Part shown: positions 1 to 64,000 of the stretch, piece by piece
Layout of the letters: each line of letters begins with the position of its first letter
How positions within the stretch are numbered: position 1 is the stretch's first letter
Assembly: GCF_017309385.1 (NCBI RefSeq)
Contig: NZ_JAFJMJ010000002.1
Coordinates: 1,302,001-1,366,000 of the forward strand
Length of the DNA: 64,000 nt
From: Amycolatopsis sp. 195334CR
Lineage (GTDB): Bacteria > Actinomycetota > Actinomycetes > Mycobacteriales > Pseudonocardiaceae
Reading direction: 5' to 3'
Notes under the pieces: generated by a model
Told to the model about the DNA's origin: nothing
Database searches by the model: none
The model's input: only the letters and a program-made list of their open reading frames with translations
Made by a program: the position numbers and the translations under genes

Positions 1-54
1 CAGAGCGGCCAGCCTGCCCAGGCCGCTGGCCGCGCCCGTCACCAGAGCGGTCAC
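1..54 (-). CDS. Short-chain dehydrogenase/reductase, N-terminal fragment (runs off the window)
   Basis: The reverse complement opens with GTG and reads MTALVTGAASGLGRLAAL. This is the N-terminal Rossmann strand of a classical SDR with the dinucleotide-binding motif TGxxxGxG. The GTG overlaps the TGA of the preceding decarboxylase-like gene (GTGA), so it is the fifth coupled gene of the monooxygenase operon. In the mycobacterial mymA locus an SDR (sadH) also follows the monooxygenase and hydrolase. Only 18 codons are visible, so the substrate cannot be judged. Confidence 0.75.
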   Translation of the reverse strand, partial: MTALVTGAASGLGRLAAL

Positions 55-749
55 CGCACGACCTCGGCTTCGCCGAAGGTCATCCGCATCCGCCCGATGA
101 CGCTGGTGAACAACGCGCGCCGGGGCAGGCCGAGCCGGCGCAGTTCGTCGGCGATCGGGTGGTCGCCGAGCCGGACCTCGGCGCCGCCGGGGCGGCCGCG
201 CACCCCGCTCGCGCGCAGGTCCCACGGCGTGCGGCGGAGCGTGCCGTCCAGGCAGGTGTAGGCGTCGATGGAGGTGGCCGCGGCGCCGCTGGGCACCGGG
301 AGTCCGGGCCTGGCCAGCAGACCGGCCACGAACCGCCCGTCCACCCGGACCGCGCAACTGCTCGTCCGACCGGAAAACCCCAGTTCGATGTCGGCCATCT
401 CCTTGGGAAAGCCCCAGATGGTGCGGCCCGCTTCGAGGGTGAACGGCTGGTTGACCGGCAGCCAGTGGATGAACGCCCCGACGCCGCGGCCGGTGGGGGA
501 GCGGATCAGGAAGGCCACGCCGAATTCGTGGTACGGCCCCAGATCCCCGTCCAGGTAGCGGACGAAGACCAGCGAGCACAGCGCGCGGCCGGGCAGCGGT
601 TCGACCAGCTCCACCCCGGCGTAGTCCAGCACCGAGCGGGCGGCGGGGGCGCGCACGGCGAAGTTCGCCGCGCAGGCGGTGGCGTCGCGGATCTCGACCG
701 GCATCGCGACCCGCTGCCCCTGGATCAGATGTCCACTGTGGAGGTTCAT
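51..749 (-). CDS. Acetoacetate decarboxylase-like family protein
   Basis: 232 residues. The segment IWGFPKEMADIELG matches the region of the acetoacetate decarboxylase superfamily that carries the Schiff-base lysine (the K of the FPK motif). The flanking strands (LCSLVFVRYLDG, GVAFLIRSP) fit the same beta-cone fold. Known members decarboxylate beta-keto acids or act as aldolases/dehydratases on keto acids, so the exact reaction here is open. The ATG overlaps the upstream hydrolase stop (ATGA) and the stop overlaps the downstream SDR start, so the protein is made with the operon. It probably acts on a ketone or keto-acid intermediate produced by the flavin monooxygenase and hydrolase. Confidence 0.75.
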   Translation of the reverse strand: MNLHSGHLIQGQRVAMPVEIRDATACAANFAVRAPAARSVLDYAGVELVEPLPGRALCSLVFVRYLDGDLGPYHEFGVAFLIRSPTGRGVGAFIHWLPVNQPFTLEAGRTIWGFPKEMADIELGFSGRTSSCAVRVDGRFVAGLLARPGLPVPSGAAATSIDAYTCLDGTLRRTPWDLRASGVRGRPGGAEVRLGDHPIADELRRLGLPRRALFTSVIGRMRMTFGEAEVVR

Positions 750-1618
750 GCGATCTCCCGTAGGTGCCTGCGGAGGAACAACAGCTGGTGCTTGACCGCC
801 TGCTCGAACCAGGGGTTGCCGGGGAAGACGTCGAAGTGGTCGCAGGGGTAGTGGCGCACCTCGGCGCGGGCGGCCACGGCGGCCTTCGCGGCGGCCTGCG
901 GCGGGCTCATCCGGTCGAGGTCGGCGATCTGGACCAGCACCGGGCCGCGCACCCCGCGTGCCTGCCGCACCGGCCGGTACCGGGTGATCTCGAACAGGGC
1001 ACGCGGGTCGATCTCGTTGCGCCAGCTCGGCCCGGCCATCGCGGTGTAGGCCTCGAACTGGCCGGGCAGGGCCAGCACCGCGCCGGATCCCGGTGGTCCG
1101 ACCAGTCGCACGGCCCCGCCCTTGGCGGCGGTGAGCGCCGACTTCGCCAGCACGCCGGACCGGTGGTGCCCGGCCGCGTGCCGGGCGGCGGCGAGGCCGT
1201 CGACCATCGGCACGAGCGACACGGTGGCGGCCACCGCCTGGTCGCGGGCCGCGGTGACCAGCACGTGCCCACCGGCCAGGGACGCGCCCCACAGCACGAT
1301 CCTCCCGGGATCCACGCCGTCGAGGCCGCGTGCCGTGGTGACCGCCGCGCGGTAGTCGGCGAGCTGGCGGGCGATGGACACCGACTGCCGGGGCACCCCG
1401 CCGCTTTCGCCGAAACCCCGGTAGTCGAAGGCGAGCACGTCCATCCCGGCACGAGCGAACTCGCGGGCGAAGGCGCCGAGGCCGCAGTCGCGGGTCGCGC
1501 CGAACCCGTGGGCCATGACCACGCAAGGCACGCCGCTCTTGGAGCGCAGGTCGTCGCATTCGGCCCGGAACCGGCTTGCCGCGCAGGTGGCGCCGTCGAC
1601 GGCGAAGGTGACGGTCAT
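746..1618 (-). CDS. Alpha/beta hydrolase (dienelactone-hydrolase/LipR-like)
   Basis: 290 residues with an alpha/beta-hydrolase core. An oxyanion-hole region (VVMAHGFG) precedes the nucleophile elbow GASLAG, and a candidate acid lies in IADLDRMS. The C-terminal PCDHFDVF supplies the expected histidine. The start is the ATG at 1618, which overlaps the TetR stop (ATGA); an in-frame ATG at 1648 would run into tetR and is less likely. Next to a flavin monooxygenase that may act as a Baeyer-Villiger enzyme, an esterase that opens the resulting ester or lactone would make sense. That coupling is inference. Confidence 0.8.
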   Translation of the reverse strand: MTVTFAVDGATCAASRFRAECDDLRSKSGVPCVVMAHGFGATRDCGLGAFAREFARAGMDVLAFDYRGFGESGGVPRQSVSIARQLADYRAAVTTARGLDGVDPGRIVLWGASLAGGHVLVTAARDQAVAATVSLVPMVDGLAAARHAAGHHRSGVLAKSALTAAKGGAVRLVGPPGSGAVLALPGQFEAYTAMAGPSWRNEIDPRALFEITRYRPVRQARGVRGPVLVQIADLDRMSPPQAAAKAAVAARAEVRHYPCDHFDVFPGNPWFEQAVKHQLLFLRRHLREIA

Positions 1619-2232
1619 GGGCAGCTGCCGTAGATCGTCCGCAGCCACACCGTGACCAGCGTGTCCATCAGCGCGTCGGTGGGTACGGAACTGCCGCGGG
1701 AGAGCCGTTCCAGCGCGCGGTCGTTGAGTTCGAGCAGGACGGTGGCGAGCAACGCGGCGTCGGGTCCCTCGGGCGCGTGACCCGCCGCGCGTTCCTGGTC
1801 GATCATCTTCGCCACCTGGGGCACGAACGATTCCCGGTCCCGGTCCCAGAGTTCGCGTACCGTCCGGTCGGCGTCACGGGCGTCGAGCATGGCGCGGAAG
1901 ACGTGGCGGTGCTTGCTCCACGCCTCGAAGAGACCGGCCGTGGTGCGGCGGATCCGCTCCTCGGGCGTGCCCTCGGCGGACAGCAGCGCGGTGCCCGCGG
2001 TGAACGCCTCCTGGTACATCTCGTCGCACAGCGCGGCGACCGCGATCGCCTTGTTCTCGAAGTAGAAGTAGAACGCGGAGCGCGTGACCTCGGCGCGCTG
2101 CGCGATGTCGCGCACGTTGATCGCGGCGAAGGTGTCTTCGCGCAGCAGTTCGTCGAGCGCGCCGAGCAGGGCCTTCCGGCGCTGGTCACCCCGGTTCGGG
2201 CCGCGGCGGTCGAGTACTTCCCTGGCGGTCAT
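1615..2232 (-). CDS. TetR/AcrR family transcriptional regulator
   Basis: 205 residues. The N-terminal TetR helix-turn-helix is clear (INVRDIAQRAEVTRSAFYFYF, residues about 40-60), followed by an all-helical ligand domain. The gene sits second in the operon, with its ATG overlapping the monooxygenase stop and its TGA overlapping the hydrolase start. A regulator embedded this way is usually an autoregulator; the TTGAC-N4-GTCAA palindrome in the divergent promoter at 3563-3576 is the obvious operator candidate. The inducer is unknown; a lipid, ketone or acyl-CoA would fit the neighbours. Confidence 0.85.
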   Translation of the reverse strand: MTAREVLDRRGPNRGDQRRKALLGALDELLREDTFAAINVRDIAQRAEVTRSAFYFYFENKAIAVAALCDEMYQEAFTAGTALLSAEGTPEERIRRTTAGLFEAWSKHRHVFRAMLDARDADRTVRELWDRDRESFVPQVAKMIDQERAAGHAPEGPDAALLATVLLELNDRALERLSRGSSVPTDALMDTLVTVWLRTIYGSCP

Positions 2233-3539
2233 GTGGTTTTCCCTCGTGCGAGCCCCGCGGGCAGTTCCCGGGTGCGGATGTCGTGTTCGTAGATGAAGTA
2301 GTCGACCTGCTGCGTGTGGCGCGGCCGGTCGGCGAAGTGCGCGACGAACCGCCGCTCGTCCTCGGCGAGAACCCGCCACATCTCCGCCTCGCTGGGAAGG
2401 CGATAGGTCCCGGCGAGCCAGGCCGCGAGCAGGCGCGCCTGGCATTCGACGAACGGGAACAGCGTCGGCGTCGCCTGCGCGAAACCGACGAACGCGAGGT
2501 CGTCGATGCCCGGCTTGAACATCCTTTTGTAGAGCGGGAAGCGGTTGTCCGGCGCGCTGAGGAACTCGGGGTCGAAGAACGGGAAGGTGATGTTGTAGCC
2601 GGTCGCGTGGATGATCACGTCGAAGTCGGCGGAGGTGCCGTCGGTGAAGTGCACGCGGGTGCCGTCGAGGCGGCTGATGTCGGGTTTCGCGGTGACGTCG
2701 CCGGAGCCGAACCGCAGTGGGAGTTCCTGGGACTGGGTGGGGTGCGCTTCGAGGAAGTGGTGGTTCGGGGTGGGCAGGCCGAAGCGCTCCGGGCGGCCGG
2801 TGAGCAGGCGCGGTCCGTTGCGCGCGAGCCGCCGCTGCCAGGACAGCGGCAGGTGCGGACTGGTCGCGATGAGCCGGTCGGCGGGCACGCCCGCGATGTA
2901 CTTCGGCACGATCCACGCGCCGGAGCGGGTCGAGAGGACCACGGTGTTGCCGAGCGCGCGCTGGGAGAGTTCGACGGTGATGTCGGCGGCGCTGTTGCCG
3001 ATGCCGACCACGAGGATCCGTTTCCCCTTGAGGTGCAGGGGTTCTTCCGGATCGATGTAGTGGTGCGAATGCAGGACCTCGCCGGTGAACTCGCCGGGGA
3101 AGTCGGGGGAGCGCGGATCCCAGTGGTGGCCGTTCGCCACGACGAGGTGGTCGAAGTGCCGCGTTTCGCCGTCACCGGTGCGGATCTCCCAGCCGCCGCC
3201 GGGCAGTCTCCCGGCGTGTTCGACCGGCGTCTCGAAGTGGATGTTCTCCTTGAGCGCGAACGCTTCCGCGTAGCTCTCCAGGTATTCCTTGATCTGCGAG
3301 TGGTGCGGGAAGTCCGGGAAGTGCTCCGGGATCGGGAAGTCCAAGAAGGATAGACGGTGCTTGGAGGAGTCGATGTGCAGCGAGCGGTACGCGCTGGAGT
3401 GGCCGTTCGGGTTGCCGAAGGCCCAGTTGCCGCCGATCCGGTCGGAGGACTCGAAGCACTCGTACGGCACGCCGTAGTCCGAGAGCATCTTCCCGGCGCA
3501 GAGCCCGCTCAGTCCCGCCCCGATCAGGCAAGTGGTCAT
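2229..3539 (-). CDS. Flavin-containing monooxygenase (MymA-like)
   Basis: 436 residues. The FAD-binding GxGxxG is at residues 7-12 (GAGLSG). The FMO fingerprint FxGxxxHxxxY is at residues 151-161, a second NADPH-binding GxGxxA at 179-184 (GIGNSA), and the HATGYN motif at 311-316. Class B flavoproteins of this type use NADPH and O2 for N/S-oxygenation or Baeyer-Villiger insertion. It is first in the coupled operon. The start is fixed by the leaderless promoter, whose -10 ends 8 bases before the ATG. Together with the hydrolase, SDR and divergent acyl-CoA ligase the set resembles mymA-lipR-sadH-fadD13 of mycobacteria. The similarity is by content; order and extra genes differ. Confidence 0.88.
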   Translation of the reverse strand: MTTCLIGAGLSGLCAGKMLSDYGVPYECFESSDRIGGNWAFGNPNGHSSAYRSLHIDSSKHRLSFLDFPIPEHFPDFPHHSQIKEYLESYAEAFALKENIHFETPVEHAGRLPGGGWEIRTGDGETRHFDHLVVANGHHWDPRSPDFPGEFTGEVLHSHHYIDPEEPLHLKGKRILVVGIGNSAADITVELSQRALGNTVVLSTRSGAWIVPKYIAGVPADRLIATSPHLPLSWQRRLARNGPRLLTGRPERFGLPTPNHHFLEAHPTQSQELPLRFGSGDVTAKPDISRLDGTRVHFTDGTSADFDVIIHATGYNITFPFFDPEFLSAPDNRFPLYKRMFKPGIDDLAFVGFAQATPTLFPFVECQARLLAAWLAGTYRLPSEAEMWRVLAEDERRFVAHFADRPRHTQQVDYFIYEHDIRTRELPAGLARGKTT

Positions 3540-3547
3540 GCCCGGCC

Positions 3548-3576
3548 ACGCTACGAGCCGATTTGACGCGTGTCAA
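3548..3576 (-). promoter_or_regulatory. Leaderless promoter of the monooxygenase operon
   Basis: Reading the minus strand, a perfect -35 TTGACA (3576-3571) is followed by a 17-base spacer and the -10 TAGCGT (3553-3548). Eight bases later comes the ATG at 3539, so transcription should start at or next to the start codon, with no room for a ribosome binding site. Confidence 0.7.
3563..3576. promoter_or_regulatory. Candidate TetR operator palindrome
   Basis: TTGAC-GCGT-GTCAA is a perfect inverted repeat with a 4-base centre and covers the -35 of the minus-strand promoter. A looser GTGTC-N10-GACAC pair (3570-3589) and the palindrome TGTCGACA (3591-3598), which overlaps the -35 of the divergent gene, would let one regulator occlude both promoters. 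Confidence 0.5.
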
Positions 3577-3592
3577 TTGTGCTGGACACCTG

Positions 3593-3621
3593 TCGACATC
3601 TGCCCGCCCGGCGGCTAGCGT
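3593..3621 (+). promoter_or_regulatory. Leaderless promoter of the acyl-CoA synthetase gene
   Basis: The -35 TCGACA (3593-3598) and the -10 TAGCGT (3616-3621) are 17 bases apart, and the ATG follows 8 bases after the -10. The -10 sequence and geometry are identical to those of the divergent promoter, so the two are mirror images around the operator region. Confidence 0.65.
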
Positions 3622-3629
3622 GATGGTGC

Positions 3630-5258
3630 ATGAACCGCAACGGCGCTGACCTGCAGCAAGCCGTCGCCGCGCTGACCGGGCCCGGTGGCGAGTTCGAGAT
3701 CGCCGAGCAGGAGGTGCTCGGGGCGAAGGTGCCGGTGTTCACGCGGCGGGCGCCGAACCTGGGCGCGCTGCTGGCCGGGGCGCCGGCGCCGGGGGAGCGG
3801 GAGTACCTGGTCACCGCGCGCCGCAGGCTGACCTACGCCGAGCACGCCGAGCTGAGCGGGGCGTTCGCCGGGGTGCTGGCGCGGGAATACGGCGTCGGCA
3901 AAGGGGATCGTGTCGCCGTGCTGGCCGCGAACTGTCCGGAGTGGATAGTCGCGTTCTGGGCCACCGCGCGGATCGGTGCGGTTTGTGCTGCCTTCAACGC
4001 GTGGTGGACGACGCCGGAGATCGGGTACGCCCTCGGCCGCGCGCGGCCGTCGGTGCTGCTGGTCGACGCCGAACGGGCCGCGAAGCTGCCGCCGGATCTC
4101 GGCATTCCGGTGCTGCGGCTGGAAGATCTGCCGTCGCACGGGTCGGCACCGCCGGAGGTGGCGGTGGACGAGGACGATCCGGCCGCGATCGTCTACACCA
4201 GCGGGACGTCCGGGAAGCCCAAGGGCGTCACGCATTCGCATCGGAACATCGTGGCCACGGCGATCTACCACCGGCTGATGAAGGCGATGTCGGCGGCGAT
4301 GGACCCGCGGCAGGCGGAGCCGGGGCGGTGGCTGCTCAGCCTGCCGTTGTTCCACATCGCGAGCCTGCACAACGTGGCGGTGCCGCGGCTGGCCACCGGG
4401 GAGACGGTGGTGCTGACCGAGGGCGCCTTCGACGCGCGCCGGACGCTGGAGCTGGTGTCGCGGGAGCGGGTGACCAACTGGACCGTGGTGCCGACCATGG
4501 CGAGCCGACTCGCGGCGGTGGACGTCGGGAGTTACGACCTGTCGGCGTTGAAGGCATTCGGCCTCGCGTCGGCGCCTTCGTCGCCGGGGTTGCAGGCACG
4601 GCTGCGCGAACTGATCCCGGCGGCGCGGTTGAGCCTGGTCACCAGCTACGGCCTGACCGAATCCTGCACCGGCGCGACGGTCACCAACCCGGCCGCGCTG
4701 GCGGCGAACCCGGGGACCTCGGGCGCTCCGATCCCGACGGTTTCGGTGCAGGTGCGCGACGACGCCGGCGCGGTGGTAGAGGACGGGGTGGAGGGGGAGA
4801 TCTGGCTGCGCAGCCAGTTCAACATGATCGGCTACTGGGACGACCCGGCGGCGACGGCGGCGGTCTTCGACGCCGACCGCTGGATGCGCACCGGTGACAT
4901 CGGCTGCCTGCGCGAGGGGTTGCTGTACCTGACCACGCGCCGCAGCGACCTCATCCTGCGGGGCGGGGAGAACGTCTACCCGGTCGAGGTCGAGCGCTGC
5001 CTGGACGACCACCCGTCGGTGATCGAGTCGGCGGTGGTCGGCCTGGAGCACGGGGACCTGGGGCAGGAGGTGGGGGCCATCGTGGTGCTCGCTTCGCCCG
5101 TCTCCGTGGCCGCTTTGAGGGCTTTCGCGGGGGAGTCACTGGCGTACTACAAGGTCCCCTCCCGCTGGCACACCATGACCACCCCCCTACCCCGCAACGC
5201 GACGGGGAAGGTGAGCCGAGCTGCCTTGGCCGCCTATTTCGACGAAGAACCCGCCTGA
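3630..5258 (+). CDS. Acyl-CoA synthetase (fatty-acid-CoA ligase, FadD type)
   Basis: 542 residues of the ANL adenylating superfamily. The phosphate-binding A3 motif YTSGTSGKPKG is at residues 189-199. The A5-type motif is TSYGLTES, the hinge/A8 region LILRGGENVYPVEVE, and the C-terminal catalytic lysine is K527 (NATGKVSR). It would activate a carboxylic acid to acyl-AMP and then acyl-CoA. The gene diverges from the monooxygenase operon over a shared 90-base control region, which points to a common pathway, as fadD13 accompanies mymA. The acid substrate cannot be deduced; the N-terminal 60 residues are longer than in minimal FadDs. Confidence 0.87.
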   Translation: MNRNGADLQQAVAALTGPGGEFEIAEQEVLGAKVPVFTRRAPNLGALLAGAPAPGEREYLVTARRRLTYAEHAELSGAFAGVLAREYGVGKGDRVAVLAANCPEWIVAFWATARIGAVCAAFNAWWTTPEIGYALGRARPSVLLVDAERAAKLPPDLGIPVLRLEDLPSHGSAPPEVAVDEDDPAAIVYTSGTSGKPKGVTHSHRNIVATAIYHRLMKAMSAAMDPRQAEPGRWLLSLPLFHIASLHNVAVPRLATGETVVLTEGAFDARRTLELVSRERVTNWTVVPTMASRLAAVDVGSYDLSALKAFGLASAPSSPGLQARLRELIPAARLSLVTSYGLTESCTGATVTNPAALAANPGTSGAPIPTVSVQVRDDAGAVVEDGVEGEIWLRSQFNMIGYWDDPAATAAVFDADRWMRTGDIGCLREGLLYLTTRRSDLILRGGENVYPVEVERCLDDHPSVIESAVVGLEHGDLGQEVGAIVVLASPVSVAALRAFAGESLAYYKVPSRWHTMTTPLPRNATGKVSRAALAAYFDEEPA

Positions 5259-5409
5259 GGCCGATACCCCCGTCGGCTCGCCTGGTTCGCTCCGGTTCAA
5301 CGGAACGGCGTCGAGGCTGGAGCGGGTGTTCGACCTGGAGCCGCGTGAGATCAGGGAGTCGTTCGACAAGGGGGCCAATCGCTACCGGTTCGCTTGGGGT
5401 GGCGGCTAA
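5257..5409 (+). pseudogene. Possible C-terminal gene remnant, no start codon
   Basis: This stretch stays open and protein-like in one frame and stops at TAA (5407-5409). Its end reads LERVFDLEPREIRESF then DKGANRYRFAWGGG, with charged and aromatic residues typical of a real C-terminus. There is no convincing start or ribosome binding site, and it begins inside the end of the fadD-like gene in another frame. I read it as the surviving 3' end of a deleted gene, or a very short ORF starting at an internal GTG. I do not recognise the family. Confidence 0.35.
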
Positions 5410-5418
5410 TCTGGCCCC

Positions 5419-6345
5419 ATGCTGAGGGGTGAGCGGGTGGTGGGGGCGGTAGTGGGGTCAGCCGTGGGTGATGCGCTCGGGGCGCCCTTCGAGTTCGGGC
5501 CCGCGGGGGCGTTGACCAAGGCGGGCCCCGACCGCGAGATGCGCGGCGGCGGCATCTGGGAACCCGGTGAGGCCACCGACGACACCCAGATGGCCGTCCA
5601 CCTCGCCCACTCCCTGATCGAGCGCGGGAACCTCGACCTCCCCGACATCTTCGACCGGTTCCAGCGATGGGCCCGGAGCCGGCCCAAGGACATCGGCCTG
5701 CAGACGTCGGCCGTGCTCTTCAGCGGCGATCCGTGGGATCGCGCCGCCGCGTTGCACTTCCAGGCCCACCGCCACGCGGCGGGCAACGGGGCGCTGATGC
5801 GCGCGACCACCTCCGCGGTGTACTTCGCCGGGCAGGGCCGCGAGGCCACGATGATCGCGGCGCGCCAGATCTCCGCGCTCACCCACGGCGACGCGGCGGC
5901 CTGGGAGGGCACGGCGATCTTCCACGACCTCCTCCGCCTGGCCTTCACCGGCGCCGAACCGCTCGCGTCCCTCCCGGACATCCTGACCGTCGTCGAGCCG
6001 CAGCACCGCCCCCGCTACGCCACGGTGCTGGCACCCGAGTGGCAACCCGAGACCCCCAACGGCGCCGTCTGGCCGTGCCTCGGCTCCGCGGTCTGGGCGG
6101 TGCGCACCACCTCCACCTTCGAGGACGCCGTGCGCGCCGCGGTCGATCTTGGTGACGACACCGACACCGTCGCGGCGGTGACCGGCGGTCTCGCGGGCGC
6201 CATCTACGGCTTCGCCGCGATTCCGCCCGCGTGGACCGAGAACCTCCACGTTCCCTTGCCCGGTACCGACCAGACCCTGCACCTGGGCGACCTGGTCGCC
6301 CTCGCGGAACGACTGGACCAGGGCCCTAACCCGGCAGGCTGCTGA
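5419..6345 (+). CDS. ADP-ribosylglycohydrolase (DraG/ARH family)
   Basis: 308 residues with all the dinuclear-metal motifs of the ARH fold. They are GDALGAPFEF near residue 17, TDDTQM at 53-58, a central GNGALMR, the LTHGD segment, and GDDTDT at 245-250 followed by AAVTGGLAGA. Such enzymes remove ADP-ribose from arginine, serine or nucleic-acid targets; the target here is unknown. The likely ATG is 10 bases after the remnant's stop. The gene ends convergently and overlaps the methyltransferase 3' end by 20 bases. No ADP-ribosyltransferase partner is visible nearby, so a toxin-antitoxin role is not supported. Confidence 0.88.
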   Translation: MLRGERVVGAVVGSAVGDALGAPFEFGPAGALTKAGPDREMRGGGIWEPGEATDDTQMAVHLAHSLIERGNLDLPDIFDRFQRWARSRPKDIGLQTSAVLFSGDPWDRAAALHFQAHRHAAGNGALMRATTSAVYFAGQGREATMIAARQISALTHGDAAAWEGTAIFHDLLRLAFTGAEPLASLPDILTVVEPQHRPRYATVLAPEWQPETPNGAVWPCLGSAVWAVRTTSTFEDAVRAAVDLGDDTDTVAAVTGGLAGAIYGFAAIPPAWTENLHVPLPGTDQTLHLGDLVALAERLDQGPNPAGC

Positions 6346-7003
6346 TCTCCCACAGCGCCAGCGCCTTGTCGGTGTACGCGCCGCCCTCCTCGGTACACCC
6401 CTCCAGCAGCACGGCCAGCGGTTCCGGGAACGAGAACGGCGCCAGGCACAGGTTCAGCGGCCGCCAGTCGCCGGTGGAGATGTCGGTGTTCGCGGTGGTG
6501 TCCCCGAAGTGCGTGGTCAGCAGGTACCGCGACCCGCTGCGGCGCAGGTTGGCGATCGCCAGCCGGATGTCGTCGTCGCTCAGGTGGACCAGGCAGTCGC
6601 GGCACAGCACGGCGTCCGCCATGGGCAGGTCGTCGGTGGTCAGGTCGAGCACGCGAAATTCCCGATCCCGCCCGTACCGCGCGGTGTTCCGCGCGACGAG
6701 GTCCTCGACGATGTCGGCGCCGATGTACCGCTCGACGCCCAGCTCGACCTCGCTCAGCCAGCCGAAGTCCCCGCACGGCAGGTCGAGCAGCGTCCGCACC
6801 TCGAACCGGGCCAGCAGCCCGGGCAGTCCGGCCCGCAGCCCGGCGGTCTGGTCGGCTTCGGAACCGGGCCCCGACACCGAGTCCGACGCCCACAGGTTCG
6901 ACTCGAAGATGTAGGTGAAGCGCTCCTGGTTGCCCATGCGCTCCAGCTCGTCGGCATGCCGGCGGAAGTTGCGCTGCGCCACCGTGATCGGCCTGTCGTC
7001 CAT
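6326..7003 (-). CDS. Class I SAM-dependent methyltransferase
   Basis: 225 residues. The SAM-binding motif I region LLDLPCGDFGWLSEV is followed by an acidic strand-2 turn (YIGADIVEDLV) and a motif IV-like segment (ADAVLCRDCLVHL). The late segment YLLTTHFGDTTANTDI is typical of bacterial hypothetical class I methyltransferases. The substrate is unknown. The start ATG at 7003 follows no strong ribosome binding site. The gene converges on the ADP-ribosylglycohydrolase. Confidence 0.75.
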   Translation of the reverse strand: MDDRPITVAQRNFRRHADELERMGNQERFTYIFESNLWASDSVSGPGSEADQTAGLRAGLPGLLARFEVRTLLDLPCGDFGWLSEVELGVERYIGADIVEDLVARNTARYGRDREFRVLDLTTDDLPMADAVLCRDCLVHLSDDDIRLAIANLRRSGSRYLLTTHFGDTTANTDISTGDWRPLNLCLAPFSFPEPLAVLLEGCTEEGGAYTDKALALWEISSLPG

Positions 7004-7030
7004 GACGCCACGGTACCCAGGAAAACCGCC

Positions 7031-7612
7031 CTATTCCACGGTGATCGCGTCGAGCGTGCGCGAGATCAGGTGCGGTAGCGAACCGCCCTCGCTGACCCAG
7101 TCGTTGAGGCAGATGCGGATGGCGCCCATGGCCAGCACGGCGAGCAGCCGCGGTCTCGGGTCGCCGTCGGGGAAGCGCGGCGCGAGCAACCCCGCGATGG
7201 CGTGCTCGTAGCGGTGGTAGGTCTGCATGGTCCAGGCGTTGAGCGTCGGCGACGAGCGGGTGAGCCGCGCCAGCTCCCAGATCTCGTCGCGGTGGGCGGG
7301 GAACTCGTGGGCGAGTTCGGCGAACGCCGCGACCAGCGCCGCCTTGGCGGGCAGGTGCGACGGCTGGCGGGCGATCGCGTCGGTGACCATGGTGAGCCAC
7401 GGGCAGGTGATGCCCTCGGCGATGGCGCTCTCCTTGGTCTCGTAGTAGCGGAAGAAGGTCGCCCTGGCGACCTCGGCGTCGGCCGCGATCCGGTCCACCG
7501 TGGTGCCCGCGACCCCGTGCTCGCCGGCGAGCCGCGCCGCGGAGGCGGCGATGCGGGCGTTCGTCGCCCGCCTCTTGCGGGCGGCGAGCCCGTCGGGTTC
7601 ACTGCGAGACAT
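7031..7612 (-). CDS. TetR family transcriptional regulator
   Basis: 193 residues from the ATG at 7612; an in-frame ATG at 7630 would add six residues. The helix-turn-helix is TTVDRIAADAEVARATFFRYY, within the first 60 residues. The remainder is helical and carries FPAHRDEIWELARL. It diverges from the PPOX oxidoreductase gene, with nested inverted repeats lying across both starts, so autoregulation and control of that gene are likely. The ligand is not inferable. Confidence 0.83.
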   Translation of the reverse strand: MSRSEPDGLAARKRRATNARIAASAARLAGEHGVAGTTVDRIAADAEVARATFFRYYETKESAIAEGITCPWLTMVTDAIARQPSHLPAKAALVAAFAELAHEFPAHRDEIWELARLTRSSPTLNAWTMQTYHRYEHAIAGLLAPRFPDGDPRPRLLAVLAMGAIRICLNDWVSEGGSLPHLISRTLDAITVE

Positions 7613-7635
7613 AGTCTCATTTTGGACCATGTCTC
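7606..7635. promoter_or_regulatory. Nested inverted repeats, candidate TetR operator
   Basis: GAGAC-ATA-GTCTC (7606-7618) is nested in a wider GAGACAT-N16-ATGTCTC (7606-7635). The sites cover the start codons of both divergent genes, as expected for a repressor that blocks leaderless or short-leader transcripts. Confidence 0.5.
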
Positions 7636-7636
7636 A

Positions 7637-8152
7637 GTGGAGGGCCAGACCGCCGTGGGCGAGAACCAGCGCAAGCAGATCGTCATGTCCGACGCCGAGA
7701 TCGCCGCGTTCCTCCAGGAGCAGCGCGTGGCCACGCTCGCCACGGTCGGCCCGTCGGGCCAGCCGCACCTGGTGGCGATGTGGTACGCCGTGCTCGACGG
7801 CGTGCTCTGGTTCGAGACCAAGGCGAAGTCGCAGAAGGCGGTGAACCTGCGCCGCGACGGCCGGGCGACGGTGATGGTCGAGACCGGGCACACCTACGAC
7901 GCGCTGCGGGGCGTGGCGATGGAGGGCCGGGCGGAGATCGTCGACGACCCGGACGCGCTGTGGGCGGTCGGGGTCAGCGTGTGGGAGCGGTACAACGGGC
8001 CCTACAGCGAGGAGGTGAAGCCGATGGTCGAGTTCATGCTCACCAAGCGCGTGGCCGTCCGGTTCGACGCCGAGCGGATCCGGTCGTGGGACCACCGCAA
8101 GCTCGGCCTGCCTTCACTGGAGGTCGGGGGCAGCACCGCCGCCTACCTCTGA
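7637..8152 (+). CDS. PPOX-class (F420/FMN-binding) oxidoreductase
   Basis: 171 residues from GTG 7637, or 155 from ATG 7685 (MSDAEIAAFL). The split beta-barrel signature is clear: AAFLQEQRVATLATVGPSG, then PHLVAMWYAV and KAKSQKAVNLRRDGRA. Actinobacterial members often use F420 or bind FMN or haem; the cofactor cannot be told here. I prefer the GTG because the residues before the internal ATG look like conserved coding sequence and the GTG lies against the TetR operator. The 3' end overlaps the convergent gene by 39 bases. Confidence 0.8.
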   Translation: MEGQTAVGENQRKQIVMSDAEIAAFLQEQRVATLATVGPSGQPHLVAMWYAVLDGVLWFETKAKSQKAVNLRRDGRATVMVETGHTYDALRGVAMEGRAEIVDDPDALWAVGVSVWERYNGPYSEEVKPMVEFMLTKRVAVRFDAERIRSWDHRKLGLPSLEVGGSTAAYL

Positions 8153-8683
8153 GAACCAGGGGACCGCGCGAGGGGCGCGGCCCAGCACCCGGCGGACCGC
8201 CTCGTACTGCCCGGCCCGCCCGAGATCCTTCTGCCGCGGCCGCGCGGGCAGCCGGTCGAGCACGGCCTCCGGCGCGCACACCTGGACCGGGACACCGGCG
8301 AGGCGCACCTGGGTCGCGTCGCGGAGGAGCTCGGTGTAGGTGCCGGTGAGCGACGGCGGGACGTCGACCATTCCGGCCGTGGTCACGAACAGGTGGTCCA
8401 GCCGCTCGGCCGTGGGCGGCTCCGGGGTCCAGGCGAGGCACTTCTCCAGCGGCATCGACGGGTGGTGCGCGGGTACCGCTTCCAGTTCGAGCAGCACGTC
8501 CGCGAGCCTGCGCAGGTTGGCGGGCTCCAGCGAGGGGACCACGTCGAGATCGTTCGGCCGGAGGTCGGCGCCGTAGAGCAGGAGGACCGCCGAACCGCTG
8601 AGCACCCAGTCGACACCGTGCTCGTGCAGGGTGTGCAGCAGGGGAGCGGGTCGCGGATTCGGGCGGGATCGCGGGTCGAGCAT
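8114..8683 (-). CDS. Nucleotidyltransferase-fold hypothetical protein
   Basis: 189 residues. VDWVLSGSAVLLLYGADLRPNDLDVVP has the minimal nucleotidyltransferase pattern GS-x(n)-DxD: GSAVLLLYG followed by NDLDV. Similar proteins are antitoxin-like or AbiEii-like nucleotidyltransferases, but no partner toxin gene is adjacent. The ATG at 8683 has a good ribosome binding site (GGGCAGGGAA); longer upstream readings lack one. The 3' end overlaps the PPOX gene on the opposite strand. Confidence 0.6.
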   Translation of the reverse strand: MLDPRSRPNPRPAPLLHTLHEHGVDWVLSGSAVLLLYGADLRPNDLDVVPSLEPANLRRLADVLLELEAVPAHHPSMPLEKCLAWTPEPPTAERLDHLFVTTAGMVDVPPSLTGTYTELLRDATQVRLAGVPVQVCAPEAVLDRLPARPRQKDLGRAGQYEAVRRVLGRAPRAVPWFSEVGGGAAPDLQ

Positions 8684-8715
8684 TTCCCTGCCCTCTTCAA
8701 CATATAGCGCACCAG

Positions 8716-8734
8716 GGGGCTTGCGGCAAGACCC
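8716..8734 (+). promoter_or_regulatory. Rifamycin-associated element (RAE)
   Basis: GGGGCTTGCGGCAAGACCC is, as I recall the consensus (GGGGCTTGCGGCAAGGCCC), an 18/19 match to the inverted-repeat RAE found upstream of rifamycin-inactivating and protecting genes in actinomycetes. It lies 152 bases before the helR start codon on the same strand. The RAE mediates induction of the downstream gene by rifamycins. Confidence 0.85.
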
Positions 8735-8768
8735 GGGTCGTGCCGCAGAATCACTCGCCGAAGCAAAA

Positions 8769-8851
8769 CCCGCGGAAAGCACGCGGGCGATTTGACAACG
8801 GGTGGACAATAAAAAATCGGCGTGCCCTCCAAAACCACTGGAGAGCCCGCC
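8769..8851 (+). promoter_or_regulatory. Structured leader of helR: two hairpins around a TTGACA box
   Basis: A perfect 6-bp stem (CCCGCG/CGCGGG, 8769-8787) is followed by TTGACA (8792-8797) and a long, slightly imperfect hairpin at 8819-8851 (GGCGTGCCCTCCA/TGGAGAGCCCGCC). On the minus strand the large hairpin is followed by GATTTTTTATT, a good intrinsic terminator for antisense transcription. On the plus strand it sits in the leader between the RAE and helR. The region is clearly more AT-rich than its surroundings. I could not identify a -10 element with confidence. Confidence 0.5.
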
Positions 8852-8886
8852 GCATCTACGATTAGTTTAACCGCTGTGAGGGGCAT

Positions 8887-11109
8887 GTGTCAAATCAGGG
8901 GTACGAAGACGAATTGCGGTCCGAGCGCGAGTACATCGCCGGGCTGTACGGGCGCCTCGACGCCGAGCGCGCGCGGGTGAAGCGCGAGTACCAGGCGTCA
9001 CTGGGCGGGAACGGTGCGGGTGCGATGGAGCGCGACGTCAGCGTGCGCGCGCTCGCCAGGGAGGTGAAACGGCTCGACGTGGTCGACAACGGCCTGTGCT
9101 TCGGCCGCTTGGACACCGTTTCGGGTGAACATTCCTACATCGGCCGGATCGGGCTTTTCGACGAGGAGAACGAGTACGAACCGGTGCTGCTCGATTGGCG
9201 GGCGCCGGCTTCGCGCGCGTTCTACGTGGCCACCGCCGTGACCCCGGAGAACATGCGCCGCCGACGTCAGTTCCACACGCGAGGGCGCCGGGTCCTCGAT
9301 TTCACCGACGAGGTCTTCGGCCGCCCCGGCGGGGAGGAGCGGGGTGACGCCGCCCTGCTCGCGGCGGTCAACGCGCCTCGCGGCGACGGCATGGGCGACA
9401 TCGTCGCGACCATCCAGGCCGAGCAGGACGACATCATCCGCCTCGACCACCCCGGCGTGCTGGTGATCGAGGGCGGACCCGGCACCGGGAAGACCGTGGT
9501 GGCCCTGCACCGCGTCGCGTACCTGCTCTACACGCAGCGTGAGCGCATGGAACGCCACGGCGTCCTGGTGGTCGGCCCCAACTCGGCGTTCCTGAACCAC
9601 ATCGGCCGCGTGCTCCCGTCACTGGGCGAGTCCGACGTGGTGTTCATGACCTCGGGCGACTTCGTGCCGGGACTGCACGTCACCGCCGAGGACGAGCCGG
9701 AAGCCGCGCGGCTCAAGGGGTCGCTGAAGATGCTGGACGTGCTCGCCGCGGCGATCGCGGACCGGCAGCGGCTGCCCGAGGAGCCGCTGTCGATCCCGCT
9801 GGCCGACATCACCGTCCGCATCGACGCGGCGACCGCGGAATGGGCGCGGGAGGAGGCTCGCACCAGCGGCAAACCGCACAACGAGGCCCGCGCGGTGTTC
9901 ACCGAGATCGTCACCTACGTGCTCACCGAACGCGCGATCGGCCGGATCGGCAAGGGCTGGCTGTCCCGATCGGACCGGGAGGCCTGGGAGGACCTGCGCG
10001 CGGACCTGCTCAAGGAACTCGCCGAGAGCGAGCAGTTCGCCGCCGCGCTCGACGAGCTCTGGCCGATCCTGACCCCGCAGACGCTGCTCGGTCCGCTGTA
10101 CGCGTCACGTGAGCGGTTGCGAGCGGCCGGTGCCGACGAGGTGCTGTGGCGGGAGGACGGCGAGGCCTGGACCACTTCGGACACCCCGCTGCTCGACGAA
10201 CTGGTCGACCTGCTCGGCCAAGACACGATGGCGGAGAAGGCCGCGGAGCAGGCGGTCCGGCGGGAGCAGCAGGCCGAGGCGGAGTACGCCGCCGGGGTGA
10301 TGGAGGTGATGAAGCTGGACCGGGAGGAGATGGACGAGGACATCATGCTCTCGGCCGAGAACCTGCTCTACGCCGAGGACCTGGCGGACCGCTTCGTCGA
10401 GCACGACACCCGCGACCTGGTCGAACGCGCTTCGGCGGACCGCGAGTGGACCTACCGCCACGTGGTCGTCGACGAGGCCCAGGAACTGTCCGAAATGGAC
10501 TGGCGGGTGCTGATGCGGCGGTGCCCCAGCCGGTCGTTCACCGTGGTGGGCGACCTCGCCCAGCGCCGGTCGGCGGCCGGGGCGCGGGCCTGGGGCGACA
10601 TGCTGGAGCGGTACGTGCCCGGGCGCTGGGTGTACCGGCCATTGTCGGTGAACTACCGGACCCCGGCGGAGATCATGGCGGTGGCCGGGGCACTGCTCGC
10701 CGAGTTCGCACCAGGGGTCCAACCGCCGGAGTCGGTGCGCGCGTGCGGGGTCCGGCCGTGGTCGAGGCGGGTCACCGAGGACGAACTCGCCGCGGTGGTC
10801 GAGGAGTTCGTCCGGGACGAGGCCGGTCGTGCGGGCACCAGCGTGGTGATCGGGCCGCCGGGCGTGCCGGGTGCGGTGCCGGCCTCGGAAACCAAGGGCC
10901 TGGAGTTCGACGCGGTCCTGGTGGTCGACCCGGACCACATCCTCGCCGGTCCGCGGGGGGCCGCCGAGCTGTACGTGGCGCTGACCAGGGCCACGCAACG
11001 CCTCGGCGTGCTGCACCGGGGCCCGCTGCCGTCGGCGCTGTCCGGCCTCGAGCCGGTGGAGCGGTCAGCCCCGGTTGAGGCGGTAGTCGGCGTGCACGAG
11101 TTCCAGTAG
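8887..11109 (+). CDS. helR: RNA polymerase recycling/protection ATPase HelR (HelD-like, UvrD/Rep fold)
   Basis: 740 residues. A charged N-terminal coiled-coil arm (about 1-60) precedes SF1 helicase-like motors. Walker A is GGPGTGKT at 196-203, Walker B/motif II VVDEAQE near 527-533, then VNYRTPAEIM, TKGLEFDAVLVVD and YVALTRATQRLGVLH. HelD-family proteins are not true DNA helicases: they wedge into RNA polymerase and recycle stalled complexes. The actinomycete HelR branch also displaces bound rifamycin. The start is GTG 8887 with GAGGGG four bases upstream; an ATG two bases earlier is out of frame. The RAE upstream supports the HelR assignment over a generic HelD. The last 45 bases overlap the convergent ABC gene. 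Confidence 0.88.
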   Translation: MSNQGYEDELRSEREYIAGLYGRLDAERARVKREYQASLGGNGAGAMERDVSVRALAREVKRLDVVDNGLCFGRLDTVSGEHSYIGRIGLFDEENEYEPVLLDWRAPASRAFYVATAVTPENMRRRRQFHTRGRRVLDFTDEVFGRPGGEERGDAALLAAVNAPRGDGMGDIVATIQAEQDDIIRLDHPGVLVIEGGPGTGKTVVALHRVAYLLYTQRERMERHGVLVVGPNSAFLNHIGRVLPSLGESDVVFMTSGDFVPGLHVTAEDEPEAARLKGSLKMLDVLAAAIADRQRLPEEPLSIPLADITVRIDAATAEWAREEARTSGKPHNEARAVFTEIVTYVLTERAIGRIGKGWLSRSDREAWEDLRADLLKELAESEQFAAALDELWPILTPQTLLGPLYASRERLRAAGADEVLWREDGEAWTTSDTPLLDELVDLLGQDTMAEKAAEQAVRREQQAEAEYAAGVMEVMKLDREEMDEDIMLSAENLLYAEDLADRFVEHDTRDLVERASADREWTYRHVVVDEAQELSEMDWRVLMRRCPSRSFTVVGDLAQRRSAAGARAWGDMLERYVPGRWVYRPLSVNYRTPAEIMAVAGALLAEFAPGVQPPESVRACGVRPWSRRVTEDELAAVVEEFVRDEAGRAGTSVVIGPPGVPGAVPASETKGLEFDAVLVVDPDHILAGPRGAAELYVALTRATQRLGVLHRGPLPSALSGLEPVERSAPVEAVVGVHEFQ

Positions 11110-11823
11110 CTCGGTCACCGAGGTCTCCGCCGACGGGCGGTCGAAGGTGATTTCGCCGTGCTGCAGGAGGTTGACCCGGTCGCAGACGTCGACGATCTGG
11201 CCGTAGTTGTGCGCGATGAGGATGATCGCGAGATCACCGCGTTGCTTCAGCTCGGCCAGCAGGCGCAGGATCAGGCCGCTCTCCTTCGCCCCCATCGCGG
11301 CCAGCGGCTCGTCGAGCAGCAGCAGTTTCGCGTTCGAGTGCACCGAGCGCGCGACCGCGATCGCCTGCCGCTGGCCGCCGGAGAGCAGGCCGACCTCGGC
11401 GGTCACCGAGGGGATGTCGATGCCGATCGAGTCGAGCGCCTCCCTCGCCCGGCGTCGCATCTCCTTGCGCTTCAGGAACGGGAACGGTCTGTGCACCAGT
11501 TCCTTGTTCAGGTGCAGGTTCAGGTACACCGGCAGTTCGTTGACCATCGCGAGGTCCTGGAAGACCGTCTCGATGCCCAGCGACCGGGCGTGCACCACGG
11601 ACTTGAACGCGACCTCCTCGCCGTCGAACAGCAGCCGCCCGCCGTCCGGCTGGTGGTACCCGGTGAGGATCTTGAGCAAAGTGGACTTGCCGGCGCCGTT
11701 GTCCCCGATGAGCCCGAGGATCTCGCCCCGGCGCACGTGGAGGTTGACGTCGGTGAGCGCGCTGACCGGGCCGAAGCGCTTGCTGACGTGCTCGGCCCGG
11801 ATCACCGCCGGTTCGTCGGTCAT
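11065..11823 (-). CDS. Sugar ABC transporter ATP-binding protein (CUT2, single-domain)
   Basis: 252 residues. Walker A is GDNGAGKST, the Q-loop VFQDLAMV, the signature LSGGQRQ, Walker B LLLLDEP and the H-loop IAHNY. Unlike RbsA or MglA, which carry two nucleotide-binding domains, this has one, as in the fructose importer FrcA. The ATG overlaps the permease stop (ATGA). It would power import at the inner face of the membrane. Confidence 0.87.
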   Translation of the reverse strand: MTDEPAVIRAEHVSKRFGPVSALTDVNLHVRRGEILGLIGDNGAGKSTLLKILTGYHQPDGGRLLFDGEEVAFKSVVHARSLGIETVFQDLAMVNELPVYLNLHLNKELVHRPFPFLKRKEMRRRAREALDSIGIDIPSVTAEVGLLSGGQRQAIAVARSVHSNAKLLLLDEPLAAMGAKESGLILRLLAELKQRGDLAIILIAHNYGQIVDVCDRVNLLQHGEITFDRPSAETSVTELLELVHADYRLNRG

Positions 11824-12806
11824 GACAGCTCCCGTGAGCCGATCCGGTTCCGCAGCAGCAACAGCGAAACGTTGAGCACCATGGCGATCAGGATGGCCGC
11901 GCCGAGCACCACGTTGAACGCGTTGGCGCTGACCCCGGTCAGGTTGAACCCGTCGAACACGATGCCGAGCAGCAGCTCGCCGAGGAACGCGCCGAGGACC
12001 GTGCCCGAACCGCCGAGCAGCGCGGTGCCGCCGATGACCGCCGACGCCACCGCGAAGAACATCATGGTGAACCCGCCGTTGGTCGGGTCGTACGAGCCGA
12101 CCCGGGTGCCCTGCAGGATGCCGGCCAGCCCGGCCAGCGTGCTGATCACCGCGAAGTTGATGATCTTGATCCGGTTGACCGGGATACCGGATTCCGCCGC
12201 CCCGACCGGGTTCCCGCCGGCCGCCTGGGTGTGGATGCCGAACCGGGTCGCCGACAGCAGCAGCTGCATCAGCGCCACGATCACCACCGCCCAGGCGAAC
12301 TCCGACCAGCGCGCGCCGCCGAACACCTCGACCAGCCAGCCCTCGGACGGCGCGCTGACCGGGCGGGCGTCGGAGATGATCAGCACCAGTCCCTGGAGCA
12401 GGAAGGCCATGCCCAGCGTGGTGATGAACGACGGGATGTTCAGCACGGTCCGGATCAGCCCGTTGACCACGCCGATCGCGGTGCTCACCAGCACCGCGCC
12501 GAGCAGCGCGAGCCACAGCGGCGCGCCGTTGACCGAGAACAGCGTCAGGGTGAACGGCGCCAGGGTGAACACGAACCCGGCGGACAGGTCGATCTCCCCG
12601 CAGATCAGCAGCATCACCTGACCGGCGGCGATGATCGCCCACGGGGCCACGTACTGCGCGATCGTCTGGTAGTTCTCCGCGGAGTTGAACGCGTCGCTGG
12701 TCGCGGTGAAGTAGCCCGCCGCGGCGATGGTGACCAGCAGGATGCTGAGTTCCTTCACCCGCAGCACGCCGAGCAGGAAGGACCGCCCGGTGACCGGTTC
12801 CGGCAT
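11820..12806 (-). CDS. Sugar ABC transporter permease (CUT2, RbsC/FrcB type)
   Basis: 328 residues with about ten hydrophobic helices. The family segment GEIDLSAGFVFTLAPF is present, and the coupling region includes GGNPVGAAESGIPVNR, typical of RbsC-like permeases. It starts at ATG 12806, 21 bases after the binding-protein gene, and ends in an ATGA overlap with the ATPase gene. Substrate class: pentose, hexose or polyol. Confidence 0.88.
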   Translation of the reverse strand: MPEPVTGRSFLLGVLRVKELSILLVTIAAAGYFTATSDAFNSAENYQTIAQYVAPWAIIAAGQVMLLICGEIDLSAGFVFTLAPFTLTLFSVNGAPLWLALLGAVLVSTAIGVVNGLIRTVLNIPSFITTLGMAFLLQGLVLIISDARPVSAPSEGWLVEVFGGARWSEFAWAVVIVALMQLLLSATRFGIHTQAAGGNPVGAAESGIPVNRIKIINFAVISTLAGLAGILQGTRVGSYDPTNGGFTMMFFAVASAVIGGTALLGGSGTVLGAFLGELLLGIVFDGFNLTGVSANAFNVVLGAAILIAMVLNVSLLLLRNRIGSRELS

Positions 12807-12827
12807 CAGTGCACTCCTCGGCCGCGC

Positions 12828-13949
12828 TCAGCGGGTCAGGGTCGACGGCGGCGGCAGCGGGATCGACGGCGGCATGGGCACCAGCGCGTTGTTCGGGCCG
12901 CCTTCGAACTTGCTGCCCGCTGTGGCGTACGGCCCGGCGTTCTCCTTGGTCACGAAGGTCAGCCCGGTGTCGGTGACCGGTGGCGCGACCAGCGTGCCGG
13001 AGAGCCGGTACAGGTAGAGGTAGAGCACGGACAGGAAGCCCTGCAGGTACGGCGACTGGTCGATGGTGAAGTCCAGTGCGCCGGAGGACACGCCCTGGAT
13101 GGTGTCGTCGAGCAGGTCGAACCCGCCGCCGCTGACCTTGCCCTGCAGGCCGCGGTCGGTGATCAGCTTCGCGCAGGCCGCGGTACTGCCCGCGTCGACC
13201 GCGTAGATGCCCTGCACGCCGGGGTTCCCGGTGTGGGCGGCGGTCATCGCGTTCAGCTCGCCCGCCTGTTCGGCGCCGGTGTTGACCGAGCGCACGGTCA
13301 CCCCGGGCGCGGCCTGCTTGAGCGCGTCGGTGATGCCGTCGAGGCGCGGCTGCACGTTGTTGCCGCCGGGCTGGGAGATGCCGACCAGGATCTCGCCGGA
13401 GGTGACCTTGGTGGCGATGCGCTGGCCCATCAGGAAACCGGACAGGTACAGGTCCTGGCCCACGTAGGCGAGCGCGTGGTTGCCCGCGGCGTTGGCGTTG
13501 TAGGCGATCACCGGGATGCCCGCGGCCAGCGCCCGCTTGGTCGGCTCGACGAAGGCGTTGTTGTCGGTCAGCGCGACCGCGATGCCGTCGACCTTGCTGT
13601 TGAGCGCGGTCTCCATCGCGCTGGCCATCTGCGCGACGTTGCCGTTCTCCGAACCGGTCCACTGCGGTTCGGGCAGGCCGAGCAGGGCTGCGGCGTCGGC
13701 CATGCCGGTGCGCGTCGGCACGAAGAAGGAGTTCGTGGTGACGTGGTTGACGAAGACGAACCGCCAGTCCGGGGTGTCCGGGAAGGTGCCCGCCCCGCCA
13801 CCGCCGTTCTGTCCTTCCTGCACACCGGTGCACGCGGTCAGCAGCGCGCTCGCGGCGAGGGCGCCACCACCGGCACCCAGGTAGCTCAGCGCGGTTCGGC
13901 GGGAAGTGGTGCTTTCGGACTTCGCGAACCTCACTGTTCGACCCCGCAT
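12828..13949 (-). CDS. Sugar ABC transporter substrate-binding lipoprotein (periplasmic-binding-protein type I)
   Basis: 373 residues from ATG 13949. The signal has twin arginines (TSRRTALSYLGAGGG) and ends in the lipobox LLTAC, so it is likely a Tat-exported lipoprotein. The body follows the RbsB/type I fold, with the AYNANAAGN and IYAVDAGSTAA turns. Start options: a TTG just upstream fits a nearly leaderless transcript, while an ATG at 13976 lies inside the putative -10 and is rejected. It leads a three-gene importer operon. The ligand is not deducible; the divergent FadR-type regulator suggests a sugar acid or hexose. Confidence 0.85.
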   Translation of the reverse strand: MRGRTVRFAKSESTTSRRTALSYLGAGGGALAASALLTACTGVQEGQNGGGGAGTFPDTPDWRFVFVNHVTTNSFFVPTRTGMADAAALLGLPEPQWTGSENGNVAQMASAMETALNSKVDGIAVALTDNNAFVEPTKRALAAGIPVIAYNANAAGNHALAYVGQDLYLSGFLMGQRIATKVTSGEILVGISQPGGNNVQPRLDGITDALKQAAPGVTVRSVNTGAEQAGELNAMTAAHTGNPGVQGIYAVDAGSTAACAKLITDRGLQGKVSGGGFDLLDDTIQGVSSGALDFTIDQSPYLQGFLSVLYLYLYRLSGTLVAPPVTDTGLTFVTKENAGPYATAGSKFEGGPNNALVPMPPSIPLPPPSTLTR

Positions 13950-13970
13950 CCGTCTCGGCGGCAATGCTTG

Positions 13971-13985
13971 AATCATTCGATGATT
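13971..13985. promoter_or_regulatory. Palindromic operator AATCAT-TCG-ATGATT
   Basis: A perfect 6-bp inverted repeat around a 3-base centre lies between the importer operon and the divergent FadR-type gene. On the minus strand it contains the -10 (AATGAT) of a promoter whose -35 TTGACT is 17 bases upstream, so a bound regulator would shut off the importer. The geometry fits GntR/FadR-type operators. Confidence 0.6.
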
Positions 13986-14010
13986 CCGGCACGGAGTCAA
14001 GGGCGCCGGT

Positions 14011-14039
14011 TTGACACCGGGGGGTGCCGCGCCGATGAT
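14011..14039 (+). promoter_or_regulatory. Leaderless promoter of the FadR-type regulator gene
   Basis: TTGACA (14011-14016), a 17-base spacer and GATGAT (14034-14039) lead straight into GTG 14046 six bases later. The mRNA should therefore begin at the start codon. Confidence 0.6.
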
Positions 14040-14045
14040 CCGACG

Positions 14046-14777
14046 GTGGAGAGCAGCAGTTCAGCGGCCGGGCCGCTCGGCAGGCACCGGACCATTCACG
14101 GCCAGGTCGTGGAGTGGATCGGGCGGCGCATCGTGTCCGGGGAGCTGTCGTACGGGAGTCGGCTGCCGAACGAGGCGGAGCTGGCGGCGCAGCTGAAGGT
14201 CAGCCGCGGTGGCGTGCGGGAAGCGGTCAAAGCGTTGGCGGCCAAGGGAATGGTCGACGCGCGACCCCGGCTCGGCACCCGGGTGCGGCCGCGCAACGAG
14301 TGGAACCTGATGGACCGCGAGGTGATCGACTGGCACGGTCAGGTCGCCGCGCCCGAGTTCCTCAACGACCTGCTGGAGCTGCGCCTGATGGTGGAGCCGG
14401 GTGCGGCGCAGTTGGCGGCCGAGCGGGCCACGCCGGAGCAGGTCGCCACGCTGGAGGCCGCCTACGCCGGCATGGCCGAGCACGCGCCGCGGCTGCCCGA
14501 ACAGGAGCAGTCCTTTGTGGACGCGGACCTGACGTTCCACCTGACCCTGTTGCGTGCCAGCGGGAACCAGCTGATCGAGCAGCTGGGCCGGTTGCTGGAA
14601 ACCAGCCTGCGTCACGGTTTGGCGGCCAGTTCGCACGCGCCCGGCGGGGTGGAGGCCACGCTGCCGTTGCACCACGCGGTACTGGTGGCGGTGCGCGGGC
14701 ACCGGCCGGTCGCCGCGGCCCGGGCCATGCGGCGGCTGATCGAGACCACCACGAGCGCGGTCAGCCGGCTCGATTGA
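14046..14777 (+). CDS. GntR-family transcriptional regulator, FadR/FCD subfamily
   Basis: 243 residues. The winged helix (about 15-85) includes GSRLPNEAELAAQLKVSRGG followed by VREAVKALAAKGMV. The FCD effector domain carries the metal/ligand residues DADLTFHLTLL and LPLHHAVLVAV. It resembles DgoR-type sugar-acid regulators. It diverges from the sugar importer and probably binds the palindrome at 13971-13985. The start at GTG 14046 is set by the promoter; an ATG at 14037 is out of frame. It overlaps the convergent monooxygenase by 17 bases. Confidence 0.85.
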   Translation: MESSSSAAGPLGRHRTIHGQVVEWIGRRIVSGELSYGSRLPNEAELAAQLKVSRGGVREAVKALAAKGMVDARPRLGTRVRPRNEWNLMDREVIDWHGQVAAPEFLNDLLELRLMVEPGAAQLAAERATPEQVATLEAAYAGMAEHAPRLPEQEQSFVDADLTFHLTLLRASGNQLIEQLGRLLETSLRHGLAASSHAPGGVEATLPLHHAVLVAVRGHRPVAAARAMRRLIETTTSAVSRLD

Positions 14778-16179
14778 GGCGGTAGCGGTGGGCGACCCCG
14801 CCGGGGAGCAGGTGCTCGGCCAGCGGGTTGCCGGTGCGGTGTGCCGGCAGGCCCATGTCGTGCATGAGTTCGTCGGCGCAGTGGATGTCGTAGGGGCCGA
14901 AGTCGTAGCCGTTCGAGCCGGGGAGGACGCGTTCCTGCCACGCCAGGCGTGCGTCGACGGCGGCCTCCATCGCCGGTGCACCGGGTGACGTGGCCAGCGT
15001 GCCCCGGAAGTGGCGGGCCAGCCACTGCGCGGTGAGTTCCACGCCCATGATGTTGTTGAACACCTGCCGGAAACCGACGAACCCCAGCCGGTCGGCGCCG
15101 GGCGGCACGATGCCCCGGTAGAGCCGGATCCGCCCGGCGGCATCGTGGACGCGCACCGCGGGGTCCAGGAACGGGAAGACCTTGCGGTGCCCGGTGGCGA
15201 ACACGACGACGTCGGCCGGGATCTCCTCACCGGTGGCCAGTCGCACCCCTTCGCCGGTGAACGCCTCGGCCTCGCTGATCTTGACGTCGACCAGACCACG
15301 GCGGACGGCCCGCACGTATCCCCGCGGCATCACCCCGGCGTGCGCGAGGTGGAAGGGCAGCGCGGTGTCCGGGCGCAGGCGCTTCGGCAGGCGGTACAGC
15401 CCGGCGGACAACAGCATGTCGCGGGTGATCAGCCACCACAGCACGCGTTTGACGCGGGCGTCGACGCGGTCGAGGGGGCGGACGCAGGCGGGATCGTGGT
15501 AGCGGGGGAGGAGCGCCTCACCGGCTCGGGTCATCAGGATCCACTTGTAGCCGACCGTGCCGAACAGGAGCCGTTGCGGGATCATCCAGTTCACCTTGCG
15601 CTGCACCAGCGTGACCGCCTTGGCCAGACGAGCGGCGTGGGTGACCAGGTCGAGCGCCGACTTGCCACCACCCACCACCACGACCCGGCGGCCGGTGAAC
15701 ATCCCGGCGCGCACGTCGTTGGAGTGCACCACGGTTCCGTCGAACTGCCCGGGCAGGTCGGGGACGTGCCCGTGGTGGTGGGCTCCGCTGGCGATGGCCA
15801 GGTAGTCGAACTCCTCGGCTGTCTCGTGTTCGACGATCCAGCCGTGGGCGCCCGGCCGGCCGGTGCCGTCGACCGGCCTGACCGAAACCACCTCGGTGTT
15901 GTGGTGAACGCGGTCGAGCACGCCGAACGTCCTGGCGTAGTGCTCCAGGTAGCGCTGGCTTTCCGCCGCGGTGGCGTAGTGCAGGCGGTTGGGCAGTTCG
16001 GCGAACTCGAACAACCGGCGGGAGGACTGGTTGGCCAGGCCGGGGTAGCAGCCCTCCTGGGCCCAGATCCCGCCGACGCGGGGGTACTTGTCGTACACGG
16101 TGACGTCGAAGCCGTGCTCCAGCAACACCTTCGCGGTGACGATCCCCGCGGGTCCGGCCCCGACCACACACGCTCGCAT
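14761..16179 (-). CDS. Flavin-containing monooxygenase (NAD(P)-binding, second copy)
   Basis: 472 residues from ATG 16179 (MRACVVGAGPAG), which places the FAD-binding GxGPAG at the very N-terminus. An FMO-like FDGTVVHSNDV segment is present, with the NADPH motif VVVVGGGKSALDL and a FATGHR motif. An upstream in-frame ATG (16215) would add 12 residues of non-conserved sequence. Unlike the 2.2-3.5 kb enzyme it stands alone, facing the FadR-type gene. A TATACT -10 lies upstream at 16209-16204 with no good -35. Substrate unknown. Confidence 0.82.
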   Translation of the reverse strand: MRACVVGAGPAGIVTAKVLLEHGFDVTVYDKYPRVGGIWAQEGCYPGLANQSSRRLFEFAELPNRLHYATAAESQRYLEHYARTFGVLDRVHHNTEVVSVRPVDGTGRPGAHGWIVEHETAEEFDYLAIASGAHHHGHVPDLPGQFDGTVVHSNDVRAGMFTGRRVVVVGGGKSALDLVTHAARLAKAVTLVQRKVNWMIPQRLLFGTVGYKWILMTRAGEALLPRYHDPACVRPLDRVDARVKRVLWWLITRDMLLSAGLYRLPKRLRPDTALPFHLAHAGVMPRGYVRAVRRGLVDVKISEAEAFTGEGVRLATGEEIPADVVVFATGHRKVFPFLDPAVRVHDAAGRIRLYRGIVPPGADRLGFVGFRQVFNNIMGVELTAQWLARHFRGTLATSPGAPAMEAAVDARLAWQERVLPGSNGYDFGPYDIHCADELMHDMGLPAHRTGNPLAEHLLPGGVAHRYRLNRAG

Positions 16180-16313
16180 CGCCACCCCCGGGAAAGCCTT
16201 GAGTATAGGCCGCACCGGGCCGAAACCACTCCTCCCTGATCGGCGGCAGCGAAGCCGAACGTGACCGCTCCTCGAGCCGGGTCGCCTTCGCCAGGTGTGG
16301 TCGCCCTGCTGTC

Positions 16314-17243
16314 CTAGGCCTTCGGGATGGCGACCGCGTTGTACGGCGTGGTCGGGGTGGGCGGCGTGGTGAACCGGGCGTTGGGCAGGTAGAGGCGGTT
16401 GCCGTAGGCGGCGACCGTGGTGGGCACGTCGAACCGCGGGTCGGTGATCCGCTCGCGCAGCTCGCCGCGGCTGCCGTCCTTGGCCAGGGTGAACACGGCG
16501 ACGGCATTGGACCGGTTCTGCACCACGTACAGCGTGCGCCCCTTGACCAGCAGGCCGTCGCCGTTGGTCACCGCCTCGCCGCCGAGGTCGACCAGTTCGG
16601 CCCCCCCGGTCTTCTTGTCCACCAGGTGCAACTGCGCGGTGTTGCTCTGCACGACCAGCAGCGCCCGGCCGTCGGGGGTTTCGGCGATGCCGTTGGCGTT
16701 GATCACGCCCGGCGTCACCACGAACGAGCCGGACAGGGGGAGCGCGGTGTGGGTGTCCGGCAGCTTCCCGTGCTTGCCGAAAGCGACGCGGTAGAGCACG
16801 GCCTTGCGGGAGTCGGTGAAGTACGCGGCCTCGTCGGTGATCACCACGTCGTTGACGAAGGTGTCCGCGTCGGCGGCGAACTTGTAGGTCTTGAGCAGCT
16901 CGCCGGTTTTGGCGTCCACCACGCGCGCGTCACCGCCGACACCACCGGCGACGAAGAGCCGGTTGCGCTTGTCGGCCTTCAGCCCGACCGACGGGGTGCC
17001 GGGGCCCTGGCTGAACACCTCGCCCTTGCCGGTGCGGAGGTCGACGCGGAACAGGTCGCCGTCGGCGCGGGAGCCGAAGTAGGCGGTGGGGGCGTGCCCG
17101 ATCGCGATGCCCTCGGGCAGGAACCCGTCGGGCAGCGGGAATTCGGTGGGGTACGGGTGCGACGGCGCGGCGACGGCCGGTGCGGTGGTCACGAGTGAAA
17201 CGCCGAGGATCACGGCGGCGAGCGCGCCGAAGGTGCGGGACAT
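16314..17243 (-). CDS. Secreted SMP-30/gluconolactonase-like beta-propeller protein
   Basis: 309 residues. A Sec signal peptide (FGALAAVILGVSLVTTAPAVAA) is followed by six-bladed propeller repeats such as GDLFRVDLRTGKGEVFS and NRLFVAGGVGGDARVVD. SMP-30-type metal-site signatures appear in VNDVVITDEAAYFTDS and NANGIAETPDG. The family includes lactonases and structural propellers; catalysis is not assured. It is monocistronic, with its promoter probably in 17244-17340. Confidence 0.75.
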   Translation of the reverse strand: MSRTFGALAAVILGVSLVTTAPAVAAPSHPYPTEFPLPDGFLPEGIAIGHAPTAYFGSRADGDLFRVDLRTGKGEVFSQGPGTPSVGLKADKRNRLFVAGGVGGDARVVDAKTGELLKTYKFAADADTFVNDVVITDEAAYFTDSRKAVLYRVAFGKHGKLPDTHTALPLSGSFVVTPGVINANGIAETPDGRALLVVQSNTAQLHLVDKKTGGAELVDLGGEAVTNGDGLLVKGRTLYVVQNRSNAVAVFTLAKDGSRGELRERITDPRFDVPTTVAAYGNRLYLPNARFTTPPTPTTPYNAVAIPKA

Positions 17244-17346
17244 GCTTCTCCTCAGGGGTCCGAGCCTGCTGGCAGGGAGAAGTCTTCCGCGTCGGCGAGA
17301 CCGGCGAAATGGATCAACCGGATGAACCGGAAGCGCTGTTCGGCGG

Positions 17347-17379
17347 CCGTGGTCCCGGGTGGGGGGCCCGGGACCACGG
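17347..17379 (-). terminator. Strong hairpin terminator downstream of the Asp23-family gene
   Basis: CCGTGGTCCCGGG and CCCGGGACCACGG form a perfect 13-bp stem around a 7-base loop, 9 bases beyond the minus-strand stop codon at 17388. There is no U-run, which is usual for high-GC actinomycete terminators. Confidence 0.75.
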
Positions 17380-17387
17380 CACTCCGG

Positions 17388-18266
17388 TCAGCCTGCGACG
17401 GGCAGGTGGATGTCGGAGACGCGCACGTCCACCGCCGCCACGTCCAGCCCGAGGAACTGCTCGACGGCCTCGATCACGTCGACGCGCAACTGCTCGGCGA
17501 CCGCCTTGACCGCGTGCCCGAACACGATCACCAGCGAGAGCTTGATCGTCGCGACGTCGCCCTCGATGGCGACGGAGGCGACCTCGCCGAGGTCGTGCAC
17601 ACCGTCGGCCTTGCGGGCCACCATGTCCACCACCTTCGAGACGACCTCGTCGTCGACGGAGGTGTTCCCGCGGGTGGCCGCGGCGGCACGCGCCGGGACG
17701 GCCGCCCCGGCGGTGATCACCTCGGGCTCGGCGGCGACGGCCTCGATGCCGTCCTCGTCTTCCTCTTCTTCGGCCTCGGCGACGAGATCGGCCTCGCTGT
17801 CGGGCGTCTCGTCGGCGTCGGCTTCGCTGTCGAGGGCTTCGTCGGTGTCGAGGTCAGCTTCGCCGTCGGGAGTCTCGGCGGCGGCGTCGCTGTCGAGGGT
17901 CTCTTCGGTGTCGACGTCGGTTTCACCGTCGGGGGTCTCGTCGGTGTCGAGGTCGGCGTCGCCGTCGAGGGTGTCGGTCTCGTCGGTTTCTTCTTCGGTC
18001 TCTTCGGTGTTCTCGTCCTCGTCGAGGTCGTCGGCTTCGGCGGTGTCCTCGGTTTCTTCGGTGTCGTCGACGGCCACGTCCTCGGCGCCTTCGTCCACGT
18101 CTTCGCCGGTGCCGGTGTCGGTGCTGTCGGCGGCGTCGACGGTTTCGGTGCTGTCGTCCGGGATCGTTTCGGTGGCAACGGTTTCGGGCGCGGCGGTGGT
18201 GGTACCAGCGGTGTACTCCTCGGACCGGGACGTGCGGCCGAAGATGCTGTTGATGACCTCGGACAT
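17388..18266 (-). CDS. Asp23/Gls24 family envelope stress protein with long acidic N-terminal region
   Basis: 292 residues from ATG 18266 (ribosome binding site GAAGGGG). Residues about 20-180 are low-complexity Asp/Glu/Thr/Ser repeats (variants of DTDETPDGE). The C-terminal 100 residues are an Asp23/Gls24 domain (VDDEVVSKVVDMVARKADGV, then VATIKLSLVIVFGHAVKAVAEQLR and VAAVDVRVSDIHLP). Usual family members are 110-180 residues without this extension. Gls24 proteins associate with the envelope and alkaline/cell-wall stress. The strong terminator and own promoter make it monocistronic. Confidence 0.8.
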   Translation of the reverse strand: MSEVINSIFGRTSRSEEYTAGTTTAAPETVATETIPDDSTETVDAADSTDTGTGEDVDEGAEDVAVDDTEETEDTAEADDLDEDENTEETEEETDETDTLDGDADLDTDETPDGETDVDTEETLDSDAAAETPDGEADLDTDEALDSEADADETPDSEADLVAEAEEEEDEDGIEAVAAEPEVITAGAAVPARAAAATRGNTSVDDEVVSKVVDMVARKADGVHDLGEVASVAIEGDVATIKLSLVIVFGHAVKAVAEQLRVDVIEAVEQFLGLDVAAVDVRVSDIHLPVAG

Positions 18267-18380
18267 AGTGACCCCTTCTCGGGCGCGACGACGACTTGTG
18301 GCGGGCGCGAACTCGGTTCCGCCACCGGGAATCCCTTGTCCCCAGCGGGGTTCAGCTCGCCGACCGGCCATGCCCCCGCA

Positions 18381-18410
18381 GTGGTATGGCCTGGGCGCCA
18401 CCGCCGTCAA
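18381..18410 (-). promoter_or_regulatory. Candidate promoter of the Asp23-family gene
   Basis: Minus strand: TTGACG (18410-18405), an 18-base spacer, TACCAC (18386-18381). This gives a leader of about 108 bases before the ATG at 18266. Confidence 0.4.
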
Positions 18411-18480
18411 GAGCTTCACCCGAACTTCGGCCCGCTGACATCGAACCGCAACCGACCGGCACTGATCTGTCCTCTTTTTG

Positions 18481-21147
18481 TCAGCTGAGGAACTCCACAT
18501 ACCCTTCGGTCCCGTGGACGCGGATCCGCTGCCCGTCCTCGATCAGCCGCGTCGCCTGGTCCACGCCGACGACCGCGGGCAGGCCGTACTCCCTGGCGAC
18601 CACCGCGCCGTGCGTCATCAGCCCGCCGACTTCGGTCACCAGGCCCGCGATCGCCACGAACAGCGGCGTCCAGCTGGGATCGGTGTAGGCGGTGACCAGG
18701 ATGTCGCCCGGTTCGAGTTCGGCGTCGGCCATGTCCAGCACGACCCGGGCCCGGCCCTCGACCGTGCCGCCCGACACCGCCATCCCCGCCAGCGCGCCGT
18801 CCGGGACGTCGTCGCGCCGGTACTCGCCGGTGAGCGCTTCGCCGTCCGAGGTGAGGACCCGGGGCGGCGTGAGCGTCCCGTACGACTGGAACGCCTGCCG
18901 CCGTTCCAGGATGAGCTCGTGGTCCACCTCCTTGGTGCGCACGACCTCGTGGAACTCCTGGAGCCGCAGGTAAAAGACGTCGTCCGGGTCACGCAGCACT
19001 CCGGCCTCGACGAGCCGCCCGGCTTCCCGCAGCAGTGCCTGCTTGTAACTGAAGTAGCGGCAGACCATGCCGTACTTGGGGTACTCGCGGAAACCGGCGA
19101 AGGTGCGGAGGCGGTCGATCATCCGCTTGGTCTCCGCTGCCTTGTGCTCACCGTCGTGCAGGGCCCGCAACCGGGTCAGCAGTTCGTGCTCTTTCCGTTG
19201 TGCCTCTTGGAATCCCTGCTCGAACCGCTGCTTCCCGGCGCCCGGCTCGAAGTTCCTGATGTTGCCGAGGATCGCGGGCACGAGCATGGCCGGGCGTTCG
19301 CTCCAGCGCGTCCTGGTGATGTCGATCTCGCCCGCGCAGCGCATGCCGTAGTCGTCGAGGTAACCCTGGATGGCGTCCCGGGCGGCTCGCCCGCCGTCGA
19401 GTCCGGCCAGGTCGCCGAGGAAGTCCTCGCGACCCTCGTCCACCACCTGCTGCAGGAACGCCACGACTTCGGCGTGCGGCCGGATCGCGTCCGCGACGTC
19501 GAGCAGGGCCAGGCCCATCTCCGAGGTGATGTTGTGGGGCACGGACTGGGAAAGGACGTCGACGGCGTTCTTCTCGCCCAGCCAGTCGGCCAGGTTCTCG
19601 TTGAGCCAGTTCGTCGCCTCCACCACCGCGACGATCACCTGGCTGCTCCGCGGGGAGAACAGGACCCGCCGCAGTTCCCCGATGTCGGCCAGGATGAAGT
19701 CGATCAGCTCCGTGCCGGACCGGGTTTCGATCTCGCGGCGCAGGGTGGCCACGGAGGCCTGGGTTTCCGCGATCAACTCGGTGACCACGGCCGGATCGGT
19801 CTCGACGGCTTCGGTGGTCTGCCCACCGGCGGGCCCGGTGTTCTCGTCCGGGCGGGAGGGGATGAAGTCGCCGCGGTCGAGCACGGTCTGCAGGGCGTCG
19901 CCCATCAGCGGGTCGGACCCGCCCAAGCCGCCGAGGACGATGGCGCGGCCGGTGGGCGTCGCCAGCATCGGGGCGACGTCGACGAACAGCCGCCCGCCCG
20001 CCTCGTGCATCTCCCGCGGGGTGGTCAGCTGCCACAGGGACAGGCCCAGCGGCCTCATCGGGTCGGTCATCATCTGCTGGTGCCCGACCGAGACGTAGAC
20101 GTGGTTGTCCTGGTCCCCGGTTTCGGGCAGGGGGAACAGGGTGGTGATCGGGCGGCTCTGGACGATGTGGAACTCGCCGCCGGCCAGGCACCACTCGATG
20201 TCCTGCGGGCGGCCGAAGTGCTGTTCGAGGTTCCGGCCCAGCCGGACGAGTTCGAGCACCTGCGCCTCGGTCAGCGTCGGCTGGGTCTGCTGGTCCGGGG
20301 CGATCTCCGTGTCGCGGGTGCCGCCGTCCGGTGACACGTGGACGGCGAGTCGCTTGGTGGCGATCGCGGAGGTGAGGACCTGGTCGTCGCGCACGGTGAA
20401 GACGTCCGCGTTCACCAGTCCGGAGACGAGCGCTTCGCCGAGTCCCCAGCTCGCCTCGACGGTGGCGACCTTCCGGTTCGAGGTGATGGGGTCCGCGGTG
20501 AACAGGATCCCGGCCACCTCCGGGAACACCATTCGCTGCACCACCACGGCCATCAGCACGTCCCGGTGGTCGAACCGGTGGTGCAGCCGGTAGGTCACGG
20601 CGCGGTCGGTGAACAGCGAGGCCCAGCACCGCCGGATGTGGCGGAGGATCTCGTCGGGGCCGGTGATGTTGAGGTACGAGTCCTGCTGACCGGCGAAGGA
20701 CGCGGTCGGCAGGTCCTCGGCGGTCGCGCTGGAGCGGACCGCGCAGGGGGTCTGGTCACCGAGGCGGGCGAGTGCTTCGCCGATCTCCGCCACCAGTTCG
20801 GCGGGCATGGTGACGTCCTCGATGACCCCGCGGATCTCCGCGCTCAGCGCGCTGATGGCGGTGTGGTCGTCCGGTTCGAGGGCGGACAGCCGGTCGAGTC
20901 GCTCGTCGATCGACGGCACCGAGGCGAGGATCCGCCGGTAGGCGTCGGTCGTCACGCAGAACCCGGCCGGGACGCGGACACCCCCGGTACGGGAGAGCTC
21001 GCCGAGGTGTGCCCCCTTGCCGCCGACCTCGGCGACGGTCGTCCGGTCGATCTGCTCGAAGCCCAGCACGTAGCGCAATTCCGTGGCCCCATCTTTTCGT
21101 CGTTCCCACTGGCGACGGGCAGTATGGAGCAAATTCGCGGACCGCAT
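18481..21147 (-). CDS. rph: Rifampin phosphotransferase (RPH)
   Basis: 888 residues from ATG 21147, or 865 from TTG 21078, which matches the usual N-terminus (RYVLGFEQIDR). The N-terminal ATP-grasp-like domain holds VGGKGAHLGELSR and AVRSSATAEDLPTASFAGQQDSY. A long central helical, rifampin-binding-type domain follows. The C-terminal swivelling domain carries the phosphohistidine in GGLMTHGAVVAREYGLP (H846 in the longer numbering). RPH transfers the beta-phosphate of ATP to rifampin, giving inactive drug, AMP and phosphate. PEP synthase shares the domains but has a different order. No RAE was found upstream. A TATAGC -10 (21168-21163) suggests a short leader. Confidence 0.88.
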   Translation of the reverse strand: MRSANLLHTARRQWERRKDGATELRYVLGFEQIDRTTVAEVGGKGAHLGELSRTGGVRVPAGFCVTTDAYRRILASVPSIDERLDRLSALEPDDHTAISALSAEIRGVIEDVTMPAELVAEIGEALARLGDQTPCAVRSSATAEDLPTASFAGQQDSYLNITGPDEILRHIRRCWASLFTDRAVTYRLHHRFDHRDVLMAVVVQRMVFPEVAGILFTADPITSNRKVATVEASWGLGEALVSGLVNADVFTVRDDQVLTSAIATKRLAVHVSPDGGTRDTEIAPDQQTQPTLTEAQVLELVRLGRNLEQHFGRPQDIEWCLAGGEFHIVQSRPITTLFPLPETGDQDNHVYVSVGHQQMMTDPMRPLGLSLWQLTTPREMHEAGGRLFVDVAPMLATPTGRAIVLGGLGGSDPLMGDALQTVLDRGDFIPSRPDENTGPAGGQTTEAVETDPAVVTELIAETQASVATLRREIETRSGTELIDFILADIGELRRVLFSPRSSQVIVAVVEATNWLNENLADWLGEKNAVDVLSQSVPHNITSEMGLALLDVADAIRPHAEVVAFLQQVVDEGREDFLGDLAGLDGGRAARDAIQGYLDDYGMRCAGEIDITRTRWSERPAMLVPAILGNIRNFEPGAGKQRFEQGFQEAQRKEHELLTRLRALHDGEHKAAETKRMIDRLRTFAGFREYPKYGMVCRYFSYKQALLREAGRLVEAGVLRDPDDVFYLRLQEFHEVVRTKEVDHELILERRQAFQSYGTLTPPRVLTSDGEALTGEYRRDDVPDGALAGMAVSGGTVEGRARVVLDMADAELEPGDILVTAYTDPSWTPLFVAIAGLVTEVGGLMTHGAVVAREYGLPAVVGVDQATRLIEDGQRIRVHGTEGYVEFLS

Positions 21148-21190
21148 GAGGCGGCGGAATCTGCTATAACCTGAAAGGGGCGGGGGTCGT

Positions 21191-21952
21191 TCAGCGCGGT
21201 GGGTTCAGGTAGCGCTTGGTCGGCGGGATGAGGGCGAGCACCAGCGTCGCGATGGGTGGGGCGCCGACCAGGAGGAAGCCCGCGATGATCCCGCCGTACG
21301 CCATTCCCGTGATCGTGCCGCCGGTGGTCGTCACCCCGAGCGCGCCGACGATGATGCCCGCCACGTAGGACAGCAGCACCAGGATCGAGCCGATGACGAC
21401 CAGGAGCCGTCCGGCGGGTTTCTTGCGGAACAGCATGATGCCGCCGGCGAGCAGGAGCGCGGTCTCGGCGGTCAGGACCAGCGTCATGCTGTAGTTCCAG
21501 ATGGGCAGGGGTGCTTCGCCGCGCACGAGCAGGACGATGGTGTTGATCAGCAGGAACAGCGTCCAGAGCCCGCCGAGCACTGCCAGCACCCCGGCGGCGA
21601 TCGCGGTCCCGCTACTCGGCGGTTTCGGGGGCGGGGTGTAGGCGGGATGCCCGGGCGGACCGGCCGGATAGGACGGTGCCGGGTAGGGCTGGGCCGGGTG
21701 GATTTGGCCCGGATGCTGGGCCGGGTAGGGCTGGGCCGGGTGGATTTGGCCCGGGTATGGCTGGATTGGGCCGGAGTGCGCCGGATTCGGCTGGTCCGGC
21801 GAAGGCTGCCCGGGATAGTGCTGGCCTGGACCGGATTGTGCCGGGTGGGACTGCGCGGGATACGGCTGTGCTGCACCGGATTGTGCGGGGTGGGACTGTC
21901 CTGGGTACGGCTGTGCCGGGTGGCCGCCGGTTGGTGGTGGGGGTTGCGTCAC
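21191..21952 (-). CDS. Proline-rich repeat membrane protein
   Basis: 253 residues from GTG 21952 (MTQPPPPTGG), which has GGAG eight bases upstream; an earlier in-frame GTG (21985) is less typical. About 110 residues of Pro/Gln/Ala-rich repeats (variants of QPYPGQSHPAQ) precede four hydrophobic helices, beginning GTAIAAGVLAVLGGLWTLFL. This is the layout of common actinobacterial tail-plus-4TM proteins of unknown function. The repeat DNA is degenerate and not prone to perfect slippage. Function unknown. Confidence 0.65.
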   Translation of the reverse strand: MTQPPPPTGGHPAQPYPGQSHPAQSGAAQPYPAQSHPAQSGPGQHYPGQPSPDQPNPAHSGPIQPYPGQIHPAQPYPAQHPGQIHPAQPYPAPSYPAGPPGHPAYTPPPKPPSSGTAIAAGVLAVLGGLWTLFLLINTIVLLVRGEAPLPIWNYSMTLVLTAETALLLAGGIMLFRKKPAGRLLVVIGSILVLLSYVAGIIVGALGVTTTGGTITGMAYGGIIAGFLLVGAPPIATLVLALIPPTKRYLNPPR

Positions 21953-22030
21953 GTCGAAGGCTCCGTTCGCGGTCTCGGTGATCACGCGGCCCCGCGGAGT
22001 AAAGGGGCCGCTCCCCGGGTTGTAGCAGCC

Positions 22031-22921
22031 ATGAGCCTTCGCCAGTACGAATATGCCCTGGCTGTTGCCGAAGAGGGATCGGTGACCGCCGCGGCCGAAA
22101 CGCTGCGGGTGGCCCAGCCTTCGGTGTCGCAGCAGATTCGCGGGTTGGAGCGCGAACTCGGCGTGCGGCTGTTCGATCGCACGCCGACCGGCCTGGTGCC
22201 CACCGCCGTCGGCCGGGCGTTCCTGCGGGAGGCCCAGGTCGCGGTGAGCGCCGCCCGGCGAGCCAGGGCGACGGCCCGCGCCGGGGCCGGCGACCTCGTC
22301 GGCGAACTCGTGGTCGCCGTGCAACTCGGCTTCGGCACGCGGCAACTCCCCGGCGCGCTGGCCGTGCTGCGCCGCCGTTTCCCGCGGCTGGAGGTCACCG
22401 TCTTCGAGGAACCGAGCGCCACCGAGATGGACCGCCTCGGCCGCCGGAACGTCCTGGACCTCGCCCTGATGGCGAAATGCGACCGGACCCCCGCCGAAGC
22501 CCACCACCTCGGCGACGAGGAATTCGTCGTGGTGCTGGCCGACGGGCACCGCCTGCTCGACACCGACCGCGTCGAACTGCAAGAGCTGGTGAAAGAACCG
22601 TGGGTGCGCTTCGACCGCGACAGCGCGCTCGACGCCGTGCTGCAGTCCGTCTTGCCGGACAACCAGGACCACGCCCCGCCCACCGCCGCCCGTGTGTCGC
22701 AGACAGCGACGGCCGCGCGGTGGGCCGCCCACGGACTGGGCGTGACGCTCGTCCCGGCCTCCGCGGTGCCTCACGGGTACGAGCACCTCGCGCGGCCGGT
22801 GTTCCCCGCCGTGTCCCAGCCCGTCGTCGCGGTGATCCGCCAAGCCGCGGGCCCGGCCGAGACGGCCCTGCTCGACCTGCTGCGCCAGCAGACCTGGCAC
22901 CACGGATACGCTGCCTCCTGA
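22031..22921 (+). CDS. LysR family transcriptional regulator
   Basis: 296 residues. The N-terminal winged helix (SVTAAAETLRVAQPSVSQQIRGLERELG, about 17-44) is followed by a periplasmic-binding-like effector domain. It is followed on the same strand, 19 bases on, by the cyclase gene, so the two are probably co-transcribed. LysR regulators more often diverge from their target, but it also diverges from the Pro-rich gene. Effector unknown. Confidence 0.87.
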   Translation: MSLRQYEYALAVAEEGSVTAAAETLRVAQPSVSQQIRGLERELGVRLFDRTPTGLVPTAVGRAFLREAQVAVSAARRARATARAGAGDLVGELVVAVQLGFGTRQLPGALAVLRRRFPRLEVTVFEEPSATEMDRLGRRNVLDLALMAKCDRTPAEAHHLGDEEFVVVLADGHRLLDTDRVELQELVKEPWVRFDRDSALDAVLQSVLPDNQDHAPPTAARVSQTATAARWAAHGLGVTLVPASAVPHGYEHLARPVFPAVSQPVVAVIRQAAGPAETALLDLLRQQTWHHGYAAS

Positions 22922-22940
22922 CCGGAGGAGTGATCGCCCC

Positions 22941-23876
22941 ATGCCCACCCAGGACGACGTGCTCGGCTACTTCGAGACGCTGTCGAACTGGGGACGCTGG
23001 GGCGAGGACGACGAACTCGGCACGCTGAACCACATCACCGACGACGTCCGGCTCGCGGCCGCGCGGGCCGTGCGCCACGGCCGGAGCGTGTCGTGCGCGT
23101 GGGAGGTCGCGGTACCGGAGGACGCGGAGCGTGCGACCACGACGTGCCCGTGCGCGGCCGAGATGCCGGGCGCCGAGCACATGCCCGACCCCTTCCACCA
23201 CGACCGGCGCTGGGGCTACTCCTCCGAGCGCATCGGCCTCACCTTCCACGGCAACACCCTCACCCACGTCGACTCGCCGTGCCATCTCTACTGGGACGGC
23301 AAGATGTACAACGGCCGCCCGCATTCGCTGGTCGACGCCGCGACGGGCTCGGCGTGGGCGGCCGTCACGGCGGCGGCCGACGGGATCGTCACCCGGGGCG
23401 TCCTGCTGGACGTCGCGAAGGTCCGCGACGTGCCGTGGCTGGAACCCGGGGAGGGCGTGTTCCCCGCCGACCTCGAAGAAGCCGAACGCCGCCAGGGCGT
23501 CCGGGTGCGCCCCGGCGACGCGGTGCTCCTGCGGACCGGCTACGGCCGCGCCCGGCACGAGTCCGGGCCGTCCGGCGGGTTCACCCAGGCGGGCTGGCAC
23601 GCGTCCTGCCTGCCGTGGCTGCACGAGCGGGAGGTCGCGCTGATCGGCGCCGACACGCCCCAGGACGTGCAGCCGTCGGGCTACGAAGCCGTGCTGATGC
23701 CGGTGCACGCCGTGGGCCTGGTGGCGATGGGCCTGTGGCTGCTCGACAACTGCGACCTGGAGGCGTGCGCGGCCACGGCCGCCGAACTCGGCCAGTGGGA
23801 CTTCCAGCTCGCCGTCGCGCCGGTCCGCTTCGCCGGGACGTCCGGCAGCCCGGTCAACCCGATCGCCACGTTCTAG
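22941..23876 (+). CDS. Cyclase family (kynurenine-formamidase-like) metal hydrolase
   Basis: 311 residues. HGNTLTHVDSPCH matches the HxGTHxDxPxH metal-binding signature of the cyclase/KynB superfamily, and the supporting regions are VTRGVLLDV and GDAVLLRTGYG. Members include formamidases and isatin hydrolases. This longer 310-residue type is a hypothetical subgroup common in soil bacteria. The ribosome binding site GGAGGAG is about 10 bases before ATG. It follows the LysR gene and shares overlapping stop codons with the convergent SDR. Confidence 0.8.
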   Translation: MPTQDDVLGYFETLSNWGRWGEDDELGTLNHITDDVRLAAARAVRHGRSVSCAWEVAVPEDAERATTTCPCAAEMPGAEHMPDPFHHDRRWGYSSERIGLTFHGNTLTHVDSPCHLYWDGKMYNGRPHSLVDAATGSAWAAVTAAADGIVTRGVLLDVAKVRDVPWLEPGEGVFPADLEEAERRQGVRVRPGDAVLLRTGYGRARHESGPSGGFTQAGWHASCLPWLHEREVALIGADTPQDVQPSGYEAVLMPVHAVGLVAMGLWLLDNCDLEACAATAAELGQWDFQLAVAPVRFAGTSGSPVNPIATF

Positions 23877-24655
23877 CCCATCGGGAACTCGCCGCCGTCG
23901 ACGATGAGGTTCCGGCCGGTCAGCCAGCTCGCCCGGCCGGACGCGAGGAACAGCACGGCGTTCGCGATGTCGTCGGGCCTGCCGTCGCGCCCCAGTGGCG
24001 TGGTTGCTCCCGCACCCAGCTCCGGGGGCACGCCCATGCGCGCGGCCACCTCGGCCCACCGCTCCCGCGTCGCCTCACCGCCGGGCGTGGTGACCCGGCC
24101 CGGGGAGACGGCGTTGACCCGGACGCCGAACGGCGCCAGCTCCGCGGCCAGGCCGCGGCTGTAGCTCTCCAGTGCCGCCTTGGCCGCCACGTAGTGCAGG
24201 AACGGCGAAAACTCCGGGGTGAGGACCGCGGCCGAGGAAATGTGCACGATCGCTCCTTCGCCACGTTCGCGCATTCCCGGTACCAGCAAGGAGTCCAGCC
24301 GGACCGACGCGAGGTAGTTCAAGTCCAATGCGTCCTGCCATTCTTCGTCCGGAATGGCGGAACTGCCTTCGTGTGGGCGCGCGCCGCCCGCGTTGTGGAC
24401 CACGATGTCCACGCCGCCGAGCTGCTCCCGCACGGCCGCGGCGATTGTCTCCGCACCGGCTTTGGTTCGCACGTCGGCCTGCACGAAGGTGGCGCCTTCG
24501 GGCGGGGTGCTCGCCGTCGAACTGGCGGTGGTGAGCACTTCGGCACCCGCGTCCAGGAGCTGGCGCACCACGGCCGCGCCGATCCCGCGGGAGCCGCCGG
24601 TGACCAGTGCCCGCTTTCCCTTGAATTCGAGCGAGCCGTTTTCGAGCGTGGTCAT
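23873..24655 (-). CDS. SDR family oxidoreductase
   Basis: 260 residues of a classical short-chain dehydrogenase: cofactor motif TGGSRGIG, NAGG, catalytic Ser in HISSAAV, YVAAK (YxxxK), and the C-terminal LTGRNLIVDGGEFPMG. It starts at ATG 24655 with AAGGGA close by. It diverges from a merR gene whose operator palindrome lies in the shared promoter, so MerR most likely controls it. Confidence 0.85.
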   Translation of the reverse strand: MTTLENGSLEFKGKRALVTGGSRGIGAAVVRQLLDAGAEVLTTASSTASTPPEGATFVQADVRTKAGAETIAAAVREQLGGVDIVVHNAGGARPHEGSSAIPDEEWQDALDLNYLASVRLDSLLVPGMRERGEGAIVHISSAAVLTPEFSPFLHYVAAKAALESYSRGLAAELAPFGVRVNAVSPGRVTTPGGEATRERWAEVAARMGVPPELGAGATTPLGRDGRPDDIANAVLFLASGRASWLTGRNLIVDGGEFPMG

Positions 24656-24739
24656 TCCCTTTTTCCTTCCGATTTCGTGGAGCTGTTTCCACGGTAGGAC
24701 CGGTGAAGAAGGAAAGGCAAAGACGAAATGACAGCGGAC

Positions 24740-24760
24740 GCCATAGGGAACGCCTATGGC
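24740..24760. promoter_or_regulatory. MerR-type operator, perfect 8-bp inverted repeat
   Basis: GCCATAGG-GAACG-CCTATGGC is a perfect inverted repeat with a 5-base centre, 11 bases upstream of the merR start codon and about 85 bases from the SDR start. Its position in the divergent region and its symmetry fit a MerR dimer site. Confidence 0.65.
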
Positions 24761-24771
24761 ACACTGGTTTC

Positions 24772-25161
24772 ATGCCCGCCCCGCTGCCCATTCGTGAGAC
24801 CGCCCGCCGGTTCGGCCTGGCCATCTCGACGTTGCACTACTGGGAGCGGCGCGGGCTGATCAGCCCGGCCCGCCGGTCGGGACAGCGGTACTACGACACC
24901 CGGCAGCTGCACCGGATCGCGCTGGTGAAGCTGTGGCGGGAGACCGGGCTGATCAGCCTGCGCAAGATCACCGAACTGCTCGCCGCCGGACCTGGCTGGC
25001 AGCGGGTGGTCCGCGCCCAGCTCGCCGAGCTGGAGCACGAACGGGCGAAACTGGACGCGGCCCGCGACTACCTGCGTGGCCTGCTCGACTGCCCGCACGA
25101 GGACGGGCTGGAGGACTGCCCCGCCTTCCACGCCCGCGCCGGTCTGCACGCCCGCTGGTAG
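24772..25161 (+). CDS. MerR family transcriptional regulator
   Basis: 129 residues. The N-terminal MerR winged helix (IRETARRFGLAISTLHYWER, then GLISPARRSGQRYYD) is followed by the dimerisation coiled coil (QLAELEHERAKLDAARDYLRG). Two cysteines in the tail (LLDCPHEDGLEDCP) could bind metal or sense redox; this is inference. The tail overlaps the convergent amidase coding sequence by 94 bases. Confidence 0.85.
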   Translation: MPAPLPIRETARRFGLAISTLHYWERRGLISPARRSGQRYYDTRQLHRIALVKLWRETGLISLRKITELLAAGPGWQRVVRAQLAELEHERAKLDAARDYLRGLLDCPHEDGLEDCPAFHARAGLHARW

Positions 25162-26459
25162 GCGTCCGCGGTCCGCAGCAGAAGTTCCTCCGCGAACAGG
25201 TCGCCGGCGAGTTGCAACGACAACGGCAGGCCGTCGGCGGTGGTGCCCATCGGGACGGCGAGCACCGGGTTGCCGACGCCGTTCCAGTACGGCGTGTTGA
25301 CCTTGCCGAACACCGCCGGGTTCTGCTGACCGGCTTCGTCGGAGACCTCGTCGAGGTACGGCGCGCCGATCGAGGCCGTCGGGCCGGCGACCACGTCGAC
25401 CTCCTCGAACAGCTCGGCCAGCGCCCGCCGCGCGACTTCTCGCACGCGCTGCGCCCGCACGTAACCGGCACCGGACACCATCGCCCCGCCCGCGAGGAAC
25501 CCCCTGGTGGACCGGTGGAAGTCGGCCCAGCGCGCGAGGAGGTCGTCCTGGTGTTCAGCGAACCCTTCGCAGCAGGCGGTCAGCAGCACGGCGCCGGACA
25601 GTTCCGCCCACTGCGGCAAGCGGACCTCGGTCAGCGCGGCACCGAGGTCGGCCAGCACGGCCAGCGCGGTCTCGAAAACGTCGGGCAACGCGGGGTCGGC
25701 GTCGTCGGGGAAGTGGTGTTCGCGCACCACGCCGATCCGCAGACCGGTCAGGTCCGGTGTTTCCGGCAGGGCCAGGGGAGTGCCGGTGAGCACTTCGAAC
25801 ACGAGCGCGCAGTCGCGGGCGGTCCGGGCGAGCGGCCCGATCCGGTCGAGGCTGCGAGCCAGCGGCAGGCAGCCGTCGGCGGGAACTCGGCCGTAGGTGG
25901 GCATCAGGCCGGTGATCCCGCAGAACGCGGCGGGCATGCGGATGCTGCCCGCGGTGTCCGTGCCCAATCCGGCGGGGAACATCCCGGCGGCCACCCCGGC
26001 GGCGGTGCCGGAACTCGACCCGCCTGCCCAGCGATCGGGGTCCCACGGGTTGCGGGGTGCCGGGAACGGCTTGGCCGGATCGGGCACGCCGCAGCCGAAC
26101 TCCATGGTCGAGGTCTTCCCGATGATCACCGCCCCCGCCGCCTTCAGCCGGGTGACCGCGGTGGCGTCGATCCCGGTGCCCCAGCCGTCGCCGAGCACCA
26201 GGCTCTGCGCGGTGGTCGGTCCTTCCGCGACCGCGATCAGGTCCTTCACCCCGAACGGAATCCCGTGCAGCGGCCCGCGATCCCGCCCGATGGCCAGTTC
26301 CGCGTCCGCCCGCCGGGCCGCCGCGAGCGCGCTTTCCGGGAACCGCGTGCGGTACACCCCGAGTTCGTCCTCCACGGCGAGCGCTTCCGTCACCAGCGCG
26401 ACACTGCTCGTCTCGCCTTGCCGCAACGCCGTCGCGGCGTCCGTCACATCGCTGTTCAC
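25068..26459 (-). CDS. Amidase (amidase-signature family)
   Basis: 463 residues. Catalytic Lys72 lies in GVKDLIAV, the Ser-rich loop GGSSSGTAAG at about 146-155, and the nucleophile Ser172 in TDTAGSIRMPA, so the Ser-cisSer-Lys triad is intact. It hydrolyses amides (or esters) to acids plus ammonia or amines. The GTG start at 26459 has no better alternative. The last 30 residues (CRPARAWKAGQSSSPSSC region) are read antisense to merR and look unlike an amidase C-terminus, so an ancestral stop may have been lost. Confidence 0.87.
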   Translation of the reverse strand: MNSDVTDAATALRQGETSSVALVTEALAVEDELGVYRTRFPESALAAARRADAELAIGRDRGPLHGIPFGVKDLIAVAEGPTTAQSLVLGDGWGTGIDATAVTRLKAAGAVIIGKTSTMEFGCGVPDPAKPFPAPRNPWDPDRWAGGSSSGTAAGVAAGMFPAGLGTDTAGSIRMPAAFCGITGLMPTYGRVPADGCLPLARSLDRIGPLARTARDCALVFEVLTGTPLALPETPDLTGLRIGVVREHHFPDDADPALPDVFETALAVLADLGAALTEVRLPQWAELSGAVLLTACCEGFAEHQDDLLARWADFHRSTRGFLAGGAMVSGAGYVRAQRVREVARRALAELFEEVDVVAGPTASIGAPYLDEVSDEAGQQNPAVFGKVNTPYWNGVGNPVLAVPMGTTADGLPLSLQLAGDLFAEELLLRTADAYQRACRPARAWKAGQSSSPSSCGQSSRPRR

Positions 26460-26502
26460 CGGGCCAGCGTGTCGGCTGAACCGCGGTTGAGCGCAACCCC
26501 GG

Positions 26503-27150
26503 CTACAGCGGGCCGGACTCGCCGAGGCGGCGCATGACGTTGTCCACCTGGGTGCGGGTGAGGGGGTCGGTGGCGAGCGGGTGGGCGGCGTCCGCGCGCA
26601 GGCCGTCGAGCAGGAAGCCGATGCTGCGCCGCCAGGCGTCCGGGGCGGTGGAGGCGGTGTGGCGCACCAGCATGGCGTTGGACCAGAACACGAAGATCAT
26701 GTCCTCGCGGGTGAAATCGGCGCGGAGGGCGCCCGCTTCCTGCGCCCGTGCGATGATCTCGCGCTCGCGTTCCTCGGTGACCCGGCAGACCACGGCGAGC
26801 TGCTCGGCGGCGTACCGCCGTGAGATCACGTCGTTGAGCGCGGGGTCGCACGCCTGGATGCGGGAGACGTCCTCGACGTACCCGGCGAACCCCTCCCACG
26901 CGTCCTCGCAGGCCAGCGCCCGTTCCGCCACCTCACCCAGCGCGGAGACGGCGAGGTCCGGCATCACCGCGTCGATCAGCCCTTCGCGGGAGCCGAACCG
27001 GTGGTACACCGTGCCCTTGCTCACCCCGGCGCGCTCGGTGATCTCCGCCAGCGGCGCGTGCAGCCCCTTCTCGCGGAACACCTCGACGGCCGCGGCCTTG
27101 AGCTTTTCCACGTTGCGGCGGGCGTCGGCACGCAGTTCGGGCTCGGGCAT
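26503..27150 (-). CDS. TetR family transcriptional regulator
   Basis: 215 residues from ATG 27150, which has GGAGG six bases upstream; an in-frame upstream start (27219) lies in the promoter. The helix-turn-helix is APLAEITERAGVSKGTVYHRF. It diverges from the small ORF and DsbA-family gene and has its own palindrome at 27164-27185. Its target is probably itself and perhaps the divergent pair. Confidence 0.85.
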   Translation of the reverse strand: MPEPELRADARRNVEKLKAAAVEVFREKGLHAPLAEITERAGVSKGTVYHRFGSREGLIDAVMPDLAVSALGEVAERALACEDAWEGFAGYVEDVSRIQACDPALNDVISRRYAAEQLAVVCRVTEEREREIIARAQEAGALRADFTREDMIFVFWSNAMLVRHTASTAPDAWRRSIGFLLDGLRADAAHPLATDPLTRTQVDNVMRRLGESGPL

Positions 27151-27163
27151 CGGACCTCCGGCT

Positions 27164-27185
27164 AACTTGACCCTGGTCTCAAGTT
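27164..27185. promoter_or_regulatory. Candidate TetR operator AACTTGA-N8-TCAAGTT
   Basis: Perfect 7-bp arms with an 8-base centre lie 14 bases upstream of the tetR start codon. The left arm contains TTGACC (27167-27172), a possible -35 of a plus-strand promoter with TACGCT about 19 bases on, so binding could regulate both directions. Confidence 0.6.
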
Positions 27186-27243
27186 TAGTGCTACGCTGCC
27201 ACGGTAGAACTTGGGGCATGGGTCAAGATAGGTGGTGGGTCCG

Positions 27244-27324
27244 GTGGGCGACCCGGAAGAGCGGCAAACCGAACTGGTGATCATCGAGGCCGAGGGTGAC
27301 TCCTGCGGCATCGACGGGTGCTGA
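27244..27324 (+). CDS. Small Cys-containing peptide upstream of the DsbA-family gene
   Basis: 26 codons from GTG 27244, with AGGTGG eight bases upstream; in-frame GTGs at 27232 and 27235 would add three or four residues. The peptide is acidic, reads EERQTELVIIEAEGD in its middle and ends CGIDGC. The stop overlaps the GAGGAG ribosome binding site of the next gene, whose start is nine bases on, so the two would be translationally coupled. The two terminal cysteines beside a thiol oxidoreductase suggest a redox partner or substrate. I do not recognise a family. Confidence 0.5.
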   Translation: MGDPEERQTELVIIEAEGDSCGIDGC

Positions 27325-27333
27325 GGAGCGCAA

Positions 27334-27969
27334 GTGAAGATCGAAGTGTGGTCCGACATCGTCTGCCCGTGGTGCTACATCGGCCAGCGGCGGCTGGCGA
27401 AGGCGCTCGACCGGTTCGATGGCGAGACCGAGGTCGTCTGGCGCAGCTTCCAGCTCGACCCCACCCAGCGCCGCGGCGAGAACCTTCCCACCGTCGACAT
27501 GATCTCGCGCAAGTACGGGGTCAGCCCGGCCGAGGCCGCGGCGATGAACGACCGCGTCACCGGGCTGGCCGCCGAGGAGGGGCTGACCTACCGGCTGGAC
27601 AAGGCCCTCACCGCCAACACCTTCGACGCGCACCGCCTCGCCCACTTCGCCGCGACGCACGAACTGGGCAACGCGATGCACGAACGGCTGTTGCGCGCGG
27701 CGCTGACCGAGGGCGAAGCCGTCGACCACACGGACACGCTCGTCCGCCTGGCCACCGAGGTCGGCCTGCCCGCCGACGAGGCCAGGACCGTGCTGGACGG
27801 TGACGACTTCGCCGAGGGCGTGCGCGCCGACATCGCCGACGCGCAGGCGCTCGGTGCGCGCGGCGTGCCGTTCTACGTCATCGACCGCGCCTACGGGGTC
27901 TCCGGGGCCCAGCCGGTCGAAACCCTGCTCGACGTCCTCCGGCAGGCATCGTCCACAGTGGCCTCCTGA
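27334..27969 (+). CDS. DsbA family oxidoreductase (FrnE-like)
   Basis: 211 residues, GTG start with GAGGAG upstream. The thioredoxin-fold active site CPWC is at residues 11-14, and the cis-Pro loop is RGVPFYVID. The long helical insertion is typical of cytoplasmic FrnE/2-hydroxychromene-2-carboxylate-isomerase-type proteins. There is no signal peptide, so it acts in the cytoplasm as a disulfide reductase/isomerase or GST-like enzyme. It converges on the gas-vesicle operon, with one base between the two stop codons. Confidence 0.87.
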   Translation: MKIEVWSDIVCPWCYIGQRRLAKALDRFDGETEVVWRSFQLDPTQRRGENLPTVDMISRKYGVSPAEAAAMNDRVTGLAAEEGLTYRLDKALTANTFDAHRLAHFAATHELGNAMHERLLRAALTEGEAVDHTDTLVRLATEVGLPADEARTVLDGDDFAEGVRADIADAQALGARGVPFYVIDRAYGVSGAQPVETLLDVLRQASSTVAS

Positions 27970-27970
27970 C

Positions 27971-28621
27971 TCACCAGCCCCACCGGGACGCCGGAGCGGT
28001 GGGTTCGGCGAGGAAGGTGAACGCGGGCAGGGGAGCCACGCAGTCGCCGTCGATGGCGGTGACGAGCTTGCGCGCGGCCTCGATCTTGGCCAGTGGCACG
28101 AGAAAGGCCCGGCGGTCCTCGGTCGGTTCGGCGTCCGGCAGCGGTGCCTCGGCCCTGGCCAGCGCGGACACCGGCGCCAGCAGGGTGTCCGCCCTGGCCC
28201 GGCGCCAGGCCACCAGCAGGTGCGCGATCCGCTCGCCCGCGCGGATGCGGGCGGCCAGGTCCGGGCCGTCGCCCAGCCGCAGGCCCGGGTTCTCCTCGTG
28301 CACCGCGCGCAACGCCGTGTCCTCGTCGAACCGCAGGTAGGCGTGGAGTTCGGCGACGCCGTCGAGCCGGTCGAGGTGGCCGCGCAGGCTGTGGGCGGAG
28401 CGGGCGAGCACCTCGGTCCGCACCACCTCCTCGTCCACCGCGGTGGTGCCGAACCGCAGCGGCACCACCGGCCCGTGCGGCACCAGTCCGGACAGGATTT
28501 CCAAGTGCCGCAAGGCATCCGGCTCGGCCTCGGTGACCACCACCGCCAGCTCCGCGCGGACCACGAGTCGGCGGTCGGTCGGGTGGCCGGCTCGCACCAC
28601 GCCGTGCAGGTTCAGCGTCAC
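27971..28621 (-). CDS. Gas vesicle protein GvpL/GvpF family
   Basis: 216 residues. GPVVPLRFGTT and the region VAELHAYLRFDE match the GvpF/L family of accessory proteins, which bind GvpA and nucleate assembly. It is the last gene of the operon; its start overlaps the gvpA-type stop (ATGA). The N-terminal half starts MTLNLHGVVRAG, a variant of the family's opening strand. There is a second GvpF/L in the operon. Confidence 0.8.
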   Translation of the reverse strand: MTLNLHGVVRAGHPTDRRLVVRAELAVVVTEAEPDALRHLEILSGLVPHGPVVPLRFGTTAVDEEVVRTEVLARSAHSLRGHLDRLDGVAELHAYLRFDEDTALRAVHEENPGLRLGDGPDLAARIRAGERIAHLLVAWRRARADTLLAPVSALARAEAPLPDAEPTEDRRAFLVPLAKIEAARKLVTAIDGDCVAPLPAFTFLAEPTAPASRWGW

Positions 28622-28992
28622 GACTCGTCGTGGCCCGGCGGGATCGCCGAGGCCGCAGGGGCCGGTGCGGGCGTGCCCACCGGCATCGGGGTGGAGAGCA
28701 GCCCGTAGGTCCCCGCCAGGCCCTGGCTGGCGAACGCCGGAACCGGCGCGGGGACCGGGTTCGTGCCGCTGTTCAGCGCGCGGCGCTGCACTTCGAGCCG
28801 CTGCATCGCCTCCAGGTAGCGGATGTAGGTGTCCACGCTGGCAAGCACGACCCGGACCTCGATGGTCAGCAGCTCGATGCCGATCACCGTGACGCGGATC
28901 GTCGCGTCGATGACCAGTCCCTTGTCCAGCAGGATGTTCAGTGCCTCGGCCAGGCCGCCGCCTGCCGGGGCGGGCACGATCGGTGCGCTCAC
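28618..28992 (-). CDS. gvpA: Gas vesicle structural protein GvpA-like
   Basis: 124 residues. LAEALNILLDKGLVIDATIRVTVIGIELLTIEVRVVLASVDTYIRYLEAM carries every GvpA hallmark: LDKGLVID, the VGIELL-type turn and SVDTYxxY. A Pro/Ala-rich tail of about 45 residues follows, common in actinobacterial shell proteins. It forms the amphipathic ribbed vesicle wall. Both ends overlap neighbours (stop/start ATGA), so stoichiometric excess of the shell protein must come from translation or mRNA stability rather than a separate promoter. Confidence 0.85.
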   Translation of the reverse strand: MSAPIVPAPAGGGLAEALNILLDKGLVIDATIRVTVIGIELLTIEVRVVLASVDTYIRYLEAMQRLEVQRRALNSGTNPVPAPVPAFASQGLAGTYGLLSTPMPVGTPAPAPAASAIPPGHDES

Positions 28993-29225
28993 GGTGGGGG
29001 AGTCCTTTCGGGTGCGGAGAGTGCTTCGCGCAGTTCGGCGAACTGGCGGTCCAGTGCGATCAGCGCCTGGCCGAGCCGTTCCACCTCCTCCGGGGACAGC
29101 GAGCCGTGCTCGACCCGGCGCAGGGCCTGGCGTTCCAGCAGATCGCGCAGGATCTCCAGGACCGCGACCACCACCTGGCCGAGTCCCTGCCCGGCGTCAG
29201 CGTGGATCCGGCGCGGGGGCGTCAC
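28989..29225 (-). CDS. gvpK: Gas vesicle protein GvpK
   Basis: 78 residues. The segment VVAVLEILRDLLERQALRRVEHGSL followed by SPEEVERLGQALIALD is the conserved GvpK core. It is shorter than cyanobacterial GvpK but typical for actinobacteria. It sits between two GvpA-family genes with 4-base overlaps at both ends. Confidence 0.85.
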   Translation of the reverse strand: MTPPRRIHADAGQGLGQVVVAVLEILRDLLERQALRRVEHGSLSPEEVERLGQALIALDRQFAELREALSAPERTPPP

Positions 29226-29398
29226 CGCCGCGCCTCGTCGATCGAGCAGAGCAGCAGCCGCAGGTCGAGCCGGATCAGGTCGATGCCGGCCAGCGAGATG
29301 AGCACGTCGCCGCTGATCACCGCGCCGCGGCCGATCACCCGGTCCAGCAGGTCGGCCAGGCCTTCGGTGGTCGGGTCGAGCGCGTACTCCTCAGGCAT
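29222..29398 (-). CDS. Small GvpA/J/M-family gas vesicle protein
   Basis: 58 residues. LADLLDRVIGRGAVISGDVLISLAGIDLIRLDLRLLLCSIDEARR is a GvpA-fold paralogue without tail, closest in length to GvpM/GvpJ/GvpS-type minor shell or nucleation proteins. The ATG at 29398 lies inside the 3' end of the preceding gvpF/L gene (8-base overlap). It is too short to assign a letter safely. Confidence 0.75.
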   Translation of the reverse strand: MPEEYALDPTTEGLADLLDRVIGRGAVISGDVLISLAGIDLIRLDLRLLLCSIDEARR

Positions 29399-30101
29399 CG
29401 GCGGCCGCCGACCTGGCGAACGAGTACGGCGGCCACGGACCGGTGATGTCCACGAGCACCTCACCGCGCACGCGCTCGATTTCGGCGTGGAACTCGGTCT
29501 CGCGGTCGGCGTGCACGAGGTACGCGGTGTCGAGCAGCAGGCCGGGGGAGCACTTGGGCGCGCAGTCGGTTGCCAGGCGCAGCAACGCTTCGTGCAGTCC
29601 GGCGGCGGCACCGGCGCCACGGCGGCGGGTGCGCTCGGCCGCGGCCAGGCGGCGGCGCCGCATCGCGAGGTACTCCGTTCCGGACAGATCGCCCGCCGGT
29701 TCCCGCTCCCCGGTGTCGGGAACGGACCGTGCCCGGACACCCCATTCGCGGTGCCCGGCCACCCGGTCGAGCGCCTCCCCGGCCGGGGTGTGGCGCTCGG
29801 TGAGCAGGCGGACCGCGGCCGCCCGGTCACGCAGGATCGTGCCGAAGCGGAACGGCAGCACCGGCTGGTGCTCGAACACCGCGCGCACCACGGCGTCGTG
29901 CCGTCGCGCCAGGATGACCAGCGGATCGTGCTCGCTGGGTTCGTCCACCCAGGCCGCCGGATCGGTGTCGAGCTCGGCGAACGCGGCCAGGTCCGTCTCC
30001 GCCACCACCAGGGCGAGGCCGCGGTGGGTGATCAGCCGGGTGTCCGCTGGTGGCCGGGCGGTGTCGCGCGTGATCGCGTACGCGCACAGGCCGCGGGTCA
30101 C
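29391..30101 (-). CDS. Gas vesicle protein GvpF/GvpL family
   Basis: 236 residues from GTG 30101, which overlaps the preceding stop (GTGA). The opening GLCAYAITRD, then HRGLALVVAETDLAAF and VLPFRFGTILRD, matches the two-domain GvpF/L family. It retains the longer and better conserved N-terminal domain of the two GvpF/L copies, so it may be GvpF. This is inference. Confidence 0.82.
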   Translation of the reverse strand: MTRGLCAYAITRDTARPPADTRLITHRGLALVVAETDLAAFAELDTDPAAWVDEPSEHDPLVILARRHDAVVRAVFEHQPVLPFRFGTILRDRAAAVRLLTERHTPAGEALDRVAGHREWGVRARSVPDTGEREPAGDLSGTEYLAMRRRRLAAAERTRRRGAGAAAGLHEALLRLATDCAPKCSPGLLLDTAYLVHADRETEFHAEIERVRGEVLVDITGPWPPYSFARSAAADA

Positions 30102-30394
30102 CGGCGGGACTCCCGTTCCAGCGCCTGCTCCAGTTCGAGCACCCGGTCGCGCAGCGCGGTGTTCTGCTCCTCCAGCGCCGGGGCGGTGGCGCTGCCGGGG
30201 GCGAAGAACGGGTCGCCGGTCCACCAGTCCATGCCCATCTCCTTGGCGGTCTGCGCGGAGGCGATGAACAGCCGGAGCTTCAGCGTGAGCAGTTCGATGT
30301 CGACCACGCTGACCGAGATGTCGCCGACGATGACCACCCCCTTGTCCAGCACCCGTTCCAGCACGTCGGCCAGCGAGTTCGAGCTACCGTCCAC
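30098..30394 (-). CDS. GvpA-family protein with C-terminal coiled coil (GvpJ/S-like)
   Basis: 98 residues, GTG start. LADVLERVLDKGVVIVGDISVSVVDIELLTLKLRLFIASAQTAKEMGMDWW is the GvpA-fold variant in which KEMGxDWW follows the second helix. This variant is widespread just after gvpO in actinobacteria. The last 30 residues form a heptad-like coiled coil (LEEQNTALRDRVLELEQALE). It is more likely a minor GvpJ/S-type component than the main shell protein. Confidence 0.78.
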   Translation of the reverse strand: MDGSSNSLADVLERVLDKGVVIVGDISVSVVDIELLTLKLRLFIASAQTAKEMGMDWWTGDPFFAPGSATAPALEEQNTALRDRVLELEQALERESRR

Positions 30395-30406
30395 AGTGGA
30401 TAAACC

Positions 30407-30724
30407 TCACAGGTCGGTGGTGCCACGGGTGTAGCGGCGCAACCGCTCGCAGGCGAGCAGTTCCCCGGCCGGGTCGACGTCGACCCGGTAGGTGGCCAGC
30501 ACCGTGGTGGTCGCCGGGATCCGTTCCAGCTCGACCACGTCGACCAGGACGGACCAGCCGCCCTCCGGTGTTTTCCGCACCCCGGTGACGCCATCGGGTT
30601 CCCGGCTGGTCAGCGCCTGGAACTGGGCGAGGGCGGCGCGGATCGCGTGCGCGGCCGTCATCGGTGCCGCCGGCTCGGGTGCGCCGGAGGGCGGGTGCGG
30701 TGGCTCGTGCGACGAACTTCCCAT
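30407..30724 (-). CDS. gvpO: Gas vesicle protein GvpO
   Basis: 105 residues. A flexible Pro/Ser-rich start is followed by the GvpO domain (RAALAQFQALTSREPDGV, GGWSVLVDVVELERIPATTTVLATYRVDVD, RLRRYTRG). GvpO is required for vesicle formation in haloarchaea and opens most actinobacterial gvp operons. The upstream 200 bases (30725-30923) hold the presumed operon promoter; I could not identify its -10/-35. Confidence 0.83.
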   Translation of the reverse strand: MGSSSHEPPHPPSGAPEPAAPMTAAHAIRAALAQFQALTSREPDGVTGVRKTPEGGWSVLVDVVELERIPATTTVLATYRVDVDPAGELLACERLRRYTRGTTDL

Positions 30725-30923
30725 CTCAGCGGCGAGATCGAACCCGGCGGGATTTCGTTACGGGACAGGGGGTGGGACATCGGCGGCCGGGACGTACCGT
30801 CCACGATGGCCGGTAGGCGGATCAGCGCAGCCGCGCCCTGCGGCCGGGGGAATGATCACCCCGCCAGCGGGCCCCAGGAAAATTCATCGCGGAATTTCGC
30901 CGGGTCCGTGATCACGGCGGCCG

Positions 30924-32270
30924 TCACCGGCTGGGGGCGGGGACCGGGAGCGGGGTGTCCGCCGTGGCGCGTGCGGCGGCCTCGCGTTCGGAAGCGCCCC
31001 ACGTCTCGCGTGTCACGAGCGCGGTCACCAGCCCCAGCACCGAGTACGCCAGGAACAGCAGCGCCGGCCCGAGCCAGCCCAGCCACAGGAACAGCAGGGT
31101 GGTCACGAACGGCGTGACCCCGGAGATCATCGCGGAGATCTGGTACGCCAGCGAAGCACCCGAGGATCGGGTCTGGGCCTGGAAGAGCTCGGGGAACCAC
31201 GCGCCCTGCGCCCCGGCGAGCGCGTTCTGGCAGACCGCGTACGACACCACGATGGTGACCACGATGGCGATCAGCGAGGCGGTGTTGACCAGCAGGAACA
31301 TCGGGATCGCCCAGAGTGCGGCGAACAGCGTGACCCAGACGTAGACCGGGCGCCGCCCGATGCGGTCGGTCAGGCTCCCCCAGGCGATCGTCGCCCCGAC
31401 GCCGATCGCCGACGCGATGCACAGCGCCATGATCGTTTCGCCGCTGCTGGCCAGGTTCTCCGACTTCAGGTACGAGATCAGGTAGGTGATGGCGACCGCG
31501 TACCCGGCCGTCTCGGCGATCCGCAGCCCGATGCCGCGCAGCACGTTGCGCCAGTCCTCGCGCAGCACCTGGGCGATCGGCGCCTTCACCAGGTCACCGC
31601 GATCGCGCACGTCCTCGAACACCGGGGACTCGGGCACCTTCGCGCGCACCACCAGCCCGACGATCACCAGGATCAGGCTGGCCAGGAACGGCACCCGCCA
31701 CGCCCAGTCGCCGGCCAGGTTCACCGACACCAGGAACACCAGGTTCGCCAGCAGCAGCCCGATCGGGAACCCGGCCTGCACCACCCCGGTGAACCTGCCC
31801 TTGCGGCGCCACGGCGCGTGCTCGTAGGTCATCAGGATCGCGCCGCCCCATTCGGCGCCGTAGGCCACGCCCTGGATGATCCGCACGGTGACCAGCAGCG
31901 CCGGGGCGAGCACGCCCGCCGTCGCGTAGGTCGGCAGCAGCCCGATGGCGAAGGTGGCCAGCCCCATCACGATCAGCGACGCGACCAGCACCGGCTTGCG
32001 GCCGATCCGGTCGCCGAGGTGGCCGCCGATGATGCCGCCGACCGGGCGGGCGACGAACCCGACGCCGAGCGTGGCGAACGCCGACAGGGTGCCGACGACC
32101 GGCGACGCCTGGGGGAAGAAGGCGGGTCCGAAGTAGAGCGCCGCAGCCGTGCCGAACCCGATGAAGTCGTAGCTCTCGATCACGGCGCCCGCGGTGGAGC
32201 CCCAGGCGACGCGCCGCGCGTCGGCCGTGCCGTGCACCGGGCCGCGCGGGGTGAGCGCTTCGTTGCGCAT
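30924..32270 (-). CDS. MFS transporter, metabolite:H+ symporter (MHS) type
   Basis: 448 residues from ATG 32270 with AGAGG upstream. Twelve hydrophobic segments are present; the loop 2-3 signature GHLGDRIGRKPVLV and the mirrored loop 8-9 copy GSLTDRIGRRPVYV place it among MHS/ShiA-ProP-like importers. It diverges from the sugar isomerase gene across a promoter packed with TGTYRACA motifs, so it is probably the uptake system of the polyol/sugar cluster. Confidence 0.85.
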   Translation of the reverse strand: MRNEALTPRGPVHGTADARRVAWGSTAGAVIESYDFIGFGTAAALYFGPAFFPQASPVVGTLSAFATLGVGFVARPVGGIIGGHLGDRIGRKPVLVASLIVMGLATFAIGLLPTYATAGVLAPALLVTVRIIQGVAYGAEWGGAILMTYEHAPWRRKGRFTGVVQAGFPIGLLLANLVFLVSVNLAGDWAWRVPFLASLILVIVGLVVRAKVPESPVFEDVRDRGDLVKAPIAQVLREDWRNVLRGIGLRIAETAGYAVAITYLISYLKSENLASSGETIMALCIASAIGVGATIAWGSLTDRIGRRPVYVWVTLFAALWAIPMFLLVNTASLIAIVVTIVVSYAVCQNALAGAQGAWFPELFQAQTRSSGASLAYQISAMISGVTPFVTTLLFLWLGWLGPALLFLAYSVLGLVTALVTRETWGASEREAAARATADTPLPVPAPSR

Positions 32271-32324
32271 GTCGATTGCCTCTCTGCCAGGGGCGGTCTC
32301 CACGGTAGGCCGTGTCCGCCAGCC

Positions 32325-32447
32325 TGTTAACAATGGTGGCCATCGTGCGACTCGGAGCATCCTCTGTCAACAGCGATATCCGGACAAAGTGCATCTGTAA
32401 CTGCGATATCCAGCGAAACCTTGTCTGTCGACAGTTCTCTGTTAACA
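32325..32447. promoter_or_regulatory. Array of four TGTYRACA palindromes in the divergent promoter
   Basis: TGTTAACA (32325-32332), TGTCAACA (32365-32372), TGTCGACA (32426-32433) and TGTTAACA (32440-32447). The last overlaps a likely -10 (TAACAT, 32442-32447) nine bases before the isomerase ATG, and the first lies near the MFS promoter. In addition, GCGATATCC occurs twice (32373-32381 and 32403-32411) as a direct repeat 30 bases apart. The GT-N2-AC core fits FadR-type GntR regulators, and one is encoded in this cluster at 36246-36926. Confidence 0.55.
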
Positions 32448-32456
32448 TTGCCCACC

Positions 32457-33278
32457 ATGGACCGAACCGGATGGCCGGGCTGCTCGACGATCAGCTTCCG
32501 GCACCTGCCGGTCGAGGCGGCGCTGTCCGTCATCGGCGAGTGCGGTTTCGCCGAGGTCGACCTCGGTGCGCTGCCGGGCGTGTGCGACCACGTCCCGTAC
32601 GACCTGACCGACGACGCCGTGCGCGAGGTCGCCGCGGTGGTCGGTGGCTCGGGGCTGCGGGTCCGCTCGGTCAACGGCGACATCGGCGATCTCAACCGCC
32701 CCTTGGACCAAGCCGGGCGGCGCGCCAGGGACACCCACCTGCGGCGCCTGCTCGACCTGACCGCGGCCTGCGGTGCGGAGGCGCTGGTCCTGCCGTGCGG
32801 GGCGCTGTCGCACGAGCCGATCGTGACCCTGGAGTCCGATGTGGACCTCGTCGCCGCCCAGCTGCACCGGGCCGCGGCGACCGCGGCCGGGCACGGCGTG
32901 GCGATCTGGGTCGAGGCACCGCACTTCTTCCGCCTGTGCTGGAACACCGACCTGGCCGCGAAGCTGGCCGACCGGCTGGACCCGGCGGTCGGCCTGGTGC
33001 TCGACACCAGCCACATCGTCGCCTCCGGCGGTGATCCGGCGGCCTACGCCGAACGGTTCGCGGGCCGCGTCGCGCACGTCCACCTGCGTGACGCGAAGGC
33101 AGGCCGGATCAACCACAGCATCGGCAACGGCGTGGTCGACTTCCCGGCCACCTTCGCCGCCCTCCGCGCTACCGGCTACCAGGGGCGGTGCTCGCTGGAG
33201 CTGGAGACGCGGGACGTCGCCGACCACGAACGACCGGCGGCCGCGATGCGGGCCGCGGCCTACATCGCCGGCCTGTGA
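32457..33278 (+). CDS. Sugar phosphate isomerase/epimerase (AP-endonuclease-2-fold TIM barrel)
   Basis: 273 residues. The xylose-isomerase-like barrel is clear: ISFRHLPVEAALSVIGECGFAEVDLG at the start, then HGVAIWVEAPHFF, LVLDTSHIVASGGD (metal-binding D/H), AHVHLRDAK and CSLELETRD. Such enzymes isomerise or epimerise ketoses, aldoses or inosose-type sugars. The start is ATG 32457; upstream in-frame ATG 32421 lies in the promoter. As first gene of the operon it probably converts the imported sugar to the ketose used by the kinase. Confidence 0.82.
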   Translation: MDRTGWPGCSTISFRHLPVEAALSVIGECGFAEVDLGALPGVCDHVPYDLTDDAVREVAAVVGGSGLRVRSVNGDIGDLNRPLDQAGRRARDTHLRRLLDLTAACGAEALVLPCGALSHEPIVTLESDVDLVAAQLHRAAATAAGHGVAIWVEAPHFFRLCWNTDLAAKLADRLDPAVGLVLDTSHIVASGGDPAAYAERFAGRVAHVHLRDAKAGRINHSIGNGVVDFPATFAALRATGYQGRCSLELETRDVADHERPAAAMRAAAYIAGL

Positions 33279-33304
33279 AACCGAGAACCAAGGAGACGAC
33301 AAGG

Positions 33305-34078
33305 ATGTCCGACACCCAGCGCACGGCCGTGATCACCGGGGCCGGTGCCCCGCGCGGCATCGGCAAGGCCACCGCCGCCCGGCTCGCCCGCGACGGCTGG
33401 GCCGTGGCCGTGCTCGACCTCGACGAGCCCGCCGCGCGGGAGGTCGCCCGCGAGATCGCCGCGGGGACCGGTGCCCCGGCCTTCGCCCACCGGGTGGACG
33501 TGGCCGACGAGCCGTCCGTGCTCGCCGCCCACCAGGCCGTGCGGGCCGAGGTCGAGGCCGGGCGGCTGCCCGCGGTCGGCGCGGTGGTCAACATCGCCGG
33601 GATCACCTCGCCGGTGCCGTTCCTGGAGACCACGCTCGAACTGTGGAACAAAGTGATGGCGGTCAACGCGACCGGCACCTACCTGGTCACCAAGGCGTTC
33701 CTGCCGGAGCTGATCGAGGCGGGCTGGGGCCGGATCGTGAACATGTCCTCGGTCTCGGCCCAGCAGGGCGGCGGGGTCTTCGGCCGCACCCCCTACAGCT
33801 CGGCCAAGGCGGCCATCCTCGGCTTCACTAAGGCGCTCGCCCGTGAACTGGGCGACGCCGGGGTGACCGTCAACGCGGTCGCGCCGGGCGCGGTCGACAC
33901 CGACATCCGCGTCGGCACCACCGACGAGCTGGAGGCGGCGATCCTCCGCGGCATCCCGCTGGGCCGCCAGGCCACGGTGGCCGACGTGGCCGGCGTGATC
34001 GCCTGGCTCACCAGTGAAGACGCCGCTTACCTGCAGGGCACGACCATCGACATCAACGGTGGCGCGTTCCTCCACTAA
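33305..34078 (+). CDS. SDR family polyol/sugar dehydrogenase
   Basis: 257 residues. Cofactor motif TGAGAPRGIG, NIAG, catalytic Ser in VNMSSVSA, YSSAK (YxxxK), C-terminal QGTTIDINGGAFLH. The sequence resembles threitol/polyol dehydrogenases found beside Dak-type kinases and RpiB-type isomerases in actinobacterial tetritol pathways. It is 26 bases after the isomerase gene. Cofactor NAD is likely from the Asp after strand 2 (VLDLDEP). Confidence 0.83.
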   Translation: MSDTQRTAVITGAGAPRGIGKATAARLARDGWAVAVLDLDEPAAREVAREIAAGTGAPAFAHRVDVADEPSVLAAHQAVRAEVEAGRLPAVGAVVNIAGITSPVPFLETTLELWNKVMAVNATGTYLVTKAFLPELIEAGWGRIVNMSSVSAQQGGGVFGRTPYSSAKAAILGFTKALARELGDAGVTVNAVAPGAVDTDIRVGTTDELEAAILRGIPLGRQATVADVAGVIAWLTSEDAAYLQGTTIDINGGAFLH

Positions 34079-34087
34079 GGACGGACA

Positions 34088-35764
34088 ATGACCTACCTGA
34101 GCAACGATCCGGCGGAGTTCGCCGGGGACGCGCTGGACGGGTTCTGCCTGCTGCACGCGGACACCGTGCGGCGGGTACCCGGCGGCGCGGTCCGGCGGCA
34201 CCGGCGGCCCAAGGTGGCCGTGCTGCCCGGTGGTGGTTCCGGCCACTACCCGGCCTTCTACGGCGTCATCGGACCCGGGCTGGCCGACGGTGCGGTGTCG
34301 GGCAACCTGTTCACCTCGCCGTCCGCGCAGGACGCCTGCTCGGTGGCGCTGGCCGCGGACTCCGGCGCGGGCGTCGTGTTCAGCTACGGCAACTACGCCG
34401 GTGACGTGCTGAACTTCGGCCTGGCCACGGAACGCTTGCGCGCCAAGGGAATCCGCGTGGAGAACGTGGTGGTCACCGACGACATCGCGAGCGCGCCACC
34501 GGACCGCGCCGGCGAACGACGGGGGATCGCCGGGGACTTCACCGTCTTCAAGGTGCTGGGTGCCGCCGCCGAGGAGGGCATGGATCTCGACGACGTGGTC
34601 CGCGTGGGACGCAAGGCCAACGCGGCGACCCGCACCATCGGCACCGCCTTCGCCGGCTGCACCTTCCCCGGCGCGGACGCCCCGCTGTTCACCGTGCCGG
34701 ACGGGCAGATGGGACTCGGCCTGGGCATCCACGGCGAACCCGGGCTGCGGGACGTGCCCAGGCCGTCCGCGCGCGAGCTGGCGGAGGACTTCGTCCGGCG
34801 GCTGCTCGACGAGAAGCCCGCCGGTGCCGGGGAACGCGTCGCCGTCCTGCTCAACGGCCTCGGTTCGGTCAAGCACGAGGAACTTCTCGTGCTGTGGACG
34901 GACGTGCACCGGCTGCTCCGCGAATCCGGGCACGTCCTGGTGCACCCCGAGGTCGGTGAGATCGTCACCAGCCTGGACATGGCCGGGGTTTCCCTGACCG
35001 TGACGTGGCTGGACGACGAGCTGGAACGCCTGTGGGCCGCGCCCGCGTGGACCCCGGCCTTCCGCCGTGGCGCGATTCCCGAGACCGCGGGAACCGTCGA
35101 AGAGGTGGCGGCTGAGGAGCGCGCACCCCGGTTCGCGCAGGCGACCGAGGAGTCGCGGCAGTTGGCCGCGGCCCTGCTCGACGGCTTGCGTGCGGTGCGG
35201 AAAGCCTTGCACGAAGCCGAATCCGAGCTGGGCGCGATCGACGCGGTGGCGGGCGACGGGGACCACGGCCGTGGCATGGCCCGTGGGATCGACGCCGCCG
35301 AGGCAGCTGCGGCGGAGGCGTGGCACGCGGGCGCCGGTGCCGGGGACTGCCTCATCGCCGCCGGGGACGAGTGGGCCGCCCGCGCAGGCGGAACTTCGGG
35401 CGTGCTGTGGGGCGCCGGGCTGCGTGCGGCGGGCGAGGTCATCGGCGGCTCGGGTGCGGTCGACGCGAACGCCGTGGTCAGCGCGTTCACCGAGCGCGTC
35501 CGGGACCTCGGCGGCGCCGAGCCGGGGGACAAGACGCTGGTCGACGCCCTGGAGCCGTTCCGGCGCGGCCTGCGCGAGTCGGGTGACTGGGCGGCCGCCG
35601 CGACGGCCGCCGAGGAGGCCGCCCGGGCCACCGCGGACCTGGTGCCGCGCAAGGGAAGGGCCCGACCGCTGGCCGAGCGCAGCCTCGGCACGCCAGACCC
35701 GGGAGCCGTGTCGCTGGCGTTGATCGCCCGCACCGTCTCCGGACACCTGCGAGAAAGGACGTGA
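34088..35764 (+). CDS. Dihydroxyacetone-kinase-family ketose kinase (DhaK-DhaL fusion, tetrulose/apulose type)
   Basis: 558 residues. The N-terminal DhaK domain (1-330) has VLPGGGSGHYPAFYGVIGPG, whose His would bind the ketose covalently, and GVVFSYGNYAGDVLNF. The C-terminal DhaL ATP domain has AIDAVAGDGDHGRGM, AGGTSGVLWGAGL and DKTLVDALEPF. Fusions like this include dihydroxyacetone, erythrulose and apulose kinases. With an RpiB homologue and split transketolase next to it, a C4-C5 ketose is more likely than dihydroxyacetone. Confidence 0.85.
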   Translation: MTYLSNDPAEFAGDALDGFCLLHADTVRRVPGGAVRRHRRPKVAVLPGGGSGHYPAFYGVIGPGLADGAVSGNLFTSPSAQDACSVALAADSGAGVVFSYGNYAGDVLNFGLATERLRAKGIRVENVVVTDDIASAPPDRAGERRGIAGDFTVFKVLGAAAEEGMDLDDVVRVGRKANAATRTIGTAFAGCTFPGADAPLFTVPDGQMGLGLGIHGEPGLRDVPRPSARELAEDFVRRLLDEKPAGAGERVAVLLNGLGSVKHEELLVLWTDVHRLLRESGHVLVHPEVGEIVTSLDMAGVSLTVTWLDDELERLWAAPAWTPAFRRGAIPETAGTVEEVAAEERAPRFAQATEESRQLAAALLDGLRAVRKALHEAESELGAIDAVAGDGDHGRGMARGIDAAEAAAAEAWHAGAGAGDCLIAAGDEWAARAGGTSGVLWGAGLRAAGEVIGGSGAVDANAVVSAFTERVRDLGGAEPGDKTLVDALEPFRRGLRESGDWAAAATAAEEAARATADLVPRKGRARPLAERSLGTPDPGAVSLALIARTVSGHLRERT

Positions 35765-36228
35765 TGGACTACCGCATCGTGGTCGGCTGCGACGACGCCG
35801 GCCTGGACTACAAGGAACGCCTCGCCGAGGACCTGCGTGCCGATCCGCGCGTGGCCGAGGTGATCGATCTCGGCGTCCACCGGGGCGCCGAGGACGTGGA
35901 CCGGCCCTACCCGGAGATCGGGCTCGCCGCGGGTGAGGCCGTGCGGGCCGGGACGGCCGACCGGGCGGTGCTGGTCTGCGGCACCGGCATCGGCATGGCG
36001 CTCTCGGCCAACAAGGTGCCCGGCGTGCGGGCCACCACCGCGCACGACTCGTTCTCGGTCGAGCGTTCGATCCGGTCGAACAACTGCCAGGTGCTCGCCA
36101 TCGGCCAGCGGGTGGTGGGGCTCGAACTCGCGCGGCGGCTCGTGGGAGAGTGGCTGGGCTACACCTTCGACGAGCGCTCGGCGAGCGCGGCGAAGGTAGA
36201 GTTGATCAGCGAGTACGAGCGGTGTTGA
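35764..36228 (+). CDS. RpiB/LacA-family sugar-phosphate isomerase
   Basis: 154 residues, start ATG 35764 inside the overlap TGATG with the kinase stop, ribosome binding site AAAGGA. The RpiB signature is clear: VVGCDDAGLDYKERL, VLVCGTGIGMALSANKVPGVRA (phosphate/catalytic loop) and RSNNCQVLAIGQRVVG. Beyond ribose-5-phosphate the family includes tetrulose-phosphate isomerases (EryI/DerI-type), which fits the kinase coupling. The GntR gene starts 18 bases on. Confidence 0.86.
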   Translation: MDYRIVVGCDDAGLDYKERLAEDLRADPRVAEVIDLGVHRGAEDVDRPYPEIGLAAGEAVRAGTADRAVLVCGTGIGMALSANKVPGVRATTAHDSFSVERSIRSNNCQVLAIGQRVVGLELARRLVGEWLGYTFDERSASAAKVELISEYERC

Positions 36229-36245
36229 CGAGCGGGAGGCCGCGC

Positions 36246-36926
36246 GTGGAGAAGGAGCCGAGCCGCAACCTGCGGCAGATGGCCGTCGACACGCTGCGCC
36301 AGGCCATCACCACCGGCGAGTTCGCACCCGGCAGCCACCTCGGCGAGGTGCAGGTCGCCGAGCGGCTCGGGATCAGCCGGGGCACGCTGCGCGAGGCGTT
36401 CCGCCAGCTGCAGCAGGAGGGCCTGGTCACCTACGGCGAACGCGGCCGCGTCACGGTCCGGTCGATCAGCGAGAAGGACATCATCAACACCTTCACCGTC
36501 CGGGCGGCGCTGGAGGCGCTGGCCGGCGAGACGCTGGCGGCCAGCTACTACCGCGAGGAGCACTGCCGTCAGCTCCGCGCGGCGGTGGACCGGATGGCCC
36601 GGGCGTCCCGGGTCTCGCTGGAGGCGCAGATCGAGGCCGATCTCGCCTTCCACGAACTGCTGTGCGAGCTGAGCGAGAACGACGCGCTGGTGCGCTCGTG
36701 GAAGCTGCTCGAAGGGCCGATCCGCATGTGCATCATGTACCGCGGCCTGGAGCGCGCGCTGTCCAACATGAGCCCGGGCCGCCACCTGGAGATCGTCACC
36801 GCGATCGAGTCCGGTGACCCGGTGAAGACCCAGAGCGTGATCTCCGAGCACATGGTCGCCACCGCGCAGGCCCTGCTGTTCGGCACCGTGCGCACGCGGC
36901 CGCGCATCGATCTCACCGGCAACTGA
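36246..36926 (+). CDS. GntR family regulator, FadR/FCD subfamily
   Basis: 226 residues from GTG 36246 with GGGAGG six bases upstream. The winged helix is GSHLGEVQVAERLGISRGTLREAFRQLQQEGLV. The FCD domain has EADLAFHELLCELSEND and SPGRHLEIVTAIESGD. Placed inside the operon, it probably reads the TGTYRACA sites at 32325-32447 and responds to a pathway sugar phosphate; both are inferences. Confidence 0.86.
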   Translation: MEKEPSRNLRQMAVDTLRQAITTGEFAPGSHLGEVQVAERLGISRGTLREAFRQLQQEGLVTYGERGRVTVRSISEKDIINTFTVRAALEALAGETLAASYYREEHCRQLRAAVDRMARASRVSLEAQIEADLAFHELLCELSENDALVRSWKLLEGPIRMCIMYRGLERALSNMSPGRHLEIVTAIESGDPVKTQSVISEHMVATAQALLFGTVRTRPRIDLTGN

Positions 36927-36980
36927 CCGGTATCCCGTTCCTTCCCGGGCGCGTGCCCGGGCCACGAAAGCGACGTCACC

Positions 36981-37832
36981 ATGACTGCATCGATCGCGCC
37001 CTCGGCCACCCGTGCCGAGCGCGTCGCCGCGGCGGCCCACCGCATGCGGCACCACATCCTGACCATGGGCGAGGCGCAGGGCCAGGGCTACGTCGGGCAG
37101 GCGCTCGGCGCGGCCGACCTGCTCGCCACCGTCTACCGCGACCAGCTCCGCGTGCTCCCGGACGACCCGGAGCGGGACCGGTTCCTGCTGTCCACCGGGC
37201 ACTACGCGATCGGGTTGTACGCGGCACTGGCCGAAGCCGGGATCGTGCCGGTCGAGGAGCTGGCGACCTACGGCGCGGACGGGTCCCGGCTGCCGATGTC
37301 CGGCATGGCGACCTACACGCCCGGCATGGAGATCTCCGGCGGTTCGCTCGGCCACGGGCTGACCGTCGCCGTCGGGATGGCGCTCGGCCTGCGGTTGCGC
37401 GGCTCGTCAGCGCGGGTGGTCAACTTCCTCTCCGACGGTGAGCTGGACGAGGGGTCGACCTGGGAGGCCGCGATGGGCGCGGCGCACCACCGGCTCGGGC
37501 TGCTCACCGCGCTGGTCGACATCAACGCGCTGCAGGCCGACGGGCCGACCGAGGGGGTGCTGCGGACCGAGCCGGTCGCGGACAAGTGGGCCGCGGCGGG
37601 CTGGTTCACGCAGCGGGTGGACGGCAACGACGTCCCGGCGCTGCTGGCCGCGTTCGACGCGGTGGCCGAACGCGCCCGGCCGGACGGCGCGCCCGCGGTG
37701 ATCCTGTGCGACACCCGCATCGGGCGTGGGGTGCCGCTGCTGGAGACCAGGGAGAAGGCGCACTTCATGCGCATCGAGGAGCACGAGTGGGAGATCTGCC
37801 GCCGGCAGCTGGACGAGGGAGTGACGGCATGA
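36981..37832 (+). CDS. Transketolase N-terminal subunit (split transketolase)
   Basis: 283 residues covering only the thiamine-diphosphate PP domain. STGHYAIGLYAALAEAG at 71-87, SGGSLGHGLTVAVGMALG, and the ThDP/metal motif SDGELDEGSTWEA (151-163) ending in NALQ at 182-185. It needs the next gene for the pyrimidine and C-terminal domains. Two-subunit transketolases act in several special pathways, including D-apulose-4-phosphate cleavage in apiose use. ATGA overlap couples the two subunits. Confidence 0.87.
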   Translation: MTASIAPSATRAERVAAAAHRMRHHILTMGEAQGQGYVGQALGAADLLATVYRDQLRVLPDDPERDRFLLSTGHYAIGLYAALAEAGIVPVEELATYGADGSRLPMSGMATYTPGMEISGGSLGHGLTVAVGMALGLRLRGSSARVVNFLSDGELDEGSTWEAAMGAAHHRLGLLTALVDINALQADGPTEGVLRTEPVADKWAAAGWFTQRVDGNDVPALLAAFDAVAERARPDGAPAVILCDTRIGRGVPLLETREKAHFMRIEEHEWEICRRQLDEGVTA

Positions 37833-38809
37833 CGAAGCGACTGACCACGTCGGCGATGATCGCCTCGTTCGCCGATCCCGGCCAGAAGACGGCGAGCGCG
37901 CCGTTCGGCCACGCGCTGGCGGCGCTCGCCGAGGGCGACGAGCGGGTCGTGGGCCTCACCGCGGATCTCGGCAAGTACACCGACCTGCACATCTTCGGCC
38001 AGGCGCACCCGGACCGGTACTTCCAGATGGGCATGGCCGAGCAACTGCTCTTCGGCGCGGCGGCGGGCATGGCCGAGGTCGGGCTGGTGCCGTTCGCTTC
38101 GACCTACGCGGTGTTCGCGGCCCGGCGGGCGTACGACTTCCTGTGCCTGGACATCGCCGAGCCGAACCTCAACGTGAACATCGTCGGCGGGCTGCCCGGG
38201 TTGACCACCGGGTACGGTCCCAGTCACCAGGCGACCGAGGACATCGCGATCTTCCGCGGCATGCCGAATCTGACCATTGTGGACCCGTGTGACTCGGTGG
38301 ACATCGAGCAGGCGGTCCCGCAGCTGGCGGCCGCGCCGGGCCCGACGTACCTGCGGTTGCTGCGCGGCAAGGTGCCGACGGTGCTCGACGAGTACGACTA
38401 CCGCTTCGAACTGGGCAAGGCCGCCGTGCTGCGGGGCGGGAACGACGTCGTGTTCGTCTCAAGTGGACTGATGACGATGCGCGCCCTGGCGGCGGCGACG
38501 GCGCTGGCCGAGCACCGGGTGGACGCCGCGGTGGTGCACACGCCGACGATCAAGCCGTTCGACTCGGCGACCGTGCTCCGGGAGATCGCCGGTGACCGGC
38601 TGGTGGTGACGCTGGAGAACCACACCGTAGTGGGCGGGCTGTTCGAAACGGTGGCTTCGGCGGCGGTTCGGGCGGGGGTGCGGGGGCGGATCGTGCCGGT
38701 CGCGCTGCCGGACGAGTTCCTGGCGGCGGGCGCGCTGCCCACCCTGCACGACCGGTACGGCCTGGCGACGGACCGGGTGGTGGAAAAGGTGCTGGCGGAA
38801 CTGGGGTAG
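37829..38809 (+). CDS. Transketolase C-terminal subunit (split transketolase)
   Basis: 326 residues. The pyrimidine-binding domain has FGHALAALAEGDERVVGLTADLGK and YFQMGMAEQLLFGAAAGMAEVG, whose Glu activates ThDP. The C-terminal domain has VVTLENHTVVGGLFETVAS. The start ATG 37829 overlaps the stop of the N-terminal subunit. The heterodimer would transfer a two-carbon ketol unit from a ketose phosphate; the acceptor is unknown. Confidence 0.87.
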   Translation: MTKRLTTSAMIASFADPGQKTASAPFGHALAALAEGDERVVGLTADLGKYTDLHIFGQAHPDRYFQMGMAEQLLFGAAAGMAEVGLVPFASTYAVFAARRAYDFLCLDIAEPNLNVNIVGGLPGLTTGYGPSHQATEDIAIFRGMPNLTIVDPCDSVDIEQAVPQLAAAPGPTYLRLLRGKVPTVLDEYDYRFELGKAAVLRGGNDVVFVSSGLMTMRALAAATALAEHRVDAAVVHTPTIKPFDSATVLREIAGDRLVVTLENHTVVGGLFETVASAAVRAGVRGRIVPVALPDEFLAAGALPTLHDRYGLATDRVVEKVLAELG

Positions 38810-38826
38810 GTGGCTACGGTTCCGGT

Positions 38827-39102
38827 ATGGCCTTTTCGGTGTCGTTCGTCCCGGCCGAGCCATCGGGCACGCGTTTTCCGGTCGAGCCGTCTGGTGCGCC
38901 TGCTCCGGTCGACTTGTCCGGTACGCCGGTCCCGGCTGAGCGGACCGTCTGTTCTGGTCGAGCCGGGAGTGGCGGGTGCGTCGGTCGAGCCGGGCGCGGA
39001 CTACGAGACGCTCGTAATGCACGCCTGCGCCACCCTCGCCGAGACCGGCGGTGGCAATGGGCTGGCGGAGGTGCTGCCGTTCGGGGGGCGGGTGAGGTGT
39101 AG
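38827..39102 (+). pseudogene. Frame-shifted coding remnant with 9-residue repeats
   Basis: From ATG 38827 one frame gives AFSVSF followed by 9-residue units (FVPAEPSGT, RFPVEPSGA, PAPVDLSGT). Near 38945 the protein-like reading jumps to the next frame (LVEPGVAGASVEPGADYETL then VMHACATLAETGGGNGLAEVLPFGGR). Neither frame alone is a sensible protein. It lies in the 301 bases between the transketolase operon and the convergent glycosyltransferase. The parent gene is not recognised. Confidence 0.4.
38845..38951 (+). repeat. Degenerate 27-bp tandem repeat, about four copies
   Basis: Units start at 38845, 38872, 38899 and 38926 (the last partial). They share the core CCGGYCGAGCC or a variant, followed by a (T/C)CNGGNACG end. 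The 27-base period equals nine codons, so the repeat was selected as protein. Confidence 0.6.
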
Positions 39103-39110
39103 CGTCCGGC

Positions 39111-39845
39111 CTAATCCGGAAGCTGCCACCGCCAGCCGGACTTGTGGAGGGCGGCGGCCCGCTGGCGGACCGCCGCCGCCCGGGGTTCGGGGTCGTGCCA
39201 GTACCGGGCCGACGCGGTCGTCTGGGCGCTGTGCTTGCGGTAGAGCAGGCTGGGCTCCGCGATGAACCGTCCATTCGAGACGGCTTCGGCGGCCAAGAGC
39301 AGCCCGTCGGTTTCGGCGCCGGTGAGGGCGGGCCAGCCACCTAGTGCCCGGACGAGACCGGTGTGGGCGGCGAAAGTCACGGCCTGCACGGACAGGCGGT
39401 TCTCCCGGTGCTCCTCGAAGAACCGACCCGGGGTGACCGGGCCGTCCGGTGGGTCGTAGGGGCCGGGTTCGGTGGTCCCGTCCGGCAGCAGGTCGACGCA
39501 CGCCGAGGTGCACCACGCGAAGTCACGCAACGCCGTGATGTCGCGCCGCAGGGCGTCCGGCAGCAGGAGGTCGTCGGCGTCGAAGGTGCGGACGAGCGAA
39601 CCCCGCGCCCGCGCGAGTGCCATGGTGCGGGCCACCGCCGTGCGGGCGGGCAGGCCGGTGCCGTACGAAATCCGGGAGTCCGGCGGCAGTTCGGCGAGCG
39701 GTTCACCGGAGTCGCCGTCCTCCTGCAGGCACCACTGCCACTCCCAGCCATCGGGCAGCGCCTGCTTGACCAGTGAGTCGTACGCTTCCCGCAGGTAGCG
39801 GTGCCCGCCGCGGTACACGGCGGTGATGACGCTGATGATCGGCAC
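39111..39845 (-). CDS. Family 2 glycosyltransferase
   Basis: 244 residues, GTG start. The GT-A fold opens with ISVITAVYRGGHRYLREAYDSL, and the metal/nucleotide-sugar DxD-type motif is TFDADDLLLPDAL. The acceptor half has the AETDGLLLAAEAV segment. There are no membrane helices. Substrate unknown. It stands alone between the repeat remnant and the secreted esterase. Confidence 0.82.
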   Translation of the reverse strand: MPIISVITAVYRGGHRYLREAYDSLVKQALPDGWEWQWCLQEDGDSGEPLAELPPDSRISYGTGLPARTAVARTMALARARGSLVRTFDADDLLLPDALRRDITALRDFAWCTSACVDLLPDGTTEPGPYDPPDGPVTPGRFFEEHRENRLSVQAVTFAAHTGLVRALGGWPALTGAETDGLLLAAEAVSNGRFIAEPSLLYRKHSAQTTASARYWHDPEPRAAAVRQRAAALHKSGWRWQLPD

Positions 39846-39923
39846 CGCGCCAGCCTTCCACCCGCCGAAGCCCGGCCCGGCACCCGGCCAGCCGGGAGCG
39901 CTCCCAAAACATCCGGCAAATTA

Positions 39924-39952
39924 TTGACGGCCGTTCCGAAAGTGCCTATCTT
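39924..39952 (+). promoter_or_regulatory. Sigma-A-type promoter of the secreted esterase
   Basis: TTGACG (39924-39929), a 17-base spacer, TATCTT (39947-39952). The predicted leader is about 32 bases and contains GGAGGT before the ATG at 39991. Confidence 0.75.
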
Positions 39953-39990
39953 CAGCAGGCGAGAGGGGGCCGCCGACCGGAGGTCAGACC

Positions 39991-40905
39991 ATGATCAGAA
40001 CGGCACTCGTGGCATTCACCAGCACCCTGCTGATCGCCCTCGCCACCCCCGTGGCGTCCGCCGCCTCCCTGGTGGAGGTGACCAACTTCGGCGCCAACCC
40101 GGGCGGGATGCGCATGCACGTCTACGTACCCGACTCCCGCCCGCCCAATCCCGCCATCGTCGTCGCCATGCACGGCTGCGGTGGCTCCGGGCCGGGCTTC
40201 TACTCCAGCAGCGAGTTCGCCTCGCTCGCCAACCAGCGCGGGTTCGTCGTCATCTACCCGAGCGCCCAGCAGCAGGCCGGGTTCGGGAAGTGCTTCGACA
40301 CCTGGTCGGCCGCGGCCAAGCAGCGCGGCGGCGGGAGCGACCCGGTCTCCATCGTCTCGATGGTGAACCACGTCAAGCAGACCTACGGCGGCGACCCGAA
40401 CCGCGTGTTCGCCACCGGCTCCTCCTCCGGCGGCATGATGACCAACCACATGCTCGCCCTGTACCCCGACGTGTTCAAGGCGGGCGCGGCCTTCATGGGC
40501 GTGCCGTTCAACTGCTTCGCCAACGCCGCCGACTTCCCGCCCCCGGGCAGCAAGTGCACCAACGGCACGATGAACCGCACCCCGCAGCAGTGGGGCGACG
40601 CGGTCCGGCAGACCTTCCCCGGTTACACCGGCCCGCGCCCGAAGATGCAGCTGTGGCACGGCACGGCCGACACGCTGGTCCCGTACTCCCTGCTGCAGGA
40701 GGAGATCGAGCAGTGGACCAACGTGTTCGGCCTGAGCCAGACCCCGACCTCCACCGACACCCCGCAGCCGAACTGGAACCGCCGTCGTTACGCCGACCCA
40801 GCCGGTACCGCGCTGGTCGAGGCCTACAGCATCCAGGGCGCCGGGCACAGCCTGCCGTCCGCCGGAATGGCCGCCCAGGCCCTGAACTTCTTCGGCGTGG
40901 TCTAG
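39991..40905 (+). CDS. Secreted PHB-depolymerase/CE1-type esterase
   Basis: 304 residues. Signal peptide (TALVAFTSTLLIALATPVASA), then the LpqC/esterase-PHB fold: the oxyanion region AMHGCGGSGPGF, nucleophile elbow GSSSGG, the acid in HGTADTLVPYS, and His in GAGHSLP. The family includes extracellular PHB depolymerases and acetylxylan/feruloyl esterases. No carbohydrate- or PHB-binding module follows, so soluble substrates or partner proteins are likely. The convergent neighbour's stop overlaps by 4 bases. Confidence 0.85.
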   Translation: MIRTALVAFTSTLLIALATPVASAASLVEVTNFGANPGGMRMHVYVPDSRPPNPAIVVAMHGCGGSGPGFYSSSEFASLANQRGFVVIYPSAQQQAGFGKCFDTWSAAAKQRGGGSDPVSIVSMVNHVKQTYGGDPNRVFATGSSSGGMMTNHMLALYPDVFKAGAAFMGVPFNCFANAADFPPPGSKCTNGTMNRTPQQWGDAVRQTFPGYTGPRPKMQLWHGTADTLVPYSLLQEEIEQWTNVFGLSQTPTSTDTPQPNWNRRRYADPAGTALVEAYSIQGAGHSLPSAGMAAQALNFFGVV

Positions 40906-42614
40906 GGCAGGACCAGTGAACCCGACACTTCGATCCGCGACCCTTCGGCGTCGGCCAGCACCCCGGTCTCGCGCGGGTCGTACCCGGTGACGGTCAGCTG
41001 GACGCGGTGCCCGGCCCGGACCGAGTAGGACGTGGGCAGCAGGGCGAAGCGCAGGTGCGCGGTCTCCCCGGCCGCCACCGGCGCGGCGTCCTGAGCCCAC
41101 GCGCGGTGCCACGGCACGCCTTCGGGCAGCGCGTACGGCGCGGGGTGCTCGGCGCGCAGCGAGACCTGCTGCCGCCCTTCGGTGATCACCGTGGTGGTGC
41201 CGTCCGGGGCGACGTCTTCGAGGTAGGCGAACACGTGCGCGTCCGGCCGGTCCACCCGCACCGCCAGCTCGGCCACCGGCGTGCCGGTGATCTCGCGGTC
41301 GCGGTCGAGCACCGGGCCGGTCCAGCCGGTCCCGCTGCCGGGGATGTGGCACGGCTGGATGACCGCACCGCTGCCCGGATCCGACGGGCAGCGCACCCCG
41401 GTCGACACGGTGAACCCGCGCGTACCGGGCGCGGCCGAGCCGAGCACGCCGTCCCCGCCGAGCGGCGTCGGCGTGCCCCCGGCGGGCCAGCTCTCCGACG
41501 ACTTCCAGGTCAGGCCGGTGGCGTCGGCCTGATCCGAGGACGGGGTGGCGTAGTGGATCGGCGGTTCGTCGGTGATCCCGGTGTCGATGCCCTTGAGGTG
41601 CTGGTCGAAGAACCGGTGGGCCTCCTCGACCAACGCGAAACCCGCGTTCTCACAATGCTTCCACGGCCCGATGAGCAGTCGCGAGCCCGGCACGTTGAGC
41701 AGGGCCGCGATGCCCTGCCCACGGAGTTCGTCGCGCCAGCCCCCGATCACGTACACCGGCACCCCGGCGTCGCGGAGCTGCCCGGCGTAACTGCCCGCGC
41801 TGCCCTCGCTCCAGAACCGCGACTGCACCAGCGGCGAAAGGCTGTCCCGGAACGGCATGCCGCGCCACAGGTCGGCGAGCACAGTGGACTGCTGGTGCTC
41901 GAGTGCGGCTTCGCGCAGCAGGACCTTGTCCGGATCCCCGTCCACCGGCTGGTTCTGCAGATCCTGCTCGACCGTGCGCGCCGGGCCGAAGCCCCACTGC
42001 GCGGAGATGCCGCCGACCCGCCACGCGTCGTACTTGTCCCACGAGAAGCACCCGGCCAGCACGGCTTTCAGGTGCGGTGGCCGCATGGTCAGCGCGTGCA
42101 TCGCGGCGTCACCGGTGTTGGAGCAGCCGTACACCCCGACGTTGCCCGACGACCACGGCTGCGCGGCGAGCCATTCGGTGATCTCGTAGGCGTCCGCGGC
42201 CTCGATCCGGTCGTTGTAGCCGCGCCGGACGCCGAACGACTGCCCGTTGCCGCGCCGCGCGACCTGCGCCACCACGTACCCGTGCGCGGCCAGCTCCGGC
42301 ATGGTCTGGATGCCGCCGGTCTTCGGGCCCGCGCCGTCCTCGGGCTTGCGGTCGATGGACAGGCTGTGCTGCCACAGCACCGGGAACCGCCCGGGCGCGG
42401 CGGGCCGCTCCAGCCGCACGGCCAGCCGGGTCCCGTCGCGCATCGGCAGGTAGAACGACTCGCTCACCCGCTCGGTGAACCCCGGCTCCGGCCGGTACGA
42501 ACCCAGCGAACTCGCCGCGGTGGCCGGGCGGTCCGGGACGAGCAGGAAGGTGGCGACCCCCGCCGCGACGAGCACGAGCGCGGCGGCCAGGAGCAGGCGG
42601 GAACGTCGGCGCAT
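40902..42614 (-). CDS. Secreted CocE/NonD-family hydrolase (X-Pro dipeptidyl-peptidase type)
   Basis: 570 residues from ATG 42614 (GGAGGAGAA upstream). An N-terminal signal/anchor helix (RLLLAAALVLVAAGVATFLLV) is followed by the S15 catalytic domain. The nucleophile lies in VGVYGCSNTG, the acid in GGWRDE and His in IGPWKHCEN. The C-terminal jelly-roll domain includes PVAELAVRVDRPDAHVFAYLEDV. It hydrolyses esters or releases X-Pro dipeptides outside the cell. It lies 22 bases downstream of the DHA2 gene on the same strand, so it may be the ninth gene of that operon. Confidence 0.85.
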   Translation of the reverse strand: MRRRSRLLLAAALVLVAAGVATFLLVPDRPATAASSLGSYRPEPGFTERVSESFYLPMRDGTRLAVRLERPAAPGRFPVLWQHSLSIDRKPEDGAGPKTGGIQTMPELAAHGYVVAQVARRGNGQSFGVRRGYNDRIEAADAYEITEWLAAQPWSSGNVGVYGCSNTGDAAMHALTMRPPHLKAVLAGCFSWDKYDAWRVGGISAQWGFGPARTVEQDLQNQPVDGDPDKVLLREAALEHQQSTVLADLWRGMPFRDSLSPLVQSRFWSEGSAGSYAGQLRDAGVPVYVIGGWRDELRGQGIAALLNVPGSRLLIGPWKHCENAGFALVEEAHRFFDQHLKGIDTGITDEPPIHYATPSSDQADATGLTWKSSESWPAGGTPTPLGGDGVLGSAAPGTRGFTVSTGVRCPSDPGSGAVIQPCHIPGSGTGWTGPVLDRDREITGTPVAELAVRVDRPDAHVFAYLEDVAPDGTTTVITEGRQQVSLRAEHPAPYALPEGVPWHRAWAQDAAPVAAGETAHLRFALLPTSYSVRAGHRVQLTVTGYDPRETGVLADAEGSRIEVSGSLVLP

Positions 42615-42636
42615 TTCTCCTCCAGCAATCGAAAAA

Positions 42637-44139
42637 TCAGTGCGCGGGCACGGCTTCGCCGAGCGCGGTTTCGCGGACGAGCAGGACGGCCACCAGTGCG
42701 AGCACGGCGACCGGGAGCGTGACGAGGAAGACCAGCTGGAGCCCGTTCGTGTAGGACTCCCGGACGGCTTCGGCCAGCGGTGGCGGCAGGGCCGCGACGT
42801 GGGCGGGCGTGCCCAGCAGCCGCCGGACGTCCTCGTCGGTGGCGGGCAACCCGGCCGCACCGAGCGCGGCGGGCAGGTCGGCCCGCAGCCGCGCGGCGAT
42901 CAGCGCGCCGAACGCGGCCACGCCGACGGCACCGCCGAGCGTGCGCGTGAACGTCGCCGACGAACTGGCCACCCCGACGTCTCCCGGCGCGACGGAGTCC
43001 TGCGCGGCGAGCACGAGCACCTGCTGCGTCAGCCCGGTGCCCGCGCCGAGCAGCGCCATGCCCGCGGCGACCTGCCAGGCCGGGGTGGTGGTGCTCAACG
43101 GGGCCAGCACGCCCAGCCCGGCCACCAGCAGCGCGCAGCCCACCGCCGGGTAGCGCTTCCACCGTCCGGTGTGGACGATCAGCCTGCCGGTCACCGCCGA
43201 GGCGATGATCATCGTGCCGATCTGCGGCAGCATCAGCAGCCCGGCGGCCATCGCCCCGTGCCCGTGCACCACCTGCAGGAACTGCGGCAGGTAGATGATG
43301 CCGCCGAACATCACCGTGCCGACCAGCAGCCCGGCCGCGCAGGCGAGGGTGAAGGTCCGGTCGCGGAACAGCCGGGGCGGCAGGATCGGGTCGGCCGCGC
43401 GGTGTTCACGCAGGACGGCCAGCAACGCGGTCACCAGCACCGCGGTGCCCAGCCCGAAGGTGGCGGGCGAGAACCACGGCCACGCGACGCCACCGGCGGA
43501 CAGCAGCACCACCAGCCCGCCCGAGGACAACGCCAGCAGGACCGCGCCGAGGTGGTCCAGCGGCGCGGCGGGCCGGGACGGGCGCCGGTCGGGAGCCAGC
43601 CGGATCAGCGCCGCGGCGACCAGTGCCACCGGCACCACCCCGAGGAAGCACCACCGCCAGCCCGGTCCGCCCGGGGTGACCAGCAGCCCGCCCAACAGCG
43701 GCCCGGCGACCGACGCGGTCCCGAAGGAAACCCCGAACCAGCCGGTGTAGCGGCCGCGTTCCCTGGCCGGGACCAGTACCGCGATCAACGCGTTGGTGCA
43801 GGCGAGCACGCCGCCGCCGGCCGCGCCCTGCAACGCGCGCCCGGCCACCAGCCAGCCCATCGACGGCGCGAGCCCGGCGACCAGCGAAGCCACCACGAAG
43901 AACCCGGTGGCCGCGAGCAGCATCGGGCGCGGGCCGTGCCGGTCGGCCAGCTTGCCCCAGACCGGGGTGGCCGCGGTCATCGTCAGCAGCGCGGCCGCGG
44001 CGACCCAGGCGACCTGGTCCTGCCCGCCGAGCTCCCCGGCGATGGTGGGCAACGCGATGCCGATGATGGTGTTGGTCAGCGAACCGGTGAACAACGCCAC
44101 CAGCGCGCCGGCGAGCACCGGCGCGACCCGCTCAGCCAC
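42637..44139 (-). CDS. MFS drug:H+ antiporter, DHA2 (14-TM) family
   Basis: 500 residues from GTG 44139. The motif TIIGIALPTIAGELGG in helix 1 and GKLADRHGPRPML in loop 2-3 are EmrB/QacA-type signatures, and about 14 hydrophobic segments are present. It is coupled to the dehydratase gene by an 8-base overlap, so it probably exports a product or toxic intermediate of the operon rather than being a general drug pump. Confidence 0.85.
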   Translation of the reverse strand: MAERVAPVLAGALVALFTGSLTNTIIGIALPTIAGELGGQDQVAWVAAAALLTMTAATPVWGKLADRHGPRPMLLAATGFFVVASLVAGLAPSMGWLVAGRALQGAAGGGVLACTNALIAVLVPARERGRYTGWFGVSFGTASVAGPLLGGLLVTPGGPGWRWCFLGVVPVALVAAALIRLAPDRRPSRPAAPLDHLGAVLLALSSGGLVVLLSAGGVAWPWFSPATFGLGTAVLVTALLAVLREHRAADPILPPRLFRDRTFTLACAAGLLVGTVMFGGIIYLPQFLQVVHGHGAMAAGLLMLPQIGTMIIASAVTGRLIVHTGRWKRYPAVGCALLVAGLGVLAPLSTTTPAWQVAAGMALLGAGTGLTQQVLVLAAQDSVAPGDVGVASSSATFTRTLGGAVGVAAFGALIAARLRADLPAALGAAGLPATDEDVRRLLGTPAHVAALPPPLAEAVRESYTNGLQLVFLVTLPVAVLALVAVLLVRETALGEAVPAH

Positions 44140-45370
44140 CGAGGACCTCGGCCTCCAGCCAGCCGCCCACCGACTTGTCCAAAAAGGACGGGTCGGACCG
44201 GCGGGCGTCCACGTTGTCCGCGTGCAGTTCGAGCACCGGCACCCCGGCCGCGCGCAACGCCCTGGTGGTGGCCCAGCTGCCGCGCGCGTCGTCGGAGACC
44301 AGGTGCACCACGCCGTCGACACCGTGCGTGCGGGCCTGGTGGACGTACCACTCGGCCGACCACGGCGGGGTGTAGAGCTGGTCGGAGAACGCGGCGAACC
44401 GGGCGGCGAGCGCGCGCAGCGGGTCGTCGCCGTAGCGGAGGTAGCCGTCGGCGGCGATGGCGAGGTACATCGACCAGACGAAAACCGCGCCGTACCGGTC
44501 CTGGAACCGCCGGTAGAAGTCCAGGTCGAACCACAGGCCCCGGCCGATCCACATCAGCCTGGCGCGCTCGGGTTCGCACACCGCCGCGCCCGCCGCGATC
44601 CGCTCGGCCACCTCGTCGTGCAGCGCCTTCGCCGCGTCCCGCGCCCATTCGGTCCCGCGGTGCCACTGCGGGATCATCACCGCCGGAATGCTGTCGGTGA
44701 CCGGCACCGGGCAGGGGCGCGCGGCGGCGATCAGGTCGCGGGTGCGCCGGTTCCACTCCTCCTGCTCGTTGACCAGGTCCATCACCTCGGTGAACCGCCG
44801 CCGCGAGAACCGCCGTCCGGTGGTGGTCTCCAGGAACCGGATCAGGCCGTGCAGCTCGCCGGTCATCAGCTCGATCCGGTCGGTGCCGATCGCCTCCTCC
44901 CACCGGTGCGGCATCAGCTCCCACCAGCGCACGGGCACGGTGTCGGCGGCGGCGCTCTCCAGCGGGTAGAAGGTCACGCCGGGCTGATCACCCCAGACGT
45001 CGAAGATCTTGCGGGAGGCGTCGCCGGTGGTCTCCGCGAGCACGATGGCCGGCTTGGGCAACCCGCCCCACGGCCCGGAATCCGGGGCGAACGCGCTGGC
45101 GAGCGAGGTGGAGCTGTACTGCTCGGTGTAGTCGGGGTACCCGCGTTCACGCAGCCGCGCCAGTTGTTCCTGGGTCTGCCGCTTCGCTGCGACGATCGAG
45201 GCCCACCACTGGTTCACCACGTACGGGATGCCCATCGCGCGGAAGATTTCCTGCGGCGCGTCGGCGTTGACCAGTGCCAGCGGCGTACCCGAGTCGACTT
45301 GTTCCTTCAGCCCGGCGAACCACTCCCGCTGGTACGCCGTCGCGGCCGCGGCGCTGGGCAGGCGGCTCAT
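44132..45370 (-). CDS. 2-hydroxyacyl-CoA dehydratase-like subunit, larger (cysteine-poor)
   Basis: 412 residues. The fold pattern fits the HgdB/BcrC family: residues 33-60 (LVNADAPQEIFRAMGIPYVVNQWWASIVAA), GELHGLIRFLETTTGRRFS, and the late HLVSDDARGSWATTRALRAAGVPVLELHADNVD. The only cysteines are C220 and C265; the usual Cys after the first domain is Ser here (QYSSTSL). A canonical [4Fe-4S] cluster therefore looks impossible in this subunit. ATGA overlap couples it to the smaller subunit. Reaction unknown; dehydration or reduction of an acyl-CoA is the family activity. Confidence 0.7.
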   Translation of the reverse strand: MSRLPSAAAATAYQREWFAGLKEQVDSGTPLALVNADAPQEIFRAMGIPYVVNQWWASIVAAKRQTQEQLARLRERGYPDYTEQYSSTSLASAFAPDSGPWGGLPKPAIVLAETTGDASRKIFDVWGDQPGVTFYPLESAAADTVPVRWWELMPHRWEEAIGTDRIELMTGELHGLIRFLETTTGRRFSRRRFTEVMDLVNEQEEWNRRTRDLIAAARPCPVPVTDSIPAVMIPQWHRGTEWARDAAKALHDEVAERIAAGAAVCEPERARLMWIGRGLWFDLDFYRRFQDRYGAVFVWSMYLAIAADGYLRYGDDPLRALAARFAAFSDQLYTPPWSAEWYVHQARTHGVDGVVHLVSDDARGSWATTRALRAAGVPVLELHADNVDARRSDPSFLDKSVGGWLEAEVLGG

Positions 45371-46416
45371 CGGGTCGCCGCCGCGAGATCGATGCGGCCG
45401 TACTCCTGGCGGTCGACGAGTGTGGCGGGTACGCCGGCGGCCTCCCGCTGGGCCGGGAAGTCCCACGGTGGCGCGTCGTCGTGCCGGCGGACGTAGGCGA
45501 GCAGGGCCCCGGCACCGCGTGCGCGCACGGCGGCGGCGGTGTGCGCGGCACGCTCCACAATGGACGCCCGAGGCGCGGCGGGGCCGGCGAACTGGTAGCG
45601 CTCGGCGATCGCCAGTTCGGTCGGCGCGCCGACGTCGGACACCGCGAGCAGGTCGCCCCAGTCGTGGTCCTCACCGACGATCAGCAGCCCCGCGTCCTCC
45701 AGCGCCCGGTAGACCTCGGGGGAGTCGTGGCTGCTGCCGGTCAGGTACACCGGCCTGCCCGGCCGCGGCTCCCGGTGTGCCAGGGTGGAAAGCAAGTCCC
45801 GCACCAGCTTCTCCGCTTCGCCGACCGGCATGGCCGTGACCACCGAAACCGCGGCGAGCGCCTCGGTGCCGGTGAGGCGCCGGTGGCCGCGGTGGATGCC
45901 GATTTCCCTGAGCAGGCCGCGGACGCGGTCGTGCGCGGCGACCGCGGCGGCCAGGTCGTCGTCGCCGATCCGCCGTCCCGTCACGGCTTCGAGCCACGAC
46001 CGGAACTGGCGGACCTTGGCCAGCACGTACCGCGTGGTGGTGTGGTGCGGCAGGTGCAGCACGTCGACCAGGTGCAGCGGCGGCAGCGCGATCGACGGCT
46101 CGACCCGCCGGATCTCCCGCAGCACGTAGAACAACCGCAGCGACGCCTCGCAATCCCGGGACAGCACCAGCAGGTCGAGGTGGCCGTAGGCGCCGTCGAG
46201 CAACCGGGTCAGCACCGAGCAGGCCACCGCGTCGAGCCCACCCCCGAGCCGTTCCCGGCCCGCGCTCGCGTCCTCGGCGGGGGAACCGGTCAGCCGCAGC
46301 GGCAGCACTCCGGCGGCGGTCAGCAGCTCGACCGGCACATCGGCACCGACGTATCCGGCCACCGGGCGACCCGCCGCCCGCCAGCGTTCGACGGCGTCCC
46401 CGCGCTCCGGCAGCAT
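45367..46416 (-). CDS. 2-hydroxyacyl-CoA dehydratase-like subunit, smaller
   Basis: 349 residues. GYVGADVPVELLTAAGVLPLRL is the classic opening of this family. C66 (DAVACSVLTRLLDG) and C89 (SRDCEASLRLFYVL) sit at the first two cluster-ligand positions. The third expected Cys region reads RRHDDAPPWDFP and has none. The gene starts in a TGATG overlap with the CoA-transferase stop. No activating ATPase (HgdC type) is encoded in the window, although classical members need one. Confidence 0.75.
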   Translation of the reverse strand: MLPERGDAVERWRAAGRPVAGYVGADVPVELLTAAGVLPLRLTGSPAEDASAGRERLGGGLDAVACSVLTRLLDGAYGHLDLLVLSRDCEASLRLFYVLREIRRVEPSIALPPLHLVDVLHLPHHTTTRYVLAKVRQFRSWLEAVTGRRIGDDDLAAAVAAHDRVRGLLREIGIHRGHRRLTGTEALAAVSVVTAMPVGEAEKLVRDLLSTLAHREPRPGRPVYLTGSSHDSPEVYRALEDAGLLIVGEDHDWGDLLAVSDVGAPTELAIAERYQFAGPAAPRASIVERAAHTAAAVRARGAGALLAYVRRHDDAPPWDFPAQREAAGVPATLVDRQEYGRIDLAAATR

Positions 46417-47654
46417 CAGATGACCGAATCCGCGGCCAGCGCGGCCAATTCGTCCTCGCTGTACCCGAGCAGTTCGCGGTAGACGTGCTCGTTGTGCTCA
46501 CCGAGCGCGGGCGCGGGCGCGTCCAGGCCGACCGAGGCGCCGGAGAACACGATCGGCATGCCGGTGGCCGAAAGATCCGCCACCGCGCCGTGCCGGGGAT
46601 GGGTGATCGGCACGACCTCGCGTCGCTCGCGCACGAGCGGATCCCGTACCGCGTCACGGGGTTCGCGGACCTGCGCGGCGGGCACCCCGTGCTCGGACAG
46701 CCGGTCCACCACCTCGGCCGACGGCAGCACGCGGCACCAGTCGCCGATCAGCGCGTGCAGTTCGTCCGCGCGCCGCACGCGTTCGTCCCGCGTGCGGTAC
46801 CGGTCGTCGTCGACCAGGTCCTCGCGGCCCATGGCCCGCAGGACACCGCGGGCGAAGGCGTCGGTGGGCGCGCACAACGCGATGTGCCCGTCCGCGGTGG
46901 GCAGGATGCCGAACGGCGCGAGCCGCGGCACCAGCGAACCGGTGCGCTGCGGCAACCCGACCGCCTCGAAGGCGTCGAACGGCTCACAGGCCACCAGCGA
47001 GGTCAGCGCGCCGAGCATGGACACGTCCACGTGCTGCCCCTGCCCGGTGGTTTCCGCCTGCAGCAACGCGGACACCGTGCCCACCACGGCGAACAGCGGC
47101 GCCAGCAGGTCGCCGACCGGCAGGCCGAACCGCACCGGGTCGCCGTCCGGCTCGCCCGCGGTCATCATCACCCCGGACAGCGCCTGGATGATCGAGTCCA
47201 TCGCCTTGCCCGAACCCGGCCCGCCCTGCGTGCCGAACCCGCTGATCGAGGTGTAGACCAGCCGCGGGTTGATCTCCCGCACGGCGGCGTAGTCGATGCC
47301 GAGGCGGCCGGTGACGCCGGGGGAGTAGTTCTCCACCAGCACGTCGGCGTCGCGCACCAGATCGGTGAACACCGCCTTCGCGCGCGGGTCCTTGAGATTG
47401 AGCGTCACGCTGAGCTTGCCCCGCCCGCGCACCAGCATCGACACCGACATGTCGTCGTCGTGCTTGCGGCCCAGCGCCAGCCCGTCGCGGCCGAGGTAGG
47501 GCGCGTTGTTGCGGGCGGTGTCGCCGCCGGTCGCGGGGTTCTCCACCTTGATCACCGTGGCGCCGAGCCCGGCCAGCAGCAGGGTGGCGTACGGCCCGGC
47601 GAGCGCGGTGGTCAGGTCGATCACGGTGCGGCCGGCGAGCGGCTGGTCGGTCAT
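46416..47654 (-). CDS. CaiB/BaiF-type (class III) CoA-transferase
   Basis: 412 residues. LAGRTVIDLTTALAGPYATLLLAGLGATVIKVE at the N-terminus includes the segment before the family's catalytic-Asp region, and DVLVENYSPGVTGRLGIDY with VYTSISGFGTQGG are diagnostic. It moves CoA from an acyl-CoA to a free acid, here probably to prime the acid that the dehydratase pair acts on. Overlaps with both neighbours show it is part of the coupled operon. Confidence 0.87.
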   Translation of the reverse strand: MTDQPLAGRTVIDLTTALAGPYATLLLAGLGATVIKVENPATGGDTARNNAPYLGRDGLALGRKHDDDMSVSMLVRGRGKLSVTLNLKDPRAKAVFTDLVRDADVLVENYSPGVTGRLGIDYAAVREINPRLVYTSISGFGTQGGPGSGKAMDSIIQALSGVMMTAGEPDGDPVRFGLPVGDLLAPLFAVVGTVSALLQAETTGQGQHVDVSMLGALTSLVACEPFDAFEAVGLPQRTGSLVPRLAPFGILPTADGHIALCAPTDAFARGVLRAMGREDLVDDDRYRTRDERVRRADELHALIGDWCRVLPSAEVVDRLSEHGVPAAQVREPRDAVRDPLVRERREVVPITHPRHGAVADLSATGMPIVFSGASVGLDAPAPALGEHNEHVYRELLGYSEDELAALAADSVI

Positions 47655-48817
47655 GCGGGGTCCTCCATGGCTGAGATGTGGCCGGCCCGCCGGGTTCCGG
47701 CGATCAGGACCCGGTCGCCGTCGCGGACCAGGTCCGCGCCGAGCCGTGCGCGTGCGGTGATGTCGCGGACGTAGGCGAGCACGGCCTCGCCCTCCGGCGA
47801 ATCCGGGGAAAGCGGGATCGGGCGGCCGCGGTCGTCGATGTGGCACGGCACCAGCCCGGCGTCGGCCAGGCCGTCGCGGTCGAACCGGCACACGGCCACC
47901 ACGGTGTTCCGGCTTTCCGGGTGGAACGGGTAGTACGGCATTTCCGGATCGGGCGCGAAACCGTAGAGCTGCTTGCGTTTCTCCGCCCACGCGGCCCGTT
48001 CGGCGCTGTCGCCGCCCTCGGCCGGGGTGAGCGCGCGGGTGACCGTGACGAAGTTGCCGAGGCCGTGGAAGATCGGCTTGCCCCGGTGCACCTCGATACC
48101 GCGCAGGATGTGCGCGTGGTGGCCGAACACCGCGTCGGCACCGGCGTCGATCGCCGCGCGGGCCACCGGGCTCTCGTACATCGCCACCGCCGCCGGGGTG
48201 TGCCCGACACCCTTGTGCAGCGCCACGAGCACCACGTCGGTTTCGGCGCGCAACGCGGTGATGTCGGCCGCCATCGCCTCCAGGCTGTCCGGATCGGCGA
48301 AGGTGTAGATCCGCGGCGGCCCGCCGGGGCTGGCGTGGTCGAGTTCGTAGTGGGTCAGCACGTGGACGTAGGCGCAGCCCGCTTTCTTCGACGTGGCCCA
48401 GGATTCCCGCGGGCCGACGCAGTTGTACGACAGCACGCCGATCCGCAGGCCGTCGCGCTCGACCACCGCCGGGGTGCGGGCCTCGGTGACGTCCGCACCG
48501 GCTCCCACCGGGACGAGCCCGGCCACGCGGGAGTGCGCCACGGTGTCGGTCACGCCGACCTCACCGGCGTCGAAGATGTGGTTGCCCGCCAAGGTGACCA
48601 CGTCGAACCCGGCCTCGGCGAGCGCGCCGAGCGCGGCCGGATCGGCGGGCGGCGCGGGCACATCGGTGCTGATCTGGGTGGTGGTGGTCGAATGCGGGAC
48701 CTCGACGTGCCCGATCGCGACGTCGGCCCGCTGGAACAGGGGAGCCGACGGCGCCAGGAAACCCGCCGGGTCGGGCTCGTCGAGGATCAGGTCCCCGACG
48801 GCGGCGATGGTGATCAT
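47651..48817 (-). CDS. CapA family (PGA_cap, metallophosphatase-fold) protein
   Basis: 388 residues. [46 protein letters not shown] and [18 protein letters not shown] are the metal-site motifs of the CapA/PGA_cap family. There is no signal peptide or transmembrane helix, so unlike Bacillus CapA it is probably cytoplasmic. Its coupling to an amino-acid-type importer and CoA enzymes suggests a hydrolase or ligase acting on a small molecule; that is inference. Confidence 0.8.
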
Positions 48818-49590
48818 GAGACCGCTTCCTCGGTGTGCCGGGACAGGAAGGCCCGCAGCCGCGGGCTTTTCGGATCGCCGAAGACCTCGGCGGGGGTGCC
48901 CGACTCGACGATCCGGCCGGCTTCCATGAACACGCACCGGTCGGCCACCTCGCGGGCGAAGGCCATCTCGTGGGTCACCACCACCATCGTCAGCCCGTCG
49001 GCGGCGAGCCCGCGCAGCACGCCGAGCACCTCGTCGACCAGTTCCGGGTCGAGCGCACTGGTCGGCTCGTCGAACAGCATGATCCGGGGGCGCACGGCCA
49101 GCGCCCTGGCGATCGCCACGCGCTGCTGCTGCCCGCCGGAGAGCTGGCGCGGGTAGTGGTGCAGGCGCTCGCCGAGGCCGACCCGCTCCAGCAGCGCGAT
49201 CGCGTCCGCCTCGGTTTCCGCGCGGTCGCGGCGGTGCACCCGCACCGGGGCCTCGGTGACGTTGCGCAACGCGGTGAAGTGCGGGAACAGGTTGAACTGC
49301 TGGAAGACCATGCCGATCCGCCTGCGTTGCGCGGCCCGCCCGCGCGGGCTCAGCGGCCGCAGCCCGCCGCGGTGCTCCTCGTAGCCGATCAGGTCGCCGT
49401 CGAGGTACATCGCGCCCGCGTCGATCGACTCCAGCTGGTGCACACAACGGACCAAAGTGGACTTCCCGGAGCCGGACGGGCCGATGACCACCACCACCTC
49501 GCCCTCGGCCACGTCGAGGTCCACTCCGTCGAGCGCGGGGTGCGTGCCGAAGGACTTCCGCACGCCGCTCATCCGCAGCACCGGGTTCAC
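48814..49590 (-). CDS. Amino-acid ABC transporter ATP-binding protein (GlnQ type)
   Basis: 258 residues from GTG 49590. Walker [11 protein letters not shown]-loop [12 protein letters not shown], signature LSGGQQQR, Walker [15 protein letters not shown] and H-loop VVTHEM are all intact and typical of polar-amino-acid importers. It is coupled by GTGA/ATGA overlaps to the permease and the CapA-like gene. Confidence 0.88.
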
Positions 49591-50453
49591 GAGGCACCTC
49601 CCCGCGCGAAGCGGCGTTCGAGCCGTCGCTGGAGCACGGTCAGCAGGGTGACCACGACCAGGTACCAGACGCACGCCACGATCAGCATCGGCACGATCTC
49701 GTAGCTCTGGTTGTAGATCACCTGCACCGCGTGCAGCAGGTCGTTCATCGCGATCACCGAGACCAGCGCGGTGCCCTTGAGCACGCTGATGAACTGGCTG
49801 CCGCTCGGCGGGATGATCACCCGCATCGCCTGCGGCAGCACGATCCGGAAGAAGGTCTGCGCCGGGGTGAAGCCCATCGCGGAGGCGGCTTCGCGCTGCC
49901 CCTGGTCCACGCCCAGCACCCCGGCACGGATGATTTCGGCCATATACGCCGACTCCACCAGCGAGAGCCCGATGATGCCCGCGGTCAGCGGGGTGATCAG
50001 GTCGTTGGCGTTCCAGGTCAGCAGCGCCGGGCCGAACGGCACGCTCAGCGAGATCTTCGGCAGCAGGTAGGCCAGGTTGAACCAGAAGATCAGCTGCACC
50101 AGGGGCGGGATGCCGCGGAACACGCCGACGTAGAGCGTGGCGGCCCAGCGCGCCGGGGCGAAGCCGGACAGCTGCGCGGCGGCGAGCAGCCCGCCCACCA
50201 CCGAGCCGATCACCATCGCCAGCACGGCCAGCAGCACGGTGGTGCCGAGTCCGGAAAGGACGGACGGGGCGAACAGGTGCTCGGCCACCACGTCCCACTG
50301 GAACCGCTCGTTGCCGACCAGGAAGGCCAGCAGCTGCGCGGCCAGCACCACGAGCACGGCGGTGGCCACCCAGCGCCACGGCCGGAACCGGGGCCGCGCG
50401 CCGGCGATGTCGTGCGCGCGCGGGGTGGCCGGGGAATCGGTGGTCACGGTCAT
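49587..50453 (-). CDS. Amino-acid ABC transporter permease (HisM/GlnP type)
   Basis: 288 residues. Several helices surround the coupling loop [22 protein letters not shown], the EAA motif of this family. [16 protein letters not shown] is the usual upstream signature. An N-terminal extension of about 25 residues precedes the first helix. One permease gene suggests a homodimer. Confidence 0.87.
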
Positions 50454-51358
50454 GACGGCGTCCCGGCGTTGAACTCCGGCCGCGGCACGGTCACCCCGTC
50501 CAGCCCCCACTTCCGCATGATCTCCTGGTAGCGCCCGGAGTTGAACAACTCGCCGAAAGCCTGGTGCAGCACCGGTCCGAGCCCGCTCGCCTTCGAGGTG
50601 TAGAGCGCGAGCTTGTCCGCGGTGGCGCCCTGCTCCTCGGTCTGCGTGACGTAGGTGTAGACGCCCTGCTGCTGCGCGGTCACGTCGATCGCCGCGGCCT
50701 GGGTCATGCCCGCCGCCTCGGCGCGCCCGGACTGCGCGGCCAGCAGGGTGGCGTTGGTGTCGGCGAGCCCGATCGACTGCACCGCACCGCGTCCGGCGCG
50801 CTCGCAGAACGCCGAGAGCTGCCGCAGCTGCTCCTCGACCACGCTCGCGGTGACCACGGCGACCCGCTTGCCGCACAACGCGTCCGTGGCCGGGATGGGC
50901 ACCGGCGCGTTCGACGGCACCACGTACGAGGTGCGCGTGGTCATCCAGGTGATCGTGTCGAACTGCTTCTCGCGTTCGGCGGTGACCTTCACCGGGCCGT
51001 TGAACGCGTCGTAGCGGTTGGACAGCATTCCTTGCAGCGCACCGGGAAGGCTGTCCACCACGATGGTTTCCGTGCGCACGCCGAGCAGTTGGCCCAGCGC
51101 GTCCTGGAAGTCCTTGTCGATACCGGTGATCGAGCCGTCGGCGGCGACCGTGCGGTAGGGCGGGTGCGAGTCGCCGGCGAAGCGGAGCACGCCGGCCTGG
51201 CGCACGGGTTCGGGCAGCGCGTCGTGGAGGGCGGTGTTCGCGCCCGCCGGTACCGGGGTGTCGGTGCCCTCGCCGAGCTGCGCACCGCAGCCGGTGAGGA
51301 CGAGCAGGAGCGCGGCGGCGCCGAACAACGGTCTGCGGGCGTGGGGGATGGGTCGCAT
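50450..51358 (-). CDS. Amino-acid-type ABC transporter substrate-binding lipoprotein
   Basis: 302 residues from ATG 51358; an in-frame ATG at 51421 lies in the promoter. The signal ends in the lipobox LTGC. The SBP family 3 fold is indicated by [37 protein letters not shown] and [18 protein letters not shown]. An Asp-type ligand anchor as in true amino-acid binders is not obvious (SHPPYRT rather than DxxPF). It leads the eight-gene operon, diverging from paaX. Confidence 0.83.
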
Positions 51359-51516
51359 GGCGGTGGTTCTCCCTGCGTTGGGCCTGGCCAGGCGGGGTGT
51401 CGGGATCGGGGAACCGATCATTGACGACTAGAATGCCGACGAGCGTCGCACGAGGTGTCGCCAATTGCAAGACCCGGTCGCCCCGTAGGCTTCCGGCCAA
51501 CCCGAAGGGAGCGCGG

Positions 51517-52491
51517 ATGCCGGAGACCCCGCCGCGGGCCGAACCGCAGCTGCTGCTGACCTCGCTGCTCGGCGACTACTGGTACTGGCGCGACGAGCAC
51601 ATCCCGTCGGCCGCGCTGGTGCGGTTGCTCGCGGAGTTCGGCATCGGCACGGACAACGCCAGGGCGGCGATGCGGCGGCTGGCGGCCAAGGGCCTGCTGA
51701 CCACCTCGCGGCGCGGCCGGACCACCGCGTACGGCATCCCGCCGCGCACCAGCGGCGTGATCGTCGGGCGCACGCACCGGATGCTCACCTTCGGCGCCAC
51801 CGCGCCGGAGTGGGACGGGTACTGGACCGTGGTCGCGTTCTCGGTGCCCGAGCAGGAACGCGAGGTGCGCACGGCACTGCGCTCGCGGTTGCGCGTGCTC
51901 GGTTTCGCCGCGCTGTACGACGGTTTGTGGGTGTCCCCGCGCGACCTCGCCGAACCGGCGGTCGCGCTGCTCGCCGAACTCGGCATCGAACGCGGCAGCG
52001 TGCTGCGGGCGACCGAGGTGCCCGGCGGACCGGCGGGCGGCGGCCCGGCCGAGGCGTTCGACCTCGAACCCCTGGCCCGGCAGTACCGGGAATTCGTCGA
52101 CCGCTACCGGCCGCTGCCCGCGCGCCTCGCGGCCGGCCGGATCAGCCCGGCCGAGGCGCTGCGCCTGCGCACCGAACTGCGCGTCGACTGGCGGGCCTTT
52201 CCCGAGCGGGACCCGGATCTGCCCGCGGTCATGCTGCCGCCGGGCTGGTCCCGCGCCGAAGCGCAGCGGCTGTTCCTGGAGATCTACGACCGGCTGGGCC
52301 CGCTCGCCGAACAGCGCTTCCGCGAGCTGCTCGCGGAAGCGGACCCGGAGCTGGCCGAGCTCGCTTCGCACCACGACAGCGCCCGGATCGCCGAGCTGTA
52401 CGCGCGGCTCGGCGGCGACGCCGAACGCGGTGACACCCCGTTCGAGCAGGCGGTCCGCGCACGACGGCTGGACGACCTGCGCCGCGGCTGA
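51517..52491 (+). CDS. PaaX family transcriptional regulator
   Basis: 324 residues. PaaX-type N-terminal winged helix (LLTSLLGDYWYWRDEHIPSAALVRLLAEFGI, then AAMRRLAAKGLLTTSRRGRTTAYGI) and the PaaX central domain (WTVVAFSVPEQEREVRTALRSRLRVLGFAALYDGLWVSP). PaaX represses phenylacetate catabolism and senses phenylacetyl-CoA; close relatives may sense other aryl- or acyl-CoAs. It lies between the CoA-transferase operon (divergent) and the ferulate genes, so either could be its target. The ATG has AAGGGAG upstream. Confidence 0.85.
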   Translation: MPETPPRAEPQLLLTSLLGDYWYWRDEHIPSAALVRLLAEFGIGTDNARAAMRRLAAKGLLTTSRRGRTTAYGIPPRTSGVIVGRTHRMLTFGATAPEWDGYWTVVAFSVPEQEREVRTALRSRLRVLGFAALYDGLWVSPRDLAEPAVALLAELGIERGSVLRATEVPGGPAGGGPAEAFDLEPLARQYREFVDRYRPLPARLAAGRISPAEALRLRTELRVDWRAFPERDPDLPAVMLPPGWSRAEAQRLFLEIYDRLGPLAEQRFRELLAEADPELAELASHHDSARIAELYARLGGDAERGDTPFEQAVRARRLDDLRRG

Positions 52492-52495
52492 GTTC

Positions 52496-52509
52496 CATCA
52501 GGAATCCTG
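52496..52509. promoter_or_regulatory. Operator site 1, CATCAGGAATCCTG
   Basis: The core CAGGA-A-TCCTG is a palindrome and shares CATCAGGA with the stronger site at 52580-52600. It starts four bases after the paaX stop. Confidence 0.45.
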
Positions 52510-52519
52510 CGTATTTTCG

Positions 52520-52535
52520 GGTGACCCGGGTCACC
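52520..52535. promoter_or_regulatory. Perfect 16-bp palindrome GGTGACCCGGGTCACC
   Basis: Fully self-complementary sequence between paaX and vdh. It could be a PaaX site or a loop-less cruciform; with no loop it is a poor RNA terminator. Confidence 0.4.
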
Positions 52536-52579
52536 ACTGCTTGCCATCGAGCTGGACCAGGCCGCAGGCTGACCGCAAC

Positions 52580-52600
52580 ATCATCAGGAAACCTGATGAT
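52580..52600. promoter_or_regulatory. Operator site 2, ATCATCAGG-AAA-CCTGATGAT
   Basis: Perfect 9-bp arms around three bases, 25 bases before the vdh start codon. Size and symmetry match MarR-family operators, and a marR gene closes this operon. Repression would be relieved by hydroxycinnamoyl-CoA, as for FerR/CouR; that assignment is inference. Confidence 0.7.
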
Positions 52601-52624
52601 AAACCGACCGACTCGGAGGTCCCG

Positions 52625-54079
52625 GTGGAGTTCCTCGATCCCGCGCGCTGGTCCGGCAAGGTCTTCACCGGCACCTGGACCGACGGCGGTTCCGGTACGC
52701 ACGAAGTACGCGAGCCCGCGACCGGGGCGGCCCTCGGTTCGGTGGGCGTCGCCGGTGCCGCGGACATCGCCGCCGCCGTCGACCGCGCCGCGCCCGCCCA
52801 GCGCGAGTGGGCCGCGCTGCCGCACGCCGAACGTTCCGCGGTGCTGCTGCGGGCCGCCGCTCTGCTGACCGAGCACACCGGCGCCATCGCCGACTGGGTG
52901 GTCCGCGAGTCGGGGTCGGTCCGGCTCAAGGCGGGCATCGAGATCGAAGGCTCGGCGGGGGAGTGCGTGCAGGCCGCCGCGCTGCCGTCGGCGCCCTACG
53001 GCGAACTGCTGCCCTCGGCGGGCCGGATGAGCTTCGAACGCCGGGTTCCGGTGGGCGTGGTCGCGGTGATCTCGCCGTTCAACTTCCCTTTGCTGCTCTC
53101 GATGCGTTCGGTGGCACCGGCGCTCGCGCTGGGCAACGCGGTGATCGTCAAACCCGATCCGCGCACCGCGGTCTGCGGCGGGGTGGTGATCGCGCGGATC
53201 TTCGAGGAGGCCGGGCTGCCCGCGGGCGTGCTCCAGGTGCTGCCGGGTGACGCCGAAGCCGGGGCCGCGCTGGTCGAGCACCCGCGCGTGCCGGTCATCT
53301 CGTTCACCGGCTCGACCCGCGCCGGCCGGGCCATCGGCGCCCGTGCCGGGGAACTGCTGAAGCGGGCGCACCTCGAACTCGGCGGCAACAGCGCGCTGGT
53401 GGTGCTCGAAGACGCCGATCTCGAAGCCGCCGCGTCCTGCGGTGCGTTCGGCAGTTTCCTGCACCAGGGCCAGATCTGCATGGCCGTGGGCAGGCACCTG
53501 GTGCACCGCTCGCTGTACGACCGCTACGTCGAGCTGCTCGGCAAGAAGGCCGAACAGCTGCCGGTCGGTGATCCGTTCACCGAGGACGTGGTGCTCGGCC
53601 CGATCATCGACGGCGGTCAGCTCGCCCACGTGCGCGACCTGGTGGACCGCAGCGTGGCCGCCGGGGCGTGGCTGGTGCAGGGCGGTACCGCGGACGGGCC
53701 GTTCTACCGCCCGACCGTGCTCGCCGACTGCGGACCGTCGATCCCGGCCTACGCCGAAGAGGTGTTCGGGCCGGTGGCCTGCGTACGCCCGTTCGACACG
53801 CTCGACGAGGCCGCCGAGTTCGCCGCCGACTCCGAATACGGCTTGAGCCTGGGCGTGCTCACCGCCGATCCGGCGGCCGGGCTGGCACTGGCCGACCGCA
53901 TCCCCAGCGGCCTGGTGCACATCAACGACCAGACGGTGAACGACGATCCCGCCGCGCCCTTCGGCGGGGTCGGCGCCTCCGGTGTCGGCCGCGTCGGCGG
54001 TGCCCGCGCGAACGTCGATGCCTTCACCGAGACCCAGTGGGTCACCGTGCGCGCCGAATCCGCGCGCTACCCGTTCTGA
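52625..54079 (+). CDS. vdh: Vanillin/benzaldehyde dehydrogenase
   Basis: 484 residues from GTG 52625 with GGAGG seven bases upstream. ALDH signatures: ISPFNFPLLLSMRSVAPALALGNAVIVKPD, ISFTGSTRAG, catalytic Glu in LELGGNSALVV, and catalytic Cys285 in HQGQICMA. The GQIC-type active site and the HLVHRSLYDRYVE region match aromatic-aldehyde dehydrogenases. It oxidises vanillin or 4-hydroxybenzaldehyde, the product of the next enzyme, to the acid. First gene of the ferulate operon. Confidence 0.85.
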   Translation: MEFLDPARWSGKVFTGTWTDGGSGTHEVREPATGAALGSVGVAGAADIAAAVDRAAPAQREWAALPHAERSAVLLRAAALLTEHTGAIADWVVRESGSVRLKAGIEIEGSAGECVQAAALPSAPYGELLPSAGRMSFERRVPVGVVAVISPFNFPLLLSMRSVAPALALGNAVIVKPDPRTAVCGGVVIARIFEEAGLPAGVLQVLPGDAEAGAALVEHPRVPVISFTGSTRAGRAIGARAGELLKRAHLELGGNSALVVLEDADLEAAASCGAFGSFLHQGQICMAVGRHLVHRSLYDRYVELLGKKAEQLPVGDPFTEDVVLGPIIDGGQLAHVRDLVDRSVAAGAWLVQGGTADGPFYRPTVLADCGPSIPAYAEEVFGPVACVRPFDTLDEAAEFAADSEYGLSLGVLTADPAAGLALADRIPSGLVHINDQTVNDDPAAPFGGVGASGVGRVGGARANVDAFTETQWVTVRAESARYPF

Positions 54080-54093
54080 AAGGACCGAAACAC

Positions 54094-54927
54094 ATGTCTG
54101 AAGCGCCGTGGGGCGAAAACGTGCTCGTCGACTTCGAGGACGGCATCGCCTGGGTGACGCTCAACCGCCCGGAGAAGCGCAACGCGATGAACCCGGCGCT
54201 CAACGACGAAATGGTGCGCACGCTCGACGCGCTGGAGGGCGATCCGCGCTGCCGCGTGCTGGTGCTCACGGGCGCGGGCGACTCGTTCTCGGCGGGCATG
54301 GACCTGCGCGAGTACTTCCGCGAGGTGGACGAGTCCGGCGACGCGGCGGTGCAGATCCGGGTGCGCCGCGCCAGCGCCGAATGGCAGTGGAAGCGGCTGG
54401 CCACCTGGTCGAAGCCGACCATCGCGATGGTCAACGGCTGGTGCTTCGGCGGCGCGTTCACCCCGCTGGTCGCCTGCGACCTCGCCATCTCCGCCGAAGA
54501 CGCCCACTATGGACTGTCCGAAGTGAACTGGGGAATCCCGCCGGGCGGGGTGGTCAGCCGGGCGCTGGCGGCCACGGTCAGCCAGCGCGACGCGCTGTAC
54601 TTCATCATGACCGGCGAGCCGTTCGACGGCCGTCGTGCCGCCGAAATGCGCCTGGTCAACGAAGCGGTCCCGGCGGAGCACCTGCGCGGGCGCACCCGGG
54701 AACTGGCGGCGAAGCTGGCCGCGATGAACCCGGTGGTGCTGCGCGCGGCGAAGGTCGGCTACAAGCTGGCCCAGGAGATGCCGTGGGAGCAGGCCGAGGA
54801 CTACCTCTACGCGAAGCTGGAGCAGTCGCAGTTCCTCGACCCCGAGCAGGGCCGCCAGAAGGGCATGACCCAGTTCCTCGACGACAAGACCTTCCGCCCC
54901 GGTCTTTCGGCCTACCGGAACGACTGA
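54094..54927 (+). CDS. ech: Hydroxycinnamoyl-CoA hydratase-lyase (feruloyl-CoA to vanillin)
   Basis: 277 residues of the crotonase fold, with DSFSAGMDLREYF (oxyanion region) and LSEVNWGIPPGGVVSR. In the Pseudomonas fluorescens HCHL numbering known to me, the catalytic Glu143 and Tyr239 fall exactly on E143 and Y239 here (EDYLYAKLEQSQ); Ser123 is Thr. The C-terminal MTQFLDDKTFRPGLSAY is also characteristic. It hydrates feruloyl- or coumaroyl-CoA and cleaves off acetyl-CoA to give the benzaldehyde. It lies 14 bases after vdh. Confidence 0.9.
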   Translation: MSEAPWGENVLVDFEDGIAWVTLNRPEKRNAMNPALNDEMVRTLDALEGDPRCRVLVLTGAGDSFSAGMDLREYFREVDESGDAAVQIRVRRASAEWQWKRLATWSKPTIAMVNGWCFGGAFTPLVACDLAISAEDAHYGLSEVNWGIPPGGVVSRALAATVSQRDALYFIMTGEPFDGRRAAEMRLVNEAVPAEHLRGRTRELAAKLAAMNPVVLRAAKVGYKLAQEMPWEQAEDYLYAKLEQSQFLDPEQGRQKGMTQFLDDKTFRPGLSAYRND

Positions 54928-56396
54928 TGCGCGACGAGGGCCTCGGCTCGTGGCCGTCGCGGCGGGCCAGGATGACCCCGGACCGGATCGCGCTGGTGCA
55001 CGGCGACCGGGAACTGAGCTACGCGGCCCTCGCCGCGCGGTCCGCCGGGCTGGCGCACGGCCTGCGCTCGCTCGGGGTGCGGCGGGGCGACCGGGTCGCC
55101 TACCTCGGCCCCAACCACCCCGCCTACCTCGAAACCCTGTTCGCCACCGCGTCGCTGGGCGCGGTCTTCGTCCCGGTCAACAGCAGGCTGGCGGCGCCGG
55201 AACTGGCCTACGTGCTCGACGACGCCGGGGTTTCCGTGCTGGTGCACGCGTCGCCGGTGGAGGTGGCGGCGCGGGAACTCCTGGCGGTCGGCGGGGCGCG
55301 GTACGAGGAGTTCGCGTCGGGGCCCGCGGAGCCGCCCGACGAACCGGTCTCGCTCGGCGACCCGTGCCTGATCATGTACACCTCGGGCAGCACCGGGCGG
55401 CCGAAGGGCGCGGTGCTCTCGCACGGCAACCTCACCTGGAACTGCGTCAACGTGCTGGTCGAGTCGGACCTGTCCGGTGGTGAGGTGGCGCTGGTGGCCG
55501 CACCGCTGTTCCACACCGCCGCGCTGGGCATGACCTGCCTGCCGACGTTGCTCAAGGGCGGCACCGCGGTGCTGATGGAGTCGTTCGACCCGGCCGCGGC
55601 GCTGGCGCTGATCGCCCGGCACCGGGTGACGCTGCTGTTCGGCGTGCCCGCGATGTACGACGCGATGGCCGCGCAGCCCGGCTGGGCGTCGGCGGACCTG
55701 TCCAGCGTGCGGACGCTGCTCTGCGGCGGGGCGCCGGTGCCGCCGTCGACGATCCGGCGGTACCTGGACCGCGGGCTCGCGTTCGTGCAGGGCTACGGCA
55801 TGACCGAGGCGGCGCCGGGGGTGCTGGTGCTCGACCCGGCCGCCGCGCGCACCAAGGCGGGCAGCGCCGGGGTGCCGTCGTTCTTCACCGACGTGCGCGT
55901 GGCCGGTCCGGCCGGGGAGCCGGTGCCGCCGGGGGAACGCGGGGAGATCGTGGTGCGCGGCCCGAACGTCATGCTCGGGTACTGGAACCAGCCCGCGGCC
56001 ACCGACCAGGCACTGGCGGGCGGCTGGCTGCACTCCGGCGATGTGGCCACTGTGGACGGTGACGGCTACTTCACCGTGGTCGACCGGCTCAAGGACATGA
56101 TCATCTCGGGTGGGGAGAACGTCTACCCGGCCGAGGTGGAGGCCGCCGCGCTGGACCACCCCGACGTCGAACTGTGCGCGGTGATCGGCGCGCCCGACCC
56201 GAAGTGGGGCGAGGTGCCGCGCGCGGTGGTGGTGCGGCGGCCCGGCACCGCGCTGACCGCGGACGAGCTGCGCGCCCACCTGCGCGAGCGGCTCGCCGGG
56301 TACAAGGTGCCGAAGTACGTCGAGTTCCGGGAGGAGCTGCCCCGCACCGGGTCCGGCAAGATCCGCAAGGCCGAACTGCGGGCGCTGTACGCATGA
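54927..56396 (+). CDS. fcs: Feruloyl/p-coumaroyl-CoA synthetase
   Basis: 489 residues of the ANL family: MYTSGSTGRPKG (phosphate loop), QGYGMTEAAPG, DRLKDMIISGGENVYPAEVE, and the catalytic Lys in RTGSGKIRKAEL. It starts in a TGATG overlap with ech. Context rather than sequence fixes the substrate as a hydroxycinnamate; it is shorter than some Fcs because it lacks an N-terminal extension. Confidence 0.85.
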   Translation: MRDEGLGSWPSRRARMTPDRIALVHGDRELSYAALAARSAGLAHGLRSLGVRRGDRVAYLGPNHPAYLETLFATASLGAVFVPVNSRLAAPELAYVLDDAGVSVLVHASPVEVAARELLAVGGARYEEFASGPAEPPDEPVSLGDPCLIMYTSGSTGRPKGAVLSHGNLTWNCVNVLVESDLSGGEVALVAAPLFHTAALGMTCLPTLLKGGTAVLMESFDPAAALALIARHRVTLLFGVPAMYDAMAAQPGWASADLSSVRTLLCGGAPVPPSTIRRYLDRGLAFVQGYGMTEAAPGVLVLDPAAARTKAGSAGVPSFFTDVRVAGPAGEPVPPGERGEIVVRGPNVMLGYWNQPAATDQALAGGWLHSGDVATVDGDGYFTVVDRLKDMIISGGENVYPAEVEAAALDHPDVELCAVIGAPDPKWGEVPRAVVVRRPGTALTADELRAHLRERLAGYKVPKYVEFREELPRTGSGKIRKAELRALYA

Positions 56397-56842
56397 CCCC
56401 GGCGCTGCGGCACGATCAGGACATGGGATCGGAACCGCTTACCCTCTACCTGGTCAAGCGGCTGGAGCTGGTCATCCGCGCGCGCATGGACGAGGCGCTG
56501 CGGCCGAAGGGCCTGACCACGCTCCAGTTCACCGCGCTGACCGCGCTGCGGCGGCGCAGCGGCCTGTCGTCGGCACAACTGGCGCGGCGCTCGTTCGTCA
56601 CCCCGCAGACGATGAACGAGATGGTGCGGTGGCTGGAGGAGCGCGGGCACATCGAGCGCACGCGCGATCCGGCGAACCGGCGGGTGCTGCTGCTGGCGCT
56701 GACCCCGGCGGGGGAGACCCTGCTGGCCGAATGCGATCCGCTGGTCGAAGCCATCGAAGCCGAACTGCTCGCGGCGATCCCCGAGGTGCAGCACCCGTTG
56801 CTCCGCCAGAGCCTGGAACTGGGCTACAACGCACTGGCCTAG
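56393..56842 (+). CDS. MarR family regulator (FerR/CouR-like)
   Basis: 149 residues from ATG 56393, which overlaps the fcs stop (ATGA); an internal ATG at 56423 is the alternative. Winged helix: TTLQFTALTALRRRSGLSSAQLARRSFVTPQTMNEMVRWLEERGHIERTRDPANRR. As last gene of vdh-ech-fcs it probably represses the operon through the palindromes at 52496-52600. Confidence 0.86.
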   Translation: MTPALRHDQDMGSEPLTLYLVKRLELVIRARMDEALRPKGLTTLQFTALTALRRRSGLSSAQLARRSFVTPQTMNEMVRWLEERGHIERTRDPANRRVLLLALTPAGETLLAECDPLVEAIEAELLAAIPEVQHPLLRQSLELGYNALA

Positions 56843-56852
56843 CGCCCGCTCG

Positions 56853-57179
56853 CTAGTGGGCGGGCACCGACACGCAGACTAGGGTGGTGTCTTCGAGGGC
56901 TTCGACCTCGCCGGGCGTCTGCTCCGGGACGTGCACGTATTCGCCCGCGCGCACCGTCACGGTGTCCACCCGCAGTGCGCCGCTCAGCACCACCCAGACC
57001 TCCGCGTAGGCGGCGGGCAGGTCGGCGCGGGCGCCCGCCGGGAAGAACGCGGTGTAGGAGCTCATCGACTCGCCGTCCTCCTTGTCGAGGCCGGGAGCGA
57101 TGCGGATCCCGTTCCCGAAGCGGAGGGCGTCCGCGCCGATCGCCGAGCTGAAGCGGCGGGGCGCGCTGGGGCCCGTCAC
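56853..57179 (-). CDS. Cupin-domain protein
   Basis: 108 residues, GTG start overlapping the preceding stop (GTGA). The beta-barrel segments YTAFFPAGARADLPAAYAEVWVVLSGALRVDTVTVRAGEYVHVPEQTPGEVEA follow the cupin pattern, although the metal-binding histidines are sparse (the first motif has no HxH). It is probably a small-molecule-binding or sensor cupin. It forms a two-gene operon with the ABM gene. Confidence 0.7.
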   Translation of the reverse strand: MTGPSAPRRFSSAIGADALRFGNGIRIAPGLDKEDGESMSSYTAFFPAGARADLPAAYAEVWVVLSGALRVDTVTVRAGEYVHVPEQTPGEVEALEDTTLVCVSVPAH

Positions 57180-57448
57180 GCGTCTAGTTCGGCGGCGGCG
57201 ACGGCGTGCACGGGCGGCGCCTGGAGCCCGAGTTCCCGCGCGATGGCCGGGATCTCCGGATCCGCCAGGAACCCCTCGTAGTCCTCCTGGTCCCAGTCGA
57301 AGAAGGACCACACCCGGTGCGGGTCATCCGGGTCGAAGTACGCCCGGGCGCTCCGGCAGCCGTGCTCCCGCCGCTTCTCCGCCCCGATCGTGGTGAACAC
57401 TGCCAGGAACCGCTCGGGGTCCTCGACGCTGGCGACGGTGACGACCAT
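57176..57448 (-). CDS. Small dimeric alpha/beta-barrel protein (ABM monooxygenase-like)
   Basis: 90 residues. VVTVASVEDPERFLAVFTTIGAEKRREHGCRSARAYFDPDDPHRVWSFFDWD fits the antibiotic-biosynthesis-monooxygenase/ferredoxin-like superfamily. Such proteins are cofactor-less oxygenases or detoxification proteins; the substrate is unknown. The start is ATG 57448. Confidence 0.65.
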   Translation of the reverse strand: MVVTVASVEDPERFLAVFTTIGAEKRREHGCRSARAYFDPDDPHRVWSFFDWDQEDYEGFLADPEIPAIARELGLQAPPVHAVAAAELDA

Positions 57449-57488
57449 GCGGACGACCGTAGGACCTCCACCCCGCTCGAGGTCAAGG

Positions 57489-57543
57489 GTCAGCCGCCTC
57501 GCCTCGGGTCCCTCCCCCTGCGTCCCGCGGCGAGGCGGCTGAC
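57489..57543 (-). terminator. Large inverted repeat, probable terminator downstream of the nSTAND-WD40 gene
   Basis: GTCAGCCGCCTCGCC and GGCGAGGCGGCTGAC form a perfect 15-bp stem with a 25-base loop, located 69 bases beyond the stop codon of the minus-strand gene. No U-tract follows, but the stem is far stronger than chance. Confidence 0.6.
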
Positions 57544-57611
57544 TCAGTTCTAGCCGACCGGGAGTTGTCCGGCGTCGGGAAGCGGCGCCGCACAACAAAC
57601 GCCGCACAACC

Positions 57612-60600
57612 TCAGCACCCCGGCGCCGGGGGACCGGCGGGGAAATCGCGGGCGAGGTCGGCGCAGAGGGCGGCGCTCGCCGCGTCGGCGTCGAGCGTCC
57701 AGGTGGTGATGGTCTGGTCGTCGCTGCCGGTGGCCAGTGCGGTGCCCGCCGGATGCCACGCCAGCGCGGTGATCGTGCCGGTGTGGCCGTGCAGCGTCGC
57801 CCAGCGCTGGAAGGTCGAGGTGTCCCAGACGACCGCGGTGTGCTCGGCGCCGTTGGTGGCCAGGAACCGCCCGTCCGGGCTGAACGCGAGGGGGCCGCCC
57901 CGGCTGGTCAGCACCGCCGCCTTGACCGGCGGGTCGAGCCGCCACACCGCGGTCTCGCCCCGGCTGTCGCTGGTCGCGGCGAGGCTGCCGTCGGCACTGA
58001 TCGCCACCTCCACCACCGGGGCGTAGACCCCGGGCTGGTGCTCGAACACGAGCTGCCGTTCGAGCGTGCGGGCGTCCCAGACGTGGACCTGGTTGAGCCC
58101 GGCGGAGGCGATCATGCGGCGGCCGTCGGCGCTGAACGCCACGTCGTGGATCACCGCGTCGGCGGCACCGAACCCGCGCATCCCGCCGTCCTCCAGGTTC
58201 CACACGACCCCGGCACTGGTGGCCAGCTGGGTGCCGTCCGCGGTGAGGGCCATCGCGGTGACCGGCGTGGTCCGCAGCGTCCGGACGGGTTGCCGCGTCC
58301 GGGTGTCGGTGACGGTGATCGTGTCCGCGGAAGTGGTGACCGCGAGCCGGGTGCCGTCCGCGCTCAGCGCGGTGACCGGCGCGGGAGCGGGTCCGGTCGC
58401 GGGCACGCCCACGCGGGTGGCCGGATCCCACACCGTGCTCCGGCCCGAAGTATCGGCCGAGGTGAGGGTCGTGCCACCGCGGTCGAACGCGACCGCGGAC
58501 ACGGGGTGCGTGTGCCCGATGAGCGGCAGCGCCGAGCGTTCCCACAGCAGGAGCCTGCCGTCCGGGGACGCGGCGGCGAAGTGTCGTCCGTCCGGGCTGA
58601 CGTCCGCCGCGGTGTACTGCGTGCCCGGCCGGTCCCCGGGCAACTGCGCGACCAGCCGCTGCGTGGTCAGGTCCCAGCTCGCCACGGTGTCCGCCGCGGA
58701 GTGCAGCGTCCCGGTGTCGTCGAAGTCGAGATCGCCGACCGGCCGCGCGTGTCCCCGCAACCGCATCACCTGCGACGCGGAACCGGTGTGCCACACGGTG
58801 ATCTCCGGCCCGTCGGAGAGGGCGGCGAGCCCGCCGTCCGCGCTGAGCGCGAGCGCGTGGGTGTCCAGCCCCGGCGTCGGCAGGACGGTGACCTCACCCG
58901 AACCCAGCCGCCAGAACCGAACGCGGTCGCGTTCGAGCAGCGCGACGGTCGAGCCGTCCGCACTGGTGACCAGTTCACGCGGTTCTTCGGGGACGTCGCC
59001 CAGCGTCGCGACCACCTCGTCCGCCGCGGTCCGCACCTCGACCGTCCCCGGCTGGTAGCTGGTGAGCAGGATTCCGGCGGCGGCGGGCACCGTCTTGGCC
59101 ACCTGCGCGCGAGTGACCGTGTCCAGCACGTAGGTGCGGGTGGAGTGGCGGACCGCGAGGTAACGGCCGTCCCGGCTGCTGCCGACCGCGACCGAGGCCG
59201 GGCCACTCCGCGGTCCCGCCTCACTCGGGAGCGCCAGCTGCCCGGCCAGCGAGCGGTTCAGCGTGTCCCAGACCGAAACCACGTCCTTGGCCACCGACAC
59301 CGACACCAGCCACCGGCCGTCCGCACTGAAGGTGAGGTCGCCGGCCTGGCCGTTCCACACCGGGTCGAGCGGGAACGCCGCGGTCGGGCCGTGTGCCGAC
59401 TTCGCGCTGAGCACGGCGCTGCGGGCTTCCTGCGTCGGATGCGCGTGCCAGGCGTCGACGCTGAGCTGGATCGCCTTGCCGCGGTCGGCACCGGCGATGT
59501 TGAGCGCCTCCGCGGCGAGCTGCCTCGACGTGGCGATCGTGCTCTGCACCAGTGCCTGGCGGCGTTCCGCGCGCATCAGCGCGGCGGCGCCGACGGCGAC
59601 CGCGAGCAGGACCACCAGCCCGGCGGCCAGCCAGCGCAACTGCCAGATCCGGCGCCGGGTGAGCGCGTGCTGCCGCGCCTCGGCGCGATCGCTGGCCGCG
59701 AGGAACTCCCGCTCGCGGCGGCTCAGCCGGGAACCGTCGGTCCGGGAACGCGCCAGCGCCAGCCGCGCTCCCCGGAAGAGCAGGCTCTCCTCGCGACCTT
59801 GGGTCTCCCAGCCGAGCGCGCTCTCGGCCAGTTCCCGGTGCACGCGCAGGCCTTCCCGATCCTCGTCGAGCCACGAGCGCAACCGCGGCCAGTGGTGGAT
59901 CAGGGCTTCGTGGGCGAGATCGATCCGGTCGTGGTCGCGGGTGAGCAGGCGGGCGCCGGTGAGCCGGTCGAGCACGGTGTCCACGTCGTGGGTGTCGAGT
60001 TCCCCGCGAGAGATGCGCCGCCTGCTGTCGGTGTCCTCGCCGACCGCGACCAGGCGCATCAGGATCTGCCGGGCCAGCGGCTGCTGGTCCGGGTCGAGCC
60101 CGAGGTAGACCGACTCGGCGGTGCGTGCCACGGCCCGCTCGATCCCGCCCGCGGCTTCGTACCCGGCCAGCGTCAGCGCGTTGCCCCGGCGGCGGCGCCA
60201 GGTCTGCAGCAACGCGTGCGACACCAGCGGGAGCACGCCGACCTGCCCGCTCGCGTCCGCGATCACCCTGGCGACGAGCGCCGTTTCGACCGTGCAGCCG
60301 AATTCCCGTGCGGGCCGGGTGATCGCCTGCCGCAGTTCGTCGGCGGTCATCTGGCCCACCAGGACCTGTGCGCTTTCGACGGCTTCGGCGAGTTCGGCGT
60401 AGCGGGCGCAGTGCGGGTAGAAGTCGCTGCGGAGGCCGAGCACCACCTTGGTCCGATGTGCCTCTTTCCCCGCGGTGGCCAGCAACGCGGCGATGAACGC
60501 GGCCCGTTCACCCTCGTCCTCGCACAGGCTGAAGACCTCCTCGAAATGGTCCACGACCAGCAGGAGCCCGGCGAACGGCTGGTGCACCAGCACCTGCTCG

Positions 60601-61196
60601 GCGGCGATCCCGAGTTCCGCCGGGTCGTGCCCCAGTTCGGCGGCGGGCACCCCGGCGGCCGCGGCCAGCGCGGCGGCGCACTCGCGCAGCGGGTGCGCGC
60701 CGGGCCGGACGGTCAGCCGCAGCCACCCGTCCAGCGGCAGGCCGGCCGCCAGCACGGACGACTTCCCGGAGCCGGACGCCCCGACCACCGCGACCAGCCG
60801 GTGGTGGGCCAGCCGTTCGACGATCTTCGCCACCAGCCGGTCCCGGCCGAAGAACCGGCGGGCGTCACCGGGGTCGAAGGCCCGCAACCCCACGTACGGC
60901 GGCTCCTCGGTGATTTCCACCGGACGGGAGTCCAGTTCCGCGGACAGCGCCCGCCACCGTTGTTCCCATTCGGCGGAATCGCCGTCGCACGCGCGGACGT
61001 AGGCGAGCGTGACCGCGAGGCTGGGCAGCTGGTCCCCGCGCGCGGCGGCGGCCAGCGTCGAGGCCGAGTAGTGCGCCCTGGCCCCGAGTGCGCGATAACC
61101 AGGGCTTCCGGCCTTCTCCCGCAGCCGCCGCAGCTCGATCGCGAACCGCTGGACCGGTCCGGCCTCCGGATCCAGTGCTCTTTCCGGGCGTGGCAA
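57612..61196 (-). CDS. HTH-nSTAND ATPase-WD40 beta-propeller signalling protein
   Basis: 1194 residues, apparent TTG start at 61196 with GGAGGGGG upstream. An XRE-like helix-turn-helix (about 15-70, RFAIELRRLREKAGSPGYRALG) leads into an nSTAND ATPase. Its Walker A is GASGSGKSS at 139-147, with Walker B-like VVDHFEEVF and a sensor region LPLVSHALLQTWRRR. One transmembrane helix (LRWLAAGLVVLLAVAVGAAAL, about 515-535) follows. The C-terminal half is a WD40 propeller of many VWDxxT-type blades. The architecture suits a switch sensing a ligand or partner via the propeller. Ligand unknown. Confidence 0.85.
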   Translation of the reverse strand: MPRPERALDPEAGPVQRFAIELRRLREKAGSPGYRALGARAHYSASTLAAAARGDQLPSLAVTLAYVRACDGDSAEWEQRWRALSAELDSRPVEITEEPPYVGLRAFDPGDARRFFGRDRLVAKIVERLAHHRLVAVVGASGSGKSSVLAAGLPLDGWLRLTVRPGAHPLRECAAALAAAAGVPAAELGHDPAELGIAAEQVLVHQPFAGLLLVVDHFEEVFSLCEDEGERAAFIAALLATAGKEAHRTKVVLGLRSDFYPHCARYAELAEAVESAQVLVGQMTADELRQAITRPAREFGCTVETALVARVIADASGQVGVLPLVSHALLQTWRRRRGNALTLAGYEAAGGIERAVARTAESVYLGLDPDQQPLARQILMRLVAVGEDTDSRRRISRGELDTHDVDTVLDRLTGARLLTRDHDRIDLAHEALIHHWPRLRSWLDEDREGLRVHRELAESALGWETQGREESLLFRGARLALARSRTDGSRLSRREREFLAASDRAEARQHALTRRRIWQLRWLAAGLVVLLAVAVGAAALMRAERRQALVQSTIATSRQLAAEALNIAGADRGKAIQLSVDAWHAHPTQEARSAVLSAKSAHGPTAAFPLDPVWNGQAGDLTFSADGRWLVSVSVAKDVVSVWDTLNRSLAGQLALPSEAGPRSGPASVAVGSSRDGRYLAVRHSTRTYVLDTVTRAQVAKTVPAAAGILLTSYQPGTVEVRTAADEVVATLGDVPEEPRELVTSADGSTVALLERDRVRFWRLGSGEVTVLPTPGLDTHALALSADGGLAALSDGPEITVWHTGSASQVMRLRGHARPVGDLDFDDTGTLHSAADTVASWDLTTQRLVAQLPGDRPGTQYTAADVSPDGRHFAAASPDGRLLLWERSALPLIGHTHPVSAVAFDRGGTTLTSADTSGRSTVWDPATRVGVPATGPAPAPVTALSADGTRLAVTTSADTITVTDTRTRQPVRTLRTTPVTAMALTADGTQLATSAGVVWNLEDGGMRGFGAADAVIHDVAFSADGRRMIASAGLNQVHVWDARTLERQLVFEHQPGVYAPVVEVAISADGSLAATSDSRGETAVWRLDPPVKAAVLTSRGGPLAFSPDGRFLATNGAEHTAVVWDTSTFQRWATLHGHTGTITALAWHPAGTALATGSDDQTITTWTLDADAASAALCADLARDFPAGPPAPGC

Positions 61197-61349
61197 AGCG
61201 AACCCCCTCCGGTCCCCGTCCGCGGGCCACCGATGGTGCCGGACGGCTCGCGCGAAAAAAAGATTCCCGCCGGATGTCGAGACCGGGCCGGTGGCTCCGT
61301 CCCCGGGTGGTCGCGGCCGGAAGGGCCGTCCGAACCAGGAGGAGAAACC

Positions 61350-61916
61350 ATGCGCAAGCTCGTGGTCCAGCAGTGGGTGACCGTCGACAATATCGCCGCG
61401 GAGGAGGACGGCGGGCTCAGCTTCGTCTCGGTGGAACCGTTCTCGGAGAAGTCCGACCCGGCGTTCAAGGCCGCCGTGATGGGGTTCATCGACTCCGTCG
61501 ACACGATGATCCTCGGCGCGAACACCTACACCCAGACCAAGGACTACTGGCCGAACGCCGAGGACCAGGGCGAGTACGGCGAGAAGCTCAACAACCTCAC
61601 CAAGTTCGTCGCCTCGTCGAAGCTGGACGACGCGCCGTGGGGCGGTTTCCCCGCCGCGACCGTGACGCGTGATCCGGTCGCCACGATCCTGGAGCTCAAG
61701 GAGCGGCCCGGGAGGGACATCTGGCTGTGGGGGAGCCTGACGCTCATGCGCTCACTGCTGGCCGCCGGGGTCGTCGACGAGGTCAGGATGCTGGTCTGCC
61801 CGGAAACCCGGGGCAAGGGGACCCGGGTTTTCGAGGACCGGCACGACCTGAAGGTCATCGAGTTCACCTCGTACGGCAACGGCCTGGCGTTGCAGCACTA
61901 CGAGATCACGAAATGA
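61350..61916 (+). CDS. Dihydrofolate reductase-like (RibD C-terminal) protein
   Basis: 188 residues, strong ribosome binding site AGGAGGAG. VVQQWVTVDNIAAEEDGG, FIDSVDTMILGANTYTQTK and DIWLWGSLTLMRSLLAAGVVDEVRMLVCP match the YyaP/RibD-C family. True DHFR or riboflavin reductase activity is not implied. It diverges from the nSTAND gene and converges on the GreA-like gene with one base between the stop codons. Confidence 0.83.
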   Translation: MRKLVVQQWVTVDNIAAEEDGGLSFVSVEPFSEKSDPAFKAAVMGFIDSVDTMILGANTYTQTKDYWPNAEDQGEYGEKLNNLTKFVASSKLDDAPWGGFPAATVTRDPVATILELKERPGRDIWLWGSLTLMRSLLAAGVVDEVRMLVCPETRGKGTRVFEDRHDLKVIEFTSYGNGLALQHYEITK

Positions 61917-61917
61917 G

Positions 61918-62526
61918 CTAGCCGAGGTGCCTGCCGTAGGGCACCGCCTTGACCAGCGTCGCGCGCACGGTCGCGCCACTGGGCACGGTGTAGGTCCGCG
62001 AATCGCCTTGGCGGGCACCGGTCATGGCGCGGCCGAGCGGCGAATCGGGCGAGTACACCTCGAGTTCGTCGGCCATCGACCCGTCGCGGACGCCGAGGAG
62101 GAAGGTCTCGGTGGTGTGCTCACCGTCGAAGCGCACGGTGAGCACCATGCCGGGTTCGGCGACGCCGTCGTCGGGCGGGGCCTGCCCGACGACGGCGCGC
62201 TGCAGCAGGCCTTCGAGTTCGCGGGTGCGTGCCTGCCGCCGCTGCAGTTCCAGCACGCGGTCCTCGGCGTCGCCGCTGTCGTCGGGGGCCGCGCGCAGTG
62301 CGCCGAGTTCGGCGCTGAGGCGGGTGTAGGCCTCGTCGGTCAGCCACACGGTTTCCATGGCATTTCCTCGTTCGTCGGGGTGTGGGTTGCCGCGCCGGCG
62401 GAGCAGGGTCGCGTTCGTGTCTTCGGCGAAGCCTGCCGCCACGCGCAGCAGGATGTCGCGTTCGGTGCGCAGCAAGGTGTTCTCGGCGCGGAGGAACGCC
62501 AGCTCGGAGTCCTCGGTGGAGGTCAC
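61918..62526 (-). CDS. GreA/GreB-type protein with an N-terminal coiled-coil extension, or two nested starts
   Basis: From GTG 62526 (GTGA overlap with the upstream oxidase stop) the frame gives 202 residues. A 56-residue leucine-zipper-like head (FLRAENTLLRTERDILLRVAAGF) runs without a stop into the Gre protein, which could also start by itself at ATG 62358. The ATG has its own ribosome binding site (GAGGAA). The 146-residue Gre part has a short coiled coil (VLELQRRQARTRELEGLLQRA) and the C-terminal FKBP-like domain (PDSPLGRAMTGARQGDSRTYTVPSG). Gre factors act in the RNA polymerase secondary channel, but this one lacks the full-length acidic tip seen in GreA, so it may be a Gre-like regulator. 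Confidence 0.7.
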   Translation of the reverse strand: MTSTEDSELAFLRAENTLLRTERDILLRVAAGFAEDTNATLLRRRGNPHPDERGNAMETVWLTDEAYTRLSAELGALRAAPDDSGDAEDRVLELQRRQARTRELEGLLQRAVVGQAPPDDGVAEPGMVLTVRFDGEHTTETFLLGVRDGSMADELEVYSPDSPLGRAMTGARQGDSRTYTVPSGATVRATLVKAVPYGRHLG

Positions 62527-63779
62527 CGGAGCGGGTCGAACGGTCGCAGGGCCTCGGACTGCTTGCCGGTGACGATGCGCTCGGCGAGCAGCCTGCCGGT
62601 GACCGGGCCCTGGGTGAAGCCCCACATGCCGTGCCCGCCCGCCACGAACACCCCCGGCGCGGTGGTCGCGCCGATGAGCGGGAGACCGTCGGTGGTGACC
62701 GGGCGCGGCCCGACCCACGTGCCGGTCCGCGCGGCCCAGTCCACGTCGTCGAAGAAGGGGGCCGCCGAGCGCACGATGGCCCGCACGCGCCGATCGTCCA
62801 CCGGCGCGTCGGGGCCGCGGAACTCCATGGTCCCCGCGACGCGCATGCCGTCGCGGTAGGGCGTGCAGGCGACGCGGATGCCGGGCAGGTAGACCGGTTG
62901 CCGGATCGGCGAGGCGGTCGGGACGGTGAAGGAGTACCCGCGCCCGGCCCGCACGGGGACGCGCACGCCGAGCCGTTTGGCCAACCGGCTCAACCACGCC
63001 CCGGTGGCCAGAACGGCGACGTCACCGGACGCGGTGCCGTTGCCCTGGGAAACCAGCGTGACCGCGTCGCGCTGGGGAACGATCTCGCGGACGTCGAAAC
63101 CGGTGCGGATCGTGCCGCCGCGCTTGCGCACCGAGTCCGCCAGCGCCTCGACGAAGTTGCCCGGGTCGACGAAGCGCTGACCGGCCAGCCGCACCCCGGC
63201 CCCGGCGCGCGCGGACAGTTGCGGCACCTCGGTGCCGACCTCGATGCCGGTCAGGGTGCGGTGGTCCACCGCCGCTCCCGCCGCGGTCATCCGGCGCAGC
63301 TCGGCCAGCAGGGGCGCGGTCTGCGCGGCGGACTCGAACACCGCGGTGACCGGTGCTTCGACGGTTTCGGCCGCCACCCCACCGCGGGTCAGTTCGTCGA
63401 ACACGTCGAGGCATTCGTCGTTGAGCGCCAGGTTCCCGTCGACCACCCGGTGCCAGGCGGGCCAGGTGCAGTGCGCGGCGAACCGCAGCAGGAACGACCA
63501 CAGCCCCGGGCTGACCGCCGGGGGCACGTGCAACGGGGCGTCGCGCTGGACGAGCGAGGCGAGCCCGGTGCGCAGGACCGACGGCTCGTTGAGCGGGATG
63601 GCGAGGCCGGGCGACAGCCAGCCGGCGTTGCCCCACGAGGCACCCGCGGCCACGCCGGTGCGGTCCAGCACGGTCACCCGCACGCCGTGTTCCTGCAGGA
63701 ACCACGCGGTGGACAGCCCGACGATCCCGGCGCCCACCACGACGGCGGTTCGCGGCCTCTCCCCGGTGTTCTCAGTCAT
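62523..63779 (-). CDS. D-amino-acid dehydrogenase (DadA-like FAD oxidoreductase)
   Basis: 418 residues. FAD motif VVVGAGIVGLSTAWFLQEHGV, GASWGNAGWLSPG near residue 50, and the C-terminal GVFVAGGHGMWGFTQGPVTGRLLAE are DadA/DAO-family features. It oxidatively deaminates D-amino acids (or related amines) with electrons passed to the respiratory chain. It is divergent from a PucR regulator and coupled to the GreA-like gene. Confidence 0.84.
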   Translation of the reverse strand: MTENTGERPRTAVVVGAGIVGLSTAWFLQEHGVRVTVLDRTGVAAGASWGNAGWLSPGLAIPLNEPSVLRTGLASLVQRDAPLHVPPAVSPGLWSFLLRFAAHCTWPAWHRVVDGNLALNDECLDVFDELTRGGVAAETVEAPVTAVFESAAQTAPLLAELRRMTAAGAAVDHRTLTGIEVGTEVPQLSARAGAGVRLAGQRFVDPGNFVEALADSVRKRGGTIRTGFDVREIVPQRDAVTLVSQGNGTASGDVAVLATGAWLSRLAKRLGVRVPVRAGRGYSFTVPTASPIRQPVYLPGIRVACTPYRDGMRVAGTMEFRGPDAPVDDRRVRAIVRSAAPFFDDVDWAARTGTWVGPRPVTTDGLPLIGATTAPGVFVAGGHGMWGFTQGPVTGRLLAERIVTGKQSEALRPFDPLR

Positions 63780-63860
63780 GGTTCGAGCATCACCGAGGCG
63801 GAGTGGGCGCGGGATGTACCGAACGCACAATCTCAGTGGCCGCGCTTGTAGGATCCGGAC

Positions 63861-64000
63861 ATGGTCAAGCTCGACCGGCTGATCACGATCCTCGGGACCT
63901 ACGGCGCGCGCCTGGCCGGGTCCGGGGCGGATCGGGAGGCCGGATTGCACAGCGTCGCCCTGCACGACCCGGTCCGGCCGGGCTCGTCGGCGGGGGACGT
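63861..64000 (+). CDS. PucR family transcriptional regulator, N-terminal fragment
   Basis: 46 codons before the window ends, opening MVKLDRLITILGTYGARLAG then LHSVALHDPV. This matches the N-terminal domain of PucR-type regulators placed next to amino-acid oxidases. A TAGGAT -10 (63849-63854) lies six bases before the ATG, so the transcript is probably leaderless. The pair would respond to an amino acid or purine-derived signal. Confidence 0.65.
   Translation, partial: MVKLDRLITILGTYGARLAGSGADREAGLHSVALHDPVRPGSSAGD

Follow-up and report, generated by a model that had tools for sequence, protein, structure and literature searches.

Eight overlapping genes at 42637..51358 on the minus strand of the window, that is, the whole stretch of 64,000 nucleotides from Amycolatopsis sp. 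195334CR that was analysed, are predicted from their order and overlaps to form one operon that couples an importer and a CoA-transferase to a dehydratase-like pair of atypical kind. The best explanation for the whole, which we judge about as probable as its opposite, is that this unit takes up an acid, activates it with CoA and feeds hydroxycinnamoyl-CoA catabolism. Gene order, conservation, fold, cysteine loss and the statistics were computed, and we infer the substrate, the direction of flux and every chemical step. Open-literature searches returned no report of the unit, and a paper on piperine catabolism (PMC12753220) mentions no CoA transferase or dehydratase in the part that was available.

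Gene order and interchangeable parts

The operon begins with the solute-binding lipoprotein of a polar-amino-acid-type ABC importer (SBP_bac_3, 50450..51358; PF00497, 1.6e-15), followed by an ABC permease (49587..50453; PF00528, 1e-23; TIGR01726, 65.4 bits, cut-off 42.2), an ABC ATPase with a GTG start (48814..49590; PF00005; best NCBIfam match EhuA, 313.7 bits, below the cut-off of 345.4), a CapA/PGA_cap protein related to MslH (47651..48817), a family III CoA-transferase of the CaiB type (46416..47654; PF02515, 9e-109; CoA_transf_3, 364 bits), a small HGD-D subunit resembling HadC/BzdN (45367..46416; PF06050, 3.4e-30), a large HGD-D subunit resembling HadB/BzdO (44132..45370) and an accessory DHA2-type MFS exporter, also with a GTG start (42637..44139; PF07690, MFS_1; TIGR00711, 200.2 bits, below the cut-off of 230.2). 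The earlier note had described the same eight genes with overlaps of 1-8 bases; the coordinates agree at all seven junctions (4, 4, 4, 4, 1, 4 and 8 bases), and Pfam returns matching assignments (SBP_bac_3, BPD_transp_1, ABC_tran, PGA_cap, CoA_transf_3, HGD-D twice and MFS_1). The open frame of the binding protein extends to 51421, but a lipobox (LTGC) lies just past an internal ATG, so the likely start is ATG 51358.

A ninth gene of the operon had been overlooked. It encodes a CocE/NonD-family hydrolase (40902..42614, minus strand; TIGR00976, 217 bits, cut-off 66) and starts 22 bases downstream of the eighth gene with a GGAGGAG site ahead of its start; the N-terminus looks signal-like by eye, and the enzyme may be secreted. 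On the other side the divergent regulator (51517..52491, plus strand) is of the PaaX type, as had been claimed (PaaX, PaaX_M and PaaX_C in Pfam), and its 133 bits against TIGR02277, the model for PaaX of the phenylacetate operon (cut-off 264.55), would place it in the PaaX family without making it the phenylacetate repressor. Between the regulator and the operon lies a conserved element, TAGGCGACAcCTCgTGCGACGCTCGtC (51426..51464, minus strand), a candidate operator that occupies the same place in 19 of the best 80 of 114 loci, in one further locus (L024) and in the Amycolatopsis window; its bare core is also present at seven other positions in the searched loci and at one position in the 20 control stretches.

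These loci come from one genome-contig scan, of whose 114 confirmed places the best 80 were used (hereafter the best 80 of 114). A second set holds 14 loci and shares organisms with the first, so that the counts are not independent. In addition, plasmids were surveyed, as was an order-level sample of 298 genomes out of a larger set, with 15 carriers of the unit and 283 non-carriers, the weak matches G271, G282, G075 and G087 being counted among the latter. The gene grouping is not a chance assembly, since among the best 80 of 114 the CoA-transferase is kept in 76 loci, the small HGD-D subunit in 75, CapA in 69 and a PaaX-type regulator in 57. Freely varying neighbours had been named in advance as the sign of such chance; CaiB and both HGD-D genes stay, but the type of importer varies. 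The importer is interchangeable, and the amino-acid type is not a fixed part, giving way elsewhere to peptide-type, iron-type or TRAP importers. The DHA2 pump is not a fixed part either (18 of the best 80 of 114 loci, at at least 60% identity). A hydrolase from one of four families is found in 45 of these 80, and the CocE/NonD enzyme occurs also in the plasmid-recorded operons of Novosphingobium and Croceicoccus, where the unit is rearranged and has a TRAP importer. A P450 accompanies the iron-type importers; its best matches among solved structures are CYP130 and a CYP125-type protein, and this comparison gave no clue to the substrate.

Hydroxycinnamate genes beside the unit

The earlier note recognised no pathway, and the best clue to one lies beyond PaaX in genes that it had not mentioned. 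These are, on the plus strand, an aldehyde dehydrogenase that is vdh-like by position (52616..54079, true start not fixed; no NCBIfam aldehyde dehydrogenase model above its cut-off among the 25 matches listed), a p-hydroxycinnamoyl-CoA hydratase/lyase, ech (54094..54927; NF006588, 444 bits, cut-off 276, on 54115-54927), an acyl-CoA ligase that is fcs-like by position (54927..56396; 498.7 bits, cut-off 476, against NF004837, which models a broad subfamily under the name long-chain-fatty-acid--CoA ligase) and a MarR regulator whose closest solved relative is HcaR (56393..56842; PDB 3k0l, E 1.7e-20). The ech-vdh-fcs genes constitute a p-hydroxycinnamate pathway in which a CoA ligase first activates the free acid. 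The cou genes, according to the accessible part of PMC4737184, are another such pathway. Both use a ligase, and the unit would add to them a separate entry by CoA transfer; the presence of their genes beside it makes a role in hydroxycinnamoyl-CoA catabolism likely.

A hydratase/lyase (4 loci) or CouO (15 loci) lies near the unit in 19 of the best 80 of 114 loci and in none of 20 control stretches, set in four genomes. NCBIfam has no name for this CouO-type amidohydrolase, which was identified because its MarR neighbour (CouR) is nearly identical to PDB 5cyv. In the genome sample CouO is present in all 15 carriers vs 76 of 283 non-carriers and, outside family f16, in 7/7 carriers vs 53 others of at most 247. 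As controls, a phenylacetate-pathway family gave 14/15 vs 189/283 (p 0.04) and HgmA 1/15 vs 8/283; the hydratase/lyase alone, at 2/15 vs 10/283, is not significant (p 0.12). In Croceicoccus, the hydratase/lyase, the ligase and the aldehyde dehydrogenase directly adjoin the unit. In R. jostii the cou cluster and the unit are on different contigs, as are the CouO of this Amycolatopsis genome and its unit. CouO lies within 22 kb of the unit in six of the 15 carriers, all of them in f16, and eight of the 15 CouO loci among the best 80 of 114 are Streptomyces, so the events are few.

It is possible, if somewhat doubtful, that the unit is of the same type (hydrolase, import, CoA and conversion) and handles a substrate other than a phenylpropanoid, its neighbours reflecting the general clustering of genes for aromatic and plant-matter degradation. 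This would fit the fetched stretches of the other 61 of the best 80 of 114 loci, in which neither hydratase/lyase nor CouO was found, the somewhat higher frequency of phenylacetate genes in carriers and the single family to which all near CouO cases of the sample belong; 13 of the 14 second-set loci also have neither gene in the stretch fetched, which counts against the hydroxycinnamate reading. However, the link to CouO is stronger than that to either control marker, and two distinct hydroxycinnamate pathways, one of them also in Croceicoccus, stand beside the same core.

CapA, the CoA-transferase and the HGD-D pair

CapA, which had been left unexplained, tracks the type of importer: among the best 80 of 114 loci it accompanies 45 of 45 amino-acid-type, 18 of 19 peptide-type and 0 of 7 iron-type importers, which helps to account for its position at the seam in the middle of the operon. 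It can nevertheless be absent. In the second set it is missing from 4 of 9 PAAT and 2 of 3 Opp loci; CapA is therefore dispensable and performs no necessary step, and the idea of an obligatory importer partner was dropped. Its closest relative is MslH, at 26-28% identity, and it scores 101.8 bits against the MslH equivalog model NF038314, far below the cut-off of 700; PHROGs gave no match for it. In the part of PMC10406935 that was available, MslH is described as a lasso-peptide C-terminal Trp epimerase with the dyads His88/Asp91 and His295/Asp11 and the ligands Glu44, Asn87, His259 and His261. H80, D83, H236, N79 and H201 of CapA align with this site, D9 and E39 match by position only, and His261 is replaced by Gly203. 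The MslH-type dyad residues of CapA occur also in phosphoesterases and ordinary metallophosphatases.

The CaiB-type protein has the CoA_transf_3 domain and the aligned catalytic Asp by which family III CoA-transferases are recognised; this D182, conserved in 63/63 sequences, is presumably the nucleophile by analogy with Frc/CaiB. Both HGD-D subunits score above the PF06050 cut-off, and the large one has the computed fold of HadB of (R)-2-hydroxyisocaproyl-CoA dehydratase. The pair is even more atypical than the earlier note had held: none of the three cluster cysteines is present in the window's large subunit or in the 39 further actinomycete sequences aligned from this branch. In the alignment of the small subunit, D62 stands at the place of ligand 1 (60/60) and C89 at that of ligand 2 (Cys in 45/60), and in Amycolatopsis only one of three cluster cysteines remains, so the ligands are mostly lost. 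No convincing candidate for the ATP-dependent activator (BcrAD_BadFG) was found in this genome; the two PF01869 matches (94 and 83 bits) are not near the operon, and for both the sole NCBIfam match is N-acetylglucosamine kinase, below cut-off. R. jostii has two activator genes, yet its large subunit lacks the cluster cysteines. All three are kept in two relatives, Litchfieldia (Bacillota) and one Chloroflexi, and the host genome of the latter has strong activator genes. Moreover, 36 columns of the HGD-D alignment, rich in W, R, E and Y, are invariant over 38 sequences from four phyla.

Radical 2-hydroxyacyl-CoA dehydratases are known from anaerobes, and we know of no mechanism for 2-hydroxyacyl-CoA dehydration without the radical cluster. 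A standard iron-sulfur, activator-dependent dehydratase or benzoyl-CoA reductase would fit the family, the HadB/BzdO fold and the two relatives with three cysteines, but for this organism such an enzyme is already contradicted by the cysteine-free large subunits and the kinase-like activator matches, and we hold it extremely improbable. The same loss of every known ligand from the large subunit in 40 actinomycete rows might suggest that the pair is non-catalytic and, with acyl-CoA bound, serves CaiB or the regulator as a scaffold or sensor, which is improbable in the face of the invariant columns and of the retention of the small subunit and CaiB in nearly all of the best 80 of 114 loci. More improbable still is a unit for the biosynthesis and export of a specialised metabolite; the exporter that ends the operon does have antibiotic-efflux relatives, but among the best 80 of 114 this pump is rarer than importers, hydrolases and catabolic neighbours.

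Proposed role and relation to known systems

According to the catabolic reading preferred here, an acid, probably ester-derived and of the phenylpropanoid type, would be freed by the hydrolase (here CocE/NonD) and brought in by the interchangeable importer. Where CapA is present, it may modify the acid, the simplest possibility being acid/base epimerisation of the alpha carbon as in MslH, and CaiB would form the CoA thioester of the acid. The HGD-D pair would convert the thioester to p-hydroxycinnamoyl-CoA or its 3-hydroxy adduct, doing so without a large-subunit iron-sulfur cluster and, in this genome, without an activator, and p-hydroxycinnamoyl-CoA would then be degraded by the hydratase/lyase or the Cou enzymes. 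As substrate class our first choice is 2-substituted 3-arylpropanoates, for example aryl-lactates, although this proposal is tentative and, taken on its own, unlikely; rosmarinate-type esters as their source are an idea only. Equally tentative, and on balance unlikely, is the proposal that the pair is an O2-tolerant, FeS-free descendant of the radical dehydratases that makes p-hydroxycinnamoyl-CoA from 2-substituted 3-arylpropanoyl-CoA with another metal or none.

HadABC with its activator HadI serves (R)-2-hydroxyisocaproate fermentation (PDB 3o3m-3o3o), and FldABC acts on aryl-lactates. The unit shares with them the layout of a CoA-transferase and a dehydratase pair, but it has neither an activator gene nor the large-subunit cluster cysteines, it adds an importer in the operon, often CapA, and a PaaX-family regulator, and its hosts are of aerobic kinds, unlike theirs. 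The benzoyl-CoA reductases BzdNO and MbdON resemble it in the fold of the large subunit, whereas the operon here is without ATPase subunits and the large subunit without cluster ligands.

A widespread actinomycete branch that has kept the fold, both subunits and the CoA-transferase partner and has shed the cluster ligands would point to new chemistry or a new role on an old scaffold. If the proposal of an FeS-free pair is true, aerobic bacteria would have an unrecognised route by which plant esters enter hydroxycinnamate catabolism, and in many of them CapA would act next to the importer as an epimerase of the free acid. The analysis also offers a possible function for some CapA-family proteins and for those genes of organisms other than anaerobes, for example in plasmid records, that are annotated "2-hydroxyacyl-CoA dehydratase family protein".

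The operon and its conservation

The unit on the minus strand (42637..51358) comprises, as had been read from the sequence alone, eight genes to which Pfam gives the same names: SBP, permease, ATPase, CapA (a PGA_cap relative of MslH), the family III CoA-transferase CaiB, small and large 2-hydroxyacyl-CoA-dehydratase-type (HGD-D) subunits and a DHA2 exporter. All junctions overlap within the 1-8 bases claimed, by 4 bases at SBP/permease, permease/ATPase, ATPase/CapA, CapA/CaiB and small/large HGD-D, by 1 base at CaiB/small HGD-D and by 8 bases at large HGD-D/DHA2. A ninth gene, a CocE/NonD hydrolase preceded by GGAGGAG, lies 22 bases past the DHA2 gene, and its N-terminus is signal-like as judged by eye. 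The diverging PaaX-family gene (51517..52491) is also present, across a gap of 158 bases given an SBP start at 51358, and this gap holds a candidate operator (51426..51464) found at the same position in 19 of 80 related loci.

These loci are the best 80 of 114 places confirmed in a genome-contig scan with the large HGD-D as query, and gene presence in them was scored by tblastn with fixed thresholds. CaiB was found in 76/80, the small subunit in 75/80, CapA in 69/80 and PaaX in 57/80; CaiB was missed on two short contigs (L085, L090) and in two loci carrying a more distant CaiB (L113, L119). None of the searched genes reached the thresholds in 20 control stretches of 20 kb, taken at round coordinates from four genomes including that of the window. 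Furthermore, seven plasmid records, from Novosphingobium, Croceicoccus and one Rhizobium, encode members of the family with 37-41% identity, an eighth plasmid match (26%) being of the canonical kind. The order in Novosphingobium EMRT-2 is CocE hydrolase, TonB receptor, CapA, TRAP permeases, a "hypothetical" matching the small HGD-D subunit (E 8e-14), double CoA-transferase, large HGD-D, DctP, second hydrolase and another CoA-transferase; the Croceicoccus operon lacks the TonB receptor but otherwise has this order, with the small subunit assigned by position. Because the gene set is kept in related loci, absent from the controls and recurs on plasmids, its neighbours do not vary freely; free variation is what the earlier note had named as the sign of chance grouping.

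Importer, CapA and exporter

Importers among the 80 loci are polar-amino-acid-type (PAAT) only in 45, peptide-type (Opp) only in 19 and iron/SBP_bac_8 only in 7, with two types in 5 and none seen in 4. CapA accompanies 45/45 PAAT-only, 18/19 Opp-only and 0/7 iron-type-only loci, and cytochrome P450 4/45, 1/19 and 7/7, respectively. The 14 order-sample loci (L024-L037) speak against a strict CapA-importer rule: there CapA is found in 5/9 PAAT, 1/3 Opp, 0/1 iron-type and 0/1 untyped loci, and PAAT and Opp units, though often accompanied by CapA, can do without it. In L073, L074, L108 and L121, importer and CapA are separate from the CaiB/HGD-D genes, on the opposite strand in L108 and L121. CapA belongs with uptake and sits at the seam of the operon's two halves, which accounts for the position of the gene that had seemed unexplained in the middle. 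The DHA2 exporter, found in 18/80 loci at the tblastn thresholds, is accessory. Of the single import, CoA, dehydratase and export unit proposed before, CaiB and the two HGD-D genes are kept, while the PAAT importer and the exporter are no fixed parts. Four loci (L033, L035, L036, L037) form a diverged branch of the unit in f16, one family of the order, in which CaiB directly follows the PAAT importer without CapA.

Hydroxycinnamate genes and a proposed pathway

Past PaaX lie genes for an aldehyde dehydrogenase, for a p-hydroxycinnamoyl-CoA hydratase/lyase (ech) whose score is well over the curated threshold, for an acyl-CoA ligase and for a MarR regulator that is most similar, among solved structures, to HcaR; we take this order to resemble an ech-vdh-fcs hydroxycinnamate operon. 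The CouO anchor was an amidohydrolase of R. jostii NBRC 16295; the MarR protein adjoining it is almost identical to PDB 5cyv, and we take it to be CouR. A hydratase/lyase sharing 50% identity or more with that of the window is in the fetched stretch of 4/80 loci and a CouO-type amidohydrolase in that of 15 others; one or the other thus occurs in 19/80 loci from seven genera, going by record titles, versus 0/20 control stretches, and in 1/14 order-sample loci. The role of CouO, in the cou pathway for p-hydroxycinnamates, is taken from PMC4737184.

In a sample of 298 genomes from the order, 15 carry the unit (large HGD-D matching at E 1e-100 or better) and 91 have CouO (E 1e-80); CouO is in 15/15 carriers versus 76/283 others (Fisher p 8e-9, uncorrected for relatedness). 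CouO is common in f16, the family of eight of the carriers; among genomes of other families it is in 7/7 carriers versus 53 of at most 247 non-carriers (p 3e-5). CouO and unit are at most 22 kb apart in 6/15 carriers (G071, G127, G078, G190, G182, G120), all f16, and the window genome's CouO is on a different contig from the operon. As control markers, the phenylacetate oxygenase family is in 14/15 carriers versus 189/283 others (p 0.04) and homogentisate dioxygenase in 1/15 versus 8/283; the hydratase/lyase alone gave no significant excess in the 298 genomes (2/15 versus 10/283, p 0.12).

The pathway would most likely start with ester hydrolysis and uptake of the acid by the importer, followed in loci with CapA by a putative adjustment of the acid. 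CoA would then be transferred to it, the HGD-D pair would convert the thioester, and enzymes of the ech or cou pathway would break down the product. Because these two pathways share hydroxycinnamoyl-CoA and its 3-hydroxy adduct as intermediates, either is the proposed product. The genes are arranged as in HadABC/FldABC, of which the Fld form converts phenyllactate to cinnamoyl-CoA. The parts are all from known families, and no system matching their combination with a cluster-free large subunit was found in the open literature searched; the interest lies in how the key step might proceed in a pair that lacks the active-site cluster.

HGD-D relatives and other genes in the window

In the tree, the nearest neighbours of the large HGD-D (44132-45370) are Pseudonocardia copies (86%) even though G118 shares the window genome's genus; gene transfer is possible. 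A Litchfieldia relative of the unit (L119, 6505-18871) includes two CapA genes as well as a 3-hydroxyacyl-CoA dehydrogenase, and keeps three cluster cysteines in the large subunit and none in the small. R. jostii NBRC 16295 has two strong dehydratase-activator genes (G301:C3:228390 and 263980), perhaps of a separate HGD-D system, with cou on another contig (C27). A Rhizobium leguminosarum plasmid (L126, 11809-17237) carries an HGD-D pair with two activases, and genes for rhodanese and a sulfate permease are close by. Two actinomycete HGD-D proteins of a different branch (L038, 8530-9864; L039, 9183-10553) have cysteines at or next to ligand positions and acyl-CoA ligases nearby.

Elsewhere in the window, 30927-38809 may form an operon for the catabolism of a tetritol or tetrose (erythritol or threitol), with a sugar-type MFS, TIM-barrel isomerase, Dak1-Dak2 kinase, RpiB-type isomerase and transketolase N-terminal half by Pfam, and an SDR and second transketolase half by eye. 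Moreover, the minus strand at 57612-61196 encodes an nSTAND1 NTPase with WD40 repeats (1194 aa).
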